Origin: Achromobacter denitrificans NBRC 15125
GTDB taxonomy: Bacteria > Pseudomonadota > Gammaproteobacteria > Burkholderiales > Burkholderiaceae_B
Direction of reading: 5' to 3'
Assembly (NCBI RefSeq): GCF_001571365.1
Contig: NZ_BCTQ01000012.1
Span: forward strand, 62,001-126,000
Length of the DNA: 64,000 nt
The position numbers were made by a program, and so were the translations under genes. Shown here in pieces: positions 1 to 64,000 of this stretch (position 1 is the first letter of the stretch; the number at the start of each line of letters is the position of its first letter). The notes under the pieces were generated by a model that was not told the DNA's origin, ran no database searches, and saw nothing but the letters and a program-made list of their open reading frames with translations.

Positions 1-626
1 GCATCGGCAGCGATGGCGAACGCGCCTTGCCGTATTTCCGGCGCGACCCCTATGTGGTGCTGACGGGCGGATGGAACCGGCTGGCGTTCCGGGGAGGGCG
101 TTTGTCGGCCCGGGCGCAGCGCCTGCAGGCGCTTGCCGACGCAAGCGTCGAGCGGGCGCCGGACGCGCCGCAACCCCTCGCGCCGCGCAGCTTGCCGGAA
201 TCCGCCGCCGTTTCGCCAGGCGCCGTTCCCCTGGCCGCGGTCGCGGAGCCGGTCGCCGCCGTGCCGGCCGCGGCTTCGCCAGCCGCCGCCGTTGCGCCCG
301 GCGCCCCGGATAGCCCGGGCGTCCCGCCCGCGCGCTATCGCGCCGCGCCGCCGGACGCCACCTTGCGGGCCGTGCTGGCGCGCTGGGCTGGCATGGCGGG
401 GTGGACGTTCCAGCCGCAGCATTGGGCGGTCGACGTCGACATCCCGCTGTCCGCCACGGCGGAATTCTCCGGCGATTTCAAATCGGCCGTGCGCGAGCTG
501 CTGGGCGCCACCGAACTCGCGGAAAAGCCGCTGCAACCTTGCTTCTACGGCAACAAGGTGCTGCGCGTCGTGCCGCTGGCGCAGTCCTGCACGCGCATGG
601 CCGCGCCGGGAGGGGCCGCCGCATGA
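1..626 (+). CDS. pilL: PilL-like type IVb pilus protein, C-terminal part (5' end outside window)
   Basis: The frame is open to the left edge, so the N-terminus is missing. The visible part is a long Ala/Pro/Val-rich linker (roughly nt 150-340) followed by a compact C-terminal domain of about 85 residues that resembles the TcpQ/PilL C-terminal domain (an Arg-Trp-Ala-Gly-Met-Ala-Gly-Trp start, a beta-rich middle and a CFYGN motif near the end). In R64-type pili PilL is an outer-membrane-associated accessory lipoprotein that helps the secretin. The stop codon overlaps the pilN start (ATGA), so the two are translationally coupled. Seen: the domain-like pattern and gene order. Known: PilL/TcpQ precedes the secretin in such loci. 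Inferred: the assignment. Confidence 0.7.
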   Translation, partial: IGSDGERALPYFRRDPYVVLTGGWNRLAFRGGRLSARAQRLQALADASVERAPDAPQPLAPRSLPESAAVSPGAVPLAAVAEPVAAVPAAASPAAAVAPGAPDSPGVPPARYRAAPPDATLRAVLARWAGMAGWTFQPQHWAVDVDIPLSATAEFSGDFKSAVRELLGATELAEKPLQPCFYGNKVLRVVPLAQSCTRMAAPGGAAA

Positions 627-2206
627 ACCGCAGACTGCTTGCCTGCGCCGTGGCATCGGGGATGCTGGGCGGATGCTCGATCTCGCAGCAGGCCGCCGAC
701 CACCGCCGCGCCGCCGTCGAACGGCAGGCCGGCGCCACCGCCCGCCACCAGGCCTTCGCCGATGGCCTGACCGACCGCGCCTCGCGCCTGGCCGCGCAGG
801 AGGTCGCCATGCCCTGGCTGGCCGGCAAACCTCAGCCGCTGGCGCGTGAAGTGCTGCTGCCTCCCGCCTTGCGGGAAAACGTGAAAACCACGCTGATGCT
901 GGCCGACGACGCCGATCTGCCCGAGGTCGCGCAGCGCCTGACCGCCGCCACGGGCATCGCCGTGCGCGTGCGGCCGGATGCCTTGCTGCCGCTGGACTTC
1001 TTCCTGCCGCGGCTGGCCGCCAGCGGCGCGCTCGCGATTCCCGCGCCCGCCAGCCTGGAAATCCGCGCGGGCGGGCAGCCGTTGGCCGATCTGCTCGATG
1101 CCCTCGCGGCCCGCTATTCCGTGCATTGGCGCTACGAGCACAACGCGCTGGAGTTCTATCGCACCGAAAGCCGCGTGTTCGACCTGCGCGCGCTCTCGCT
1201 TGCCAGCAAGGTCGACATCCGGCTGGGCCGCTCGGGCAGCGCGGAAGGCGAGGGCTTCGAAAGCGCGTCCAACACCACGCTGTCCGCCGGCGAACACAAT
1301 GCGCTGGCCGTCCTGCGCGCCAACATCATGCCGCTGCTGACCCGTTCCGGCGTCGTGGCCGACGCGGTCGAGGGCGCCACGTCCCTCGTCGTCACGGATA
1401 CTCCGGAAGCGCTGGAGCGCGTCGCCCGCTACCTCGAACGCGAGAACAAGGCGCTGACGCGCCGCGTCCGGCTGGTCTTCGAGGAAATCACCGTCATCGC
1501 CAACGACGCGGTATCGGGCGGCATCGATTGGAGCGCCGTCTATGCCGCGGCCGGCGCCACGGCCCGGCTGGCGCTGCCGGGCGGCGGCGGCGACGGCGTG
1601 CTCGATGCCTCGGTGGGCAAGGGGCCGTTCCGGGGTTCGCAGGCCATCGTCTCCGCGCTCAGCCAGATGGGGGCCGTCGTGCGGCATAGCCGGGTTCCCG
1701 TCCTGACGCTGAACCGCCGGCCCGTCACGCACGCCGTGAGAACCACGTTTTCCTACATCGACCGGGTGCAGAGCACCGCCGTGGCCGGAACCGCGCCGGG
1801 CGGCGCCAATGGCACGCTGCCGGCCGTCTCCATCAGCCAGAAGGAAGAAACGGTCGGCTCGTTCCTGACGCTGCTGCCCGACATCCAGGAAGACGGCCAG
1901 ATCCTGCTCTCGCTCGCCTACGACAACGCGGTCGCGCAGCCCTTGAAAACCATCACCTTCGGCGAGCGCGGCAACCAGGTCCAGGTGCAGCAGATCACGA
2001 TCGACGGCAACGGCACGGTGCAGCAGATCGAACTGCGCCCCGGGCAGCCCATCATCGTTTCCGGCTTCGACCGCAGCCAGGACCAGCACGAACGCCGGCG
2101 GCTCGCGCCCGGCGCGCCGCTGATCGCGGGCGGCCAGGACAGCGCCTCGTCAGAACGCACCACCACGCTGGTGCTGGTGACGGCCCAGGTCGAAGAGGGG
2201 TACTAG
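623..2206 (+). CDS. pilN: PilN-type outer-membrane secretin lipoprotein of type IVb pilus
   Basis: A 527-residue protein beginning at ATG 623 inside the pilL stop; the frame is open further upstream but that part is a shadow of pilL. It has a lipoprotein signal with lipobox LGGC (Cys18). An N-terminal periplasmic region follows, with secretin N-domains around residues 90-250, then a C-terminal secretin core from about 330 onward containing the VSISQKEETVGSFLTLLP segment and a final TTLVLVTAQV strand. It should form the outer-membrane channel through which the pilus leaves. The length fits PilN of R64-like systems (about 520-560 residues). Neighbours pilL and pilO overlap it or lie within 3 bases, which indicates one operon. 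Confidence 0.88.
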   Translation: MNRRLLACAVASGMLGGCSISQQAADHRRAAVERQAGATARHQAFADGLTDRASRLAAQEVAMPWLAGKPQPLAREVLLPPALRENVKTTLMLADDADLPEVAQRLTAATGIAVRVRPDALLPLDFFLPRLAASGALAIPAPASLEIRAGGQPLADLLDALAARYSVHWRYEHNALEFYRTESRVFDLRALSLASKVDIRLGRSGSAEGEGFESASNTTLSAGEHNALAVLRANIMPLLTRSGVVADAVEGATSLVVTDTPEALERVARYLERENKALTRRVRLVFEEITVIANDAVSGGIDWSAVYAAAGATARLALPGGGGDGVLDASVGKGPFRGSQAIVSALSQMGAVVRHSRVPVLTLNRRPVTHAVRTTFSYIDRVQSTAVAGTAPGGANGTLPAVSISQKEETVGSFLTLLPDIQEDGQILLSLAYDNAVAQPLKTITFGERGNQVQVQQITIDGNGTVQQIELRPGQPIIVSGFDRSQDQHERRRLAPGAPLIAGGQDSASSERTTTLVLVTAQVEEGY

Positions 2207-2208
2207 GC

Positions 2209-3534
2209 ATGGACCGAACTCCTCTCACGCTGCTGCTCGACTGCCCCGGCGCGGGGCGAACGCTGGCGTTCGGCCTGCGCTGGCACGCGCTGATCGGCTC
2301 CAACGTGCCCGCGCTGGCCCGTGCTCGCGGCCGGCGTCTGCGGGCCAGCCATTACGTCGTGGGCGGGGCGCCCGCCACCATGGCGGGCTACGGACGCGTG
2401 CGATCGCGGCGGGGCGGCGGGTGGCGCGCCGGTTTTGCGCGAGGGCGCGGCGAGGCCCGCGTCCAGGCTGCTGCACAGCTCTTCGCCCTGCTGTATCCCG
2501 ACGGCGGGCATAGCCTGATCCGACTGCCGGACGGCGGACACTGGCTGGTGGCGGCCCAGCGTGGCACGGTGCTGTCCCAGACCGACCGCGTGTTCGCGTC
2601 CCTGGACGAGGCGCTGCGCGAGCAATCGCTGTTGCTGGCCCAGCGGCCCGCCTTGCCCATGCGCGAGGCCGGCGCGGTCTGGGCCGCGCTTCAGCAGGCG
2701 GTGGATCCGGCCGCCCGGCTGGTCGCGCTGCCGAGCCGCTGGGCCGAGGTGCCGCTGGCCTTGCGGCTATTCCTGGCGTGCGTAGGGCTGGCGGCTCTTG
2801 CGCCTGCCCTATGGAGCGCCTTGGAAACGCAATGGCGCGGGCGCGAAGCGCCGGCGGCCGACGGCGCCGAAGAGGGCCCGTCCCAGCCCGATCCCTACCT
2901 CGTATTGCTGCAAACCACGGCGGCCCACGCGCCTTCCGAAGTGGGCCGTCTATTGTCCGGCCTGGGCCGGCTGCCCATACAGGTCGCGGGATGGGCGCTG
3001 AGCCGCGCGCAGTGCACGGCGGAGCCGCGCGGTTGGGGCTGCTCGGCGGCCTACGTCCGGGTCCGCTCCTCTGCCACGAACCAGGCGCTGCATGCGCTGC
3101 GGCCCGCCGGCTGGGAACTGTCGTTCCAGCCGATGGAGGGAGCGACGCTGTCCTGGCGGATGGCTGCGCGTCAGGCGCGCTTGGCCGACCTGTCGCTGCC
3201 CACCGGCCTCCAGGTCGATACCGGGCTGGTCGCCGCCTTGCAGCGTCTGCAGCCGGCATTTTCCGCGATCGCGCTGGCGGCGGCCTCGCCGCTGCCCATG
3301 GTGGCGCCGCCCGCGGCCCAGGATGCCTCCAGCCAGCGGCCGGAGCGGCCCGGCGTTCGCCGGCGGGCCCTGGTCTTGCGCGGGCCGCTGCGTTCGTTCG
3401 CCTTGTTGCCGGACGCCATTTCAACGGCGCGGTGGTCGCGCCTGTCGCTGGAAATCCGGCCACAGCCGAGGCCCGGCCTGGCCGCGAGCACGCTTATCGC
3501 CGAATTGCAGGGAGAACTCTATGAGCAGCAATAG
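2209..3534 (+). CDS. pilO: PilO2-type pilus accessory protein
   Basis: A 441-residue protein starting 2 bases after pilN. The N-terminal half is cytoplasmic-looking and Arg-rich (GYGRVRSRRGG near residue 60). A single hydrophobic segment around residues 183-205 (LRLFLACVGLAALAPALW) is followed by a periplasmic C-terminal half. This topology matches the PilO2 family of R64/Bfp-like pili, which is thought to link the inner-membrane platform to the secretin. Similarity between PilO2 members is low, so the name rests on topology plus its position between the secretin and pilP. The end overlaps the pilP start by 14 bases. Confidence 0.78.
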   Translation: MDRTPLTLLLDCPGAGRTLAFGLRWHALIGSNVPALARARGRRLRASHYVVGGAPATMAGYGRVRSRRGGGWRAGFARGRGEARVQAAAQLFALLYPDGGHSLIRLPDGGHWLVAAQRGTVLSQTDRVFASLDEALREQSLLLAQRPALPMREAGAVWAALQQAVDPAARLVALPSRWAEVPLALRLFLACVGLAALAPALWSALETQWRGREAPAADGAEEGPSQPDPYLVLLQTTAAHAPSEVGRLLSGLGRLPIQVAGWALSRAQCTAEPRGWGCSAAYVRVRSSATNQALHALRPAGWELSFQPMEGATLSWRMAARQARLADLSLPTGLQVDTGLVAALQRLQPAFSAIALAAASPLPMVAPPAAQDASSQRPERPGVRRRALVLRGPLRSFALLPDAISTARWSRLSLEIRPQPRPGLAASTLIAELQGELYEQQ

Positions 3535-4039
3535 GGCAGGCGCCGCCCGCGGCGGGCATGCGGCGCGGTTGGTCGCGGGGATAGCCGCGGGGATCGTATT
3601 GGCGGTCGCGCTTGCGTCGGGCGTCCGCGCCCAGCTTCCACCGCCGGCCACGGAAGAACCGCAGGCCTGGCCGGAAGCCGAAACCGTGCGCATGCTGCTG
3701 CGCGCCGACGCCGCGGCCGCCCTGGCGGACTGCCGCGTTCCCGGCATCTGCCCGGCGGGCGCAGGATCCGCACCCGCGTCGGGACCGGCGGCGCCCGCCG
3801 CCCGTTCGCTCGACGACATCCGCGTGCTGGCCATCTTCGGCATGGCGCGCAGCCTGCGCGTCGATCTCAACGTCAATGGCGCGGTGCTGCGCTACCAGTC
3901 GGGCCGCGGCGCGCCCATCGCGGGCGCGGCCGTGGCGGGCGCCTATCAGCTGCTCGCCATCGAGGACGCCTGCGTGCGGCTGAGCCGCGATGGCCTCGAA
4001 CGCATCGCCTGCCTCGATCTCGGCAGGGCCCACCCATGA
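3521..4039 (+). CDS. pilP: PilP-type pilus assembly protein
   Basis: A 172-residue protein from ATG 3521, preceded by a GGAGAA ribosome site; the longer open frame upstream overlaps pilO and is not used. It has a signal peptide or anchor (residues about 16-36, GIAAGIVLAVALASGVRAQ), an Ala/Pro linker, and a small periplasmic domain from about residue 88 (LDDIRVLAIFGMARSL...). In R64-like systems PilP is a short periplasmic or membrane-anchored protein essential for assembly. The gene overlaps pilO by 14 bases and pilQ by 4 bases (ATGA). Identification relies on size, topology and position. Confidence 0.75.
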   Translation: MSSNRAGAARGGHAARLVAGIAAGIVLAVALASGVRAQLPPPATEEPQAWPEAETVRMLLRADAAAALADCRVPGICPAGAGSAPASGPAAPAARSLDDIRVLAIFGMARSLRVDLNVNGAVLRYQSGRGAPIAGAAVAGAYQLLAIEDACVRLSRDGLERIACLDLGRAHP

Positions 4040-5751
4040 CGGCGCCCGCCTTGCCGGTTGCCGTTTCGGCAGCCCGTCCGCCCGAGCTGCGAACGCCGGA
4101 AGACATCGCCCGCATGGCGCCGGCGTACGCGCGCGCCCTGGGCCGCGAGTTCGACCTGGCCGCGCTGGCGGGCAGGCTGTGTCCGGTCTTGCTGGAAAGC
4201 GGCGAGGTCGCCGTCTTCGCCGTGAAGGACTACACGCTGGGCGACCAGATCGACGAAATCGAACGCATGATCACGGCGCAGGGATACCGGTTGGCGCGGG
4301 TGCCGCGCTATCAGTTGCCGGCGCCGCTGCTATTGATGGTGGCCCGCGGCCAGCTTGCCGCGCCGGGGCTGGCCGGGCGGGCCGGCGCGCGGCAGGAAGC
4401 GCGCGTCTCGGCCCTCGCCGCGCTGTTCCTGGACATCGTGCGCTGGGGCGTGGCGCAGGGGGCGAGCGACGTGCACATCAACATCGACCGGCGGCGCGAA
4501 ACCTGCGAGATCCGCTACACCATCGGCGGCGAATACGTGGGCACGGAGCGCTTCGCGGGCCTGTCCAACGCGACGCTGCTGGAAGTCCTGGCCGTGGCCT
4601 GGATGGACGTCCGGGGCGGCAACGGCGCGGTGTTCGATCCGGCGCTGGAACAGCAGGGGCGCATCGCCCTGGACGTGGACGGCGCGCCGGTCATGTTGCG
4701 CTGGGCGTCGCTGGCCGCCGACGCGGGGCCGTCGGTCTGCCTGCGCATCCTGCGGCTGGACGCGACCGCCGATGGCGACCTGCTCGCGCTTGGCTACCTG
4801 CCGGCGCAGGTCGAGATCCTGCTGCGCGCCCGCGAGCGCGAGGGCGGGGCCATCGTGCTCGCGGGCGTGGTGGGCTCGGGAAAATCCACCACCATCGCCA
4901 CGCTGATGCGGGGCATCGCCGCCACCCGCAAGGTCGTCACCCTGGAAGACCCGGTGGAATACCTGATCGGCAACGCCTTGCAGAACACCTTGGGCGGAGC
5001 CTTGGCCGAATCGGCCTGGCCGGCGTTCGATGCCAAGCTCAAGACCATCAAGCGGTCCGCGATGAATGACCTGCTCCTCGGCGAAATCCGCGATGTCGAG
5101 ACCGGGCGCGCGTTCATGGACCTGGCCAGTTCCGGCGTCAGCCTGTACACCACGACCCACGCGGCCAGCGCCGTGATGATCCCCGAGCGCCTGGCCTCGG
5201 ACGCGATCGGCGTGTCGCGGGATTTCCTGGCGTCGCCCGGCATCCTGAAACTGCTCGTCTACCAGACCCTGCTGCCGCGCCTGTGCGCCCGCTGCGCGTT
5301 GCCGGCCGACAACCTGTGGACGGGCGGCGCGGAGCCGAATGTCGATTGGCGGGCATGGATCGCGCGCATGGCCGAAGCCTTCCAGCTGGATGCCGCGGCG
5401 CTGCGCGTGCGCAACGTCGCGGGCTGCCCCGATTGCAGGCGTCCCCACCTGCCGGAACTCAACGGCACGGCGGGCCGCTGCGTCGCGGCCGAGATGGTCG
5501 AGCCCGAGCGCGTGGACGGATTCCTCGAACGCGTGCGCACGCGCGACAACCAGGGCCTGAAGCGGCAGGCGCAGGCGGCCGGTCCCGCCGCCTGGCGCGT
5601 GGCGGCCACGCGCGGCGCCCAGGCGTTGCACACCGCCTTGTATCGGGCCAGCGTGGGCGAAGTCGATCCGCGCTCCCTGTTGCGCCGCTTCGACTTGCCC
5701 GCCGCCGTGGTCCGGGCGGGCGCGGCATCCGGCGGGGGCGGCCATGGCTGA
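4036..5751 (+). CDS. pilQ: PilQ, GspE/PilB-family pilus assembly ATPase
   Basis: A 571-residue secretion ATPase that powers pilus extension at the inner membrane. Walker A is GVVGSGKS (residues 277-284). The Asp/Walker B region is followed by the family signature GEIRDVETG and a His box LYTTTHAASA (about residues 345-380). A zinc-binding arrangement of two CxxC pairs (LCARC and GCPDC) lies in the C-terminal third, as in assembly ATPases of the GspE class. It also contains GASDVHINI, typical of the N2 domain. It is translationally coupled to pilP upstream and overlaps pilR by 8 bases. The name follows R64 nomenclature, where PilQ is the ATPase and not the secretin. Confidence 0.92.
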   Translation: MTAPALPVAVSAARPPELRTPEDIARMAPAYARALGREFDLAALAGRLCPVLLESGEVAVFAVKDYTLGDQIDEIERMITAQGYRLARVPRYQLPAPLLLMVARGQLAAPGLAGRAGARQEARVSALAALFLDIVRWGVAQGASDVHINIDRRRETCEIRYTIGGEYVGTERFAGLSNATLLEVLAVAWMDVRGGNGAVFDPALEQQGRIALDVDGAPVMLRWASLAADAGPSVCLRILRLDATADGDLLALGYLPAQVEILLRAREREGGAIVLAGVVGSGKSTTIATLMRGIAATRKVVTLEDPVEYLIGNALQNTLGGALAESAWPAFDAKLKTIKRSAMNDLLLGEIRDVETGRAFMDLASSGVSLYTTTHAASAVMIPERLASDAIGVSRDFLASPGILKLLVYQTLLPRLCARCALPADNLWTGGAEPNVDWRAWIARMAEAFQLDAAALRVRNVAGCPDCRRPHLPELNGTAGRCVAAEMVEPERVDGFLERVRTRDNQGLKRQAQAAGPAAWRVAATRGAQALHTALYRASVGEVDPRSLLRRFDLPAAVVRAGAASGGGGHG

Positions 5752-6880
5752 GCCGTTCCCGCAGGCGCCCGGCTGGCGCGGGCTCGCCGGTCTCGCCCCG
5801 CTGCTGCGCCTGGACGCGGCGCGCTTCCGGTCCCAGCGCGCGGACTATTACGAATACCTGGCGGATCTGGTCGAGGGCACCCAGGGGCGCAAGAGCCTGC
5901 GCGACATTTTCGAAGACGACGCGCGCCGGCATGGCCTGGACACGGTGCGCGGGCGCCTGTCGCGGCATTGGGCGGCCGCCTACCAGGAGGCGGGCGGCGA
6001 CCTGGGCGCCGCGTGGTCCGGCACGCTGCCCGCCAGCGAATGCCTGCTGCTGGCTTGCGTGCAGGAAGAGGGCGGCGAGCTGGCGGCCGCGTTGCGGGAC
6101 CTGGCGCGCGCCGTCCGGCTGGCGGCGGACGCTTGGCTGGCCTTCGCGTCGGCGGCCGCGGCCGGCGTCGCCGCTGCCGCCGTGGCGTTCGCCTTGCTGT
6201 GCGCCATTCCCTTTTTCACCGTGCCGCGGCTGCAACAGGTTTTCCAGGCGGTGCCGCCCGAGGACTACGCCCGCCTGACCCGCGCCTTGTTCGCGCTGGC
6301 CCGCGGCCTGCGGACCTGGCTGCCGCTGTGGCTGGCGCTGGTCTTTGGCCTGGCGGCGCTGAGCCTGTGGTCGCTCCCGCATTTCACGGGTCCGCTCAGG
6401 GCGCGGCTGGATCGTTGGCTGATCTGGCGGCTCTACCGCGATTTTCACGGCATCCGCTTTCTTGCGCTGCTGTCCGTACTGGTCCGGCAGCATGGCTCCG
6501 CCGATACCCGCCTGCGGCGCGCGCTGGCGGTGCAGACGCGCGATGCGGCGCCCTGGCTGCACGCGCACCTGCTGGACATGCTCGGGCGCATCGACGCCGG
6601 CCTGGCCGGCCCGGAGATATTCGGCACGGGGCTGCTGGAGGCCGACACCTGGTGGTACATGGCCGACATGATCGACGCGCTGGGCATGGAAGCCGGGCTG
6701 GCGCGGGCGCGTCGGCGCGTCGAGGCGCGCCTGCTGGCGCGCGTTCGGCGTCAGGCCGCGGTGCTGCGCTGGTCGCTGCTGATCTCGTCGGTGTCGGCCG
6801 TGCTGGGCATCACGCTCTGGCACTACGGCGTAATCGACGAATTGCGGCAGGGGCTCGCCAATTTCTACGCCAGCCGGTAG
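5744..6880 (+). CDS. pilR: PilR, GspF/PilC-family inner-membrane platform protein
   Basis: A 378-residue integral membrane protein. Two GspF-like repeats, each a helical cytoplasmic domain followed by hydrophobic segments, are visible. Hydrophobic stretches occur at about residues 132-158 (AAAAGVAAAAVAFALLCAI), 188-210 (LPLWLALVFGLAALSLW) and 343-362 near the C-terminus. This is the normal topology of the platform protein that sits on the PilQ ATPase and guides pilins. The start codon lies inside pilQ. In the second repeat the segment LALLSVLVRQHGSADTRLRRAL corresponds to the first-helix region of GspF domains. The assignment is well supported by both topology and position. Confidence 0.87.
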   Translation: MAEPFPQAPGWRGLAGLAPLLRLDAARFRSQRADYYEYLADLVEGTQGRKSLRDIFEDDARRHGLDTVRGRLSRHWAAAYQEAGGDLGAAWSGTLPASECLLLACVQEEGGELAAALRDLARAVRLAADAWLAFASAAAAGVAAAAVAFALLCAIPFFTVPRLQQVFQAVPPEDYARLTRALFALARGLRTWLPLWLALVFGLAALSLWSLPHFTGPLRARLDRWLIWRLYRDFHGIRFLALLSVLVRQHGSADTRLRRALAVQTRDAAPWLHAHLLDMLGRIDAGLAGPEIFGTGLLEADTWWYMADMIDALGMEAGLARARRRVEARLLARVRRQAAVLRWSLLISSVSAVLGITLWHYGVIDELRQGLANFYASR

Positions 6881-6937
6881 GGCGGCGGAGCCGGCAGCCA
6901 TCCTGGCGCCGGCGCTACACACACCAAGGAGACAACC

Positions 6938-7555
6938 ATGCAGCTCATCCACGAATCCCCGTACGGCGCCTTGCAGCAGCGGGGCTTCTCCCTGATGGAG
7001 GTGTCCATCGTCACCGCCATCGTCCTGTTGATCGCCATCGTCGGCATTCCCGCCATCGGCGCCTACGTCATCGAAAACAAGGTGCCCAAGGTGGGTGAGG
7101 AACTGCAGCGATTCATCGCCAGCATGAAGATCAACGGGCTGGGCGGCGGCGTCGCGCCCTATGCCGGCCTGGACACCGGCGCCATGGCCAATGCCCTGCG
7201 GGATTCCAGCGTCCTGTCGGTGCAGGGCGCCGGAGCCGGGGCGCGCATCGCCCATGGCCTGGGCGGCAACGGCGTGGGGAGCAACGGCGTCATCGAGGTG
7301 GCGGCGGCCGCGTTCGGCAGCGCGGGGCTGGGCTCGGCGTTCTCCATCACCCTCACCAACGTCAGCCATGCCGCCTGCCCGGCGCTGGCCTCGGTGCTGC
7401 AACGGATGTCGGAGACCATCTCCATCGGCGCGCAGGGCGGCTCCCGGATCGTGAAGGATTCGCTGGCCACGCCCGCCGTGCCTTACCGGGCCGCCCTGGC
7501 CCAGGCCCAATGCAGCCAGGGCGACGTCAACACCTTCGTGTTCACCGCCAAATGA
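6938..7555 (+). CDS. pilS: PilS, major type IVb prepilin
   Basis: A 205-residue prepilin preceded by an AAGGAG ribosome site. The leader is 16 residues, longer than the 6-8 of type IVa pilins and in the type IVb range. The cleavage site is G16|F17 with SLMEVS following and Glu at +5 (E21), then a hydrophobic helix SIVTAIVLLIAIVGIPAIGAYV. The C-terminal domain has two cysteines (in ACPALAS and AQCSQG) positioned to form the usual disulfide-bonded D-region. The size fits R64 PilS and bundlin-like pilins (about 180-210). It requires a prepilin peptidase (PilU) that is not in this window. The stop overlaps pilV (ATGA). Confidence 0.9.
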   Translation: MQLIHESPYGALQQRGFSLMEVSIVTAIVLLIAIVGIPAIGAYVIENKVPKVGEELQRFIASMKINGLGGGVAPYAGLDTGAMANALRDSSVLSVQGAGAGARIAHGLGGNGVGSNGVIEVAAAAFGSAGLGSAFSITLTNVSHAACPALASVLQRMSETISIGAQGGSRIVKDSLATPAVPYRAALAQAQCSQGDVNTFVFTAK

Positions 7556-8628
7556 GTTCGCGCCCGCATCCGCCGCAGGCCTTCCCGCGAATCGCGCGCG
7601 CGCGTCCGGGGCACTCCGGATTCTCGCTGCTGGGGATGACGCTGGCGCTGGCCCTGGCCGCGATGGCCGCCATCTGGGCCTCCAACCAGCTGGTGCAGCG
7701 GGTGGAGGATGCGGCGGCGCGTTCCACGGGCACGTGGCTCACCCAGATCCGCCTGGCCCTGGACCAGGCGCTGTCCACCCATTTCACGGCCCTGGCCAAG
7801 GGGGAACCGCCGCGCAACGGGCAGGGCGCGCCGTTGTTCGCGGACCCGCTGGCACCCACCGTGGCCGAACTGCGCGCCGCGGGATTCCTGCCCGGTGGCT
7901 TTCCGGACCGCTCGGCGCTGGGCTTCGCCGCGCAGCTGCGGATCGCGAGGGCGGCGGCCTGCCCGGGCGCGCAATGCCGGCTGGACGGGCTGGCCTACGG
8001 CGCGCAGCCGCTGCTGAAAACAGGGACGCAATTGCCCGACCTGATCGGCATGGCGGCCGTGATCGAGGCCGCGGACGGCTACGGGGGCGCCGTGTGGCCC
8101 GGCGCCCCGGGCAGGCTGCGCGGGGCCGCCTTCAACTTCGCGAACCCCCTGGCGGCGGGCATGCCGGCCTATGCGCCGGGCACCGTGGCGGTCTGGGCGG
8201 CCGCGGGCGCGGGAGCCGCCGGTCCGGACCTGGAGCGCTTCGTGAAGATCCGCGATACCCGCGATCCCCAGCTCCAGGGCTCGCTGAGCGTCGCGTCCTC
8301 GGCCTCGGTCGGAGGCTATCTTTCGGTGGGCGCGCGAGCCGCCGCAGGGCAGTATTGCGGCGCCGCCAACGGGACGATGGCCAATTCCCCCGAGGGCGAG
8401 CTGCTGACCTGCCAGTCCAATGTCTGGACGCAGGCCAGCGGGGGCTTCGGCGGGGCGTACAGCCTGAATTACCCCTTGGGTTGCTACCATTACACCGGTG
8501 CCTCCACGGCCAATCCGCGCACGGGCGCCTGCTCGTGCCCGGCCGGCTACAGCGCGGTCATCGTTTCCGCGGGCGGCAAATGGACCGAAACCGAGGGCTG
8601 GACCACCGGCTACGTCTGCGTGCGCTGA
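7552..8628 (+). CDS. pilV: PilV-like minor pilin / tip adhesin
   Basis: A 358-residue protein starting at the ATG inside the pilS stop. It has a prepilin-like N-terminus with a 23-residue leader and site G23|F24, followed by SLLGMTLALALAAMAAIWA, but the +5 residue is Gly28 instead of Glu. A long helical and globular region follows, and the C-terminal 110 residues are Gly/Ser- and Cys-rich (CYHYTGAS, GACSCPAGY, GYVCVR). In R64, PilV is the minor pilin whose variable C-terminus selects recipients and is switched by the Rci shufflon. Here there is one fixed C-terminus, and alaS follows directly with no recombinase or inverted 19-bp repeats seen. The role as adhesin is inferred. Confidence 0.8.
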   Translation: MSSRPHPPQAFPRIARARPGHSGFSLLGMTLALALAAMAAIWASNQLVQRVEDAAARSTGTWLTQIRLALDQALSTHFTALAKGEPPRNGQGAPLFADPLAPTVAELRAAGFLPGGFPDRSALGFAAQLRIARAAACPGAQCRLDGLAYGAQPLLKTGTQLPDLIGMAAVIEAADGYGGAVWPGAPGRLRGAAFNFANPLAAGMPAYAPGTVAVWAAAGAGAAGPDLERFVKIRDTRDPQLQGSLSVASSASVGGYLSVGARAAAGQYCGAANGTMANSPEGELLTCQSNVWTQASGGFGGAYSLNYPLGCYHYTGASTANPRTGACSCPAGYSAVIVSAGGKWTETEGWTTGYVCVR

Positions 8629-8643
8629 GCCCCGCGCCCCTCA

Positions 8644-8674
8644 TTGCCGCGTATGGCCGCCAACCCTCTATAAT
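8644..8674 (+). promoter_or_regulatory. Probable sigma-70 promoter of alaS
   Basis: A perfect TATAAT at 8669-8674 is preceded by TTGCCG at 8644-8649 (spacer 19 bases, slightly long). It lies in the 78-base gap between pilV and alaS, with the alaS ATG 33 bases downstream of the -10 box. It separates alaS expression from the pil operon. Confidence 0.6.
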
Positions 8675-8706
8675 CAAAAATTCGCCTAAATCCTGCTTCA
8701 TCCACG

Positions 8707-11331
8707 ATGAAATCCTCCGAGATTCGCCAGCAGTTCCTGCAATTCTTCAAGTCCAAGGGACACACCATCGTCCCTTCGTCGTCGCTCGTCCCCGGCAACG
8801 ACCCGACTTTGCTCTTCACCAATTCGGGCATGGTCCAGTTCAAGGACGTCTTCACGGGCAAGGAATCGCGGTCCTACACGCGCGCCACGTCCTCGCAGCG
8901 CAGCGTGCGCGCGGGCGGCAAGCACAACGACCTGGAGAACGTGGGCTACACCGCCCGCCACCATACGTTCTTCGAAATGCTGGGCAATTTCAGCTTTGGC
9001 GACTACTTCAAGCGCGACGCCATCCAGTACGCCTGGGAGCTGCTGACCCAGGTCTACAAGCTGCCCGCCGAGAAGCTCTGGGTCACCGTGTACCAGGAAG
9101 ACGACGAGGCCTATGACATCTGGGCCAAGGAAGTCGGCGTGCCGGCCGAGCGCATCATCCGCATCGGCGACAACAAGGGCGCCCGCTACGCGTCGGACAA
9201 CTTCTGGCAGATGGCCGACACGGGCCCCTGCGGCCCCTGCTCGGAAATCTTCTACGACCACGGCCCCGAGATCTGGGGTGGCCCCCCGGGGTCCCCCGAG
9301 GAAGACGGCGATCGCTACATCGAGATCTGGAACCTGGTGTTCATGCAGTTCGAGCGCGACGCCGCCGGCAACATGCCGCGCCTGCCGCGCCCCTGTGTCG
9401 ACACCGGCATGGGCCTGGAACGCATCGCCGCCGTGCTGCAAGGCGTGCATTCCAACTACGAAATCGATCTGTTCCAGCACCTGATCGCCGCCGCCGCGCG
9501 CGAAACCGGCATCAAGGACCTGGAAGACAACTCGCTGAAGGTCATCGCCGACCACATCCGCGCCTGCTCGTTCCTGATCGTCGACGGCGTGATCCCCAGC
9601 AACGAAGGCCGCGGCTACGTGCTGCGCCGCATCGTGCGCCGCGCGCTGCGCCATGGCTACAAGCTGGGCCAGACCAAGCCGTTCTTCCACCGCCTGGTGC
9701 CCGACCTCGTCGCCGAGATGGGCGAGGCCTATCCGGAGCTGGCCGCCACGGCCGACCGCGTCGCCCAGGTGCTCAAGCAGGAAGAAGAGCGTTTCGGCGA
9801 AACGCTGGAACACGGCATGCGCATCCTGGATGCCGCCCTGGCCAACGTGCCCAAGGGCGGCCAGCTGGACGGCACCACGCTGTTCACGCTGTACGACACC
9901 TACGGCTTCCCGGTGGACCTGACCGCCGACATCTGCCGCGAGCGCGAAGTGGAAGTGGACATGGCCGGCTTCGAAGTCGCCATGGAACGCCAGCGCGACC
10001 AGGCGCGCGCCGCGGGCAAGTTCAAGATGGCCGAAGGCCTGAGCTACGAAGGCGCGGACACGCGCTTCGAAGGCTACGAAAAGCTCGAACTCGACAACGT
10101 CAAGGTCACGGCCCTGTACGTCGACGGCACGCAGGTCCAGCAGGTGCAGGCCGGCCAGAATGCGGTCGTCGTGCTCGACGCCACGCCGTTCTATGCGGAA
10201 TCGGGCGGCCAGGTGGGCGATACCGGCTTGCTCGAAGCAGCCGGCTTGCGCTTCGCCGTCGCCGACACCCTCAAGATCCAGGCCGGCGTCTTCGGCCACC
10301 ACGGCTTGCTGGAATCGGGCACCCTGTCCGTGGGCGACACGCTGCTGGCCCGCGTGGACGCGGTGCGCCGCGCCCGCACGGTGCGCAACCACTCCGCCAC
10401 TCACCTGATGCACAAGGCGTTGCGCCAGGTGCTGGGCGCGCACGTGCAGCAGCGCGGCTCGCTGGTGGACCCCGACAAGACCCGTTTCGATTTCGCGCAG
10501 GACGCGCCCCTGACGGCCGAGCAGATCGCCCGCGTCGAGGCCATCGTCAACGCCGAAATCCTCGCCAACCAGCCCACTGTGGTGCAGGTCATGGCCTATG
10601 ACGACGCGGTCAAGGGCGGCGCCATGGCGCTGTTCGGCGAAAAGTACGGCGACACGGTGCGCGTGCTCGACATCGGCTTCTCGCGCGAGCTTTGCGGCGG
10701 CACCCACGTCGGCCGCACCGGCGACATCGGCCTGTTCAAGATCGTCTCCGAAGGCGGCGTGGCCGCGGGCGTGCGCCGCATCGAGGCCATCACCGGAGAC
10801 AACGCCCTGGCCTGGGTGCAGAACCAGAATGCCTTGCTGACCCAGGTCGCGGGCATGCTGCGCTCGACGCCGGCCGATCTGCCCGCCCGCATTGCGCAGG
10901 TGCAGGAACAGATCAAGACGCTTGAGAAAGACCTCGAACAATCGCGCAGCAAGCTGGCTGCCAGCGCGGGCAACGATCTGGCCTCCAGCGCCGCCGTCGA
11001 CGTCAAGGGCATCAAGGTCCTGGCCGCCGGCATCGGCGACGTGGATCCCAAGGCGCTGCGCGGCATGGTCGACAACCTGAAGGATCGCCTGAAGCCGGCG
11101 GTCGTGCTGCTGGCCACCGGTTCGGCCGACGGCAAGATCAGCGTGGTGGGCGGCGTCACCGCCGACCTGACCGACCGCATCAAGGCCGGCGACCTGGTCG
11201 GCTTCGTTGCCGCCCAGGTGGGCGGCAAGGGCGGCGGGCGTCCGGACATGGCCATGGGCGGCGGCACCGACGTGAGCGCCTTGCCCGCGGCGATCGCCAG
11301 CGTGCAGAAGTGGGTGGACGAGCGTCTGTGA
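8707..11331 (+). CDS. alaS: Alanine--tRNA ligase
   Basis: A full-length 874-residue class II aminoacyl-tRNA synthetase that charges tRNA-Ala in the cytoplasm. The N-terminal catalytic core starts with the family signature ([20 protein letters not shown]) and includes [13 protein letters not shown]. The editing domain carries HSATHLMH and the CGGTH metal site (around residues 565-670). The C-terminal third is coiled-coil followed by the C-Ala domain. The length matches the family (about 875). The stop overlaps the next ATG by one base, so the TusA-like gene downstream is probably co-translated. Confidence 0.97.
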
Positions 11332-11588
11332 TGAACGGTCCCGATGCCGGCGCGCAAGCGCCGTCCTTCGAGCAGGAGATCGATGCCAGCGGGCTGACTT
11401 GCCCTTTGCCCATCCTGCGCGCCAAGAAGGCCCTGGCGCAGATGGCCAGCGGCGAAGTGCTGCGCGTCGTCACCACGGACCGCAACGCGATCCGGGACTT
11501 CCAGGCCTTTGCCCGCCAGACCGGCAACGTCCTGGTGGCGCAGCAGGAAGTCGACGGCCGCGGCGTGCATTTCCTGCGGCGGCGCTGA
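11331..11588 (+). CDS. TusA/SirA-family sulfur-carrier protein
   Basis: An 85-residue protein whose ATG overlaps the alaS stop (TGATG). It carries the family hallmark Cys-Pro-x-Pro at residues 24-27 (GLTCPLPILRAKKAL) followed by the two-layer alpha/beta pattern of TusA. Such proteins carry persulfide sulfur on the Cys for tRNA thiolation or other sulfur trafficking. Which pathway this one serves cannot be told from sequence; paralogues outside the window may be the true TusA. A strong terminator follows at 11621. An in-frame upstream start at 11310 would overlap alaS and lacks support. Confidence 0.88.
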   Translation: MNGPDAGAQAPSFEQEIDASGLTCPLPILRAKKALAQMASGEVLRVVTTDRNAIRDFQAFARQTGNVLVAQQEVDGRGVHFLRRR

Positions 11589-11620
11589 CCGGCCCGCCGT
11601 GCCGGGCAGACCCCACAGGC

Positions 11621-11656
11621 AAAAGGGCCCGCTTTCCGGCGGGCCCTTTTGTTTTT
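11621..11656. terminator. Intrinsic terminator, probably bidirectional
   Basis: A perfect 12-bp stem (AAAAGGGCCCGC at 11621-11632, complement at 11639-11650) with loop TTTCCG, followed by GTTTTT on the plus strand and by the A-run of the stem read as T-run on the minus strand. It sits between the convergent TusA-like gene and the minus-strand gene ending at 11671. Confidence 0.9.
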
Positions 11657-11670
11657 GCCGCGCGGAACCG

Positions 11671-12252
11671 CTATTTGCGGACGGCGGCGGCCACGGCCTG
11701 GGTGATCGTGAAGTCGACCAGATCGCCTTCCTTGAGCTGCTGGAGCCGCGCCTGCAGGGCGGGGTCCTGCACCTGGATGGTGCGCATGCCGCCTTGCGGG
11801 CCCTTCAGCGTGACCAGGTTGGCGCTCTTGTTGATGTGCCAGATCTCGGCGGTGATCGTGGTCTGGCGGCCGGCCGCGCCGGCGGGCATGGCGCCCTTGG
11901 GGCTGCGCGTGCTCGACGTTTCCGTTACGACCTCGGGGGCGCCCGAGCCGGCCGGACGCACCGCCACCGCCACCGACTCGTAGTAGTCGAGCGTCAGCGT
12001 ATCGCCGGGCTTGATCTGCTGGAAGTTGCGCACGTTCGGGCCGGCCATGATCTCCACGGTATTGCCGTTCTCGCCTTGCAGCGTGATGGTCCGGCTGGCC
12101 TGGTCCACGGCGGTGACCTTGCCCGTGGCGGTCGTGAGGGCGGCGCCGACGACGCGGGCGGAGGCCGCCAGCGGCATCGCCAGCGTGCCCGCCAGCAGGC
12201 CCGCCATGGCCAGGCGCGCGACAGGAGTGAAGACGGATTTCTGGTTCTTCAT
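11671..12252 (-). CDS. Conserved-looking secreted protein of unknown function with two internal repeats
   Basis: A 193-residue protein. ATG at 12252 is chosen because GGAGGG lies 10 bases upstream; an upstream in-frame start at 12291 adds 13 residues and lacks such a site. The Sec signal peptide (about residues 1-32) ends near LAASARVVG. The mature part holds two similar beta-rich modules: GKVTAVDQASRTITLQGENG...IKPGDTLTLDY (about residues 43-90) and AEIWHINKSANLVTLKGPQG...LKEGDLVDFTI (about 134-188). The modules are separated by a Thr/Ser/Gly linker. The pattern is reminiscent of small periplasmic OB-like or DUF5666-like proteins, but I do not recognise a family with certainty. It is monocistronic and convergent with the alaS unit. 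Confidence 0.75.
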   Translation of the reverse strand: MKNQKSVFTPVARLAMAGLLAGTLAMPLAASARVVGAALTTATGKVTAVDQASRTITLQGENGNTVEIMAGPNVRNFQQIKPGDTLTLDYYESVAVAVRPAGSGAPEVVTETSSTRSPKGAMPAGAAGRQTTITAEIWHINKSANLVTLKGPQGGMRTIQVQDPALQARLQQLKEGDLVDFTITQAVAAAVRK

Positions 12253-12680
12253 GATGGTGCACCCTCCGAATAGAGGAAGTTTGGGGGACAAACGCGGGGA
12301 AAAGCGGAAATGGCGGCGAGGGGCGGAGGACCCGCCCTCAGGGAGATGGCTTGAAGAAAGCGCGGAAGCGGCGCCGCGGAAGCGCGGCAGGGGGGAGCAA
12401 AGCGCGGGATCTTGCGTACGATGACATAAAACCGATCTCCAAAAATCGGGTTTTTCTTCAAACGCACTGACTTTGAACGCACTGAGACAGACACAAGCGC
12501 GGCCGGGCGGCTACACTTTGGGCTGCGGCGGGCTCCGGCCCGTTTTTGTAGAATACCTGGATGTGGTGTTTTAGGATACAAATCCCGCCGCTATGCAAGA
12601 TTCCCGCACTCCTATTTGCCAGCTGGCTGGTTTAAGTGCTAGAATTTCCCGTTTTTCACAACTAATTCAAGGGATTACCT
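12253..12680. other. Intergenic region between divergent unknown gene and rpsP
   Basis: 428 bases without a convincing gene. Seen here: a purine-rich strand next to the minus-strand gene, a small hairpin with T-run (12431-12455), a 10-base direct repeat AACGCACTGA at 12461-12470 and 12476-12485, a TAGAAT box at 12549-12554 without a clear -35, and the rpsP promoter at 12616-12645. Confidence 0.6.
12616..12645 (+). promoter_or_regulatory. Probable sigma-70 promoter of rpsP-rimM-trmD
   Basis: TTGCCA at 12616-12621 and TAGAAT at 12640-12645, with an 18-base spacer. The rpsP ATG is 36 bases downstream of the -10 box. A good match for the major promoter of a ribosomal-protein operon. Confidence 0.7.
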
Positions 12681-12941
12681 ATGGTGGTGATTCGCCTGGC
12701 CCGCGGTGGGTCCAAGAAGCGTCCGTTTTACAACCTGGTGGCCACCGATTCGCGTAACCGTCGCGACGGCCGCTTCATTGAGCGCGTGGGTTTCTACAAC
12801 CCCGTCGCCAGCGAAGGCACGGAAAACCTGCGCATCGCGCTGGATCGCGTGCAGCACTGGACCAGCAACGGCGCCCAACTGTCGCCCGCTGTCGAGCGTC
12901 TGGTCAAAGACTACTCGGCCAAGGTTTCCGCCGCGGCTTAA
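12681..12941 (+). CDS. rpsP: 30S ribosomal protein S16
   Basis: An 86-residue S16 with the family start [18 protein letters not shown] and the typical [14 protein letters not shown] segment. S16 binds 16S rRNA in the 5' domain and is needed for 30S assembly. It is the first gene of the rpsP-rimM-trmD operon. The 91-base gap to rimM holds a short repeat rather than an overlap. Length and start are standard. Confidence 0.97.
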
Positions 12942-12988
12942 TGCCCGCGTCGCCAAGCCTCAGCCCTGCTGGCTTTACTACGCTTTAA

Positions 12989-13020
12989 AGCTACCATTCA
13001 TAGCTGCTTCATAGCTACCA
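12989..13020 (+). repeat. Short intergenic repeat between rpsP and rimM
   Basis: AGCTACCA occurs at 12989-12996 and again at 13013-13020, and CATAGCT occurs twice between them. The stretch is AT-richer than the flanks. It resembles, from memory, short intergenic repeats seen in other Burkholderiales, but that cannot be confirmed here. Confidence 0.45.
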
Positions 13021-13032
13021 AGAGCACGATAC

Positions 13033-13650
13033 ATGCCTGATGCCGCAACCTCCAACGCGGCGCCGACGGATTTGATCGAGCTGGGCCGCATCACCGCGGC
13101 CTACGGCGTGAAAGGCTGGGTTAAAGTGCAGCCGCATTCGGCCAACGCCGAAGTGCTGCTCTCAGCATCTCAATGGTGGTTGACTCGCCCTGTGCCTGAA
13201 CTGGCGCGGGGCGCTGTCACGTCTGCGCCTGTCGCATACAAGGTCGTGCAATCCCGTTCGCAAGGCGCCACCGTGGTGGCCCAGCTGGCGGGTGTCGCAG
13301 ATCGCGACCAGGCCGAAGCCCTGCGCGGTTGTTCCGTGCGGGCGCCGCGGGGAGCCTTCCCCGCGACCGAGGAAGACGAATACTACTGGGTCGATCTCAT
13401 CGGTTGCGCGCTGTACTCCAGCGCCAACGGTGAACCCGCGCTCCTGGGCGTGGTCGACGAGGTCCTGGACAACGGCGCCCACGCCGTGCTGAAAGTCCTG
13501 CGCCAGACGGCCGGGGCCGAAGGCCCGGAGCCCGTGCTGGACGCCAAGGGCCGACCCGCCGAAATGCTCGTTCCGTTCGTGCGCGCGCACATTCAAGCCG
13601 TCGATCTGGCCGCTCGCCGCATCGACAGCGACTGGCCCGCGGATTTCTGA
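13033..13650 (+). CDS. rimM: Ribosome maturation factor RimM
   Basis: A 205-residue 16S rRNA processing protein that binds S19 and helps 30S head maturation. The N-terminal RimM domain begins [17 protein letters not shown] (residues about 16-32), followed by a PRC-barrel domain (YYWVDLIGC, about residue 117; LVPFV near 177). The N-terminus is about 14 residues longer than in many homologues. The stop overlaps the trmD start by one base. The family assignment is clear. Confidence 0.95.
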
Positions 13651-14486
13651 TGCGATTCGACGTCGTGACGCTCTTTCCCGAAATGTTCGGGGTAGTGCGG
13701 GACCTGGGTGTCACCGGCCGGGCGCATGCCCAGGGCCGGTGGTCCCTGCATGCCTGGAATCCCCGCGATTTCACGCATGACGTGCACCGTACCGTGGACG
13801 ACCGCCCCTACGGCGGCGGCCCCGGCATGGTGATGATGGCGGGCCCCCTGGAAGCCGCCGTCAATGCCGCCCAGGAGGCGCGCGCCGCGCAAGGCCTGGG
13901 CCGCGCGCCCGTCGCCTTGCTGGCGCCCGTCGGCCGGCGCTACGACCAGGCCGGGGCGGAATCCCTGGCCGCGGGTGACGGCATCATCCTGATCTGCGGC
14001 CGTTACGAAGGCGTCGACCAGCGCTTCATCGACCGCTGCGTCACGCAGGAAATCTCGTTGGGCGACTTCGTGTTGTCCGGCGGGGAAATCGCCGCGCTGG
14101 CGGTGATCGACGCCGCGGTCCGGCTGCTGCCCGGCGTGCTCAACGACGGCGACTCGGCGCTGCAGGATTCCTTCAACGACACCTTGTCCGGCCTGCTGGA
14201 CAGCCCTCATTACACGCGTCCCGAAGTGTATGAAGGCGAGCCGGTGCCCGCCGCGCTGCTCAGTGGCCACCATGCCAATATCGCCCGCTGGCGGCGAGAG
14301 CGTTCGCTCGCCCTGACGGTGGCGCGCAGGCCCGAGCTGATCGAGTCCGCCCGCGCCCGCGGATGGCTCGACAAGGCCGACGAGCGTTACCTGGCCGAAC
14401 TGGCCGGCACCTGGGATCCGGCCTCGGAAACTCCCCGGCGCAAGCGCAAGCCCGCCCGGCCCGCCAAGGCCTCGGGCGCGTCCTAA
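13650..14486 (+). CDS. trmD: tRNA (guanine37-N1)-methyltransferase
   Basis: A 278-residue SPOUT-class methyltransferase that methylates G37 next to the anticodon to prevent frameshifting. It begins with [12 protein letters not shown] and carries [10 protein letters not shown], the knot segment [13 protein letters not shown] and [13 protein letters not shown]. The C-terminal end carries an additional basic Pro-rich tail ([12 protein letters not shown]), making it about 25 residues longer than usual. It is the third gene of the rpsP operon; rplS, which commonly follows trmD, is not present downstream. Confidence 0.96.
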
Positions 14487-14568
14487 CTCCTTCCCGGTTT
14501 GGCCCCTGAGCGCTAGGGATGTTCCTAGCTTGTGAGGCCGTGCGCCGCTCCCTAGCATTGAAAATTAC

Positions 14569-14587
14569 ATGAAAATGAAATTTTCAT
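14569..14587. promoter_or_regulatory. Palindromic operator-like site abutting the regulator start codon
   Basis: ATGAAAAT-GAA-ATTTTCAT, a perfect 8-bp inverted repeat with a 3-base centre, ends exactly one base before the ATG of the XRE-cupin regulator. A half-site-like TTGAAAATTAC lies just upstream (14559-14568). The position suggests autoregulation by the adjacent regulator. Confidence 0.6.
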
Positions 14588-15277
14588 ATGAGCCGCTCCG
14601 ACCCCGCCCGATCCGTGCCCGCGCGCCGCTCCACCGCCTCGATGCAGGCGGCGAAGCCCTCGTCCGGCCGTCCGGAATCCGCGGTCGACCTGTGGCTGGG
14701 CCAGCAACTGCGCCAGTTGCGCAAGCAGCAGGGCCGGTCGCTGGCGGAGGTCGCCCGCGCCTGCGGCATCTCGCTGGGCCTCCTGAGCCAGATCGAGCGG
14801 GGCCTCAGCTCCGCCTCCGTGAAAATTCTGCATCTGCTGGCGCGCGAATTCCACGTGTCGGTGAATTCACTGCTGCGCAACGCCGAACATACCCAGGCCG
14901 AGGACGGCGGGCGAGTCGCCCGCGCGGGCACGCACCGCTACATCGACCTGAGCGAGAAGGGCATCAGCAAAGAGATGTACACGCCGCCTGCCTGCCGCAG
15001 CATGGATCTCTGCCGCGCCACCATCGAGCCGGGCGGCTCCACCGGCAACGAGCTCTTCGTGACCGGGCAGGGCGAGCAGATCGGCGTGGTGGTCAAGGGT
15101 TCGCTCGAACTGTGGGTGGGCGACCGGGTCGTGCTGCTCAACGAAGGCGACAGTTTTTGCTATGCCAGCAGCACGCCTCGCCGCTGGCGCAATCCCGGGT
15201 CGCAGACGACCGAGGTCATCTGGGCCATTTCCAACATCACTCAAGCCGCGGGGGACGATACGCAACAGGCGCCATGA
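14588..15277 (+). CDS. XRE-family regulator with C-terminal cupin domain (PuuR-like)
   Basis: A 229-residue DNA-binding regulator. The N-terminal helix-turn-helix occupies about residues 36-95 (LRQLRKQQGRSLAEVARACG, then LGLLSQIERGL), and a C-terminal cupin barrel occupies about residues 130-200 (GSTGNELFVTGQGEQIG, LNEGDSFCYASSTPRRW). Members of this architecture sense small ligands such as polyamines or amino acids. The start is uncertain: a stop codon at 14576-14578 blocks upstream extension, and ATG 14588 has no ribosome site because the palindrome lies directly in front, so the message may be leaderless; the next ATG is 14643. It precedes the transporter and oxidase genes it probably controls. 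Confidence 0.85.
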   Translation: MSRSDPARSVPARRSTASMQAAKPSSGRPESAVDLWLGQQLRQLRKQQGRSLAEVARACGISLGLLSQIERGLSSASVKILHLLAREFHVSVNSLLRNAEHTQAEDGGRVARAGTHRYIDLSEKGISKEMYTPPACRSMDLCRATIEPGGSTGNELFVTGQGEQIGVVVKGSLELWVGDRVVLLNEGDSFCYASSTPRRWRNPGSQTTEVIWAISNITQAAGDDTQQAP

Positions 15278-15295
15278 GCGCACAGCATCCATAGC

Positions 15296-15324
15296 GGCGC
15301 GACGACACTGGGGATCGTCGCGCC
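15296..15324 (+). promoter_or_regulatory. Strong stem-loop between regulator and transporter genes
   Basis: A perfect 10-bp inverted repeat (GGCGCGACGA at 15296-15305, TCGTCGCGCC at 15315-15324) with a 9-base loop and no T-run. It may stabilise or process the mRNA between the regulator and the binding-protein gene. Confidence 0.5.
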
Positions 15325-15375
15325 ACCGGGCGCGCAGGGCGCGGCCGGCTCTCTTTGCCACGACGAGGAAGTGTC

Positions 15376-16131
15376 ATGAAATTCAAAACTCTGGCTGTCT
15401 CGGTAGTTGCTGCATTGTCCATGGCCGCGGGCGCGCAAGCCCAGACGGTATTGAAAGTGGGCTCCACGCCCACCGGCAGTCCTTTCACGTTTCTCGATAC
15501 CAAGACCAACAGCATAGAAGGCGTGATGGTCGACATCGTGAAGGCGGTGGGCAAAGAGGCGGGATTCGAGGTGCAGATCGAACCCATGGCGTTCTCCGCG
15601 CTGATCGGCTCACTGACGTCCAAACGCATCGACATCGTGTCGGCGGCCATGTTCATCACGCCGCAGCGCCAGCAGGTGGTGAACTTTTCCGAGCCCGTGT
15701 ACCGCTACGGCGAGGGGCTCATGGTGCTCAAGACCGACAACAAGGAATACAAGTCCTTCGCCGACATGAAAGGCATGACCGTCGGCGTGCAGGTCGGCAC
15801 CGCGTTCGTCGAGCCGATACAGAAGAGCGGCGTGTTCAAAGAGGTCAAGCTCTACGACAACCCGCCCGACATGATGCGCGACGCCAACGCCGGCCGCATC
15901 CAGGGCGGCTTCATGGACTATCCCATCGCGGCCTACATCCTGACCCAGGGGAACTATCCCAACCTGAAGATGGCGCAGGCTTATCAGCCGACGGTGATGG
16001 GCAGCCTGGGCCTGGCCACGCGCAAGGAAGACACCGCGTTGCTCGACCGGATCAACAAGGCGCTGGTCAAGCTGAAGGCGGACGGCGCCATCGACGCCAT
16101 CCTGAAGAAGTGGGGGCTGTCCGGCGCTTGA
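15376..16131 (+). CDS. Amino-acid ABC transporter periplasmic binding protein
   Basis: A 251-residue family-3 solute-binding protein. ATG 15376 follows GAGGAAG and is preferred to the longer frame. It has a Sec signal peptide cut near AGAQAQ (residue about 24), then the two-lobed fold with [31 protein letters not shown] and [19 protein letters not shown] typical of polar amino-acid binding proteins. It delivers substrate to the permease and ATPase downstream. The ligand is unknown; the neighbouring amine oxidase suggests an amino acid or amine. The gap of 116 bases to the permease is long for this operon type. Confidence 0.92.
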
Positions 16132-16247
16132 TGCCGGCCCGGCCTCAAGCAACCGGACGCCTCGCGGCTACCCCGCGGGCGCGGCTTCGCGCCCGCGGGC
16201 GAGCCATGGCGGCGTCCTCGCCGGCTGTCTTGTTGGGGTGGTAAGTC

Positions 16248-16901
16248 ATGACGGAATTCTTCAAGGACGCGGCGGAGTATCTGCCGATATTGCTGCAGGG
16301 CGCGAAGCTCACGATCCTGGTCACGCTGGGCTCGCTCGCGCTGTCCACGGTGCTGGGCCTGGTGTGGGCGTTGATGCGCGTGTCGGGGAACCGATACCTG
16401 TCCAAGTTCAGCGGCGGGGTGATCAACCTGCTGCGCGGCATTCCCATCATCGTGCTGCTGTTCTACATCTACTTCGTGATGCCCGACATGGGCGTGTCGC
16501 TGACGGCGGTGCAGGCGGCCATCATCGGCCTGGGCGTGGCGTATTCCGCCTACCAGGCCGAGAACTTCCGCGCGGGCATCCAGGCCATCGACCGCGGCCA
16601 GATCGAGGCGGCCATGGCCATGGGCATGAGCTGGGGCATGACGATGCGGCGCGTGGTGCTGCCGCAGGCGGTGAAGATCGTGCTGCCGCCTTACGGAAAC
16701 ATCATGATCATGATGCTCAAGGATTCGTCGCAGGCGTCGACGATCACGGTGGCCGAACTTGCCCTGCAGGGCAAGCTGATCGCCGTCTCCACGTTCAAGA
16801 ACGCGACCGTGTTCTCGCTGGTGGCGCTGATGTACCTCGTGATGTGCGTTCCGCTGATCCTGCTGGTGCGCCATCTGGAAAAAAGGAGCGCCGCCAAATG
16901 A
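16248..16901 (+). CDS. Amino-acid ABC transporter permease (HisM/GlnP type)
   Basis: A 217-residue inner-membrane permease with about five hydrophobic segments and the EAA-type cytoplasmic loop ([20 protein letters not shown], about residues 118-140) that contacts the ATPase. The single permease probably forms a homodimer. The start is ATG 16248, preceded by GGTAAG. The stop overlaps the ATPase gene start by 4 bases (ATGA). Together with its neighbours it makes a complete importer. Confidence 0.93.
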
Positions 16902-17629
16902 TCGAACTCCAGGGAGTCCGCAAGAGCTTCGGCTCGCTCGAAGTGCTCAAGGGCATCGACGCCGAGGTCACGAAAGGCGAGGTCGTGTGCGTGATCGGCC
17001 CGTCGGGGTCGGGCAAGTCCACCATCCTGCGATGCATCAACGGGCTGGAGCGCTACAACGCCGGCCGCATCACGGTGGACGGGGAGCTGGTCGACTGCGA
17101 CTCGCCGTCCATCGTCTCCATCCGCACGCAGGTGGCGATGGTGTTCCAGCGCTTCAACCTGTTTCCCCACCGCACGGCGCTGGAGAACGTCATCGAAGGT
17201 CCGATCTTCGTCAAGAAGGAGCCGCGCGCGCAGGCCGTGGAGCGGGGGCGCGAACTGCTGGCCAGCGTAGGCCTGGCGGACAAGGAGAACGCGCATCCGC
17301 CGCAACTGTCGGGCGGCCAGCAGCAGCGCGTCGCGATTGCGCGGGCGCTCGCGATGCGGCCCAAGGCCATCCTCTTCGACGAGCCGACTTCCGCGCTCGA
17401 TCCCGAGCTGGTCGGCGACGTGCTGGGCGTCATGCGCAAGCTGGCCGAGGCCGGCATGACGATGGTCGTCGTGACCCACGAAATGAGCTTCGCCCGCGAG
17501 GTGGCCGACCGCGTCATGTTCTTTGACGGCGGCGTCATGGTGGAGCAGGGCGCCGCCCGCGAGGTGCTGAATCATCCGCAGCATCCCCGGACGCAGGATT
17601 TCCTGCGCCGGGTGTTGCATCCCATGTAA
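16898..17629 (+). CDS. Amino-acid ABC transporter ATP-binding protein
   Basis: A 243-residue ATPase of the GlnQ/HisP family. Walker A is GPSGSGKST (residues 34-42), the signature [14 protein letters not shown] is near residue 137, and Walker [15 protein letters not shown] is followed by the switch His in VVVTHEM. The start inside the permease stop (ATGA) is chosen over a longer frame that runs through the permease gene. It energises import by the preceding permease and binding protein. Confidence 0.95.
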
Positions 17630-17638
17630 GGAAGGACC

Positions 17639-18928
17639 ATGCCGCAAGCGCCATTTCCGCTGTCCCCTTCGCTCTGGGCCGCCACGGCCGCGGCGCCTCC
17701 GCCCACGGAGCCGCTCGGGGCGTCCACGCAGGCCGACGTGCTCGTGGTGGGCGGCGGCTACGCGGGCCTGAGCACGGCGCTGCACCTGGCCGAGCGCGGC
17801 GTGCGGGTCGTGCTGCTGGAGGCGCGGGAAATCGGCTTCGGCGGGTCGGGCCGCAATGGCGGCCAGGTCATTCCGGGCCTGAAGTACGACCCCGATGCGC
17901 TCATCGCCATGTTCGGCGCCGAGCGCGGCGAACGCCTGGTGCGCTTTGCCGGCGCCACGGCGGACTCGGTATTCAATCTGATCGAACGGCACGCCATGGA
18001 CGTGCCGTTCGTGCGCAAGGGCTGGATCCAGGGCGCGCACACTGCCCAGGCCCTGCGGCTGGCGCACGGCCGGGCCGCCGAATGGGCGAAGCTGGGCGCT
18101 GACGTCGAGCCCCTGGACCGCGCCCAGGTGGCCGGCCTGATCGGCACCGACCGCTATCTGGGCGGCTGGGTGGATCGGCGCGCGGGCGCCATCCAGCCGC
18201 TGAGCTATGCGCGGGGCCTGGCGCGCGCCGCGCTCGACGCGGGCGCCGTCATCCATACGGACACGCCCGTCACCCGGCTGGCGCGCGCGGGCGGCAAATG
18301 GACGGCGGCCACGGCCGGCGGCCCGAGCGTCACCGCCGATCGGGTGGTGATGTGCACGAACGCCTATGGCGGCGATCTGCTGCCTGGCCTGAAGCAGTCG
18401 ATCATCGATGCCAACACCTTCCAGGTGGCCACCCGGCCGCTGCCGGAGGCCGTGCGCGCCGGCATCCTGCCCGAAGGCCAGGTCACGTCCGATACGCGCA
18501 ACCTGCTGCTGTATTTCCGTCTGGACCACCAGGGCAGGCTGCTGATGGGCGGGCGCGGCCCGTTCAGGGAGCCCAGGGGAGAGCAGGATTGGGCGCACCT
18601 GGAGCGCGTGATGCTGAAGCTGTTCCCGCAGGTCGCGGGCACGCCGTTCGAGTACCGCTGGTGCGGCCGGGTGGCCGTGACCCGCGATTACCTTCCGCAC
18701 CTGCATGAACCCGAACCCGGCCTGCTGGTGGATATCGGCTGCCAGGGGCGCGGCGTGGGCCTGCAGACCAGCATGGGCCGGGCGATGGCGCAATACGTGG
18801 CCAAGGGCGACGCCAACGCCTTGCCGGTTCCGCTCACGCCGGTGGTGCCGTTTCCGCTCTACGGCCTGCGGCGGCTGTACGTGAACGCCGTTGTGACCTG
18901 GTACAGGATGACGGACGGCGGGGTGTAG
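17639..18928 (+). CDS. FAD-dependent amine/amino-acid oxidoreductase (PuuB/DAO-like)
   Basis: A 429-residue flavoprotein, 9 bases after the ATPase gene. An FAD-binding Rossmann motif VLVVGGGYAGLSTALHLAERG lies at residues 34-54, closing with the acidic residue in LLEA; GGSGRNGGQV follows, a segment typical of gamma-glutamylputrescine oxidase and related DAO-fold enzymes. The C-terminal GRVAVTRDYLPHLHEPEPG and GCQGRGVGLQTSMGR are also family-typical. It probably oxidatively deaminates the imported substrate, producing an aldehyde or keto acid, ammonia and peroxide. The XRE-cupin regulator upstream resembles PuuR, but other puu genes are absent, so the exact substrate is open. Confidence 0.88.
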   Translation: MPQAPFPLSPSLWAATAAAPPPTEPLGASTQADVLVVGGGYAGLSTALHLAERGVRVVLLEAREIGFGGSGRNGGQVIPGLKYDPDALIAMFGAERGERLVRFAGATADSVFNLIERHAMDVPFVRKGWIQGAHTAQALRLAHGRAAEWAKLGADVEPLDRAQVAGLIGTDRYLGGWVDRRAGAIQPLSYARGLARAALDAGAVIHTDTPVTRLARAGGKWTAATAGGPSVTADRVVMCTNAYGGDLLPGLKQSIIDANTFQVATRPLPEAVRAGILPEGQVTSDTRNLLLYFRLDHQGRLLMGGRGPFREPRGEQDWAHLERVMLKLFPQVAGTPFEYRWCGRVAVTRDYLPHLHEPEPGLLVDIGCQGRGVGLQTSMGRAMAQYVAKGDANALPVPLTPVVPFPLYGLRRLYVNAVVTWYRMTDGGV

Positions 18929-18956
18929 AAAAAAGCCCCTCGATGCATCGAGGGGC
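18929..18956 (-). terminator. Intrinsic terminator of valS
   Basis: A perfect 22-base palindrome at 18935-18956 (GCCCCTCGATG and complement). On the minus strand it is followed by TTTTTT (plus-strand A-run at 18929-18934), immediately after the valS stop. On the plus strand it lacks a T-run, so it serves mainly valS. Confidence 0.85.
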
Positions 18957-18984
18957 CTTGGGGGTTCAGGCGCGCGGGCTGCGG

Positions 18985-21879
18985 TCAGTTGCCCAGCTTG
19001 GCGCGCTGTTCGCGCACCTTTTGCAGGGTTTCGCCGAACTGCGCCATGCGCGCCTTTTCCTGCTCGACCACGGCCGCCGGCGCGCGCTCGACGAAGCTGG
19101 CGTTCGACAGCTTGCCATTGGCCTTGGCCATTTCGCCTTCCAGGCGGGCGATTTCCTTGTCCAGGCGCACGCGCTCGGCCGCCACGTCGATCTCGACGTG
19201 CAGCATCAGCCGGCTGGTGCCCACGACCTGCACCGGCGCGCCGGCGTCGGGCAGCGCGTCCAGCACTTCGACTTCGCTCAGCTTGGCCAGCGCCGCCAGG
19301 TAGGGAGCGTTGCGCTTGAGGATCGGCGCGTCGCCCTGGGCGCACAGCGGCACCTTCTGCGCCGGCGACAGGTTCATCTCGCCGCGCAGCGCGCGCACCG
19401 CCTCGACCTGGGCCTTCAGTTCGGCCACGTCGGCTTCCGCCGCGGTGTCGACCGCCGCCGGGTTGGCCTGCGGGAAGGGCTGGACGCTGACGCTGTCCGC
19501 CACGCCTTCCTTGCGCTTGCCGGCCACCACCGACACCTTCTGCCACAGCTCTTCGGTGATGAACGGGATGATGGGGTGGGCCAGGCGGAGCACGCCTTCC
19601 AGCACGCGGATCAGCGTGCGGCGCGTGCCCAGCTGCTGGGCGGGCGTGCCGGTCTGGATCTGCACCTTGGCCAGTTCCAGGTACCAGTCGCAGTATTCGT
19701 CCCAGACGTAGCGGTAGAGCGCGTTGGCGACGTTGTCGAAGCGGTAGTCGGCGAAGCCGCGCGCGACGTCCGCCTCCAGCGCCTGCAGCTGGCTGATGAT
19801 CCAGCGGTCCACGAAGGACTGCTCGCCCGCGTCCGGCCCCGTCAGGTCATGGCCCTCGGTGTTCATCAGCACGAAGCGCGTGGCGTTCCAGAGCTTGTTG
19901 CAGAAGTTGCGGTAGCCCTCGCAGCGCTTGAGGTCGAAGTTGATGTTGCGGCCCAGCGTGGCGTAGGCGGCCATGGTGAAGCGCAGCGCATCGGTGCCGA
20001 AAGCGGGGATGCCGTCCGGATACTGGCGGCGGGTGGCCTTCTCGATGGCGCCGGCCTGCTTGGGATTCATCAGGCCGTAGGTGCGCTTGGCGACCAGGCC
20101 GTCCAGGTCGATGCCGTCGATCAGATCGACCGGGTCCAGGGTGTTGCCCTTGGACTTGCTCATCTTCTGGCCGTCGGCGTCGCGGATCAGGCCGTGCACG
20201 TACACGTGCTTGAAGGGGATGTGGCCGGTCAGGTGCGTGGTCAGCATGACCATGCGCGCCACCCAGAAGAAGATGATGTCGAAGCCCGTGACCAGCACGC
20301 TGGAGGGCAGGTAGCGCTGCAGGTCGGGGGTGTTCTCCGGCCAGCCCAGCGTGGTGAAGGGCACCAGGCCGGACGAGAACCAGGTATCCAGCACGTCGGG
20401 GTCGCGCTTGAGATCGCCCGTCACGCCCGCCGCGCGCGCCTGCGCGATGGCGCCGGCCTCGTCGTGGGCCACGAACACCTGGCCGTCGTCGGAGTACCAG
20501 GCCGGGATCTGGTGGCCCCACCAGAGCTGGCGCGAAATGCACCAGTCCTGGATGTTGTTGAGCCATTGGTTGTAGATGGTGGTCCAGTTGTCCGGGTAGA
20601 ACTGGATGCGGCCGTCGGCCACCACTTCCAGGGCGACTTCCGTGATGCTCTTGCCCGGGTTCAGCGTGCCTTCGGGGGCGGGCTTGCTCATGGCCACGAA
20701 CCATTGGTCCGTCAGCATGGGTTCCAGCACGACGCCGGTGCGGTCGCCCTTGGGCTGCATCATCTTGTGCGGCTCGACCTTGACCAGGTAGCCTTCGGCC
20801 TCCAGCTGGGCGACCACGGCCTTGCGCGCCTCGTAGCGCTCCATGCCCTGGAACTGCTTGGGGCCGTTTTCATTGATGTGGGCGTCCAGCGTGAAGATCA
20901 CGATCAGCGGCAGATCGTGGCGCATCGCGCAGGCGTAGTCGTTGAAGTCGTGCGCGCCGGTGATCTTGACGCAGCCGGTGCCGAATTCGGGGTCGACGAA
21001 ATCGTCGGCGATGATGGGAATGTTGCGGTCGCACAGCGGCAGCTCGACTTCCTTGCCGACCAGGTGCTTGTAGCGCGGGTCTTCGGGGTGCACGCACAGC
21101 GCGCCGTCGGCCAGCATGGTCTCGGGCCGGGTGGTGGCGATGGTCAGGCCGCGCAGCGTGACGGTCTGGCCGTCCTTGTCGACGATGGTCTGGGGGCCGT
21201 CCACGAAGGGGTAGAGGATGTGCCACATGTGGCCATCGGTCTCTTCGGACTGGACTTCCAGGTCGGACACGGCGGTCAGCAGCTTCGGATCCCAGTTGAC
21301 TAGGCGCTTGCCGCGGTAGATCAGTCCCTGTTTATGCAGGCGCACGAAAGTTTCGACCACGCCGCGCGACATGCGGTCGTCCATGGTGAAATACTCGCGC
21401 GGCCAGTCGGCGGAGGCGCCCAGGCGGCGGACCTGCTCGGTGATGGCGTTGCCCGACTTTTCCTTCCACTCCCAGACCTTCTCCACGAATTTTTCGCGGC
21501 CGAGGTCGTGGCGGGAAACCTTCTCGGCGTCCAGCTGTCTTTCAACGACGATCTGCGTGGCGATGCCGGCGTGGTCGGTGCCGGGGATGAACACGGTATC
21601 GTCGCCCAGCATGCGGTGGTAGCGCACCAGGCCGTCCATGATGGTCTGGTTGAACGCGTGGCCCATGTGCAGCGTGCCCGTCACGTTGGGAGGCGGGAAC
21701 TGGATGACGTAGGGCTTGCTTTCCGTCCCTGTTTTTACGTGCTGGCCCGCCTGGAAGTAGCCGCGCTTGTCCCACTCGGCGTACCAGCGGGATTCGAGTT
21801 CGGCGGGTTCGAAGCTCTTGGAGAGTTCCGGGGTGTCGCTCGCGGGTGTCGCGGCGTTCGGGGGAGCAGCTTGAGTCAT
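18985..21879 (-). CDS. valS: Valine--tRNA ligase
   Basis: A 964-residue class I synthetase that charges tRNA-Val and edits mischarged threonine. The HIGH motif appears as HMGH in [16 protein letters not shown] (about residue 70), and KMSKSKGN appears in the second half. The CP1 editing insertion lies between them, and a C-terminal coiled-coil arm ([22 protein letters not shown]) completes the protein. The length is normal (about 950). It is transcribed alone on the minus strand between the amine-uptake operon and ndk, with its own terminator. Confidence 0.97.
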
Positions 21880-22272
21880 TACAGGTTCCGGCAGACAGGG
21901 GCGCCCGGCCTAAGGATGCGGGCAGCAAACCGCTCATTTTAAGATGTAATGCGGTCTTCTCGGCGTGTTAGAATACCGGGTTACTGTAAACCTTTTAGAA
22001 GTCCCTGAATTCATTGAGGATTCCTTCGGAAACACGCAACTGAAAACGCGTATCCGCAAGCCCCCGATGCAAATCCGGGTCGAGTCCGACAGGTGGGCAG
22101 TGTCGAATCCCTGCCTTGGCCCAGCGGTTCAGGCCGGTCCGGAACATCCCTGTGTTCCGAGCCGCCTGCGCGCCAGCAGCGCGATGACGCTTCAAGGGTG
22201 ACACCGACAAGCGCAGAGCCGCGCCAGGCAATTGATCAGAAACCAGTCAGAAATCAGTTTTCGGAGTTCTCT
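21880..22272 (+). other. valS-ndk divergent intergenic region and long ndk leader
   Basis: 393 bases with no gene. An extended -10 box lies at 21966-21974, so ndk mRNA would carry a leader of about 290 bases. Visible structures: CGGAACA/TGTTCCG stem at 22140-22159 and CGACA/TGTCG stem overlapping a possible GGCAG/CTGCC stem around 22087-22115. No known riboswitch class is recognised. Confidence 0.5.
21966..21974 (+). promoter_or_regulatory. Probable extended -10 promoter upstream of ndk
   Basis: TGTTAGAAT combines the extended TGn motif with TAGAAT. No good -35 is seen at 16-18 bases, which is acceptable for extended -10 promoters. It lies about 300 bases before ndk. Confidence 0.45.
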
Positions 22273-22698
22273 ATGTCCATTCAACGCACCCTCTCGATCA
22301 TCAAGCCCGACGCCGTCGCCAAGAACGTCATCGGCCAGATCGTCAGCCGCTTCGAGCAAGCCGGCCTGAAGGTCATCGCCGCCCGCCTGGCCCAGCTGTC
22401 GCGCGCCGACGCCGAGCGTTTCTACGCCGTGCACAAGGAACGCCCCTTCTTCAAGGACCTGGTCGACTTCATGGTCTCGGGCCCGGTCTTCGTGCAAGTG
22501 CTGGAAGGTGAAGAAGCCATCGCCAAGAACCGCGACCTGATGGGCGCCACGGACCCCAAGAAGGCGGCTCCCGGCACCATTCGCGCCGACTTCGCCGACA
22601 GCATCGACGCCAACGCCGTGCACGGCTCCGACGCTCCGGAAACGGCCGCCGTCGAAGTGGCTTTCTTCTTCCCCGAAATCAACATCCACAGCCGTTGA
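22273..22698 (+). CDS. ndk: Nucleoside diphosphate kinase
   Basis: A 141-residue enzyme that transfers the gamma phosphate between nucleotides through a phospho-His. The start [18 protein letters not shown] follows GGAGTT; a longer open frame upstream belongs to the leader. The active-site His lies in [11 protein letters not shown] (about residue 117). It has the standard length for bacterial Ndk. It is the first gene of the run ndk-rlmN-rodZ-ispG-hisS-yfgM-bamB-der. Confidence 0.97.
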
Positions 22699-22742
22699 TT
22701 TCCGCGAAAGCACTGTTTTAGATTTTTAGCGTTACCCAGGTC

Positions 22743-23897
22743 ATGGAATCCGTCGAACGAATCAATCTGCTGGGGCTGGACGGCTCCGCCCTGTCCGAGC
22801 TCGTCGGGCAGTGGGGCGGCAAGCCGTTTCGCGCCCGCCAGCTGCAGCGCTGGATGCATCAGCGCGGCGCCGATTCGTTCGACGCCATGACCGACCTTGC
22901 CCGCGATTTCCGCGGCCAGCTCGCGACGCATTGCCGCATCGAGGCATTGCCCGTCAATACCGAGCAGCGCTCGTCCGACGGCACCCGCAAGTGGCTGTTC
23001 GACGTGGGGCAGGGCAATGCCATCGAAACCGTCTTCATCCCCGAGGACGACCGCGGCACGCTGTGCATTTCCAGCCAGGCCGGCTGCGTGGTGAATTGCC
23101 GCTTCTGCTCGACCGGGCACCAGGGCTTCAACCGCAACCTGAAAACCAGCGAAATCATCGGCCAGCTGTGGTGGGCCAAGCGCGTGCTGGAAGCCGACAT
23201 CGGCACCGCCCGCCTGGCAAGCGCCAAGGCCACCGAAGATACCCGCGTGGTCAGCAACGTGGTCATGATGGGCATGGGCGAGCCCCTGCTCAACTACGAC
23301 CAGGTCCTGCCCGCCTTGCGCCTGATGCTGGACGACAACGCCTACGGCCTGTCGCGCCGCCGCGTCACCGTGTCCACCTCCGGCGTGGTCCCCATGATGG
23401 ACCGCCTGTCGCAGGACTGTCCCGTGGCCCTGGCCGTTTCGCTGCACGCGCCGAACGACGCGCTGCGCGACGAGCTGGTGCCGCTGAACAAGAAGTACCC
23501 GCTGAAGGAGCTGCTGGCCGCTTGCGAACGCTACCTGGCGTTCGCCCCGCGCGACTTCATCACTTTTGAATATTGCATGCTGGACGGCATCAACGATACC
23601 GACCAGCACGCCAAAGAACTGATCCACATTGCACGCCAGCTGCGGTGCAAGCTCAATCTGATTCCGTTCAACCCCTTTCCCGAGTCCGGCCTGAAGCGCT
23701 CGAACTCGGCGCGGGTGAAGGTGTTTGCCCAGCGTCTCATGGACGCCGGCATCATCACCACCGTTCGCAAGACCCGGGGCGACGACATCGATGCGGCTTG
23801 CGGCCAGCTGGCCGGAGAAGTGCGCGACCGCACCCGGATTACCGAGCGCAACGCCGCACAGCGCCAGACCATACCAATTAAACAGGTGCATGCATGA
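22743..23897 (+). CDS. rlmN: Dual-specificity 23S rRNA/tRNA adenine-C2 methyltransferase RlmN
   Basis: A 384-residue radical-SAM enzyme that methylates A2503 of 23S rRNA and A37 of some tRNAs. The 4Fe-4S CxxxCxxC motif appears as CVVNCRFC (about residue 118), followed by [10 protein letters not shown] and the methylated Cys near the C-terminus (second catalytic Cys in DIDAACGQL). Length and order next to ndk are standard for beta-proteobacteria. The stop overlaps the next gene (ATGA). Confidence 0.96.
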
Positions 23898-24388
23898 CGC
23901 AGGATTTCGCTTCTGCAGTTTCAGAAACGCCCGCCGGCGCAGCGGGCAGCGTGGGTTCGGCATTGCGCGCCTTGCGCGAGTCCAAGGGTTGGTCGCTGGA
24001 CGAGGTGTCCAGCCGCATCAAGTTCTCCACCAAGCAGATCGAAGCTCTTGAAAACGAAGAGTGGGCGGCCCTGCCCACCGGCGTTTCATTGCGCGGCCTG
24101 GTCCGCAATTACGCGCGCCTGCTGGGCGCGGATTCCCAAGCCATCGTCGACTCGCTGGATCCCAAGGCCCGCGTCACCGGCCCGGTGAAGCTCAGCCCCG
24201 GCGCCCTGCATTCGGCGCACTCCATTCCCCAGTCCAGCGCCGACGACGACCGTTCGTCCTCGACCTCCTGGGGCTGGCTCATCGCCATCGTGCTGGTGCT
24301 CGCCGCCGGCGTGGCCTACGCCTTCTGGCAAGGCTGGCTGCCGCAGCACTGGCTGCCGTCCGACTGGCTGCCCAAGTCGACCAAGTAA
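23894..24388 (+). CDS. rodZ: RodZ-like helix-turn-helix membrane protein, short form
   Basis: A 164-residue protein at the place RodZ occupies in beta- and gamma-proteobacteria. An N-terminal HTH_25 domain (about residues 20-90: [41 protein letters not shown]) is followed by a Ser/Asp linker and one transmembrane helix (about 125-147). Only a 17-residue Trp/Pro tail remains after the helix; the periplasmic DUF4115 domain of full RodZ is absent, so the protein is about half the usual length. RodZ links MreB to the cell-wall machinery through the HTH domain, which is retained. No frameshift is seen: the stop is followed directly by ispG. Confidence 0.82.
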
Positions 24389-24401
24389 ACCGGTTTCGCC
24401 G

Positions 24402-25688
24402 ATGCAAGATTCTTCTCTGCCTTGCCAGGATGCGCCGCCTCCCGCCGTGGGGGCCGCAGAGCGCCGCGCCACGCGTTCGGTGGCGGTGAAGTGGGGCGAT
24501 CGCGTCGTGATCGTGGGCGGCGACGCCCCGGTCGTGGTGCAGTCCATGACCAACACCGACACGGCGGACGCCATCGCCACCGCGATACAGATCAAGGAAC
24601 TGGCCCAGGCCGGCTCCGAGCTCGTGCGCATCACGGTGAATACGCCCGAGGCGGCCCGCGAGGTCGCCGCCATCCGCGAACAGCTGGATCGCATGGGCGT
24701 GGACGTGCCGCTGGTGGGCGACTTCCACTACAACGGCCACAAGCTGCTCACGCAGTTTCCCGAATGCGCCCAGGCCTTGTCCAAGTACCGGATCAACCCG
24801 GGCAACATGGGCGGCGGCAAGCGGCGCGACGACAACTTCGCCCAGATGATCGAAGTGGCTTGCCGCTACGACAAGCCCGTGCGCATCGGCGTGAACTGGG
24901 GCAGCCTGGACCACGAGCTGATGGCGCGCAAGATGGACGAGAACAGCCGTCGCGCGCAGCCCTGGGAAGCCCAGGCGGTGATGCGCGACGCGCTGGTCGT
25001 GTCGGCCATCAGCAACGCCGAGCGCGCCGAGGAACTCGGACTGCGCCGCGATGCCATCGTGCTGTCCTGCAAGGTCAGCCACGTGCAGGACCTGATCGCC
25101 GTCTACCGCGACCTGTCCGCCCGTTGCGACTACCCGCTGCACCTGGGCCTGACCGAAGCCGGCATGGGCAGCAAGGGCATCGTGGCCTCCACGGCCGCGC
25201 TGGCCGTGCTGCTGCAGCAGGGCATCGGCGACACCATCCGCATTTCGCTGACGCCCGAACCCGGCGGGGATCGCAGCCGCGAAGCCGTGGTGGCGCAGGA
25301 AATCCTGCAGACCATGGGCTTGCGCGCCTTCACGCCGATGGTGGTCGCGTGCCCGGGTTGCGGTCGCACCAGCAGCACGTTCTTCCAGGAACTGGCCGAC
25401 AGCATCCAGGGGTATCTGCGCCGCCAGATGCCGGTCTGGCGCGCCCAGTATCCCGGCGTCGAGAGCATGAACGTCGCCGTCATGGGCTGTGTGGTCAATG
25501 GACCCGGCGAGAGCCGGCATGCCGATATCGGCATCAGCCTGCCGGGCACCGGCGAAGTGCCGGCGGCGCCGGTGTTCGTCGACGGCGAGCGCACGGTGAC
25601 GCTCAAGGGCGACCACATTGCCGAAGAGTTCCAGGCCATCGTCGAAGACTACGTCGCGCGCCGTTATGGCGCGCCCGCCTCTCATTAA
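24402..25688 (+). CDS. ispG: 4-hydroxy-3-methylbut-2-en-1-yl diphosphate synthase
   Basis: A 428-residue enzyme of the MEP isoprenoid pathway that converts MEcPP to HMBPP with a 4Fe-4S cluster. Cluster ligands are visible in [10 protein letters not shown] (about residue 317) and [11 protein letters not shown] (about 360). The N-terminal TIM-barrel carries [11 protein letters not shown] and HYNGHKLL. It is longer than the E. coli enzyme (372), as is usual for beta-proteobacteria. It lies 13 bases after rodZ. Confidence 0.96.
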
Positions 25689-25729
25689 AGTAAGGGTGTA
25701 GCCGTTCGCGCGCCGGCGCGCGACGCGGC

Positions 25730-27025
25730 ATGATCAAGATGACTCAAGCTTTCCAGAAAGTCGCCGCCATACGCGGCATGAATGACCTGTTGCCGGGGGC
25801 AAGCGCCCGCTGGGAACAATTCGAGGAAATCGTGCGCGGCTGGCTGCGCGGCTACGGCTATCGCAATGTGCGCACGCCGGTGCTTGAGCATACGCGCCTG
25901 TTCGCGCGCGGTATCGGCGAAGTGACCGACATCGTCGAAAAAGAGATGTACACCTTCACCGATGCGCTCAATGGCGAATCGTTGACCATGCGGCCGGAAA
26001 TGACGGCCGGCATCGTGCGCGCGTCGATCGAGCACAACATGCTCTACGACCGCCCGCAGCGCGTCTACTCCATCGGCCCGGTATTCCGCCACGAGCGCCC
26101 GCAGCGCGGCCGCTACCGCCAGTTCCACCAGATCGACGTCGAGGCCCTGGGCTTCGCCGGCCCGGACGTGGACGCCGAACTCATCGTCATGCTGGCCCGC
26201 CTGTGGAAGCTGCTGGGCCTGACCGACGTGCGCCTCGAACTGAACTCGCTGGGCCAGCCGGCCGAACGCGCCGCTCACCGCGCCGCGCTGATCGAGCACC
26301 TGGAAAAGCACCGCGACATCCTGGACGAAGACGGCCAGCGCCGCCTGTACAGCAACCCGCTGCGCGTGCTGGACACGAAGAATCCCGCCATGCAGGAAAT
26401 GGCCGACAGCGCTCCGCGCCTGTTCGACTTCCTGGGCGAAGCGTCCCGCGCGCACTTCGACGGCGTGTGCCAGCGCCTGACGGACGCCGGCATCGAATAT
26501 CGCCTGAACCCGCGCCTGGTGCGCGGGCTGGATTACTACAATCTGACCGTGTTCGAGTGGGTCACCGATCGCCTCGGTTCCCAGGGCACCGTATGCGGCG
26601 GCGGCCGCTATGACGGCCTGGTCGAGCTGCTGGGCGGCAAGCCCGCGCCCGCCGTGGGCTTCGCGATCGGCATGGAACGCCTGCTCGACCTCTGGGAGCA
26701 GAGCGTGCAGGTCGAGCAGCCGGCCGAGTGCGACGTCTACGTCGTGCACCAGGGCGAAGAGGCGCAGCGCCTGGCCGCCCGGGTCGGGGAAGACCTGCGC
26801 GATGCCGGCCTGTCTGTCATCGTGCATGCGGGTTCCGCAAGCTTCAAGTCCCAATTCAAGCGCGCCGATGCCAGCGGCGCCCGGGTTGCGGTTATCCTTG
26901 GCGCCGATGAAGTGGCTGCACAGGCCGCGAGCGTCAAGTACCTGCGCTCCGAAGAGCAGGGCGAAACCGCGCAGCAGCAAGTCCCGTTGGCGGGATTGGC
27001 CGACGTATTGAACATCAAGGGTTAA
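25730..27025 (+). CDS. hisS: Histidine--tRNA ligase
   Basis: A 431-residue class II synthetase. Motif 1 surrounds [15 protein letters not shown], motif 2 appears as [16 protein letters not shown], and the His-specific motifs are LVRGLDYYN and GGGRYDGL (about 265-300), followed by the anticodon-binding domain. ATG 25730 and ATG 25739 are both possible starts; the family usually begins close to the second. The downstream yfgM start is 4 bases after the stop. Confidence 0.96.
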
Positions 27026-27028
27026 TGC

Positions 27029-27667
27029 ATGGCATACGATCTGGAAGAACAGGAAAAACTCGACGCGATCAAGGCTTGGTGGGCGCGTTACGGCACGCTG
27101 GTGGTCACGCTGGTGGCGGCGGTCGCGCTGGCCTGGGGCGGCTGGTGGGGCTGGAAGGCCTACCAGGCGCACCGCGCCAACCAGGCGATGGGCTACTTCG
27201 AAGCGCTGGAAGACGCGGCCCGCCTGGGCGGCGCCGATTCGGCGGTGCGCATCAAGACCGCGGCCGCGACGCTGCGCGAGGAATATCCCGCCACGGGCTA
27301 CGCCACGCGCGGCGCGCTGGTGGCGGCCCAGGCGCTGCAAGCCCAGAAGGACGAAGCCGGCGCCCGCGAACAGCTGGAATGGCTGGCCGCCCAGGGCAAG
27401 AATCCCGCCATGCAGGCCGTGGCCCGCCTGCGCCTGGCCGGCATGCTGCTCGACCAGAAGCAGTACGATGCCGCGCTGGCGCAACTCAACAACCCGCCGC
27501 CGGCCTTCGCCGCCTTGTACGCGGACCGTCGCGGCGATATCCTCGCTGCGCAGGGCAAGCGCGACGAGGCCCGGACGGCCTGGCAAAGCGCCATCGATGG
27601 CCTGGGCACGACGAATCCCTTGACCCAGGTTGTGCAACTGAAACTGGATGCCCTGAGCGGAGCGTGA
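27029..27667 (+). CDS. yfgM: YfgM-like inner-membrane TPR protein
   Basis: A 212-residue protein with a short cytoplasmic N-terminus (LEEQEKLDAIKAWWARYG), one transmembrane helix (about residues 24-42) and a periplasmic tetratricopeptide-like domain rich in Ala/Gln helices. YfgM associates with SecYEG and periplasmic chaperones and always precedes bamB, as it does here. The length matches (about 206-215). Confidence 0.9.
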   Translation: MAYDLEEQEKLDAIKAWWARYGTLVVTLVAAVALAWGGWWGWKAYQAHRANQAMGYFEALEDAARLGGADSAVRIKTAAATLREEYPATGYATRGALVAAQALQAQKDEAGAREQLEWLAAQGKNPAMQAVARLRLAGMLLDQKQYDAALAQLNNPPPAFAALYADRRGDILAAQGKRDEARTAWQSAIDGLGTTNPLTQVVQLKLDALSGA

Positions 27668-27672
27668 CTGTA

Positions 27673-28830
27673 ATGCGTAAATTTGCACCTGGCCGTACGT
27701 GGCGCGGCGCCCTGGTCCTGGCGAGCCTGCTTGCCCTGGGCGGATGCGGCATGTTTTCCCATGACGACGGCCGCTACGATCCGGCGCCCCTAACCGAATA
27801 CAAGGCCGGCATGTCCGTGCGGCAAGTCTGGTCCGCCTCGGTCGGCAGCGGATCCGGCCTGGGCTTCGCGCCCACGGTCCTGGGCGATGCCGTCTACGCC
27901 GCCACGCCCGACGGCTCGGTCGGCAAGTTCGACCTGCAAAGCGGCCGTCCCATCTGGAAGGCCAAGACTGACGGCAAGCTGTCGGCCGGCGTCGGCAGCG
28001 ACGGCACCACCACCGCCGTGGCCTCGCCCGACGGCGACGTGATCGCCTTCGACGACACCGGCAAGGTGAAGTGGAAGGTCCGCGCCACCAGCGACGTATC
28101 GATTCCGCCCGTCGTGGGCTACGGCATCGTCGTGGTCCGCAGCGGCGACTACCGCATCCAGGCGTTCGACGCCAACAACGGCGAGCGGGTCTGGAACGTG
28201 CAGCGTCCCGGCCCCGCGCTGGCCTTGCGCAGCGTGTCGCAGATGGTCCTGGCCGAAGGTCTGGTCATCACCGGCCTGCCGGGCGGCAAGCTGATGGCCA
28301 TCGCCTCCAACAGCGGCAACGTGCAGTGGGAAGGCACCGTGGCCACGCCGCGCGGCGCCAGCGACCTGGAACGCCTGACCGACGTGGTCGGCGCGCCCCG
28401 CATCGCCGGCAACCTGTTGTGCGGCGTGGCCTACCAGGGCCGCATCGTCTGCTTCGACGTCACCGCCGGCGGCCGCGCCCTGTGGGCCAAGGACTTCTCC
28501 AGCGTGAGCGGCCTGACCCTCGACGACCGCTTCGCCTACTCCCCGGACCAGAACGGCGTGGTCAACGCCTTCGCCCTGGATAATGGCGGTAATGTCTGGA
28601 AGCAGGCCGCCCTGAAGAACCGCCAGCTGACCGCGCCGGCGCTGCTGGGCGGCGCGCTCGCCGTCGGCGACCTGGACGGTTACGTGCATTTCCTGTCGCG
28701 CAGCGACGGCAGCCTGATGGCCCGCCTGTCCGTGGGGGGCGGCGCGGTCGTTTCGCCGCCGCAAACCACCTCCCAAGGCGTGCTGGTCCAGACGGGCAAT
28801 GGCAACCTCGTCCTGCTCGGCGCCAACTAA
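27673..28830 (+). CDS. bamB: Outer-membrane assembly lipoprotein BamB
   Basis: A 385-residue lipoprotein with lipobox LGGC (Cys25) after a short signal. The rest is a beta-propeller built of PQQ-like blades, recognisable from repeated Trp/Gly patterns such as [29 protein letters not shown] and GNVQWEGT. BamB supports folding of outer-membrane proteins with BamA. A GTG start at 27664 would add 3 residues; ATG 27673 is used. It is placed between yfgM and der as in related genomes. Confidence 0.94.
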
Positions 28831-28852
28831 TCCTATAGAAAAGCCTTACACC

Positions 28853-30211
28853 GTGTCTTTCAAGCCTGTCGTCGCCCTGGTCGGTCGCCCCAATGTGGGG
28901 AAATCGACCCTTTTCAACCGCCTGACGCGATCGCGCGCCGCGCTGGTGGCCGATTATTCCGGCCTGACCCGCGATCGCCACTATGGCGAGGGCAGGGTGG
29001 GCGAGACCCCCTTCATCGTCATCGATACCGGTGGTTTCGAGCCCGTCGCCAAGGACGGCATCCTGCTGGAAATGGCGCGCCAGACCCGGCAGGCCATCGC
29101 CGAGGCCGACGTGGTGGTGTTCCTGGTGGACGCCCGGGCAGGCATCAACGCCCATGACCACGAAATCGCCAAGCTGCTGCGCAAATCCGGCCAGCAGCGC
29201 GTGCTGCTGGCGGTGAACAAGGCGGAAGGCATGGGCGCCACCGCCGGCGCCGCGATCTCCGAATTCCACGAGCTGGGCCTGGGGCAACCCTATCCCATCT
29301 CGGCGGCGCACGGCGACGGCATCGTCGACCTGATCGAAATGGCCCTCCAGGACCTGGTCGAGCCGCCCGCCGAAGAAGAAGCGGAAGAGGAAGGCGAGCA
29401 CGATCACCGCATCAAGCTGGCGATCGTCGGCCGCCCCAACGTGGGCAAGTCCACGCTCATCAACACCCTGATGGGCGAAGAGCGCGTGATCGCGTTCGAC
29501 ATGCCCGGCACGACCCGCGACGCCATCGAGATCGATTTCGAGCGCGACGGCCGCCGCTATACGCTGATCGACACCGCGGGTCTGCGCAAGCGCGGCAAGG
29601 TGTTCGAAGCGGTCGAGAAGTTCTCCGTCATCAAGACGCTGCAGGCCATCGAGGCCAGCAACGTCGTGCTGCTGATGCTGGACGCCCAGACCGAGATCTC
29701 CGAACAGGACGCGCACATCGCCGGCTTCGTGCTGGAAACCGGGCGCGCCGTGGTCGTGGCCATCAACAAGTGGGACGGCCTGGACGGCGAAGCCAAGGAA
29801 CGCATCGAGCGCGAGTTCCAGCGCAAGTTGCGCTTCCTGTCGTTCGCCCGCATGCACACCATTTCGGCGTTGCGCGGGCAGGGCGTGAAGCCGCTGCTGA
29901 AGTCCATCAATGCCGCGCATGCCGCCGCGTTCGCCAAGCTGTCCACGCCCAAGCTCACGCGCGAGCTGCAGGCCGCCGTCGAGCAGCAGCCGCCGCCTCG
30001 CAAGGGCATTTTCCGTCCGAAGATGCGCTATGCGCACCAGGGCGGGCAGAATCCCCCGCTGGTCGTCATCCACGGCAATGCGCTGGATGCCATTCCGGAC
30101 TCTTACCGCCGTTACCTGGAAACGCGTTTCCGCAATGCGTTCGACCTGGCCGGCACGCCTTTGCGCATCGAATTCAAGTCGTCGCACAACCCTTACGCGC
30201 AGGAAAGCTGA
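28853..30211 (+). CDS. der: Ribosome-associated GTPase Der (EngA)
   Basis: A 452-residue double GTPase needed for 50S assembly. Two G domains show GRPNVGKST, near residue 10 and again near residue 195, each with a DTAG/DTGG switch and NKxD-type guanine motifs (NKAEG, NKWDG). The C-terminal KH-like domain ends with [12 protein letters not shown]. The GTG at 28853 is chosen because the protein should begin [12 protein letters not shown]; a longer frame extends back into bamB. The stretch [12 protein letters not shown] between the G domains is acidic. Confidence 0.95.
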
Positions 30212-30214
30212 TCC

Positions 30215-31288
30215 ATGAGCCGCTTCTGGAGTCCCGTGGTCGGGACGCTCAGTCCGTATGTCCCGGGCGAGCAGCCCAAGCTTCAGAACCTGGTCAAGCT
30301 GAACACCAACGAGCACCCCTACGGGCCGTCGCCCAAGGTGCTCGACGCGATCCGCGCGGCCTGCGACGACGCGCTCAAGCTGTACCCGGACCCGTCCTCC
30401 GACCGGCTGCGGCAGGCCATCGCCGACACCGTGGGCGCGCAGCCGGGCCAGGTGTTCGTGGGCAACGGCTCCGACGAAGTGCTGGCGCACGTGTTCCTGG
30501 CGCTGCTCAAGCATGAGCGTCCGCTGCGCTTCCCGGACATCACCTACAGCTTCTATCCGGTCTATTGCGGCCTGTATGGGATCCAGTACGAAACGGTGCC
30601 GCTGACGGCCGATTTCCGCATCGACGTCGAAGACTACCTGCCCGGCCGCGCCGGGCCGGCGGGCGCCATCATCTTCCCGAATCCCAACGCGCCCACGGGC
30701 CGCGCGCTGGATGCCGCCGAGGTCGAGCGCATCGTGGCCGGCAATCCCGACGCCGTCGTCGTTGTGGATGAGGCCTACGTGGATTTTGGCGGAGAGTCCG
30801 TCATCCCTTTGGTCTCCCGCTACGACAACCTGCTGGTCGTGCAGACGCTATCCAAGTCGCGCTCGCTGGCGGGGCTGCGGGTAGGCTTCGCCGTCGGCAG
30901 CGCGGCGCTCATCGAAGGGCTGGAGCGCGTAAAGAACAGTTTCAACTCCTACCCCATCGATCGCCTCGCGTCGGCGGGCGCGGTAGCGGCCCTGGAAGAT
31001 ACGGAGTACTTTGAGAAGACTCGCCTGGCCGTGATCGAAACCCGGTCGCGGATGACGGCGGGGCTGCAGGCGCTGGGCTTCGAGGTGCTGCCTTCTTCCG
31101 CGAATTTCGTGTTCGCGCGGCACCCGGCCAGGGACGCCGCGGACCTCGCCGCCGCCTTGCGCGAGCGCAGCATCATCGTGCGCCATTTCCGTCATGCGCG
31201 CATCGACCAGTTTCTGCGCATTACCGTGGGCACCGACGCGCAGTCCGAATTGCTGCTGGCGGCGCTCGCGGAGGTCCTGAGGGCGTGA
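30215..31288 (+). CDS. hisC: Histidinol-phosphate aminotransferase
   Basis: A 357-residue fold-type I PLP enzyme of histidine biosynthesis. [14 protein letters not shown] is near the N-terminus, PNPNAPTG at about residue 150, the VVDEAYVDF aspartate at about 185, and the PLP lysine in [13 protein letters not shown] at about 215. It starts 4 bases after der. Other his genes are not here except hisZ further on; a second hisC may exist elsewhere. Confidence 0.94.
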
Positions 31289-31444
31289 AGGCCGGGGCGT
31301 TCCAGCCGGAAAACTCTGGTGTCACTTTTTGCATCCCGGCCAAGTAGCACGGGCCGGGAAAACCCTGTAGAGTACATGTTTCGGCGTACCCCACCAGTAC
31401 ACAAGTACGCCACCATTCAATAACAAACAAATGGAGCCTGGCCA

Positions 31445-31681
31445 ATGAGCAATAAAGGGCAAACTCTGCAAGATCCGTTCCTGAACACGCTGCGCAAGGA
31501 CCATGTCCCCGTGTCGATCTACCTGGTGAACGGCATCAAGCTTCAAGGGCAAATCGAATCCTTCGACCAGTACGTGGTGCTGCTGCGCAATACGGTCACG
31601 CAAATGGTCTACAAGCACGCCATTTCCACCGTCGTCCCCGCGCGCGCCGTGAATTTTCAGGTGGAAGTCCCTGCTGAGTAA
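31445..31681 (+). CDS. hfq: RNA chaperone Hfq
   Basis: A 78-residue Sm-like protein that pairs small RNAs with mRNAs. The Sm1 block includes [20 protein letters not shown] and [10 protein letters not shown], and Sm2 contains [10 protein letters not shown]. The usual long disordered tail of E. coli Hfq is missing, as in other beta-proteobacteria. GGAG lies 10 bases before the ATG. A weak stem-loop separates it from hflX. Confidence 0.97.
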
Positions 31682-31706
31682 TCTCGCTCCAGCTTTACCT
31701 TTTATT

Positions 31707-31738
31707 GCCCGCCGGACGGCTGACGTCGGCGGGCATTT
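31707..31738 (+). terminator. Weak intrinsic terminator or attenuator after hfq
   Basis: An 8-bp stem (GCCCGCCG at 31707-31714, CGGCGGGC at 31727-31734) followed by ATTTTC. The short T-run suggests partial termination, leaving some read-through into hflX. Confidence 0.5.
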
Positions 31739-31765
31739 TCGCTTTGGCTCCAATATGGTGCATGT

Positions 31766-32872
31766 ATGCGCGCTTTGATCATCAGCGTGGATCTGGGTGA
31801 TCCGGACTTCGCGGCCCATGCGGAAGAGTTCGCGATGCTGGCCAAGGGCGCCGGCGCCGAAATCGTGGGCACGCTGACCGCGCGCCGCGACCGTCCCGAC
31901 GCCAAGTTCTTCATCGGCTCGGGCAAGGCCGATGAGGGCGTGGCCATGGCCCAGGCGCTGCTCGCCGATATCGTTCTGTTCGATCAGCCCCTGTCGCCCG
32001 CCCAGCAACGCAACCTGGAACGCGCGTTCAACCTGCGCGTGGTGGACCGCGTCGCGCTCATCCTGGACATCTTCGCCTTGCGTGCCAAGAGCCACGAGGG
32101 CAAGCTGCAGGTCGAACTGGCCCAGCTGCAGCATCTGGCCACGCGCCTGACCCGCCTGTGGTCCCACTTGGAGCGTCAACGCGGGGGCATCGGCATGCGG
32201 GGGCCGGGCGAATCCCAGCTCGAAATGGACCGTCGCATGATCGGCGCCAAGGTCAAGGTGTTGCGCGAGCGGCTGGACAAGGTCGAGCGCCAGCGGGTAA
32301 CCCAGCGCCGGGCGCGCGCCCGGGGCGGCGCGCTTTCCGTATCGCTGGTGGGCTACACCAACGCGGGCAAATCCACCTTGTTCAACGCGCTGACGCGCGC
32401 CGACGCCTATGCCGCGGACCAGCTTTTCGCCACCCTGGACACGACGACGCGTCGCATCTGGATCGAAGGCGCCGGGTCGGTGGTGATATCGGATACGGTG
32501 GGCTTTATCCGCGACTTGCCCCACGGCCTGATCGCGGCGTTTCGCGCCACCCTGGAAGAAACCGTGCATGCGGATTTGCTGCTGCACGTGGTCGATGCCG
32601 CCAGTCCCCAGCGGGATGAGCAGATTTTCGAGGTCAACAAAGTGCTGGCGGAAATCGGCGCCGCCTCGGTTCCAACCATTCTTGTATACAACAAGATAGA
32701 CCGGGCGGGATTGGAACCCAGGGTGGAGCGCGATGCACATGGTACGATTGCGCGAGTATTTGTAAGCGCCACCGAGCGCGCCGGCTTGGACGCGTTGCGC
32801 GGGGCAATTGCGGAGACCGGACAGATTGTGGGAAACAATGCCGCGAATTATCAAACTCTTCAATCTGAATGA
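31766..32872 (+). CDS. hflX: Ribosome-rescue GTPase HflX
   Basis: A 368-residue GTPase that splits stalled ribosomes. The N-terminal HflX domain (GTLTARRDRPDAKFFIGSGK, Gly-rich RGGIGMRGPGESQLE about residue 140) is followed by the G domain with GYTNAGKSTLFN (about residue 195), a DTVGF switch and NKID. It is shorter than some homologues at the C-terminus. Its end overlaps the start of hflK by 35 bases. Confidence 0.95.
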   Translation: MRALIISVDLGDPDFAAHAEEFAMLAKGAGAEIVGTLTARRDRPDAKFFIGSGKADEGVAMAQALLADIVLFDQPLSPAQQRNLERAFNLRVVDRVALILDIFALRAKSHEGKLQVELAQLQHLATRLTRLWSHLERQRGGIGMRGPGESQLEMDRRMIGAKVKVLRERLDKVERQRVTQRRARARGGALSVSLVGYTNAGKSTLFNALTRADAYAADQLFATLDTTTRRIWIEGAGSVVISDTVGFIRDLPHGLIAAFRATLEETVHADLLLHVVDAASPQRDEQIFEVNKVLAEIGAASVPTILVYNKIDRAGLEPRVERDAHGTIARVFVSATERAGLDALRGAIAETGQIVGNNAANYQTLQSE

Positions 32873-34136
32873 CCCCGGCTGGGGTCGTGGGAACAACAAC
32901 GGCTCCGAGCCGCCGCCGAAGCGGCCTCAAGGCAACGGAGACGGCCCACCCGACCTGGACGAGGTCTGGCGCGATTTCAACAATCGCATCGGATCCCTGT
33001 TCGGTCGCAAGGGCGGGGGCGGGAATAACCGCCCCGGCAACCGCGGCGGCATGACGCCGCCTTCTCCGCGCGGAACGCGTATCGGCCTGGGCGTCGTCGC
33101 CCTGGTCGCGGCCGGCATCTGGCTGGCCAGCGGTTTCTACATCGTGCAGGAAGGCCAGGTCGCGGTCGTGACCCAGTTCGGCAAGTACAAGAGCACGTCC
33201 CAGGCCGGTTTCCAATGGCGCCTGCCTTATCCCATCCAGAGCCACGAGATGGTCAACGTGTCGCAACTGCGCACGTTCGAGGTCGGCTTCCGTGGCGGCG
33301 CGCGCAACAAGGTCCTGCCTGAAGCGCTGATGCTCACGACGGACGAGAACATCGTCGATATGCAGTTCGTCGTCCAGTACCGGCTGCGCGCCGATGGCGC
33401 GCCCGATTACCTCTTCATGACGCGCGATCCCGATGAATCCGTCCGCCAGGCATCGGAGACGGCCATGCGCGAAGTCGTGGGCAAGCAGTCGATGGACTTC
33501 GTGCTGTACGAAGGCCGTACCGCGGTCGCCACGCAAGTGCAGACCCTGATGCAGCAGATCCTGGACCGCTACCAGACCGGCGTGCAGGTCAGCACCGTCG
33601 CCATCCAGAACGTGCAGCCGCCGGAACAGGTGCAGGCCGCGTTCGACGACGCCGTCAAGGCCGGCCAGGACCGCGAACGCCAGATCAACGAAGGCCAGGC
33701 CTACGCCAACCAGGTCGTGCCGCTGGCCAGCGGCCAGGCTTCCCGCATGATCGAACAGGCGGAGGGCTACAAGGCCAAGGTCGTCGGCGACGCCCAGGGT
33801 AATACCTCGCGCTTCACCAGCATTCTCGGCGAGTACGAGAAGGCGCCCGCGGTCATGCGCCAGCGCATGTACCTGGAGAGCATGCAGGAGATCTTCACGC
33901 GCGCCAGCAAGGTCATGGTCGACACCAAGAGCAACAACAATATGTTGTACCTGCCCTTGGACAAGATCATGCATCTGGCCGCCCAGGACGCCAGCAAGTC
34001 CAGCGCCGGCAGTATCGGATCGTCGGGCTTGTCCAGCCAGCCTGCCCAGCCGCCGCGCAGCGGCGCGGCGCCGGCGCCTCAGCCTTCCGGCAGCAGCAAT
34101 AGCAACACGCTGCCCCGCGACCGTACGTCGCGCTAA
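32838..34136 (+). CDS. hflK: FtsH protease modulator HflK
   Basis: A 432-residue SPFH/band-7 protein. ATG 32838 (preceded by GGGAAA) lies within the end of hflX. The N-terminal 75 residues are Gly/Asn/Pro-rich, a transmembrane helix occupies about residues 80-100, the SPFH domain follows with VDMQFVVQYRL and RQASETAMREVVGKQSMDF, and a helical region precedes the Ser/Pro/Ala tail. HflK and HflC form a membrane cage around FtsH. Confidence 0.95.
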   Translation: MPRIIKLFNLNDPGWGRGNNNGSEPPPKRPQGNGDGPPDLDEVWRDFNNRIGSLFGRKGGGGNNRPGNRGGMTPPSPRGTRIGLGVVALVAAGIWLASGFYIVQEGQVAVVTQFGKYKSTSQAGFQWRLPYPIQSHEMVNVSQLRTFEVGFRGGARNKVLPEALMLTTDENIVDMQFVVQYRLRADGAPDYLFMTRDPDESVRQASETAMREVVGKQSMDFVLYEGRTAVATQVQTLMQQILDRYQTGVQVSTVAIQNVQPPEQVQAAFDDAVKAGQDRERQINEGQAYANQVVPLASGQASRMIEQAEGYKAKVVGDAQGNTSRFTSILGEYEKAPAVMRQRMYLESMQEIFTRASKVMVDTKSNNNMLYLPLDKIMHLAAQDASKSSAGSIGSSGLSSQPAQPPRSGAAPAPQPSGSSNSNTLPRDRTSR

Positions 34137-34154
34137 CCCGGAGGAGTCCTGATC

Positions 34155-35057
34155 ATGCAACGTCTCATGCCCATCCTGGTCGGCCTGCTCATCGTGCTGG
34201 CCGCTCTTTCTTCCTGCGTCTTCGTCGTGCGCGAGCGCGACTACGCCCTGGTGTTCTCGCTGGGTGAAGTGCGCAAGACCATCAGCGAACCCGGCCTGTA
34301 TTTCAAGGCCCCGCCGCCGTTCCAGAATGTCGTGACGCTCGACAAGCGCATTCTGACCATCGAAACCAACGAAGCCGAACGCATCCAGACTTCCGAAAAG
34401 AAGAACCTGCTGATCGATTCCTACGTCAAGTGGCGCATTGCGGATCCCCGCCAGTACTACGTGTCCACGGGCGGCAACGAACGCGTCGCGCAGGAACGCC
34501 TGCAGGCGCTGATCCGCGACGCGCTCAACGCTTCGGTCAACGTGCGCACGGTGCGCGACGTGGTCTCGACCGAACGCGACAAGATCATGGCCGAGATCCT
34601 CACCAACGTGGCCAAGCGCGCCGAGCCCCTGGGCGTGCAGATCGTCGACGTGCGTCTGCGCCGCATCGAGTTCGCGCCGGAGATTTCGGAATCGGTGTAC
34701 CGCCGCATGGAAGCGGAGCGTACGCGCGTCGCCAACGAGCTGCGTTCCATCGGCGCCGCCGAAGGCGAGAAGATCCGCGCCGAAGCCGATCGCCAGCGGG
34801 AAGTGATCGTGGCCCAGGCCTATGCCAAGGCACAGGGCGTCATGGGCGAGGGCGATGCCTCCGCCGCGGCGATCTACGCGCAGGCCTACGGCAAGAACCC
34901 GCAGTTCTACACGTACTACAAGAGCCTGGAAGCCTATCGCGCTTCGTTCTCGAAGCCGGGCGACGTGCTGGTGGTCGACCCCAGCTCCAGCTTCTTCCAG
35001 TTCATGAAGGACCCGTCTGGCGACGCCCTGGCGCCGGTCACCGTGCCGGCCAAGTAA
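34155..35057 (+). CDS. hflC: FtsH protease modulator HflC
   Basis: A 300-residue SPFH protein with an N-terminal membrane anchor (about residues 5-25, LVGLLIVLAALSSCVFVV), then the band-7 domain (FSLGEVRKTISEPGLYFKAP) and a helical part ending VVDPSSSFFQFMK. Partner of HflK. It is preceded by GGAGGAG about 8 bases before the ATG. A strong terminator follows at 35082. No DUF2065 gene follows, although one often does. Confidence 0.95.
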   Translation: MQRLMPILVGLLIVLAALSSCVFVVRERDYALVFSLGEVRKTISEPGLYFKAPPPFQNVVTLDKRILTIETNEAERIQTSEKKNLLIDSYVKWRIADPRQYYVSTGGNERVAQERLQALIRDALNASVNVRTVRDVVSTERDKIMAEILTNVAKRAEPLGVQIVDVRLRRIEFAPEISESVYRRMEAERTRVANELRSIGAAEGEKIRAEADRQREVIVAQAYAKAQGVMGEGDASAAAIYAQAYGKNPQFYTYYKSLEAYRASFSKPGDVLVVDPSSSFFQFMKDPSGDALAPVTVPAK

Positions 35058-35081
35058 GGCGGCGACGGTAGCAACGCAACG

Positions 35082-35118
35082 CAAGGCCCCTTGGATTTCC
35101 AAGGGGCCTTGCCGTTTT
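35082..35118 (+). terminator. Intrinsic terminator after hflC
   Basis: A 13-bp stem (CAAGGCCCCTTGG at 35082-35094 and its complement 35099-35111) with loop ATTT, followed by CCGTTTT. Confidence 0.85.
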
Positions 35119-35204
35119 CGGGCGGGCGACGGCGAGGTGCCGGCGTAATGAGGGACGGCTTGCCGGGCGGGCAATTCCGGCTGGCGCTGGCCGCTGAACC
35201 ATGT

Positions 35205-35210
35205 ACAATA
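35205..35210 (+). promoter_or_regulatory. Possible -10 box upstream of hisZ-purA
   Basis: TACAAT at 35205-35210, 110 bases before the hisZ ATG. The best -35 candidate at the right spacing (CTGGCG near 35182) is poor, so the call is tentative. Confidence 0.4.
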
Positions 35211-35235
35211 CCGCGTAAGCTAGAAAACATTCCGC

Positions 35236-35275
35236 AGCGGCTGAGCGGGCTTACGCCCCTCAGCCGCTTTTCGTT
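35236..35275 (+). terminator. Hairpin with T-run in the hisZ leader (possible attenuator)
   Basis: A 10-bp outer stem (AGCGGCTGAG at 35236-35245, CTCAGCCGCT at 35259-35268), an inner GGGC/GCCC stem around loop TTAC, then TTTTCGTTT. It lies between the TACAAT box and the hisZ ATG, so it would end or attenuate transcription that starts at that box. A second GGGC/GCCC pair at 35277-35287 could compete. Confidence 0.6.
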
Positions 35276-35320
35276 TGGGCGACGCCCACGCATCACTTGG
35301 CGTTCATCAGGTAAACATTC

Positions 35321-36478
35321 ATGGGTAACTGGCTGCTGCCCGAGAGCCTCGCCGACGTACTTCCGGCAGAGGCCCGGCGCATCGAGGAACTGCGCCGCGA
35401 ACTTCTCGATCTGTACCGCACGTACGGTTTCGAGCTGGTCGCGCCGCCCCTGGTCGAATACATCGATTCGTTGCTGTCCGGCACGGGCAGCGATCTGGAT
35501 CTGCGTACGTGCAAGCTGATCGACCAGCTGTCCGGCCGCACGCTGGGCGTGCGCGCGGACATGACTCCTCAGGTCACGCGCATCGACGCGCACTTGCTGA
35601 ACCGCGCGGGCGTTACCCGCCTGTGTTACTGCGGCAACGTGCTGCATGCCCGCCCGGCCGACCTGCTGGCCAGCCGCGAGCTGCTGCAGATCGGCGCCGA
35701 AATCTACGGCCATGCCGGTTTCGAGGCCGACCTGGAGATCATCCAACTGGTGCTGGAAACCGTGGCGATCGCCGGCGTGCGCAACCCCCGGCTGGACCTG
35801 TGCCATCCGGGCGTGCTGCGCGCCATCCTGGAGTCGGATGCCACCCTGGGCGCGCTGTCGCAGGAGGTCATCCTCCTGATGCGCGAGAAGGACGTCCCCG
35901 GCCTGGTCGAGCTGTCGGCGCGCGCGCCGGGCATGCGCGCCGAGACGCTGCAGGCCCTGAAGCTGCTGCCCAATCTGTACGGCGGTCCGGAAGTGCTGAA
36001 GGAAGCGCGCCGCGAATTGCCCCTGCTGCCCGGCGTGGTCGCCGCGCTGGATGCGCTGCAGGTCGTGGTGGACGCGATGCCCAACGTGGCGTTCGGCGTC
36101 GACCTCGCCGACGTCGGGGGCTATGGATACCATTCCGGCGTGAAGTTCGCGCTGTATGCTGAAGGCTGGCGCGACGCGCTGGTCAGCGGTGGACGCTATG
36201 ACGACGTCAGCCGCGCTTTTGGCCGGGCGCGTCCCGCCACGGGTTTCAGCCTGGATTTACGCAAGCTGGCGGCGGGTTTGGCGCCGGCGGAACGGGCGCG
36301 TGCGGTTCGCGCGCCCTGGGGGCAGGCCCCCGCCCTGACCGAGGCGGTTCGCCGCCTGCGCCGGTCGGGTGAAATTGTCGTTCAGGTATTGCCCGGGCAC
36401 GAGCAGGATCAGGACGAATTCGTTTGCGATCGCGAGCTGGCGCTGCAGGATGGCGCCTGGACGGTCAGAACGCTGTGA
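35321..36478 (+). CDS. hisZ: ATP phosphoribosyltransferase regulatory subunit HisZ
   Basis: A 385-residue HisRS-like protein without synthetase activity, required with a short HisG for the first step of histidine synthesis. It begins [24 protein letters not shown] and contains the class II-like strand [16 protein letters not shown] and [20 protein letters not shown], but lacks the full histidyl-adenylate motifs and the anticodon domain. The hflK-hflC-hisZ-purA order is typical of Burkholderiales. Upstream control may involve the leader hairpin. Confidence 0.93.
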
Positions 36479-36482
36479 CTAA

Positions 36483-37850
<1,368 letters not shown>

Positions 37851-37870
37851 CATCGGGTTATTATTCGCAA

Positions 37871-37914
37871 GGCCGCCGCCGGTCTCACACCGGCGGCGGC
37901 CTTTTCGTATTTTT
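37871..37914 (+). terminator. Intrinsic terminator after purA
   Basis: A 13-bp GC-rich stem (37871-37883 and 37889-37901) with loop CTCAC, followed by TTTTCGTATTTTT. Confidence 0.9.
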
Positions 37915-37933
37915 AAGCAGGAGATGCTTGCCT

Positions 37934-38476
37934 ATGAGCACGCCGACCAATGATGACAGCCATCTGTGGGTGACGTGGGACGACTACAACCGCCTGATCG
38001 AGCGCCTGTCCTTGCAGGTGCATCAATCGGGTTGGAAGTTCGACAAGATTCTTTGCCTGGCGCGCGGCGGAATGCGCGTTGGCGACGTTATGTCCCGTAT
38101 TTTCGACGTCCCGCTGGGCATTCTGGCCACCAGCAGCTACCGCGAAGCGGCTGGCACCAAGCAGGGCGACATGGATATCGCCCAGTTCATCACCATTACG
38201 CGCGGCACCCTGTCGGGGCGCGTGTTGCTGGTGGACGACATGGTCGATACCGGCAAGACCTTCTCCAAGGTCTACGATCACCTGAAGAGCCAATTCACCG
38301 AGATCACCGAACTGCGCAGCGCCGTGCTGTGGTGGAAGGGGCATTCCCAGGCGACGCCCGACTATTACGTCGACAAGTTGCCCACGAACCCGTGGATTCA
38401 CCAGCCTTTCGAAGATTACGACAGCCTGCGCCCGCACCAGCTCGAAGCTTGGATCCGCAAGGGTTCCCAGGGCTGA
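37934..38476 (+). CDS. Phosphoribosyltransferase (xanthine-guanine type family)
   Basis: A 180-residue type I PRTase. The PRPP-binding signature VLLVDDMVDTGKT is near residue 100, and the N-terminal ILCLARGGMRVGDVMSR is typical of the short purine or xanthine-guanine PRTase family. ATG 37934 follows CAGGAG at 37918-37923; an upstream TTG at 37928 is less likely. Position after purA suggests a role in purine salvage, but substrate preference cannot be read from sequence. Confidence 0.85.
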   Translation: MSTPTNDDSHLWVTWDDYNRLIERLSLQVHQSGWKFDKILCLARGGMRVGDVMSRIFDVPLGILATSSYREAAGTKQGDMDIAQFITITRGTLSGRVLLVDDMVDTGKTFSKVYDHLKSQFTEITELRSAVLWWKGHSQATPDYYVDKLPTNPWIHQPFEDYDSLRPHQLEAWIRKGSQG

Positions 38477-38783
38477 AGCCGCCGGCCGGCAGGGCGGGGC
38501 GCCTGGCGGCCCAGTGCGCCAGACTGTCCCCCCAGTAGTCAAAATGACCTCGGCCATGCTAGAATCGCTGGTTACCGCTAAACCGAACTTGGCTTGTTAC
38601 TCTTTGGGTAGTCTTTGGGTAACGGAAACGGCCAGCTGGAATCCGGTTCCCTGTACGCGGTGCCTTGGTATGATTTTCATGTCATCGAAGGCTTTTCGCG
38701 CTCCTGGATCCGCGCAGCGTAGCTGGTAAGCAAGCCAGGTTTGTCATCAACTTTTGTTACCCTACAAGCAGGCCAATCACTTT
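38477..38783 (+). other. rpsU upstream region and long leader
   Basis: 307 bases without a supported gene. An extended -10 box TGCTAGAAT at 38557-38565 implies a leader of about 210 bases. Within it TTTGGGTA occurs twice (38603-38610, 38614-38621), enclosed by GTTAC/GTAAC. A 72-codon open frame at 38514-38729 has no ribosome site and no recognisable protein pattern. Confidence 0.5.
38557..38565 (+). promoter_or_regulatory. Probable extended -10 promoter of rpsU-dnaG
   Basis: TGCTAGAAT, with the TGn extension; no good -35. It is the best promoter candidate for the macromolecular-synthesis operon. Confidence 0.5.
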
Positions 38784-38996
38784 ATGCCTATCGTTCGACT
38801 GAAGGAAAACGAACCGTTTGAAGCCGCTCTGCGCCGCTTCAAGCGCACCATCGAAAAGACCGGTTTGCTCACCGAGCTGCGTTCGCGCGAGTTCTATGAG
38901 AAGCCCACGGCTGAGCGCAAGCGCAAGCACGCCGCCGCTGTGAAGCGCCACTACAAGCGCATCCGTAGCCAACAACTGCCCCCGCGCCTGTATTGA
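38784..38996 (+). CDS. rpsU: 30S ribosomal protein S21
   Basis: A 70-residue basic protein with the exact family start [20 protein letters not shown] and an Arg/Lys-rich C-terminus. ATG 38784 is used; ten further codons upstream are open but not part of S21. S21 binds near the anti-Shine-Dalgarno end of 16S rRNA. It heads the rpsU-dnaG-rpoD operon; the yqeY gene often found after rpsU is absent, and only 19 bases separate it from dnaG. Confidence 0.97.
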
Positions 38997-39015
38997 TTTT
39001 TGATTCCCGAATCTA

Positions 39016-41079
39016 TTGATTCCAGAATCATTCATCCAGGATTTGCTCGCCCGAGTCGACGTCGTCGACATAGTCGGGCGATATGTGCAGTTGCGAAAGG
39101 GCGGGGCCAACTTGCTTGGCCTGTGCCCTTTTCATAACGAAAAAAGCCCCTCGTTCACTGTCAGCCCCACCAAGCAGTTCTATCACTGCTTCGGCTGCGG
39201 CGCGCACGGCAGTGCCATCACTTTCCTGATGGAACACACGGGCGCCAGTTTCCCCGAAGCCGTGCGCACGCTCGCCGGCTCCGTGGGAATGACGGTCCCC
39301 GAAGAAAACCGCAGCCCTCGCCAACAGCAGGAATCCGCGCGCCGCAAGGCCGAGGAATCCCGCCATACGCAAGTGCTGGACGCTGCCCAGGCGCATTACC
39401 TCAAGCAATTGAGGGCGTCGCCCGCGGCGATCCGCTACCTGAAGCAACGCGGCCTGACCGGCGAGATCGCGGCGCATTTCGGCCTGGGATGGTCCGGCAC
39501 GGACCGCCACGGCCTGTCGCAGGTCTTTCCCAGCTACGAAGATCCGGTGCTGGTGGAATCCGGCCTGGTCATCGAATCCGAAGACGGCCGGCGCTACGAC
39601 CGGTTCCGGGAACGCATCATGTTCCCGATCCGCAATGCGCGAGGCAGCCTGATCGGCTTCGGCGGCCGCATCATCGGCAAGGGCGAGCCCAAGTACCTGA
39701 ATTCTCCGGAGACCCCGCTGTTCTCGAAGGGCCATGAGCTCTACGGGCTGTGGGAGGCGCGCCAGTCCATCCGCCAGGAAGGGCAGGTGATCGTGGTCGA
39801 AGGCTACATGGACGTCGTCGGGCTGGCGCAGCAAGGCATCGCGAACGCGGTGGCCACACTGGGCACGGCCACGACGCCGGATCATGTAAAGAAGCTGCTG
39901 CGCGCGAGCGACAAGGTGATCTTCAGCTTCGACGGGGACGGCGCCGGACGCCGCGCCGCGTGGCGGGCCCTGCAGGCGTGCCTGCCGGTGCTGCGCGACG
40001 ACATCGCGATCCGCTTCCTGTTCCTGCCGTCGGAGCACGATCCCGATTCCTACGTGCGCGAGCTGGGCGCGGAGGCTTTCCGCGCCTGCCTGGGCGACGC
40101 GGTGGCGCTGTCGCGCTTCCTGCTCGACGAGCTGGGCTCGCGGCACAACATGGACGAGGCGGAAGGGCGGGCGAGCTGCCTGCACGAAGCCAAGCCCTTG
40201 CTGGCCGCCATTCCCGAATGCGCGCTGCGCGTGCAGATCGAGCGGGAAATGGCCAAGCTGGTGCAGCTGACGCCCGAGGAAATGGCGCAGGTGCTGGCGC
40301 AGCAGCCGGCCAAGCCTTTCGCGCCGGCGCCGCGTCCTGGCGAAGGGGGCGTGGCTTCCGGCCAGGCGCCGGGCCAGGACGGGGCGCCGCCGGACATGGG
40401 CTATGACTTCGGCGGGCACGAGTTCCACGACATTCCGGCCGAGGAGTCCGATTACGCGGACTACGGCCATTTTCCGTCCCAGGATGGCGAGTCCGCTGCT
40501 CCGGGCGCCGGCCAGGGCGGCCGCCAGGGCTGGAAAGGCAAGAGCGACTGGAAAGGGAAAGGCGACTGGAAGGGCAAGGGCGACTGGAAAGGCGGAAAGG
40601 GCGGCTGGAAGGGCCGGCGCGACGACGACGTCGGCGGTTTCGAAGGCCGCCGCACCATGCCTTCGCTGGCCAAGCGCCTGCTGGGCCTGCTGCTGGCGCA
40701 TCCCGAGCTGGTGGACTCCATGGGAGACCAGCAGCTTGAAGTCATCGACCATGGCCCCCATCTAGGTTTGGTCAGGGACTTGATCATGCTGGCGCAGTCC
40801 AGCGGCGCCCGCCATGTCGGCGCCTTGCTGGAGGCCGCGGATCCCGATTCGGACCTGGCGACGGTGCTCAAGGGCCTGCGGGCCGACATCCTGTCCCAGG
40901 AAGACCTGCCGGATCCGCAGACCGAATGGGACGACGCGCTGCGCCGCATCGAATTCGATGCGGCCAGGTCCGAAATGACCAAGCTGGCCGCCAGCGGGCT
41001 GGCGACCGAAGAGGCGCGCAAACGCTATTTGGAGCTTTCCAGCCGCATCACGGTGCTCAAAGGTGCTGGATTACGCTAA
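39016..41079 (+). CDS. dnaG: DNA primase
   Basis: A 687-residue primase that makes RNA primers at the replication fork. The CHC2 zinc finger uses C37, H40, C58 and C61; the RNA-polymerase/TOPRIM core includes SLIGFGGRIIG and VVEGYMDVVGLAQ; the C-terminal DnaB-binding domain starts near residue 545. A Pro/Gly-rich linker (residues about 435-540) contains Trp-Lys-Gly repeats (506-533). The start is TTG 39016, because an in-frame stop at 39001 excludes anything upstream and no ribosome site is visible; weak initiation would suit the low primase level. The length is above the usual 580-660 because of the linker. Confidence 0.95.
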   Translation: MIPESFIQDLLARVDVVDIVGRYVQLRKGGANLLGLCPFHNEKSPSFTVSPTKQFYHCFGCGAHGSAITFLMEHTGASFPEAVRTLAGSVGMTVPEENRSPRQQQESARRKAEESRHTQVLDAAQAHYLKQLRASPAAIRYLKQRGLTGEIAAHFGLGWSGTDRHGLSQVFPSYEDPVLVESGLVIESEDGRRYDRFRERIMFPIRNARGSLIGFGGRIIGKGEPKYLNSPETPLFSKGHELYGLWEARQSIRQEGQVIVVEGYMDVVGLAQQGIANAVATLGTATTPDHVKKLLRASDKVIFSFDGDGAGRRAAWRALQACLPVLRDDIAIRFLFLPSEHDPDSYVRELGAEAFRACLGDAVALSRFLLDELGSRHNMDEAEGRASCLHEAKPLLAAIPECALRVQIEREMAKLVQLTPEEMAQVLAQQPAKPFAPAPRPGEGGVASGQAPGQDGAPPDMGYDFGGHEFHDIPAEESDYADYGHFPSQDGESAAPGAGQGGRQGWKGKSDWKGKGDWKGKGDWKGGKGGWKGRRDDDVGGFEGRRTMPSLAKRLLGLLLAHPELVDSMGDQQLEVIDHGPHLGLVRDLIMLAQSSGARHVGALLEAADPDSDLATVLKGLRADILSQEDLPDPQTEWDDALRRIEFDAARSEMTKLAASGLATEEARKRYLELSSRITVLKGAGLR
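40531..40614 (+). repeat. In-frame Trp-Lys-Gly coding repeat in dnaG
   Basis: Five TGG-AAR-GGN units spaced by 4-8 codons (W506, W512, W518, W524, W531 as WKGKS, WKGKG, WKGKG, WKGGK, WKGRR) encode a basic, aromatic low-complexity segment between the catalytic core and the helicase-binding domain. Confidence 0.8.
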
Positions 41080-41757
41080 ATACGCTAAAATCAAGGGTTT
41101 TCCGCGGTGCGGACATTCCCACCGCGGATTTCTGATCCAAGGCGGCAGGCCGGCGGATTGTGGTGTTTACGGTTGATTGGCATTGGATTCGTGCTGAATT
41201 TGGTGGTAATCCTGGCACTGCGAGCGTTAGGCAAACGAGTTGGCAGTACGAATGCTTCGGCTGGCGGAATCTATTCCGGCTGCCGGAATCTAATTGATGT
41301 AGAGGTTTGGCGCGGCGCCCCGGGATGTCCTCCGGAAATAAAAACGGATGCGCGCGTCAAATTTGTTACATAGTTAATTTAATATAGCTGAGCGGTGAAT
41401 TCAGGCAGTTCGGCGGCGGTTATCTCCGTGTAGCGTTAGTGGTATGGGTGCTGTGTCTACTCAGCTGCTTTGGGCAAAGACCCGATAAGCAAGCAACGCC
41501 TATTTATAGGCAGGCAGCCCCCCCAACGCCCGGGATCCCCCGCAGGATGAGGCCACGCACGCCGAGCGCCACTACGGTCATGAACCGGAACGGCGCAAGG
41601 CGGGCTCGCAAGAGCCGGCGCTGCGAACAACGCAGCCGCGTGATTTCGGCCGGTTTCACCAGATTTACCCGTAGTACCGCCGCGCTGGGCAGCCGTCCAG
41701 GGTGGCTAAATGCGGTGCAACATGCCCAATCGGGTTGCGACGACCACGGAAGCGACT
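41080..41757 (+). other. dnaG-rpoD intergenic region
   Basis: 678 bases between dnaG and rpoD. It starts with the doubled TACGCTAAA and the stem-loop at 41101-41128, continues as AT-richer DNA (41140-41400) with the repeated GGAATCTA near 41269-41292, then returns to GC-rich sequence before rpoD. An 88-codon frame (41107-41373) has one hydrophobic run but begins inside the stem-loop and is not convincing. No promoter could be placed with confidence, though rpoD presumably has one here. Confidence 0.5.
41101..41132 (+). terminator. Probable terminator or attenuator after dnaG
   Basis: A 9-bp stem TCCGCGGTG (41101-41109) / CACCGCGGA (41120-41128) with a 10-base loop, followed by TTTCT. Moderate strength, so partial read-through into rpoD is possible. 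Confidence 0.5.
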
Positions 41758-44025
<2,268 letters not shown>

Positions 44026-44034
44026 TCGTTTCCT

Positions 44035-44113
<79 letters not shown>

Positions 44114-44122
44114 AGAAAGATG

Positions 44123-44157
44123 CGGGTCTCGGAGCAATCCGAGACCCGTTTTCTTTT
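44123..44157 (+). terminator. Strong intrinsic terminator after the tRNA
   Basis: A 10-bp stem CGGGTCTCGG (44123-44132) / CCGAGACCCG (44139-44148) with loop AGCAAT, followed by TTTTCTTTT. It ends the rpsU-dnaG-rpoD-tRNA transcript. Confidence 0.92.
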
Positions 44158-44459
44158 CCGCAATCTCGGCGGATTTCCGCAATTCGACTTACCGCGTGGG
44201 CGCCGCCTGTCGCCTTTGCGCCGCCGGAAGTACTTTTCGGTGGTTGTCACCGAGCCGCAGTCGAGCCGCTTCTGGGCCTGGCGGCTACCAGCCCTGCGTC
44301 CCGCGTTGCTTGTCGGTGTGATGGGTCGGGAGCGGCCAGCCATCACACCAGCCAAAAGAGTGGGGGCCCCGTGACTGGTTTTATCGCCATGAGCCGAGCG
44401 GGCATCCTGAATTGACGCAAAGGAGCACACGCGCTCGGCTGTGGGCTGGCCATCCTTTC
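44158..44459. other. Gene-poor stretch downstream of the tRNA
   Basis: 302 bases with only short frames that lack ribosome sites and protein-like patterns. No integrase remnant or transposon end is recognised. Its position against the tRNA 3' end marks the edge of the probable island. Confidence 0.5.
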
Positions 44460-45074
44460 TTAATACTGATGAATCCAGCCAATCGTCGAGATTTTCTGAG
44501 GATCGAGATGTTCGACAGAGATCAGGATCAACCGAGAATGCCACGCGACGTGCTTCTGGTTTTGAGGACTAGTGAGATTGTAGCTTAGGTTGGGATCCAG
44601 AAAGTCAATGCTCAACCCCATTGAATATTCGCCCGCTCGCTTGGGAAGTATCAGTTCCTCGGCCGCTATTCCCGGCCGTCCCTTCGCCGCCGGCTGTAAT
44701 TTTGAAACAGGCTTAGACGCGATCCTGGCCCAAGGCATGTGCCCATCTTGGCGAACGGCCAAGTCTACGAGCGCGATACCCTGGAACGGCTTCTGGCCCT
44801 TTCCTTTCGTTAAATGGAAGTGGCCCGGGGGATGGAAAGTTAGATGGGCCCCGTTGATCGGCTTTAAGGCCCGGGGGTCGTGCCCAACCACATACTCAAT
44901 TTGCCGACGATTGAAGGCGCTCCAGACTCCAAATTGCTCGTCCAAATCAGGAGGACTGAAAACACGTTCATTTAGGCCTACCGAAATCGAGCCATCTTTC
45001 TGGAAATTTATCCAGGCGAATTGGGCGAGTCCGTTCTCTCGTTCCGCTCGAACCCGCAACATATATTCTGACAA
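44460..45074 (-). CDS. Hypothetical protein, unrecognised
   Basis: A 204-residue protein without a family I can name. The TTG start at 45074 is preferred because GGAGGA lies about 5 bases upstream; the next ATG (45062) would be 17 bases away. No signal peptide, no transmembrane segment. It contains a notable aromatic/His segment LTFHPPGHFHLTKGKG near residue 80 and a C-terminal KHVAWHSRLILISVEH. Its DNA is visibly AT-richer than the core genes. It follows the 69-residue gene at 45308 by 24 bases, so the two form a minus-strand operon. Confidence 0.65.
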   Translation of the reverse strand: MSEYMLRVRAERENGLAQFAWINFQKDGSISVGLNERVFSPPDLDEQFGVWSAFNRRQIEYVVGHDPRALKPINGAHLTFHPPGHFHLTKGKGQKPFQGIALVDLAVRQDGHMPWARIASKPVSKLQPAAKGRPGIAAEELILPKRAGEYSMGLSIDFLDPNLSYNLTSPQNQKHVAWHSRLILISVEHLDPQKISTIGWIHQY

Positions 45075-45098
45075 GGTTTTTCCTCCGGCTTTTGATGG

Positions 45099-45308
45099 TC
45101 AATCGGCGATGCAAACTCTCGAAATCTTGGGAATGAGTTTTGCTCCGGCCCCTCTCAAATAGACGCTATTCGGCTCGCAAGGGCCAGTATAGGGTGACCC
45201 TAGGTTTGCAGCTTCCTTCGGGTCGCGGTCCAGGTACCCAACAAGCGCGTGGACCTTCATTACGATCTGCCGCTGCACGGCAAACGGGAGGGCAGCGAAT
45301 TCCGCCAC
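45099..45308 (-). CDS. Small hypothetical protein, first gene of a minus-strand pair
   Basis: A 69-residue protein from GTG 45308, supported by GGAG 7 bases upstream. The order is a helical N-terminus (EFAALPFAVQRQIVMKVHALVGYL), then a Pro/Gly/Cys-containing C-terminal half with basic residues (LRGAGAKLIPKIS). The helix followed by short strands loosely recalls small RelE/Gp49-type toxins, but no catalytic residue pattern can be demonstrated and the partner gene is not a typical antitoxin. Function unknown. Confidence 0.55.
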   Translation of the reverse strand: MAEFAALPFAVQRQIVMKVHALVGYLDRDPKEAANLGSPYTGPCEPNSVYLRGAGAKLIPKISRVCIAD

Positions 45309-45575
45309 GACATCGCTCCGCCAATTGGCGAAATGTCGGACGGAGACTGGCAGGCCAGGGTTATAAAACCCTGTCCTAGCCTGAAGCTCAAGTCATCGGC
45401 GTTTTCTGTTTTGGGGGCCACGAGATCCGGAAGCCCATCGAACTAATCCAAAAGCGTGAGTCAATCCGATTGACCGGCAAGACCGCCGCACCGATCATTT
45501 GTGTTCGGCGTTGAGTCAACGGGATTGGGGCGCGCGGAGCTGACCGTAACGACCGGCGCGGAATTGGAGATGGGC

Positions 45576-46190
45576 ATGGCAAAAATCCAGCCTGCGGTGA
45601 ACGCGTTGCGGTTTGGCCTGGGGGTAGCAGCACTGGGGCTTGCGCCGATTGGAACCCCACCCGCGTTCTCGATGACAGACTCGCAATGCTCCACCATCAA
45701 ACTGCTCGCCACGGAGAAGCCGAACCGCTGGCAAAGCCTGCTCGGCGAAGAGGTCCCGACGTCCAATCGGCCGGGAGCCCCATTCCAGCGTCAGAGCTGG
45801 AAGGCCAAGGTGGACGGGGCGCCTTTCAAGATGTGCTACATCCGGGAGAAGACCTATCGGGGCGGTGAGCCGGTCAGGTCGGCGTCGTGTCATGTCGAGC
45901 TGCCGCCGGTTCCCGAGAAGGTCGCCATGACGACGGAGCTACAGGGGCGCCTGTTCGCCCTGTACACAGGGCTCGCGGGTGAGTTTGCGCAATGTCTGGG
46001 CTCGAAGCCGCGGGAGTCGACGGGCACCAATGATTCCGCTACGAGTCGCACGTTGGCTTGGGAATGGAAGCTCTCGCCTCCGCAAGTGCCGCAACCCGTG
46101 ACGGTGACGCTGTCGGGGGCAATTCCGAATGTCGGTGCGGTCGTCGACGGTATTTACACGAGCGCTCATTTTCTGGTCAGTTTCGACTGA
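45576..46190 (+). CDS. Hypothetical exported protein
   Basis: A 204-residue protein. ATG 45576 is chosen because GGAG is 6 bases upstream and a signal peptide then starts cleanly (AVNALRFGLGVAALGLAPIG). The mature part has four or so cysteines (QCSTI, MCYIRE, ASCHVE, AQCLGS), consistent with disulfides in the periplasm, and a beta-rich C-terminus (PVTVTLSGAIPNVG). No family recognised. It lies in the region of unusual composition downstream of the tRNA. Confidence 0.65.
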   Translation: MAKIQPAVNALRFGLGVAALGLAPIGTPPAFSMTDSQCSTIKLLATEKPNRWQSLLGEEVPTSNRPGAPFQRQSWKAKVDGAPFKMCYIREKTYRGGEPVRSASCHVELPPVPEKVAMTTELQGRLFALYTGLAGEFAQCLGSKPRESTGTNDSATSRTLAWEWKLSPPQVPQPVTVTLSGAIPNVGAVVDGIYTSAHFLVSFD

Positions 46191-46386
46191 GCCGGTTCGT
46201 CCGCTGTTGGTTTGCCGCCGTTGGCGGGCCGCCGAGCCGGCCCGTTTTTGGGTGGCGAGTCCGAATCTCTCCAGTCCTTGTTCTTGCCGGCCCCAGAGTT
46301 GCATGCCGAGTTTCGGGACGCCTATCATGAGCCTGGAAGCGGCATTGCGCCAGGCAGAGTCAGCGGAAACGAAAGCAAGGATCTTT

Positions 46387-46689
46387 ATGCGCTACATACT
46401 CCAGGTTGATTTTCCCTACACAGGTCCTTGGGGCCAGGAAATGAGCGAGGCCATGGAAGGCTTGGCGCGATCGATTGCGGAAGAGCGCGGACTGCTCTGG
46501 AAAATATGGACTGAGAACGAGAGCTCCGGCGAAGCAGGGGGCATTTACCTTTTCGCGGACGCTTCCAGCGCGCAGGCCTATCTGGCGATGCACACCGCTC
46601 GTCTTAAAAGCTTTGGCGTTCCGCATGTCAACGCAAAGCTGTTCGCCGTAAACGAAGCGCTTTCGCTGATCGATCGCGGGCCGGTTTGA
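46387..46689 (+). CDS. ydhR: YdhR-family putative mono-oxygenase
   Basis: A 100-residue ferredoxin-like dimeric alpha+beta barrel protein. It begins MRYILQVDFPYTGPWG and has ARSIAEERGLLWKIWTENESS, both typical of YdhR, and the normal length of about 100. The ATG is preceded by AAGG. A longer frame from 46327 would add 20 residues without support. The enzyme's substrate is unknown for the family. Confidence 0.83.
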   Translation: MRYILQVDFPYTGPWGQEMSEAMEGLARSIAEERGLLWKIWTENESSGEAGGIYLFADASSAQAYLAMHTARLKSFGVPHVNAKLFAVNEALSLIDRGPV

Positions 46690-46832
46690 TGGCCGGCCGG
46701 AATTTTCCGGGGGAGGCCGTGCTCGTTGCAGCGTGCCGTCTGAACCGTGGCGCACCCAAAACAGGGTAGGATGGCAGCAGTCGTCCAGGGCACACCGGAC
46801 GGACCGCCTCGATAACAAGAAAGGAGCGCCAC

Positions 46833-47426
46833 ATGCTTGATTCGTTTACGAAGTTGCGCCGGACCGGCGCGGCCGCCGCGATGCTCGGCGTGGCCAGTCT
46901 GCTGTTCGCCGGTTGCACGACGACCTCTTCGCAGTCGACGGCCACGGCTGCCGAGAAGAAGCAGGAGCTGGACGCCGCGGCCAACGCGACTTTGTCCAAG
47001 CTGTATGAATCGTCATCCCAGGCCAGGCAATTGGTCGAGCAGGCGCGCGGCGTGCTGGTGTTTCCCGCCGTGCTGAGCGCGAGCTTCATCGTGGGCGCGC
47101 AGCATGGATCGGGCGTGCTGCGAGTGCAGGGCGCCGACAGCGGGTACTACAGCGTCACCGGCGGGTCCATCGGCCTGCAGGCCGGCGCCCAGTCCAAGGC
47201 CATGGTGATCTTGTTCATGACGGACGGCGCCCTGGAGAAATTCCGCAAGAGCAGCGGCTGGACGGTGGGGGCGGATGCGACGGTCGCGGTGGCCAACGTG
47301 GGCGTCAACGGCAGTATCGATACGAATACGGCGCAGCAGCCCATCGTCGGCTTCGTGCTGAACAACGCCGGCCTCATGGCCGGCGTATCGGTCGACGGCA
47401 GCAAGATCTCGCCGCTGCTGCTGTAA
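46833..47426 (+). CDS. YSC84/SYLF-related lipoprotein
   Basis: A 197-residue lipoprotein with lipobox LFAGC (Cys28), a helical region (ATAAEKKQELDAAANATLSKLYE), then a Gly-rich YSC84/SYLF-type domain (ARGVLVFPAVLSASFIVGAQHGSGVL, ITVGADATVAVANVGV pattern). The family includes lipid-binding proteins; bacterial members are anchored to the outer membrane and have no settled function. It is preceded by AAGGAG. Confidence 0.85.
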   Translation: MLDSFTKLRRTGAAAAMLGVASLLFAGCTTTSSQSTATAAEKKQELDAAANATLSKLYESSSQARQLVEQARGVLVFPAVLSASFIVGAQHGSGVLRVQGADSGYYSVTGGSIGLQAGAQSKAMVILFMTDGALEKFRKSSGWTVGADATVAVANVGVNGSIDTNTAQQPIVGFVLNNAGLMAGVSVDGSKISPLLL

Positions 47427-47454
47427 TCCCGCGGCGCGGGAAAATCGCGTATTC

Positions 47455-47475
47455 GGGGCGCCCTCTGGGCGCCCC
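47455..47475. terminator. Stem-loop between convergent genes
   Basis: A perfect 9-bp stem GGGGCGCCC/GGGCGCCCC around TCT, with no T-run on either side. Its position between the ends of the lipoprotein gene and the LysR gene suggests a mutual transcription block. Confidence 0.5.
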
Positions 47476-47501
47476 GGCTGCTTCTGCAGGCTGCTCCCTC
47501 C

Positions 47502-48434
47502 CTACAATCCCATCGCCGTTTCCCAAGGCAGCTTGGGAGGCAGGGCCTCGGTCATGGCTTCGACGAAGGCGCGGATGCGCGGCGACAGGTGGCGGTTGGG
47601 GAGGTAGACCAGCTGCACAGGCGTGCCGGGGGCGATCCAGTCGGTCAGGATGAGTTTGAGGCGGCCGTCCAGCACCGCGGCTTCGGCGATGAAGCTGGCC
47701 ATGCGGGCGATGCCCGCGCCGGCCACCACGGCGTCCAGGATGGCTTCGGGGTGGTTGACGTTCAGGTTGCCCGCGGGGGTGATGGTGTAGCGCTCCTCGC
47801 CTTTCTGGAAGTCCCATTCGTGATACCGGCCGGTCTGCCATTGGACGTAGGCCAGGCAGTTGTGCCGTTCCAGGTCCGCGGGCGTGGCCGGGGTGCCGTG
47901 CGCGGCAAGGTAGGCGGGGCTGGCGCACGTGACGTAGCGCAACCGCGACAGGGTCTTGGCGATGACCCGCGAATCCGCCGTGACGCCGATCCGGATGGTG
48001 GCGTCCAGCCCTTCCTCGGCGAGGTTGGGCACGCGGTCGCTGAAATCGGAATTGATGGACAGGCCCGGGTAGCGCGCCGTCAGCGACAGCAGGGCCGGCA
48101 TGATGACTTTTCTTCCCATGCCCACGGGCGCATGCACGCGCAGTTTGCCGCGCGGGGTGAGGCTGGCGCCGGTGACTTCGGCTTCGGTGGCCTCGACTTC
48201 CAGCAGGATGAGGCGGCAACGCTGCAACAGCAGCTCGCCATCGTCGGTCAGTGACAGGCTGCGCGTGGTGCGGTTCAGCAGCTTCACACCCAGTTTGCCT
48301 TCCAGCAGGGACACGCTCTTGCTCACGGCGGCCGGCGATACCCCGAGGCGGTGCGCGGCGGCGGTGAAGCTGCCGCTGTCGGCGACACGCACGAAATTGA
48401 GGACATGCTTGAGATGGTCAATCAGTATGTACAT
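47502..48434 (-). CDS. LysR-family transcriptional regulator
   Basis: A 310-residue LTTR, divergent from the catabolic cluster it probably controls. The N-terminal winged helix (FVRVADSGSFTAAAHRLGVS, about residues 10-65) is followed by the ligand-binding domain (residues about 95-300). ATG 48434 begins MYILIDHLKHVLNF; an in-frame ATG at 48476 would add 14 residues. The 222-base region to the first cluster gene contains CGGATCCG at 48577-48584, a possible but unproven binding site. Confidence 0.88.
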   Translation of the reverse strand: MYILIDHLKHVLNFVRVADSGSFTAAAHRLGVSPAAVSKSVSLLEGKLGVKLLNRTTRSLSLTDDGELLLQRCRLILLEVEATEAEVTGASLTPRGKLRVHAPVGMGRKVIMPALLSLTARYPGLSINSDFSDRVPNLAEEGLDATIRIGVTADSRVIAKTLSRLRYVTCASPAYLAAHGTPATPADLERHNCLAYVQWQTGRYHEWDFQKGEERYTITPAGNLNVNHPEAILDAVVAGAGIARMASFIAEAAVLDGRLKLILTDWIAPGTPVQLVYLPNRHLSPRIRAFVEAMTEALPPKLPWETAMGL

Positions 48435-48656
48435 GGCGATCTGGCGCGGGAACCCACGCCATCTTAGCGATTCCATCGCAGAAAGTTAAAGGTGATTTGC
48501 CCTTGGGTCCGTTTATCTCTTGAATCCGCGTCCCTACACTGGCCCGCAGTGCTGAACGACCCTGGACGGTTGTTCGGATCCGCAAGGCGGCAAGCCGGAA
48601 TCCCCAGCCGATAGCGCAAGGGGCCGGACCGCCAGGCGAGACAACAGGAGACAAGG

Positions 48657-49058
48657 GTGGAGATGCAGAGCAAGGCACGGGCCGGGGTGGGGCCCGAGCA
48701 GGTTTATCTGGATGGCCTGGCGGCCGGCCGGTTCGAGATCCAGCGCTGCGTGGGCTGCGGCCACGCGGTGTTCTATCCGCGCTGGGTGTGCCCGCATTGC
48801 GGCGGCGCGGCGCTGGATTGGTTCGCGCCCTCGGGCGCCGGCGTGGTCTACGCCACCACCACCGTGGCCCGCAAGCCCGAGCAGGGCGGCGACTACAACG
48901 TGTGCCTGGTCGATCTGGAGGAAGGCGTGCGGATGATGAGCCAGGTGAGGGCGGTTGCGCCCGAGCATGTGCGCATCGGCATGCGCGTGCAGGCGCGCAT
49001 CGCCATGATCGGCGACGCGGCGCAGATCGTGTTCGAGCCCTCGGAGGTGGCGGCATGA
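48657..49058 (+). CDS. DUF35 zinc-ribbon/OB-fold protein, thiolase partner
   Basis: A 133-residue protein with a rubredoxin-like Zn ribbon (CVGCGHAVFYPRWVCPHCGG, four Cys) followed by an OB-fold (VVYATTTVARKPE, VCLVDLEEGVRMMSQV). DUF35 proteins accompany thiolase-fold enzymes, for example in steroid side-chain retro-aldolases and archaeal HMG-CoA synthesis, and hold the CoA end of the substrate. A GTG start at 48657 with CAGGAG 7 bases upstream is used; ATG 48663 is an alternative. The stop overlaps the thiolase gene (ATGA), supporting a complex. Confidence 0.87.
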   Translation: MEMQSKARAGVGPEQVYLDGLAAGRFEIQRCVGCGHAVFYPRWVCPHCGGAALDWFAPSGAGVVYATTTVARKPEQGGDYNVCLVDLEEGVRMMSQVRAVAPEHVRIGMRVQARIAMIGDAAQIVFEPSEVAA

Positions 49059-50227
49059 GCTTGCGCGATTTGCGTGGCCGCGCGGCCATCGTCGGCGTGG
49101 GGCAGGCCGGCCTGGGGCAGGCCCAGGGCTATACCGAGCAGGAAGTGCTGACGCAGGCGGCGATGGCCGCGATCGCGGACGCCGGCCTGAGCCTCAAGGA
49201 CATCGACGGCATTACGACCTGCAGTTCCCTGTCGCCCATGTGGGGCATGTCGGTCGTCGAGTATCTGGGCATCCGGCCCACGTTCCTGGACAGCACCATG
49301 ATAGGCGGGTCGAGCTACGTGGCGCACCTGCTGCCCGCGATGCATGCACTGGAATCGGGGCAGTGCAACGCCGTCCTGGTCTGCTACGGCAGCACCCAGC
49401 GCACGGCCAAGTTCAACCGGGCGGACCTGACCCGGGGGCGCAAGTTCCTGGATCCCCAGCCCTTCGAGACTCCCTACGATCCGCCCATGCCGGCGGCGGC
49501 CTACGCGTTGGCCGCCAGCCGCCACATGCACCAGTACGGCACCACGCGCAAGCAGCTGTCGGAGGTTGCCGTCGCGGCGCGCAAGTGGGCGCAGCTGAAC
49601 CCCGAGGCGACGATGCGGGACGCGCTGTCGCTGGAGGACGTGGCCAATGCGCGCCGCGTGTGCGATCCCTTCACGGTGCGCGATTGCTGCATGGTGAGCG
49701 ACGGCGCGGGCGCATTCGTGATGACCCGGGCGGACCGCGCGCGGGACTGCGCCAAGGCGCCGGTGTACGTGCTGGGCAATGCCACGGCCGTGTGGAACCG
49801 GCAGGTGTCGTCCATGCACGATCTGACGGTCACGGCCGCGCTGGAGTCCGGCCGGCGCTGCTACGAGATGGCCGGCGTGGGCGCTAAGGACATGGATCTG
49901 GCCATGCTGTACGACGCCTTCACGATCAATACCATTCTGTTCCTGGAGGACCTGGGGTTCTGCGAGAAGGGCGAGGGAGGCGCTTTCGTCGACGACGGCG
50001 CGATCGCGCCCGGCGGACGGCTGGCCGTCAATACCAACGGCGGCGGGCTGTCGTGCGTGCATCCGGGCATGTACGGCGTGTTCCTCATGGTCGAAGCGGT
50101 GCGGCAACTGCGCGGCGAGTGCGGCGAGCGCCAGCTGAACAGTCCGAGCCTGGCGCTGGTGCACGGCAACGGCGGCACCCTGTCCAGCCAGTCCACCGCG
50201 ATCCTCGGTACGCGGGACGCGCTGTAG
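49055..50227 (+). CDS. Thiolase-fold protein of SCP2/Ltp2 type, nucleophilic Cys absent
   Basis: A 390-residue thiolase-superfamily protein. The usual nucleophile segment (CxS/G) is replaced by GGSS (residues 84-87), so the Cys that starts Claisen chemistry is missing. The C-terminal catalytic region NTNGGGLSCVHPG (about residue 335) keeps the His. This combination, together with the adjacent DUF35 gene, resembles Ltp2-type retro-aldolases rather than true thiolases. It probably cleaves a beta-hydroxyacyl-CoA into an aldehyde or ketone plus acetyl- or propionyl-CoA. It starts in the previous stop codon. Confidence 0.85.
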   Translation: MSLRDLRGRAAIVGVGQAGLGQAQGYTEQEVLTQAAMAAIADAGLSLKDIDGITTCSSLSPMWGMSVVEYLGIRPTFLDSTMIGGSSYVAHLLPAMHALESGQCNAVLVCYGSTQRTAKFNRADLTRGRKFLDPQPFETPYDPPMPAAAYALAASRHMHQYGTTRKQLSEVAVAARKWAQLNPEATMRDALSLEDVANARRVCDPFTVRDCCMVSDGAGAFVMTRADRARDCAKAPVYVLGNATAVWNRQVSSMHDLTVTAALESGRRCYEMAGVGAKDMDLAMLYDAFTINTILFLEDLGFCEKGEGGAFVDDGAIAPGGRLAVNTNGGGLSCVHPGMYGVFLMVEAVRQLRGECGERQLNSPSLALVHGNGGTLSSQSTAILGTRDAL

Positions 50228-50259
50228 GCGTCCGCGGTTCCATAGCCTTGGAGGAATCC

Positions 50260-50946
50260 ATGTTGAACAAGATCGTGCCCTCGCTGGAGGACGCCGTCGC
50301 CGGCGTGGCGGACGGCGCCACGCTGCTGATCGGCGGCTTCGGGGCGTCGGGCGTGCCGACGGAACTGCTGCAGGCGCTGCTGGAGACGGGCGCCCGCGAG
50401 CTGACCATCGTCAACAACAACGCGGGCAACGGCGAAGCCGGCCTGAGCCAGCTGATCCGGGCCGGGCGCGTGCGGAAGGTGATCTGCTCTTTCGCGCGTT
50501 CGTCGAATCCGAAGAAGCCGAACGCGGCCGCGTTCGGGGAATGGTATGCCGCCGGCCGCATCGAGCTGGAGGTCGTGCCGCAGGGCACGCTGGCCGAGCG
50601 GCTGCGCGCCGCCGGCGCGGGCATCGGCCCGTTTTTCACGCCCACCGCGTACGGCACGCGGCTGGCGGAGGGAAAGGAAACCCGCAGCATCGACGGCCGC
50701 GGCTACGTGCTGGAAGCGCCGCTGCCGGGCGACGTGGCTTTCGTGAAGGCGCAGTACGGCGACCAGGCGGGCAATCTGACCTACCGCTACGCCAGCCGCA
50801 ATTTCGGGCCGGTGATGTGCATGGCCGCAAGGCTCGCCGTCGCGCAGGTCGACGAGATCGTGCCCTTGGGCAGTCTTGCGCCCGAGCACGTCATGACGCC
50901 GGGGATCTTCGTGCAACGCATCGTCGAGTGCCGCAATGCCAATTGA
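50260..50946 (+). CDS. 3-oxoacid CoA-transferase, subunit A
   Basis: A 228-residue family I CoA-transferase alpha subunit with the glycine loop IGGFGASGVPTELL (about residue 22) and the PTAYGT segment common to ScoA/PcaI/AtoD types. ATG 50260 follows GGAGG. It needs the beta subunit immediately downstream, with which it overlaps by 11 bases. It transfers CoA from succinyl- or acetyl-CoA to a carboxylic acid substrate; which acid is not evident. Confidence 0.92.
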   Translation: MLNKIVPSLEDAVAGVADGATLLIGGFGASGVPTELLQALLETGARELTIVNNNAGNGEAGLSQLIRAGRVRKVICSFARSSNPKKPNAAAFGEWYAAGRIELEVVPQGTLAERLRAAGAGIGPFFTPTAYGTRLAEGKETRSIDGRGYVLEAPLPGDVAFVKAQYGDQAGNLTYRYASRNFGPVMCMAARLAVAQVDEIVPLGSLAPEHVMTPGIFVQRIVECRNAN

Positions 50947-51604
50947 AACCTTATCGCGCGAACGCATGGCGCAGATCGTCGCCGGCGACATTCCGCCCGC
51001 GTCCTACGTCAACCTGGGCATCGGCATGCCGACCCTGGTGGCGGACTACCTGGCTTCCGACAGCGGCGTCGTGCTGCACAGCGAGAACGGCATCCTGGGC
51101 ATGAAGGGCCTGGCGCCCGGGCAGGAGATCGACGGGGACCTGCTCAATGCCAGCAAGGAACCGGTTGCGCTGGAGACCGGGGCGTCCATCACCGACCACG
51201 TGGTGTCGTTCGCCATGATGCGCGGCGGCCATATCGACCTGACCGTGCTGGGCGCGTTCCAGGTGTCGGCCGACGGCGACCTGGCCAACTGGGATACCGG
51301 GCGCGAGGACTCGATCCCCGCGGTGGGCGGAGCGATGGACCTGGTCGCGGGAGCCAGACGCATCTTCGTGATGATGCAGCACGTGGACCGCGACGGCCGG
51401 CCGAAGATCGTGCCGCAATGCAGCTATCCGCTCACCGGCAAGGGCGTGGTCGATCGCATCTACAGCGACCTCGCCATCATCGACGTGACGCCGGACGGGT
51501 TGCGCGTGCGGGCGATGGCGCGGGGGCTGGATTTCGCCACCCTGCAGGCGCGGACGGCGGTGGCCCTGACCCTGGACGATGCGTGGATCGAATTGGCGCC
51601 CTGA
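50936..51604 (+). CDS. 3-oxoacid CoA-transferase, subunit B
   Basis: A 222-residue beta subunit carrying the catalytic glutamate in SENGILG (E50) that forms the enzyme-CoA thioester, plus MRGGHIDLTVLGAFQV. Its start lies inside subunit A. It is the activating enzyme of the cluster: with subunit A it makes the acyl-CoA used by the carboxylase and beta-oxidation-like genes downstream. Confidence 0.93.
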   Translation: MPIETLSRERMAQIVAGDIPPASYVNLGIGMPTLVADYLASDSGVVLHSENGILGMKGLAPGQEIDGDLLNASKEPVALETGASITDHVVSFAMMRGGHIDLTVLGAFQVSADGDLANWDTGREDSIPAVGGAMDLVAGARRIFVMMQHVDRDGRPKIVPQCSYPLTGKGVVDRIYSDLAIIDVTPDGLRVRAMARGLDFATLQARTAVALTLDDAWIELAP

Positions 51605-51637
51605 GCCGAGAGGCGGGCGCCGCAATTGGAGGCGGTA

Positions 51638-53182
51638 ATGAGTTGGACTCACGAGTTGGAAGAACTGGAGCGCCGCAAGGAATACTCCCTGCGCATGGGC
51701 GGTCCGGAGAAGATCAAGCGCCAGCATGACGCGGGCAAGCTGGACATCCGCCAGCGCATCGGCCGGCTGGTCGACGGCGAGTCGTTCCTCGAAGTGGGGG
51801 GGCTGGCGGGCAGCGGCGAATACGACGAGCAGGGCCGGCTCACGAACGTGGTGCCGTCGAACGTGATCATGGGGCGCGCGACGCTCGACCGCAAGCCCGT
51901 GGTGGTGGTGGGAGACGACTTCACGGTGCGCGGCGGGGCGAACGACGGGGCGGTCGGCGACAAAATGATGTACGCCGAGCAGATGGCGTTCGACCTGCGC
52001 CTGCCCCTGGTGCGCCTGATCGACGGCACGGGCGGGGGCGGCTCGGTCAAGAACATCGAGAAAATGGGCCATGCCTTGCTGCCCAAGATGAAGATCTGGG
52101 CCTACGTGGCGCGCAACCTGACCCAGGTGCCCGTGGTGTCGCTGGCGCTGGGGTCGGTGGCCGGCCAGGGCGCGGCGCGGGTTGCCGGCAGCCATTATTC
52201 GGTGATGGTGAAGGACACCTCGCAGCTATTCATCGCGGGGCCGCCGGTGGTGGCCAAGATCGGCCAGCACCTGAGCAAGAACGAATTGGGCGGCAGCGGC
52301 ATCCACACGCGCAATGGGGTGGTGGACGACGAGGTGGATTCCGAGGACGAGGCGTTCCTGGCCGCCCGCCGCTTCCTGTCGTATCTGCCCGCGTCGGTGC
52401 ACGAGGTGGCGCCCCGGGGCGAGGTTCCCGCCGCCGCGGCCGACCAGGAGTGGCTGCGGACGGCGATACCGAAGGACACGCGCAAGGTCTACAAGATCCG
52501 GCCCATCCTGGACACCCTGTTCGATCCGGGCAGCGTGTTCGAGATCGGGCGGCATTGGGGCAAGGCGATCGTGGGCGGCCTGGCGCGGATCGACGGCTGG
52601 CCCGTGCTGTTCGCCGCCAGCAACCCCTATCACTACGGCGGCGGCTGGGACCGCCACACCGCCGAGAAATTCATCCGCCTGGTGGACCTGGCCGAAAACT
52701 TCCACCTGCCGGTGGTGAACATGGTGGACATCGCGGGCTTCCAGATCGGCCTGGAAGCCGAGAAGGACGGCGTGATGCGCGCCGGTGTGCGCGCCTTGAC
52801 CGCCGTGTCGCAATCCACGGTGCCGTGGTTCTCCCTCATCATGCGGCGGGCCTTCGGGGTTGCCGCGGGCGGCCACCAGAATTCCAGCCGCTTCAACTTC
52901 CGCTACGCCTGGCCGTCGGCCCAATGGGGATCGCTGCCCATCGAAGGCGGGCTGGAGGTCGCGTACCGCTCCGAGATCGAAGCGGCGGACGACCCGGAGG
53001 CCAAGCGTGCGGAGATCGAAGCGCGGGTGCGCAGCCTGACGTCGCCGTTCCGCAGCGCCGAGGCGTTCGTGATCGAGGACATCATCGATCCGGCGTCCAC
53101 GCGGGCGCGGCTGGTGGAGTTCGCCAATCTGGCGGCGCCGCTGCGCCGGCCGGGCCTGGTGGCCACGGGATACCGGCCCTGA
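51638..53182 (+). CDS. Acyl-CoA carboxylase carboxyltransferase subunit
   Basis: A 514-residue carboxyltransferase (PccB/MccB class) with two crotonase-like halves. Oxyanion-type Gly-rich loops lie in the first half (GTGGGGSVKN, about residue 130) and second half (FGVAAGGHQN). ATG 51638 with TTGGAGG 7 bases upstream is used. It transfers CO2 from carboxybiotin to an acyl-CoA; substrate (propionyl-, methylcrotonyl-, or other) cannot be told. The biotin carboxylase and biotinyl genes follow as separate proteins. Confidence 0.92.
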   Translation: MSWTHELEELERRKEYSLRMGGPEKIKRQHDAGKLDIRQRIGRLVDGESFLEVGGLAGSGEYDEQGRLTNVVPSNVIMGRATLDRKPVVVVGDDFTVRGGANDGAVGDKMMYAEQMAFDLRLPLVRLIDGTGGGGSVKNIEKMGHALLPKMKIWAYVARNLTQVPVVSLALGSVAGQGAARVAGSHYSVMVKDTSQLFIAGPPVVAKIGQHLSKNELGGSGIHTRNGVVDDEVDSEDEAFLAARRFLSYLPASVHEVAPRGEVPAAAADQEWLRTAIPKDTRKVYKIRPILDTLFDPGSVFEIGRHWGKAIVGGLARIDGWPVLFAASNPYHYGGGWDRHTAEKFIRLVDLAENFHLPVVNMVDIAGFQIGLEAEKDGVMRAGVRALTAVSQSTVPWFSLIMRRAFGVAAGGHQNSSRFNFRYAWPSAQWGSLPIEGGLEVAYRSEIEAADDPEAKRAEIEARVRSLTSPFRSAEAFVIEDIIDPASTRARLVEFANLAAPLRRPGLVATGYRP

Positions 53183-53192
53183 GGCGACGCCC

Positions 53193-54560
53193 ATGAAAAA
53201 AATACTGATCGCCAATCGCGGGGCAGCGGCCGCGCGCATCCTGCGCGCCGTGAAGGCGCTGGGCCTGCAGTCCGTCGCGGTCTACTCCGAGGCCGACGCC
53301 GACCTGCCTTATGTGGGGCGGGCCGACGAGAGCGTCTGCATCGGCCCGGCGGCCGCCCGCGACAGCTATCTCAACCAGGATGCGCTGCTCGACGCCATGG
53401 CGCGCTGCGGGGCCGATGCGCTGCATCCGGGCTATGGCTTCCTGTCGGAGAACGCGCAGTTCGCCCGCCGCGTCGAATCGGCCGGGCACTGCTTCATCGG
53501 GCCGTCTCCCAAATGGATCGACGCGCTGGGCAACAAGGCGGCGGCGCGCGCCTTGATGCAGCGGCACGGGCTGCCCGCGGGCGGCAGCACGGCCATCCTG
53601 CCTCGCGACGACCTGGAGGCCGTCTGCCGCGCCGCCGAGGCCCTGGGATTCCCGGTGCTGATCAAGCCGGCGGGCGGCGGAGGCGGCATCGGCATGGTTC
53701 CGGTGGAGGACGTCCGCTCCCTGCCGGGCAGCTGGGAGCGCGCCAGCGGCATGGCCGAGAAAGCGTTCGGCGATGCTTCCCTGTACCTGGAGCGGTTCAT
53801 CCAGGCGCCGCGCCACATTGAATTCCAGTTCCTGGCGGATCGCTACGGGAACGTCCTGTCGTTGTTCGAGCGGGATTGCTCCACGCAGCGCCGCTACCAG
53901 AAGGTGATCGAAGAGGCGCCCGCGCCCGCCATCGACCGCAAGGCCGTGGCGGCCATGGCGGACCGGCTGTCGGCGATCCTGGGCGAGATCGGCTACGACG
54001 TGATCGGCACGGTGGAGATGCTCTACACGCCGGACGGCGGCTTCTCCTTCCTGGAGGTCAACACGCGGTTGCAGGTGGAGCACGCGATCTCCGAGGCCGT
54101 GACCGGCGTGGACATCGTGCAGGCCCAGATCCGCCTGGCCGCGGGCGAGACGCTGGCCTCGGTCGCGGGGAAAAGGCCGGCGCTGCGGGGGCACGCGATC
54201 GAAGCGCGCGTCTACGCGGAGGACCCGGTGCGCTTTCTGCCGTCGCCGGGCGTGCTGAAGACGTTCGACCTGCCGGGCGCCCGGCCCGGCCTGAGGGTGG
54301 AGACCGGCTATGCCGCCGGGAACCGGGTTTCCAGTCACTACGATCCGATGGTCGCGAAGATCATCGCGCATGCCGATACCCGCGAGGGCGCCACGCGCGC
54401 GTTGATCGAGGCCTTGGGCGACACCCGGGTGGAAGGCATCAAGACCAATATTCCGATGATTCTGCAGGTGCTCAAGTCCGAGCGGTTCCAGGCGGGCGCG
54501 ATGACCGTGGACGGCTTGCAGGCATTGATATCAACCGAGGCGACAAAGGAGCGAGCATGA
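53193..54560 (+). CDS. Biotin carboxylase subunit
   Basis: A 455-residue AccC-type ATP-grasp protein. It starts KKILIANRGAAAARILRAVKA; the Gly-rich ATP loop is PAGGGGGIGMV (about residue 160), and ERDCSTQRRYQKVIEEAP and EVNTRLQVEHAISE are the bicarbonate and biotin-handling motifs. It ends without a BCCP domain. The start is 11 bases after the carboxyltransferase. It carboxylates the biotin on the 70-residue protein encoded next. Confidence 0.95.
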   Translation: MKKILIANRGAAAARILRAVKALGLQSVAVYSEADADLPYVGRADESVCIGPAAARDSYLNQDALLDAMARCGADALHPGYGFLSENAQFARRVESAGHCFIGPSPKWIDALGNKAAARALMQRHGLPAGGSTAILPRDDLEAVCRAAEALGFPVLIKPAGGGGGIGMVPVEDVRSLPGSWERASGMAEKAFGDASLYLERFIQAPRHIEFQFLADRYGNVLSLFERDCSTQRRYQKVIEEAPAPAIDRKAVAAMADRLSAILGEIGYDVIGTVEMLYTPDGGFSFLEVNTRLQVEHAISEAVTGVDIVQAQIRLAAGETLASVAGKRPALRGHAIEARVYAEDPVRFLPSPGVLKTFDLPGARPGLRVETGYAAGNRVSSHYDPMVAKIIAHADTREGATRALIEALGDTRVEGIKTNIPMILQVLKSERFQAGAMTVDGLQALISTEATKERA

Positions 54561-54769
54561 AGAAGATTGTGTCGAGCGTGGCGGGCCGCGTCGTGGCTTG
54601 TTGCGTGGAGGAGGGAGCGCAGGTCGGGCCGGGCGACGAGGCGTTCAAGGTCGAGTCCATGAAAATGGAGATTCCCGTCGAAAGTGAAGCAAGCGGCCGT
54701 ATCGCCAGGGTCCTGGTGGCGGTTGGAGACGAGGTGGAAGAAGGGCAGGAGCTCGCGCTGCTGGACTAA
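54557..54769 (+). CDS. Free biotinyl carrier domain protein
   Basis: A 70-residue stand-alone biotinyl domain with the ESMKME motif (biotin on K36) and the two half-motif beta hammerhead (VVACCVEEGAQVGPGD, IARVLVAVGDEVEEGQ). Its start overlaps the biotin carboxylase stop. Usual acyl-CoA carboxylases fuse this domain to the carboxylase or to a longer BCCP; here it is minimal and separate, without an N-terminal arm. Confidence 0.93.
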   Translation: MKKIVSSVAGRVVACCVEEGAQVGPGDEAFKVESMKMEIPVESEASGRIARVLVAVGDEVEEGQELALLD

Positions 54770-54809
54770 AGCGGGCCGCCACGGAAAACCGAAAACAAGC
54801 GAGGAGACA

Positions 54810-55838
54810 ATGCACAAAACGACTAACAGCGACGCGCCCGCATTCCTGGCGCGAAAGAGCCCCCTGAAAGCCTTGGCGATCCTGGGATTGGCGGCGGTGC
54901 TGGGCAGCGCGAGCGTGGCCAGCGCCCAAGGCGCGCAGGGCTATCCCGGCAAGCCGGTCACCATCAACGTCCCGTTCTCGGCCGGCGGCACCACCGACAT
55001 CCTGGCGCGCGTGATCGGCCAGCGGCTGAGCGAGCGCTGGGGTGTATCCGTGGTGGTCGAGAACAAGCCGGGCGCCGGCGGCAACATCGGCACCGCGCAG
55101 GTTGCGCGCGCGGCGCCGGACGGCTACACGCTGGTGATGGGCACGATCGGCACCCATGCCATCAATCCCAGCCTGTACAAGTCCATGCCGTACGACGCCA
55201 TCAAGGACTTCGCGCCCATCACCCGCACGGCCATGGTGCCCAACGCGCTGGTGGTGCCCAAGGACGCGCCGTACAACACCGTCAAGGAGCTGATCGCCTA
55301 CGGCAAGAGCCATCCGGGCAAGCTCACCTTCGGGTCGTCCGGCCATGGCAGCACGCTCCATATGTCGGGCGAGACCTTCAAGATGATGACCGGCGTGGAC
55401 ATGGTGCACGTTCCCTACAAGGGCAGCACTCCCGCGGTGACCGACCTGCTGGGCGGGCAGATCTCCATGATCTTCGACAACCTGCCTTCGGCGCTGCCGC
55501 ACATCAAGGGAGGGCGCCTGAAGGTCCTGGCGGTGACCTCGGCGCAGCGCAGCGAGCAGTTGCCCGACGTGCCCACGGTGGCGGAGGCCGGCGTGCCCGG
55601 CTACGAGGTCGTTTCGTGGTTCGGCCTGTGGGCGCCGGCCAAGACGCCGGACGCGATCGTGACGGAGATCAACAAGCAGGTGGTCGACATCATCCAGACG
55701 CCCGACATGCAGAAGCAGATCCGCGATCAGGGGGCGGTTCCCCAGCCGGACTCGCCCGCGGAGTTCGCCGCCTTCATCGGCAGCGAAGGCAAGAAGTGGG
55801 CGGAAGTGGTGCGCCGCGCCAACGTAACGACCGAGTAG
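54810..55838 (+). CDS. Bug-family periplasmic solute-binding protein
   Basis: A 342-residue tripartite-tricarboxylate-transporter type binding protein with a long signal peptide (cut near ASVASAQ, about residue 40). Family motifs PGKPVTINVPFSAGGTTDIL, GANIGTAQVARAAPDGYTL (as GGNIGTAQVARAAPDGYTL) and VPYKGSTPAVTDLLGGQI are present. It binds a carboxylate, presumably the pathway's substrate. TctA/TctB membrane genes are not in the window, as usual for orphan Bug genes in Alcaligenaceae. Confidence 0.92.
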   Translation: MHKTTNSDAPAFLARKSPLKALAILGLAAVLGSASVASAQGAQGYPGKPVTINVPFSAGGTTDILARVIGQRLSERWGVSVVVENKPGAGGNIGTAQVARAAPDGYTLVMGTIGTHAINPSLYKSMPYDAIKDFAPITRTAMVPNALVVPKDAPYNTVKELIAYGKSHPGKLTFGSSGHGSTLHMSGETFKMMTGVDMVHVPYKGSTPAVTDLLGGQISMIFDNLPSALPHIKGGRLKVLAVTSAQRSEQLPDVPTVAEAGVPGYEVVSWFGLWAPAKTPDAIVTEINKQVVDIIQTPDMQKQIRDQGAVPQPDSPAEFAAFIGSEGKKWAEVVRRANVTTE

Positions 55839-55871
55839 GACAACGATGTTTGGCTTCGAGGAGAGGGAAGC

Positions 55872-56801
55872 ATGGAACGCATGATGGAAGGCAAGGTGGT
55901 GGTGGTGACCGGCGCGGGCGGCGGTATCGGCCGCGAGGTCGCGCTGCAATTGGCGGCGCAAGGCGCGAAGGTGGTGGTCAACGATATCGGCGTCGCGCTC
56001 AATGGCGACAACCTGTCGGCCGACGAGGCGCCGGTGGCGCCGGCCGACGCGGTCGTCGCCGAGATCCGCGCGGCGGGCGGCATGGCGGTCGCGAATTTCG
56101 ATTCGGTGGCGACGCATGCGTCGGCCAATGCCATCATCCAGTGCGCCATGGACGAGTTCGGACGCATCGATGGCGTGGTCAACAACGCCGGCAATCTGCG
56201 CGACCGCTCGTTCCACAAGATGAGCGAAGACGAGTGGCGCTCGGTGATCGCCGTCCACCTCGACGGCACGTTCTTCGTGAGCCGGTCGGCGGCCGCGCAT
56301 TTCCGCGAGCAGGAGGGCGGGGCGATGGTCCACATGACCTCCACCTCCGGCCTGATCGGCAATTACGGACAGGCCAACTACGGCGCGGCCAAGCTGGGCA
56401 TCGTGGCGTTGTCCAAGATGATCGCGCTGGACATGGGGCGGTACAACGTGCGCTCCAATTGCATCGCGCCCTCGGCCTGGAGCCGCATGACCAGCTCCAT
56501 TCCCACCGATACGCCGCAGCAGCGGGACCGTGTCGAAAAGCTGAAGAAAATGGAAGCGGGAAAGATCGCGCCCATGGCCGTGTACCTGCTCAGCGATGCC
56601 GCGCGCGAGGTAAGCGGGCAGATCTTCGCGGTGCGCGCCAACGAGATCATGCTGATGAGCCAGCCGCGCCCCCTGCGCTCAGTGCATTTCAGCGAGGGCT
56701 GGACGCCGCAGCGCATCGCTGAGATCGCGATTCCGGCGATGCAGAAGCACTTCTATCCGCTGGAGCGCTCGCCGGACGTGATGAGCTGGGATCCGATCTG
56801 A
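55872..56801 (+). CDS. SDR-family 3-hydroxyacyl-CoA dehydrogenase-like protein (MFE-2 type)
   Basis: A 309-residue short-chain dehydrogenase. The NAD(P)-binding TGAGGGIG is at residues 13-20, NNAG at about 104, and the catalytic Ser157-Tyr170-Lys174 set in TSTSGLIGNYGQANYGAAK. A C-terminal extension of about 50 residues is characteristic of the dehydrogenase domain of multifunctional enzyme type 2. Together with the following MaoC-like hydratase it can do hydration and oxidation of an enoyl-CoA. It is preceded by GAGGAGAGG. Confidence 0.9.
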   Translation: MERMMEGKVVVVTGAGGGIGREVALQLAAQGAKVVVNDIGVALNGDNLSADEAPVAPADAVVAEIRAAGGMAVANFDSVATHASANAIIQCAMDEFGRIDGVVNNAGNLRDRSFHKMSEDEWRSVIAVHLDGTFFVSRSAAAHFREQEGGAMVHMTSTSGLIGNYGQANYGAAKLGIVALSKMIALDMGRYNVRSNCIAPSAWSRMTSSIPTDTPQQRDRVEKLKKMEAGKIAPMAVYLLSDAAREVSGQIFAVRANEIMLMSQPRPLRSVHFSEGWTPQRIAEIAIPAMQKHFYPLERSPDVMSWDPI

Positions 56802-56853
56802 TGCTGCCGGCGAACGCCGCGCAATCGATTTCCGGGCCACGGGGAGGGGCGCC

Positions 56854-57705
56854 ATGCGCTTGAGCTACGAGCAATTGCTGAATTACGAGCTGCCGGAAGT
56901 CAGGCAGCGCTACACCGCGCGCGACACGATGCTGTACGCCTTGTCGATCGGGCTGGGGCAGGACCCGCTGGACTTGACCGACCTGGCGCACGTGGGCAGA
57001 CAGCACGATCCGCTCGCGTTGCCGTGGATGGCCGTGGTGCTGGGCTATCCGGGGTTCTGGCTCAAGGCGCCGGAAATCGGCGCCGACACGGTGAGGCTGC
57101 TGCACGGCGAGCAGGGGATGGAGCTCTTCCATCCGATTCCGCCCGAAGGCGAACTGGCAGGCAAGACCCGGGTCGTCGAAGTCGTGGACAAGGGTGAAAA
57201 GGGCCTGCTGCTGTATTCGGAAAAGACCTTGACGGAGGCGGCGTCGGGACGCCTCGTCGCGCGGACCTTCGCCACCCACGTCCTGCGCGGCGACGGCGGC
57301 ATGCCGGGAGCCGGAAAGCAGGCGCGGACCGCGCATGCCGTGCCCGAGTCCGCGCCGCATTGGGCCGTGCCGTTGAACACCCGGCCCGAACAGGCGCTGG
57401 TCTATCGTCTCAACGGCGACTACAACCCCCTGCATAGCGATCCCGAGGTGGCGAGGGCGGCGGGTTTCCCGCGGCCCATCCTGCACGGCCTGTGCACGTT
57501 CGGCATGGTGTCGCAGGCCGTGTTCAGGCAGTTGCAGTCCGCGGCCGGCGGCGGCTCCCTGCGGTCGCTGGCGCTGCGCCTGTCGGGGCCGGTGTTCCCC
57601 GGCGAGACGCTGCGGGTGGAGGCCTGGCGGGACGGCTCCTTCCGGGCGCGCGTCGTAGAGCGCGACGCGCTGGTGATCGACAACGGCCTGATGCGGATCG
57701 CCTGA
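56854..57705 (+). CDS. MaoC-family enoyl-CoA hydratase 2-like protein
   Basis: A 283-residue double hot-dog hydratase. The N-terminal hot dog lacks the motif and the C-terminal one carries YRLNGDYNPLHSDPE, with the hydratase-2 catalytic Asp189 and His194, followed by GFPRPILHGLCT. This is the architecture of peroxisomal/bacterial (R)-specific hydratase 2. It starts 52 bases after the SDR gene, and the two correspond to separated MFE-2 halves. Confidence 0.92.
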   Translation: MRLSYEQLLNYELPEVRQRYTARDTMLYALSIGLGQDPLDLTDLAHVGRQHDPLALPWMAVVLGYPGFWLKAPEIGADTVRLLHGEQGMELFHPIPPEGELAGKTRVVEVVDKGEKGLLLYSEKTLTEAASGRLVARTFATHVLRGDGGMPGAGKQARTAHAVPESAPHWAVPLNTRPEQALVYRLNGDYNPLHSDPEVARAAGFPRPILHGLCTFGMVSQAVFRQLQSAAGGGSLRSLALRLSGPVFPGETLRVEAWRDGSFRARVVERDALVIDNGLMRIA

Positions 57706-57761
57706 ATCCACGGGCGGCAGGGCGGCCGCTGTCAGCGTCCCGTCGGCATGGGCGCGGTACG

Positions 57762-59159
57762 ATGCTTGCCATGCCCAAGCCCCCTTCACAGCGCGCCCTG
57801 CTCTGGGTCGTCGCGGCCTGCTTTTTCATGCAGACGCTGGACACTACGATCGTCAATACCGCCTTGCCGGCGATGGCCCGCAGCCTGGGCGAAGAGGCGC
57901 TGGCGCTCAAGCCCGTGGTGGTGGCCTACACCTTGACCATGGCCATGCTGACGCCCGCATCGGGCTGGCTGGCCGACCGCTACGGCACGCGGCGCGTCTA
58001 CCTGGCCGCGATCCTGGTCTTCGCCCTGGGTTCGGTATTCTGCGCGCTGGCGCAGACGCTGACGCAGCTCACCATCGCCCGCGTCGTGCAGGGCGTGGGC
58101 GGCTCCATGCTGTTGCCGATCGGCCGGCTGGCAGTGTTGCGCACGGTGCCGGGGGATCAGTACATCTCGGCCCTGGCCTTCGTTTCCATCGCGGGGCAGG
58201 TCGGGCCGATCTTCGGGCCGACGCTGGGCGGCCTGCTGGTGCAGGCGGCGAGCTGGCACTGGATTTTCATGATCAACGTGCCCATCGGCATCGCCGGCCT
58301 GTTCGCCGTCCGGCGCTATCTGCCCGAGGATGCCTTGAGCGACGTGGCGCCTTTCGATGTGCTGGGCTGCGGCCTGCTGTCCCTGTGCATGGTGGCTTTT
58401 TCGCTCGCGCTGGACCTGCCTGCCGGCGAAGGCCGCCTGGGCGGGTCGGCCGCGCTGTTCGCGCTGAGCGCCCTGACCGTGCTTCTCTACGTGCTGCATG
58501 CCAGGCGGCGCGAGAACCCGCTGTTCCAGCTGCGCCTGTTCGGCGAGCCCAATTTCAGCGTGGGGCTTGCGGGCAATCTGGTGTGCCGGATAGGCAGCAG
58601 CGCCGTGCCGTTCCTGTTGCCGCTGCTCCTGCAGCTGCAGCTGGGCTATACGCCCCTGCAATCCGGCCTGATGATGCTGCCCGCGGCCATCGCCGGAACG
58701 GTGTCCAAGCCCTGGATCGCGCCGCTGGTGCGCCGTTTCGGCTACGACGCGTTCCTGCTGGTGAACACGGTGCTGGTGGGCGCTTCCATCATGTCGTTCG
58801 CCGCCATCGCTCCCGGCTGGCCGCTCGGCCTGCAAGTGGCGCAACTCGCGCTTTTCGGGGCGACCAATTCCATGCAGTTCGCCGCCATGAACAGCGTCAC
58901 GCTAAAGGGCCTGAACAAGCGGGACGCGGCCAGCGGCAACAGCCTGTTCTCGATGGTTCAGATGCTGGCTATCGGCCTGGGTGTCACCATAGGCGGTGGG
59001 CTGGTGGGCCTGTTTTCCGCCGAGGGCCGCGCGGCTCTGGGCTGGGCGTTCTCGCTGAGCTTTCTCTGCGTGGGCGCGATTACGCTGCTGTCGGCCTGGA
59101 TCTTCCGGCGCCTGGACATGACGGGCCTGCGAGCGGCGGGCGGGAAGGCGGCTGGATAG
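57762..59159 (+). CDS. MFS drug:H+ antiporter-2 family transporter
   Basis: A 465-residue transporter with about 14 hydrophobic segments. It has the motif GWLADRYGTRRVYL (family motif A) and the DHA2-type start FMQTLDTTIVNTALPAMA. ATG 57762 and 57771 are both possible. It is the last gene of the cluster's strand run and may export a pathway intermediate or be unrelated. A 392-base gap follows. Confidence 0.88.
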   Translation: MLAMPKPPSQRALLWVVAACFFMQTLDTTIVNTALPAMARSLGEEALALKPVVVAYTLTMAMLTPASGWLADRYGTRRVYLAAILVFALGSVFCALAQTLTQLTIARVVQGVGGSMLLPIGRLAVLRTVPGDQYISALAFVSIAGQVGPIFGPTLGGLLVQAASWHWIFMINVPIGIAGLFAVRRYLPEDALSDVAPFDVLGCGLLSLCMVAFSLALDLPAGEGRLGGSAALFALSALTVLLYVLHARRRENPLFQLRLFGEPNFSVGLAGNLVCRIGSSAVPFLLPLLLQLQLGYTPLQSGLMMLPAAIAGTVSKPWIAPLVRRFGYDAFLLVNTVLVGASIMSFAAIAPGWPLGLQVAQLALFGATNSMQFAAMNSVTLKGLNKRDAASGNSLFSMVQMLAIGLGVTIGGGLVGLFSAEGRAALGWAFSLSFLCVGAITLLSAWIFRRLDMTGLRAAGGKAAG

Positions 59160-59551
59160 GCCTGATTCCCGACGCGTTTGTCCGGCGGTTTCACGGGAGG
59201 TGAGAGGGCGGCTGTGGTGATGTGGCAGCACGGTTGTGCCTACGCCTCCCCCAATACCGATGCGCCGCCGCAAACGCGGTCGCACAAATGGAAGAGCGCC
59301 CCAGCTCATGGTGAGTCTGAGGCGCTCCTGCCCGGCTTCGCACGCGATGGGTGTCAGACAGCCCGGCAACTCAAATCTACTGCTGGGTGGCAGGCTGGGC
59401 AATAGGGAAAACCCTGGAATATTAGAGGGTTACAAGATTTCTGCCCGTCAATGCGACGGCGACATTTTTGCCCGCCTCGGTATCCGCGAATTGTCGCTCC
59501 CGGCGGGGAATTCGACACTGAAGCCTACTTTCACTGTGTCGGAGAGCGGAT
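59160..59551. other. Gap between MFS gene and Tad-type locus
   Basis: 392 bases with no supported gene. A GAGCGCC/GGCGCTC inverted repeat (59295-59301, 59322-59328) lies near the MFS end, and an inverted repeat-like AATTGTCG/GAATTCGACA lies just upstream of the pilin gene. No clear promoter; a GG/GC pattern near 59390 is too short for a sigma-54 site. Confidence 0.5.
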
Positions 59552-59818
59552 ATGTCGGGGTATCGGAAACGTCAGTTGGGCCAGGGCATGACAGAGTACA
59601 TCGTGGTCGTGGCGCTGGTGGCCGTGGCGGCCATTGCGGTGTATCAGTACTTTGGCCAGGTGGTGCGGTCGCAGACCGCGGCCATGGCGCGTGAACTCGC
59701 CGGGGAAGACGGCGGCAACGAAGCGCGCGCGGCGCAGCAGGCGGCGAAAAAAGCGGCCGCGCAGACCAAGGCCCGTTCGCTCAAGTCCTTTACCGGCAAC
59801 GCCGCGGACGCGAAGTGA
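59552..59818 (+). CDS. Flp-like prepilin of a Tad-type locus
   Basis: An 88-residue protein with the Flp prepilin layout: a 10-residue basic leader ending G10, then QGMTEY with Glu at +5 and Tyr at +6 (G/xxxxEY), and a hydrophobic helix IVVVALVAVAAIAVYQYF. The C-terminal half is rich in Ala/Lys/Gln (AAQQAAKKAAAQTKAR), longer and more basic than most Flp pilins. It should be cut by TadV. It overlaps the next gene by 4 bases (GTGA). Confidence 0.85.
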   Translation: MSGYRKRQLGQGMTEYIVVVALVAVAAIAVYQYFGQVVRSQTAAMARELAGEDGGNEARAAQQAAKKAAAQTKARSLKSFTGNAADAK

Positions 59819-61233
59819 GCACGCCCGCAAGCGCGTCCTTGCATCGCCAGCATGGGCAGGCGCTGGCGCTGGGTCTGCTGATGGCGTCGGTCGCGGCCGC
59901 GTCCCTGATCGTCCTCTACAACCTGGGGCAGACCGTGGAGTCGCGGGCGCGGCTCACGCACGCCGCCGACGCCGCCGCCTACAGCGGCGCGCTGGAACAG
60001 GCGCGCGCGCTCAATGCGCTGGCCTATGTCAACCGCACGCAGATCGCTCACCAGGTCGCCATGGCGCACCTCGTCACGCTGGCGGCATCCGCGCAGTACG
60101 CGCGCACGATGCAGGCACAGCGTGCGCGCGGCAATCCGCCGGCGGGCCTGATCGCCATGCTGTTCGGGCCGGACATGGGGCTGGCCTATCAGGCGGCGCA
60201 AACCGTGCCCGGCGCCGAACAGCAGCTGGCAGCCGCATTCGGCCAGCACGACCGTATCGTCCGCCAGGTGCTGGAGGCCGCCGCGGCCGCCGCCGTCGCG
60301 GAACTTGCCGCGTCGCGCGAGCGCATCATGCGCAAGGTGCTGTCCGTCAATTTTCCGGAGGCGGTCGCCGGCAGCGCTCGCAAAGGCGCGTGGCGGCAAG
60401 GTCCGGTGCTGCGCGTGCTGTCGGACGGCTGGCCCGGCTACGTCGAACGCCGCCTCGCCACGCGCCAGGCCGGCCTTCGGCCCGCCGTCGAGCAGGCCGC
60501 GGGGCGCTACGGTTTTCTCGATAGCCGCAGCGCCACGCGCCGCAATGGTTGGATGGTCAGCCCGCGCTGCCCTTTGCATCGGCATGAACTGCGCCGCCGC
60601 GGATCCACCTGGCTCGGCCCCGACGGCCGCTGGGGTGCCCTGGACACGCAGTCCTACCATGCCCTGCGCTCGAACCGGTGGATCGGCTGCTACTACCGGG
60701 AATACGCCATGGGGTGGGGCACGGCGCAAGGCGAGAAAAGCCAGGCGCCGGAATGGGTGGATTACGTGGAGGAACCCCCTCTCGATTTCTCCCAGCAAGA
60801 CTTCTGGCGTTGGGTCGAACAGTCCACCTCGTGGGATATTTTCAGCGGCGCGACCAATCCCCTGGCCAACTCCTATGCCATGGCCGGCGCGCAGCGTTGG
60901 CCCGCCGGCGGTTTACCCGCGTATCGCGAGGTCGCGCTGGCGCGTCATCGCGACCCGCTGCGTTTCGCCGTGGCGGTCAGGCTCCCCGGCGCTGCCTTGA
61001 AAACCACGGACGCGGACGGCCCGGTCGCGGGGCCCATGGGCCGTTTCAGCTATGCGGCATTGGGCCGGTCCGGCAGCGTCCACGTGATGTCGGCCGCCGA
61101 AACCTACTTCGCCAGGCCCGAGCGCCGGGCCGATGGGCAGGGCGAGCTGGCCACGCTTTTCCGGCCGTATTGGCAGGCGCGATTGTCCGCCGTTACACCG
61201 CAGGAAGCGGCCCGGGCCAAGGAGGCGCCATGA
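59815..61233 (+). CDS. TadG-like pilus-locus protein
   Basis: A 472-residue protein from GTG 59815 (overlapping the pilin stop). A basic N-terminus HRQHGQ precedes a single hydrophobic helix ALALGLLMASVAAASLIVLY, then a TadE/G-like segment THAADAAAYSGALEQARALN. The large remaining periplasmic domain (Trp- and Arg-rich; DFSQQDFWRWVEQST near residue 325) is not recognisable. TadG proteins act with TadE in Flp pilus assembly. The +5 Glu is absent, so it is probably not a processed pilin. Confidence 0.78.
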   Translation: MSTPASASLHRQHGQALALGLLMASVAAASLIVLYNLGQTVESRARLTHAADAAAYSGALEQARALNALAYVNRTQIAHQVAMAHLVTLAASAQYARTMQAQRARGNPPAGLIAMLFGPDMGLAYQAAQTVPGAEQQLAAAFGQHDRIVRQVLEAAAAAAVAELAASRERIMRKVLSVNFPEAVAGSARKGAWRQGPVLRVLSDGWPGYVERRLATRQAGLRPAVEQAAGRYGFLDSRSATRRNGWMVSPRCPLHRHELRRRGSTWLGPDGRWGALDTQSYHALRSNRWIGCYYREYAMGWGTAQGEKSQAPEWVDYVEEPPLDFSQQDFWRWVEQSTSWDIFSGATNPLANSYAMAGAQRWPAGGLPAYREVALARHRDPLRFAVAVRLPGAALKTTDADGPVAGPMGRFSYAALGRSGSVHVMSAAETYFARPERRADGQGELATLFRPYWQARLSAVTPQEAARAKEAP

Positions 61234-61844
61234 GTCCGCTCGCGTCGCGGCAGCGCGGCCAGGCCGTGGTCGAAGCGCTGCTGATGCTGCCGCTGCTCGC
61301 CGTGCTGGCATGGGCGGTGGCGCGTATCGGCGGGCTGCAATTCTCGGCCCAGGAAATGGCGCAGGTCAGCCGCAAGGCCGTGATGGCCGCCGCCTTGGGG
61401 CAGCCGCTCGAAGACCTGGCCGCGATGAAGACGGGCACGACGCTGGCCGTCGGCGCCAGGCCGCTCGCCGGGGTGGCGCCACCGCGAGTGTCCGCCTTGC
61501 AGGATGCCTGGTTCGGCGCGGGCCTGCGGCTCTTGTCGGTGGAGGCCGGCGTGGCGCGCCAGGCGGGGCCGGAGCCCTTGCGCGTCACCCGCCAGACCCA
61601 CGTGGCCGGCGGCGCGGGGCATGCCTCTGGCGATGCCGACGCGCAGCGCCGCATCGCGCAGGCGCGGGAACCCTGGCGGCGGGCCGAAGCGGATTCGCTG
61701 GCCCAGGCCCGGCGCCTGGATCGTCTCATCGACAGGCTGGACGGCCCCTGGCGCCGGCCGCGGCTGTCGCTGGATTGGCTATCGGCCTGGAAAGACGTGG
61801 TGCCCGCCGACAGGCTGGGCGCGCGCGGGGAGCAACGCAAGTGA
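61230..61844 (+). CDS. TadE-like pseudopilin
   Basis: A 204-residue protein with RQRG10|QAVVEA, the TadE-type site with Glu at +5, and helix LLMLPLLAVLAWAVARI. The C-terminal part is Ala/Arg-rich and helical (AQARRLDRLIDRLDGPWRR). ATG 61230 lies in the stop of the TadG-like gene. It is likely to be processed by the TadV peptidase and to aid pilus assembly or stability. Confidence 0.8.
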   Translation: MSPLASRQRGQAVVEALLMLPLLAVLAWAVARIGGLQFSAQEMAQVSRKAVMAAALGQPLEDLAAMKTGTTLAVGARPLAGVAPPRVSALQDAWFGAGLRLLSVEAGVARQAGPEPLRVTRQTHVAGGAGHASGDADAQRRIAQAREPWRRAEADSLAQARRLDRLIDRLDGPWRRPRLSLDWLSAWKDVVPADRLGARGEQRK

Positions 61845-62608
61845 ATGCATCGCCTTCATCTCTTTCATCTTCTATGCGCGCAGGCCGCGCCGGCGCGTTG
61901 CCGGGCCGGCGTGCCCGGGCCGCCGCGCAGGCAGCGCCCCTGTGGCTGACCGGCGTGCTCGCGTGCCTGGCCGGCGCGTGGCCCGGCTCGGCCTGGGGCC
62001 AGGCGCTACCTGCGTCCGGGCAGGGCCCCGTCACGCTGGCGGCGCTGCGCCTTCCTCCCGGATCCCGGCATGAGCGGTTGGGAGAAAGCGTGTGGCTGCA
62101 CGGCATGCCGGCCCAGGTGCTGGTGTTCGACGCGCCCCAGGGCATCGCGGAACTGATCCGCTTTCTTTCCAACCAGCAGCCGGCGCTGGCCGACCTGAAT
62201 ATCCTGCCGGGCCAGGCGATCCTGTCCGGCCGGGTGGGGCACGAGCAATGGGTCGTCCAGATGGAAGCCCTGGGGCCGCGCCGCACGGTGGGCAGCGTTT
62301 CCTCGGCCAGTCCCGGAGCCTGGGCCGAGCGGCCCGGGCCGTCCTGGCTGCCCGCGGGCGGGCGGCTCAGGCTGGATATCGCCGTGCAGGACCAGGGCGC
62401 CACGGTCACGGAACGCATCTGGCAGTACGAGCTGCCGCCCGAGCGCGTGGCGCCGCGGCTGGAAGCGGGCCTGGAGCGCGACGGGTGGCGGCGCCCGCCG
62501 TCCCAGGACGGGCCGCCGTGGTGGACACGCGGGCAGGCGCGCCTGCGCATTTCCCTGGTGCCGCTGGAGGCGGGCAGCGGCTTGCTGGTCAGCGGGTGGG
62601 CGCCATGA
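61841..62608 (+). CDS. Unrecognised exported protein of the Tad-type locus
   Basis: A 255-residue protein from GTG 61841, coupled to the TadE-like gene (GTGA) and to cpaB (ATGA at 62605). An Arg-rich N-terminus and a hydrophobic signal (TGVLACLAGAWPGSAWGQALP, about residues 37-57) indicate export. The mature part contains repeated beta-strand patterns (HGMPAQVLVFDAP, LNILPGQAILSGRVG) and a final ISLVPLEAGSGLLVSGW. No family can be named. In canonical tad loci nothing of this kind stands between TadE and CpaB, so it may be a lineage-specific component. Confidence 0.72.
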   Translation: MNASPSSLSSSMRAGRAGALPGRRARAAAQAAPLWLTGVLACLAGAWPGSAWGQALPASGQGPVTLAALRLPPGSRHERLGESVWLHGMPAQVLVFDAPQGIAELIRFLSNQQPALADLNILPGQAILSGRVGHEQWVVQMEALGPRRTVGSVSSASPGAWAERPGPSWLPAGGRLRLDIAVQDQGATVTERIWQYELPPERVAPRLEAGLERDGWRRPPSQDGPPWWTRGQARLRISLVPLEAGSGLLVSGWAP

Positions 62609-63462
62609 GGGCCACGATCACCCAGGCCGCGCTGCGGCTGCGCCGAACCGGCGTGTATGCCTTGGCGTTGGCGGCCGGGCTGGTGTCCGCGTGGGCGGTG
62701 CGCGAGCATGTGCAGCAGCGGATCCAGGTGCTGGAGGCCGAGGCGCGCGTGCCCATGGTCAGTCGGCTGGTCGCCGCGTATGAATTGCCCGCGGGCACGC
62801 AACTCGACGAGTCGCATCTGGCGGTGCGCGACATCCCCGAGCAATGGGCCTCCCGCGCCAGCATCGATCCGCTGGACCTGGCGTCCGTGCTGGGCGCCAC
62901 CCTGCAGGCCGATGTCGCCAACGGCGAACCCTTGCTTCGCGCCCATCTGACGTTCAACGCGCCGGCACCGGCGCTTGCATCCCGCCTGCAGGCCGGGCAG
63001 CGCGCATTGACCGTGGCCGCCTCCGACCTGGGCGGACTCGGCGAGATGCTGCGCGTGGGCGACGCCATCGACATCTACGCGAGCTTCTCGCACCGGCAGC
63101 GGGAGCTGACGGTGCCGGTGCTGCAAGGCATGCGCGTGCTGGCCGTCGGCGGCGAGGCCGCCAGCGAAGGCCGCGGCGCCGGCAACATCACGCTGGCCGC
63201 CAGCCCCGACGAAGCCATGCGCTTCGTGGCGGCGCGCCAGGCCGGCGCGCTCACGGCCTTGCTGCGCCATCGCGATGACTCGGCGGCGGTCGGTCGCAAG
63301 GCGCAGAGCGATCTCGCTTCGCTGATCGGCCTGGATCCGGAGCCCAAGGCCGCGCCGGGCGTGGCCATCCTCTACGGCGACAGGCTGGATGGGGCCGAAG
63401 GCGCCGCCTGGCGCGATGCTTCCGGCGCGCGCCTTGCAGGCATCCAAGGGGAACGGCCATGA
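62605..63462 (+). CDS. cpaB: CpaB/RcpC-type Flp pilus assembly protein
   Basis: A 285-residue protein with an N-terminal membrane anchor (about residues 15-33, GVYALALAAGLVSAWAV), a SAF-like domain (VSRLVAAYELPAGTQLDESHL, residues about 52-90) and the later RcpC beta region (GDAIDIYASF, GNITLAASP). CpaB/RcpC is associated with the secretin. It overlaps the upstream unknown gene and the secretin gene by 4 bases each. Confidence 0.9.
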   Translation: MRATITQAALRLRRTGVYALALAAGLVSAWAVREHVQQRIQVLEAEARVPMVSRLVAAYELPAGTQLDESHLAVRDIPEQWASRASIDPLDLASVLGATLQADVANGEPLLRAHLTFNAPAPALASRLQAGQRALTVAASDLGGLGEMLRVGDAIDIYASFSHRQRELTVPVLQGMRVLAVGGEAASEGRGAGNITLAASPDEAMRFVAARQAGALTALLRHRDDSAAVGRKAQSDLASLIGLDPEPKAAPGVAILYGDRLDGAEGAAWRDASGARLAGIQGERP

Positions 63463-64000
63463 TCGCCCGCCTCGTTGCGCTGTTGCTGGCCGGCCTGGCG
63501 GCATGCCTGGCGGGCGTGTCGGCGCAGGCGGCCGAAGCGATCGAACTCCAGGTGGGCGAAACGCGGATCCTGTCGCATCCGGGCGTGCGGCGGGTGGCCA
63601 TCGGCAACGGCCAGGTGCTCGGGGCGGTGGCGGCCGAAGGCCGCGAAGTGGTGGTGTTCGCTCGCGCCGAGGGCGTGTCTTCGCTGCATGTCTGGACGGG
63701 GGCGGGCCGGCCCCAGGCCTACGAACTGCGGGTCGTGCCGGCCGGCGCGCCGCGCCTGCGGGCCGAGGTGCAGGCCCTGCTGGCGCGCATTCCGGGCGCG
63801 CGCAGCGCCGAGGTGGGCGGGCGCATCCTGATCGAGGGCGACGATCTCTCCGACGACGACCGCGCCCGGATCGCGGCCCTGGCCGAACGCTATCCGGCGG
63901 TGTTGGATTTCACCGGGCAGGTGGGCTGGGACCGCATGGTGCTGCTGGACGTGCAGGTCGTTGAGATTCCCACCTCCAGGTTGAGGGAGATGGGCGTGCG
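63459..64000 (+). CDS. cpaC: CpaC/RcpA-type secretin, N-terminal part (3' end outside window)
   Basis: The first 180 residues of a secretin: signal peptide (LVALLLAGLAACLAGVSAQA), then the N-terminal pilus-secretin domain with IELQVGETRILSHPGVRRVAIGNG and VVVFARAEGVSSLHVW, and a BON-like segment (LRAEVQALLARIPGARSAEVGGRILIEG). It ends at DVQVVEIPTSRLREMGV, the start of the secretin N1 repeat. The frame runs out of the window. It forms the outer-membrane pore for the Flp pilus. Confidence 0.88.
   Translation, partial: MIARLVALLLAGLAACLAGVSAQAAEAIELQVGETRILSHPGVRRVAIGNGQVLGAVAAEGREVVVFARAEGVSSLHVWTGAGRPQAYELRVVPAGAPRLRAEVQALLARIPGARSAEVGGRILIEGDDLSDDDRARIAALAERYPAVLDFTGQVGWDRMVLLDVQVVEIPTSRLREMGV

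Follow-up and report, generated by a model that had tools for sequence, protein, structure and literature searches.

A cysteine-less thiolase-fold protein and its DUF35 partner in Achromobacter denitrificans: a predicted acyl-CoA retro-aldolase outside the Ltp2 and Sal clades

The closest described systems are pairs of a thiolase-fold protein and a DUF35-type partner. Three of them, the Ltp2-ChsH2 steroid aldolase (PDB 6ok1), the Sal-Shy bile-acid aldolase (9myr) and IpfD/IpfE from plasmid pIBU218 of Rhizorhabdus wittichii, have a Gly in place of the nucleophilic Cys of thiolases. Passages of PMC12329534 identify the base as Tyr294 in Ltp2 and Tyr302 in Sal, equate Ltp2 Tyr344 with Sal Gln352, report Sal Cys304 as essential, and describe the Shy partner as having a C3H1 zinc finger. 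For the ibuprofen system, a passage of PMC9195938 describes the step as a retro-aldolase cleavage and another reports that an ipfD insertion mutant does not grow on ibuprofen, with a polar effect possible; in a passage of PMC11347016, IpfDE yields isobutylcatechol and propionyl-CoA. The ipfDE product is called a thiolase in that paper and in other passages of PMC9195938. Two more complexes combine a thiolase fold with DUF35, the benzoylsuccinyl-CoA thiolase BbsAB (7pxp) and the archaeal thiolase/HMG-CoA synthase complex 6esq. Finally, PDB 4u4e is a putative thiolase from Sphaerobacter thermophilus described by its structure only, and a full-text search found no paper on the entry.

Here we describe a pair of this broad kind in Achromobacter denitrificans NBRC 15125. 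The window, that is, the whole stretch of DNA analysed, is 64,000 nucleotides long, and all coordinates refer to it. The first gene (48663..49058, plus strand) starts at an ATG at 48663, with an alternative GTG at 48657, and stops with the TGA ending at 49058. It encodes a DUF35 protein with a zf-ChsH2 zinc ribbon and an OB_ChsH2_C domain, each above its Pfam cut-off, and its PDB relatives are 9myr_B, 6ok1_B, 6htj_A and 6esq_E. The zinc-type cysteines 29, 32, 43 and 46 are spaced C-x2-C-x10-C-x2-C. This C4 arrangement is the spacing found in the Ltp2 partner, unlike the C3H1 finger of Shy and unlike IpfE, which by inspection of its sequence has no zinc cysteines. A 4-base ATGA overlap joins this gene to that of the thiolase-fold protein (49055..50227, plus strand; ATG at 49055 to TAG at 50227), whose 390 residues include a Pfam Thiolase_C_1 domain (229.7 bits). 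The open reading frames, domains and overlap thus agree with the initial annotation, which had read here a Zn-ribbon/OB protein coupled by ATGA to a thiolase-fold protein. The best protein match (95%) comes from Achromobacter sp. RTa. NCBIfam NF004811 (PRK06158), described as an "acetyl-CoA acetyltransferase", scores the thiolase-fold protein 652.5 bits against a curated cut-off of 421, which IpfD at 287.4 bits does not reach.

We aligned the active site with 4u4e, Sal (9myr), Ltp2 (6ok1), the archaeal thiolase 6esq and IpfD (translated from pIBU218). Gly85 aligns with the nucleophilic Cys of 6esq, so the GGSS proposed earlier in place of that Cys stands. The HDCF motif of thiolases reads YDAF, with Tyr286 at the position of the His and Ala288 at that of the Cys. 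His336 is the His of the GHP/HP motif, and the early observation that the His of an HPG motif is kept also holds. Compared with an SCP2-type thiolase or acetyl-CoA acetyltransferase, the protein therefore has the GHP His and is without the nucleophilic Cys and without the His and Cys of HDCF. BbsB, compared through its second half, and 6esq differ from it in having a His (HDAF and HDCF, respectively) for the Tyr, and 6esq keeps the nucleophilic Cys. By its Gly/Tyr combination and its adjacent DUF35 gene, the Achromobacter protein belongs to the broad kind of Ltp2, Sal and IpfD.

The alignment columns of Tyr286 and His336 hold Tyr294 and Tyr344 of Ltp2, together with residues 326 and 376 of the 9myr chain, which after subtraction of 24 are the Tyr302 and Gln352 of PMC12329534; the equivalence of Ltp2 Tyr344 and Sal Gln352 given in that source is reproduced. 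At positions 286, 288 and 336, Ltp2 has Tyr/His/Tyr, Sal Tyr/Cys/Gln, IpfD Tyr/Ala/Tyr and the Achromobacter protein Tyr/Ala/His, so the base Tyr is common to all four and the other positions differ. Ltp2 (32% identity) carries YDHF and Sal (34%) carries YDCY with its essential Cys304. IpfD (36.7%) shares YDAF and has Tyr342 where the Achromobacter protein has His336. The nearest of these structures, 4u4e (49% identity over 371 columns), has the Gly, a Tyr within YDSF and the His, and differs by a Ser at the position of Ala288. The initial annotation had called the pair Ltp2-type, and these residues beside the base Tyr do not fit that label. They also furnish arguments against an aldolase on sequence grounds: Ala288 supplies neither the His of Ltp2 nor the Cys of Sal, position 336 still has the thiolase His, and the Cys next to it is nearly universal in close relatives.

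That Cys has to be weighed with care, since another Cys taking over as nucleophile was what the initial annotation had named as evidence against its reading. Among relatives with at least 50% identity, Gly85 and Tyr286 are invariant (116/116), which argues that they are not there by chance, and His336 is present in 115/116. A Cys at 334 or 335, beside His336, occurs in 114/116 of these relatives, as would be expected if the protein were a true thiolase with a relocated nucleophile. The position varies between 334 and 335, and the Cys is absent from the two exceptions (L055 and L039), from 4u4e, and from 9 of the 30 Gly/Tyr loci that we collected across the phylum (L231, L238 and L240-L246), all of which are Gly/Tyr proteins without the HDCF His. 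Cys334/335 is common, then, and these absences argue that it is no obligate nucleophile. We consider a relocated-nucleophile thiolase most improbable; a role of this Cys as a helper in catalysis is possible.

The predicted fold points in the same direction as the residues. An AlphaFold2 model built from 27 sequences has a mean pLDDT of 82.9 and a pTM of 0.88; residues 336-338 have pLDDT below 50, so the model does not establish the active-site geometry at His336. The top three Foldseek matches are 4u4e, 9myr (Sal) and 6ok1 (Ltp2). The VIA-align Z scores of these three are tied (48.4, 48.2 and 48.0, with rmsd 1.9-2.2 over 350-365 residues), followed by 6esq (46.1), TbSLP (45.4), BbsB (42.7) and the classic thiolases (about 33).

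The two active-site types do not mix in our alignments. In 146 aligned rows, chosen by similarity to the Achromobacter protein and including many close kin and a second copy of IpfD, Cys occurs only with His (14 rows) and Gly only with Tyr (132 rows). BbsB is outside this count and outside the trees. All 30 phylum loci are Gly/Tyr, a proportion favoured by their selection as best matches to NF004811; four of them repeat proteins already counted and 26 are new. At the two further positions, 20 of the 30 have Ala/His, seven Ser/His, two Cys/Gln as in Sal, and one His/Tyr as in Ltp2. In a tree of 65 rows, a single branch with 100/100 support splits the Gly/Tyr proteins (55 rows) from the Cys/His proteins (10 rows). 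Ltp2, Sal and IpfD are all on the Gly/Tyr side, as is the Achromobacter protein, which clusters with the proteins of loci L139 and L074 at 100/100 and stands away from Ltp2 and Sal. Ltp2 pairs with L256 at 100/100, outside this clade. IpfD forms a long branch whose position is uncertain, and the deep Gly/Tyr branches (Ltp2, Sal, IpfD and the clade described here) have no firm order. The phylogeny with Ltp2 and SCP2 thiolases that had been suggested as a check thus puts the protein with the Gly/Tyr proteins and outside the Ltp2 clade. By sequence it is a member of a separate, widespread clade that is neither Ltp2 nor Sal. In this 65-row tree, the second that we built, the proteins of the A. denitrificans genome were trimmed to their last 430 residues because their start sites were uncalled.

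Within this genome, the DUF35 genes follow the same division. There are 16 matches to PF22691, of which 15 can be read as proteins, 10 Gly/Tyr and five Cys/His; the match at C9:9653 (E 1.3e-4) gave no protein from our probes and is left out. By coordinates, each of the 10 DUF35 (PF01796) matches adjoins one of the 10 Gly/Tyr genes, and none of the five Cys/His thiolases has a DUF35 gene beside it. Elsewhere, 78 of 80 related loci on genome contigs (55 with nearly full flanks; many of the 80 are near-copies) have a DUF35 match with 40% identity or more. The exceptions are L154, where the contig stops at the gene, and L216, which has complete flanks. The four zinc-type Cys are retained in 137 of 157 DUF35 matches, some of which repeat one gene. 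An exclusive association of DUF35 with Gly/Tyr proteins is a rule for this genome and not for nature, because DUF35 partners a Cys thiolase in the archaeal complex 6esq and also BbsB in BbsAB, which we take to retain its thiolase Cys.

The pair heads a run of ten genes on the plus strand, with intergenic gaps from -11 to 52 bases, that ends at 57705; the initial annotation had left out both this operon and the change from HDCF to YDAF, the best of the evidence. After the pair come subunits A (50260..50946; TIGR02429, 344.3 bits, cut-off 128.5) and B (50936..51604; TIGR02428, 256 bits, cut-off 243.55) of a 3-oxoacid CoA-transferase. Next are the carboxyltransferase subunit of an acyl-CoA carboxylase (51638..53182; PF01039), a biotin carboxylase (53193..54560; PF00289, PF02786, PF02785) and a biotin carboxyl carrier protein of 70 residues (54557..54769; PF00364). 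The run closes with a TctC/Bug periplasmic binding protein for carboxylate uptake (54810..55838; PF03401, 267.5 bits), an SDR dehydrogenase of the MFE-2/17beta-HSD4 kind (55872..56801) and a MaoC/hydratase-2 enoyl-CoA hydratase (56854..57705; PF22622, PF01575), all on the plus strand. The best PDB match of the SDR is the (3R)-hydroxyacyl-CoA dehydrogenase 2et6 (343 bits), and its sequence has a Ser and a YxxxK, which we take to be the SDR motif. The MaoC protein has PDB relatives 3khp, 7mku and 1s9c and a GDYNPLH, presumably the hydratase-2 motif. A LysR-type regulator (47502..48476, minus strand) is divergent from the operon, and a promoter scan found none against 0.8 expected. The ten-gene set is also present at seven other loci, L074 on a Diaphorobacter plasmid and L137-L142 on genome contigs of two Achromobacter, Noviherbaspirillum, Acidovorax, Bordetella petrii and an Alcaligenaceae bacterium. 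An additional TctC gene follows the pair in L074, L140 and L141. A LysR homologue (at least 57% identity) adjoins the operon in L074, L137, L138, L139, L141 and L142, and in L074 and L139 it is on the operon's strand.

This setting, with acyl-CoA genes as neighbours, suggests that the operon breaks down some acid other than a steroid. KshA_C (PF19298), the sole steroid marker tested by family, has no match in the genome (in 14 control genomes, one has a match, below the cut-off), and we rejected a steroid role. The non-steroid setting proposed at the outset is supported. It is not new in kind, because IpfDE of ibuprofen degradation, likewise a case of non-steroid acid catabolism, is already in print. 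The neighbours of ipfD and ipfE include no carboxylase, unlike the operon here. The extradiol dioxygenase gene bphC of pIBU218 gives matches of 27% and 24% in the genome, too weak to count either way.

The carboxylase invites readings of its own. The solved chains nearest to the carboxyltransferase (235 to 224 bits) are annotated as methylmalonyl-CoA decarboxylase, acetyl-CoA carboxylase and propionyl-CoA carboxylase, ahead of the bacterial MCC beta subunit (164 bits) and geranyl-CoA carboxylase (104 bits). We considered an HMG-CoA-lyase-like reading, in which carboxylase, hydratase, C-C lyase and CoA-transferase would act as in leucine breakdown. The gene list is attractive, and we kept it only as an idea: the carboxyltransferase is nearer to the acetyl/propionyl than to the methylcrotonyl/geranyl chains, the SDR would be left without a role, and seven HMGL-like matches occur in the genome. 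An acyl-CoA decarboxylase or enolase acting on the carboxylase product, a malonyl-type CoA, would fit the carboxylase encoded in the same operon, and a passage of PMC12329534 reports that TbSLP, a relative said to be without the thiolase Cys residues, weakly decarboxylates malonyl-CoA. Passages of that paper describe Sal as having no such activity, carboxylase and decarboxylase together would be futile, and only 10 of the 80 loci have a carboxyltransferase of 55% identity or more close to the pair; this activity is very unlikely. The same count, together with the presence of the pair in one of 20 carboxyltransferase-centred loci, led us to reject a carboxylase in every such pathway. These 20 loci, of 45 matches listed, include one that is only 46% identical and three that are incomplete, and the SDR is likewise present in one of them.

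Of the 80 loci, 50 have an MFE-2-like SDR close to the pair, 23 have MaoC and 16 a CoA-transferase. A second form of the operon (L151, L166 and L186) has a carboxylase, a FadB-like hydratase/dehydrogenase that replaces SDR and MaoC, the pair, and a CoA-transferase. Because SDR or FadB dehydrogenases are encoded with the pair, the substrate may be a 3-ketoacyl-CoA and not a 3-hydroxyacyl-CoA. MaoC and SDR (or FadB) would then make the 3-ketoacyl-CoA, Tyr286 and His336 would promote its retro-Claisen cleavage by water or CoA with no acyl-enzyme, and the CoA-transferase would re-activate the acid; the thiolase His kept at 336 is in keeping with such a reaction. A thiolase-fold hydrolase of such a type is not known to us. 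Where a reaction has been described for a Gly/Tyr member, the passages that treat it present a retro-aldolase (Ltp2 and Sal in PMC12329534, the ibuprofen step in PMC9195938). In the plasmid loci L079 and L085 (Rhodobacterales) and L082 (Hydrogenophaga), the pair is accompanied by genes for acyl-CoA dehydrogenase and hydratase; these operons show no match to the SDR, and the FadB matches there span the hydratase part only, so they have no dehydrogenase match of the sort that this cleavage calls for. Of six other plasmid loci probed, five have an SDR match and L080 has an annotated SDR that the probe missed. Furthermore, at least 11 of the 80 loci have a Cys/His SCP2-type thiolase no more than 10 kb from the pair, a lower bound since rows of 340 residues or fewer were dropped; Cys/His thiolases are here the aligned rows with Cys, of which there are 14 with 6esq counted and 11 from the 80 loci. 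An acetoacetyl-type thiolase homologue, assigned by homology, is within 10 kb in 5/80. Thiolysis may thus be covered at these loci by another enzyme. On balance, we regard Cys-free retro-Claisen cleavage as unlikely.

Aldol reactions are reversible, and the pair could instead run forward as a synthase that joins an acyl-CoA enolate to an aldehyde or ketone, the product being dehydrated by MaoC and then carboxylated. A third operon form, L117, would suit this, with a carboxylase, the pair and an apparent ADP-forming CoA ligase (labelled by inspection) for activation, and with no hydratase or dehydrogenase in its gene run. The TctC uptake and CoA-activation genes point to catabolism, and the characterised relatives cleave, according to passages of PMC12329534. 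We find the synthase decidedly unlikely.

Retro-aldol cleavage of a beta-hydroxyacyl-CoA by the pair is the best reading and a probable one. That the pair is aldolase-like and not thiolytic appears well supported by sequence and predicted fold, and it is this part of the proposed retro-aldolase that stands, with Gly85, Tyr286 and the folds of 4u4e, Sal and Ltp2 behind it. The co-encoded (3R)-hydroxyacyl-CoA dehydrogenase, which a retro-aldol cleavage does not need, is the main counter-evidence. The literature searches, made mostly outside subscription papers, found no study of the clade and no member with a measured activity. Computation establishes the residue switch, the fold, the DUF35 linkage, and the operon with its conservation; which reaction runs and in which direction, what His336 and Cys334 do, whether a complex with DUF35 forms and what the substrate is are inferred. 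TctC and the CoA-transferase would serve uptake and activation of the acid, and MaoC would supply the beta-hydroxyacyl-CoA. The thiolase-fold subunit would bind it, with the DUF35 subunit completing the active site and the substrate pocket, and Tyr286 would remove the proton of the beta-hydroxyl group. Opening of the C2-C3 bond would give an aldehyde or ketone together with an acyl-CoA enolate, which would be protonated, most likely by His336, perhaps aided by Cys334. The biotin carboxylase may act on the released or an intermediate acyl-CoA. Nothing specific supports the branched substrate suggested initially, which stays unproven.

At E 1e-60 or better, 57 of 300 genomes from the order contain relatives; of 299 genomes from the phylum, 13 have an NF004811 match above the cut-off, and 133 of 72,556 plasmid records have a relative at E 1e-60. 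Tentatively, then, Tyr286 and His336, with Ala in place of the Ltp2 His or Sal Cys, may form a third aldolase active site in a large, unstudied family that databases name thiolase or acetyl-CoA acetyltransferase. In the ordinary breakdown of acyl-CoAs by environmental proteobacteria, aldol cleavage may take the place of thiolysis; this genome alone carries ten DUF35 pairs of the wider class, and in the operon described here the cleavage may be linked with a biotin acyl-CoA carboxylase. If so, two residues would sort proteins called "thiolase" or "acetyl-CoA acetyltransferase" into thiolysis (Cys/His) and aldol chemistry (Gly/Tyr), and the annotation of a large family would be corrected. The ten-gene operon offers a small testable pathway. 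Aldol cleavage of CoA esters would extend well beyond steroids and ibuprofen, and the family would provide new CoA aldolases as biocatalysts.

The four zinc-type cysteines of the DUF35 partner (C-x2-C-x10-C-x2-C) are not all kept in 20 of 157 DUF35 matches, some of which are repeats of one gene. Partners that lack most or all of these cysteines, yet still adjoin an aldolase-like gene, occur at loci in other genomes and plasmids: L056, L057, L078, L083, L084, L228, L230 and L234-L238, among others.

Several plasmids carry the pair. On two Rhodobacterales plasmids, the same-strand gene run containing the DUF35 and aldolase-like genes is closed by a protein of 477 aa (L078:14888-16321) or 474 aa (L083:14884-16308), and neither protein has a match in Pfam. 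A Hydrogenophaga plasmid (L082) has one gene run with two different thiolase-fold genes of the Gly/Tyr type (Gly at the nucleophilic Cys position, Tyr at the HDCF His position), each with its own OB-fold/DUF35 gene; the two pairs lie at 6760-8316 and 9528-11101.

Two loci, L118 and L119, are kin of the carboxylase operon in which the aldolase-like pair is absent. They encode TctC, a carboxyltransferase, an ADP-forming CoA ligase, a biotin carboxylase, its carrier and also a PaaI-like thioesterase. A gene for a sigma-54-type regulator faces the operon; ligase, thioesterase and regulator are labelled by inspection.

Elsewhere in the window, an rpoD-like gene (41710-44025, labelled by inspection) is directly followed by a tRNA-Met (CAT; 44035-44113) and then by a region of short ORFs whose origin is unclear. 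Genes at 59815-63998 resemble, by inspection, Tad/Flp pilus assembly proteins.

The source genome itself holds ten pairs of DUF35 and Gly/Tyr thiolase-fold genes, on contigs C4, C8, C9, C11, C12, C17, C22, C24, C26 and C38. Every one of the ten is a candidate CoA aldolase.
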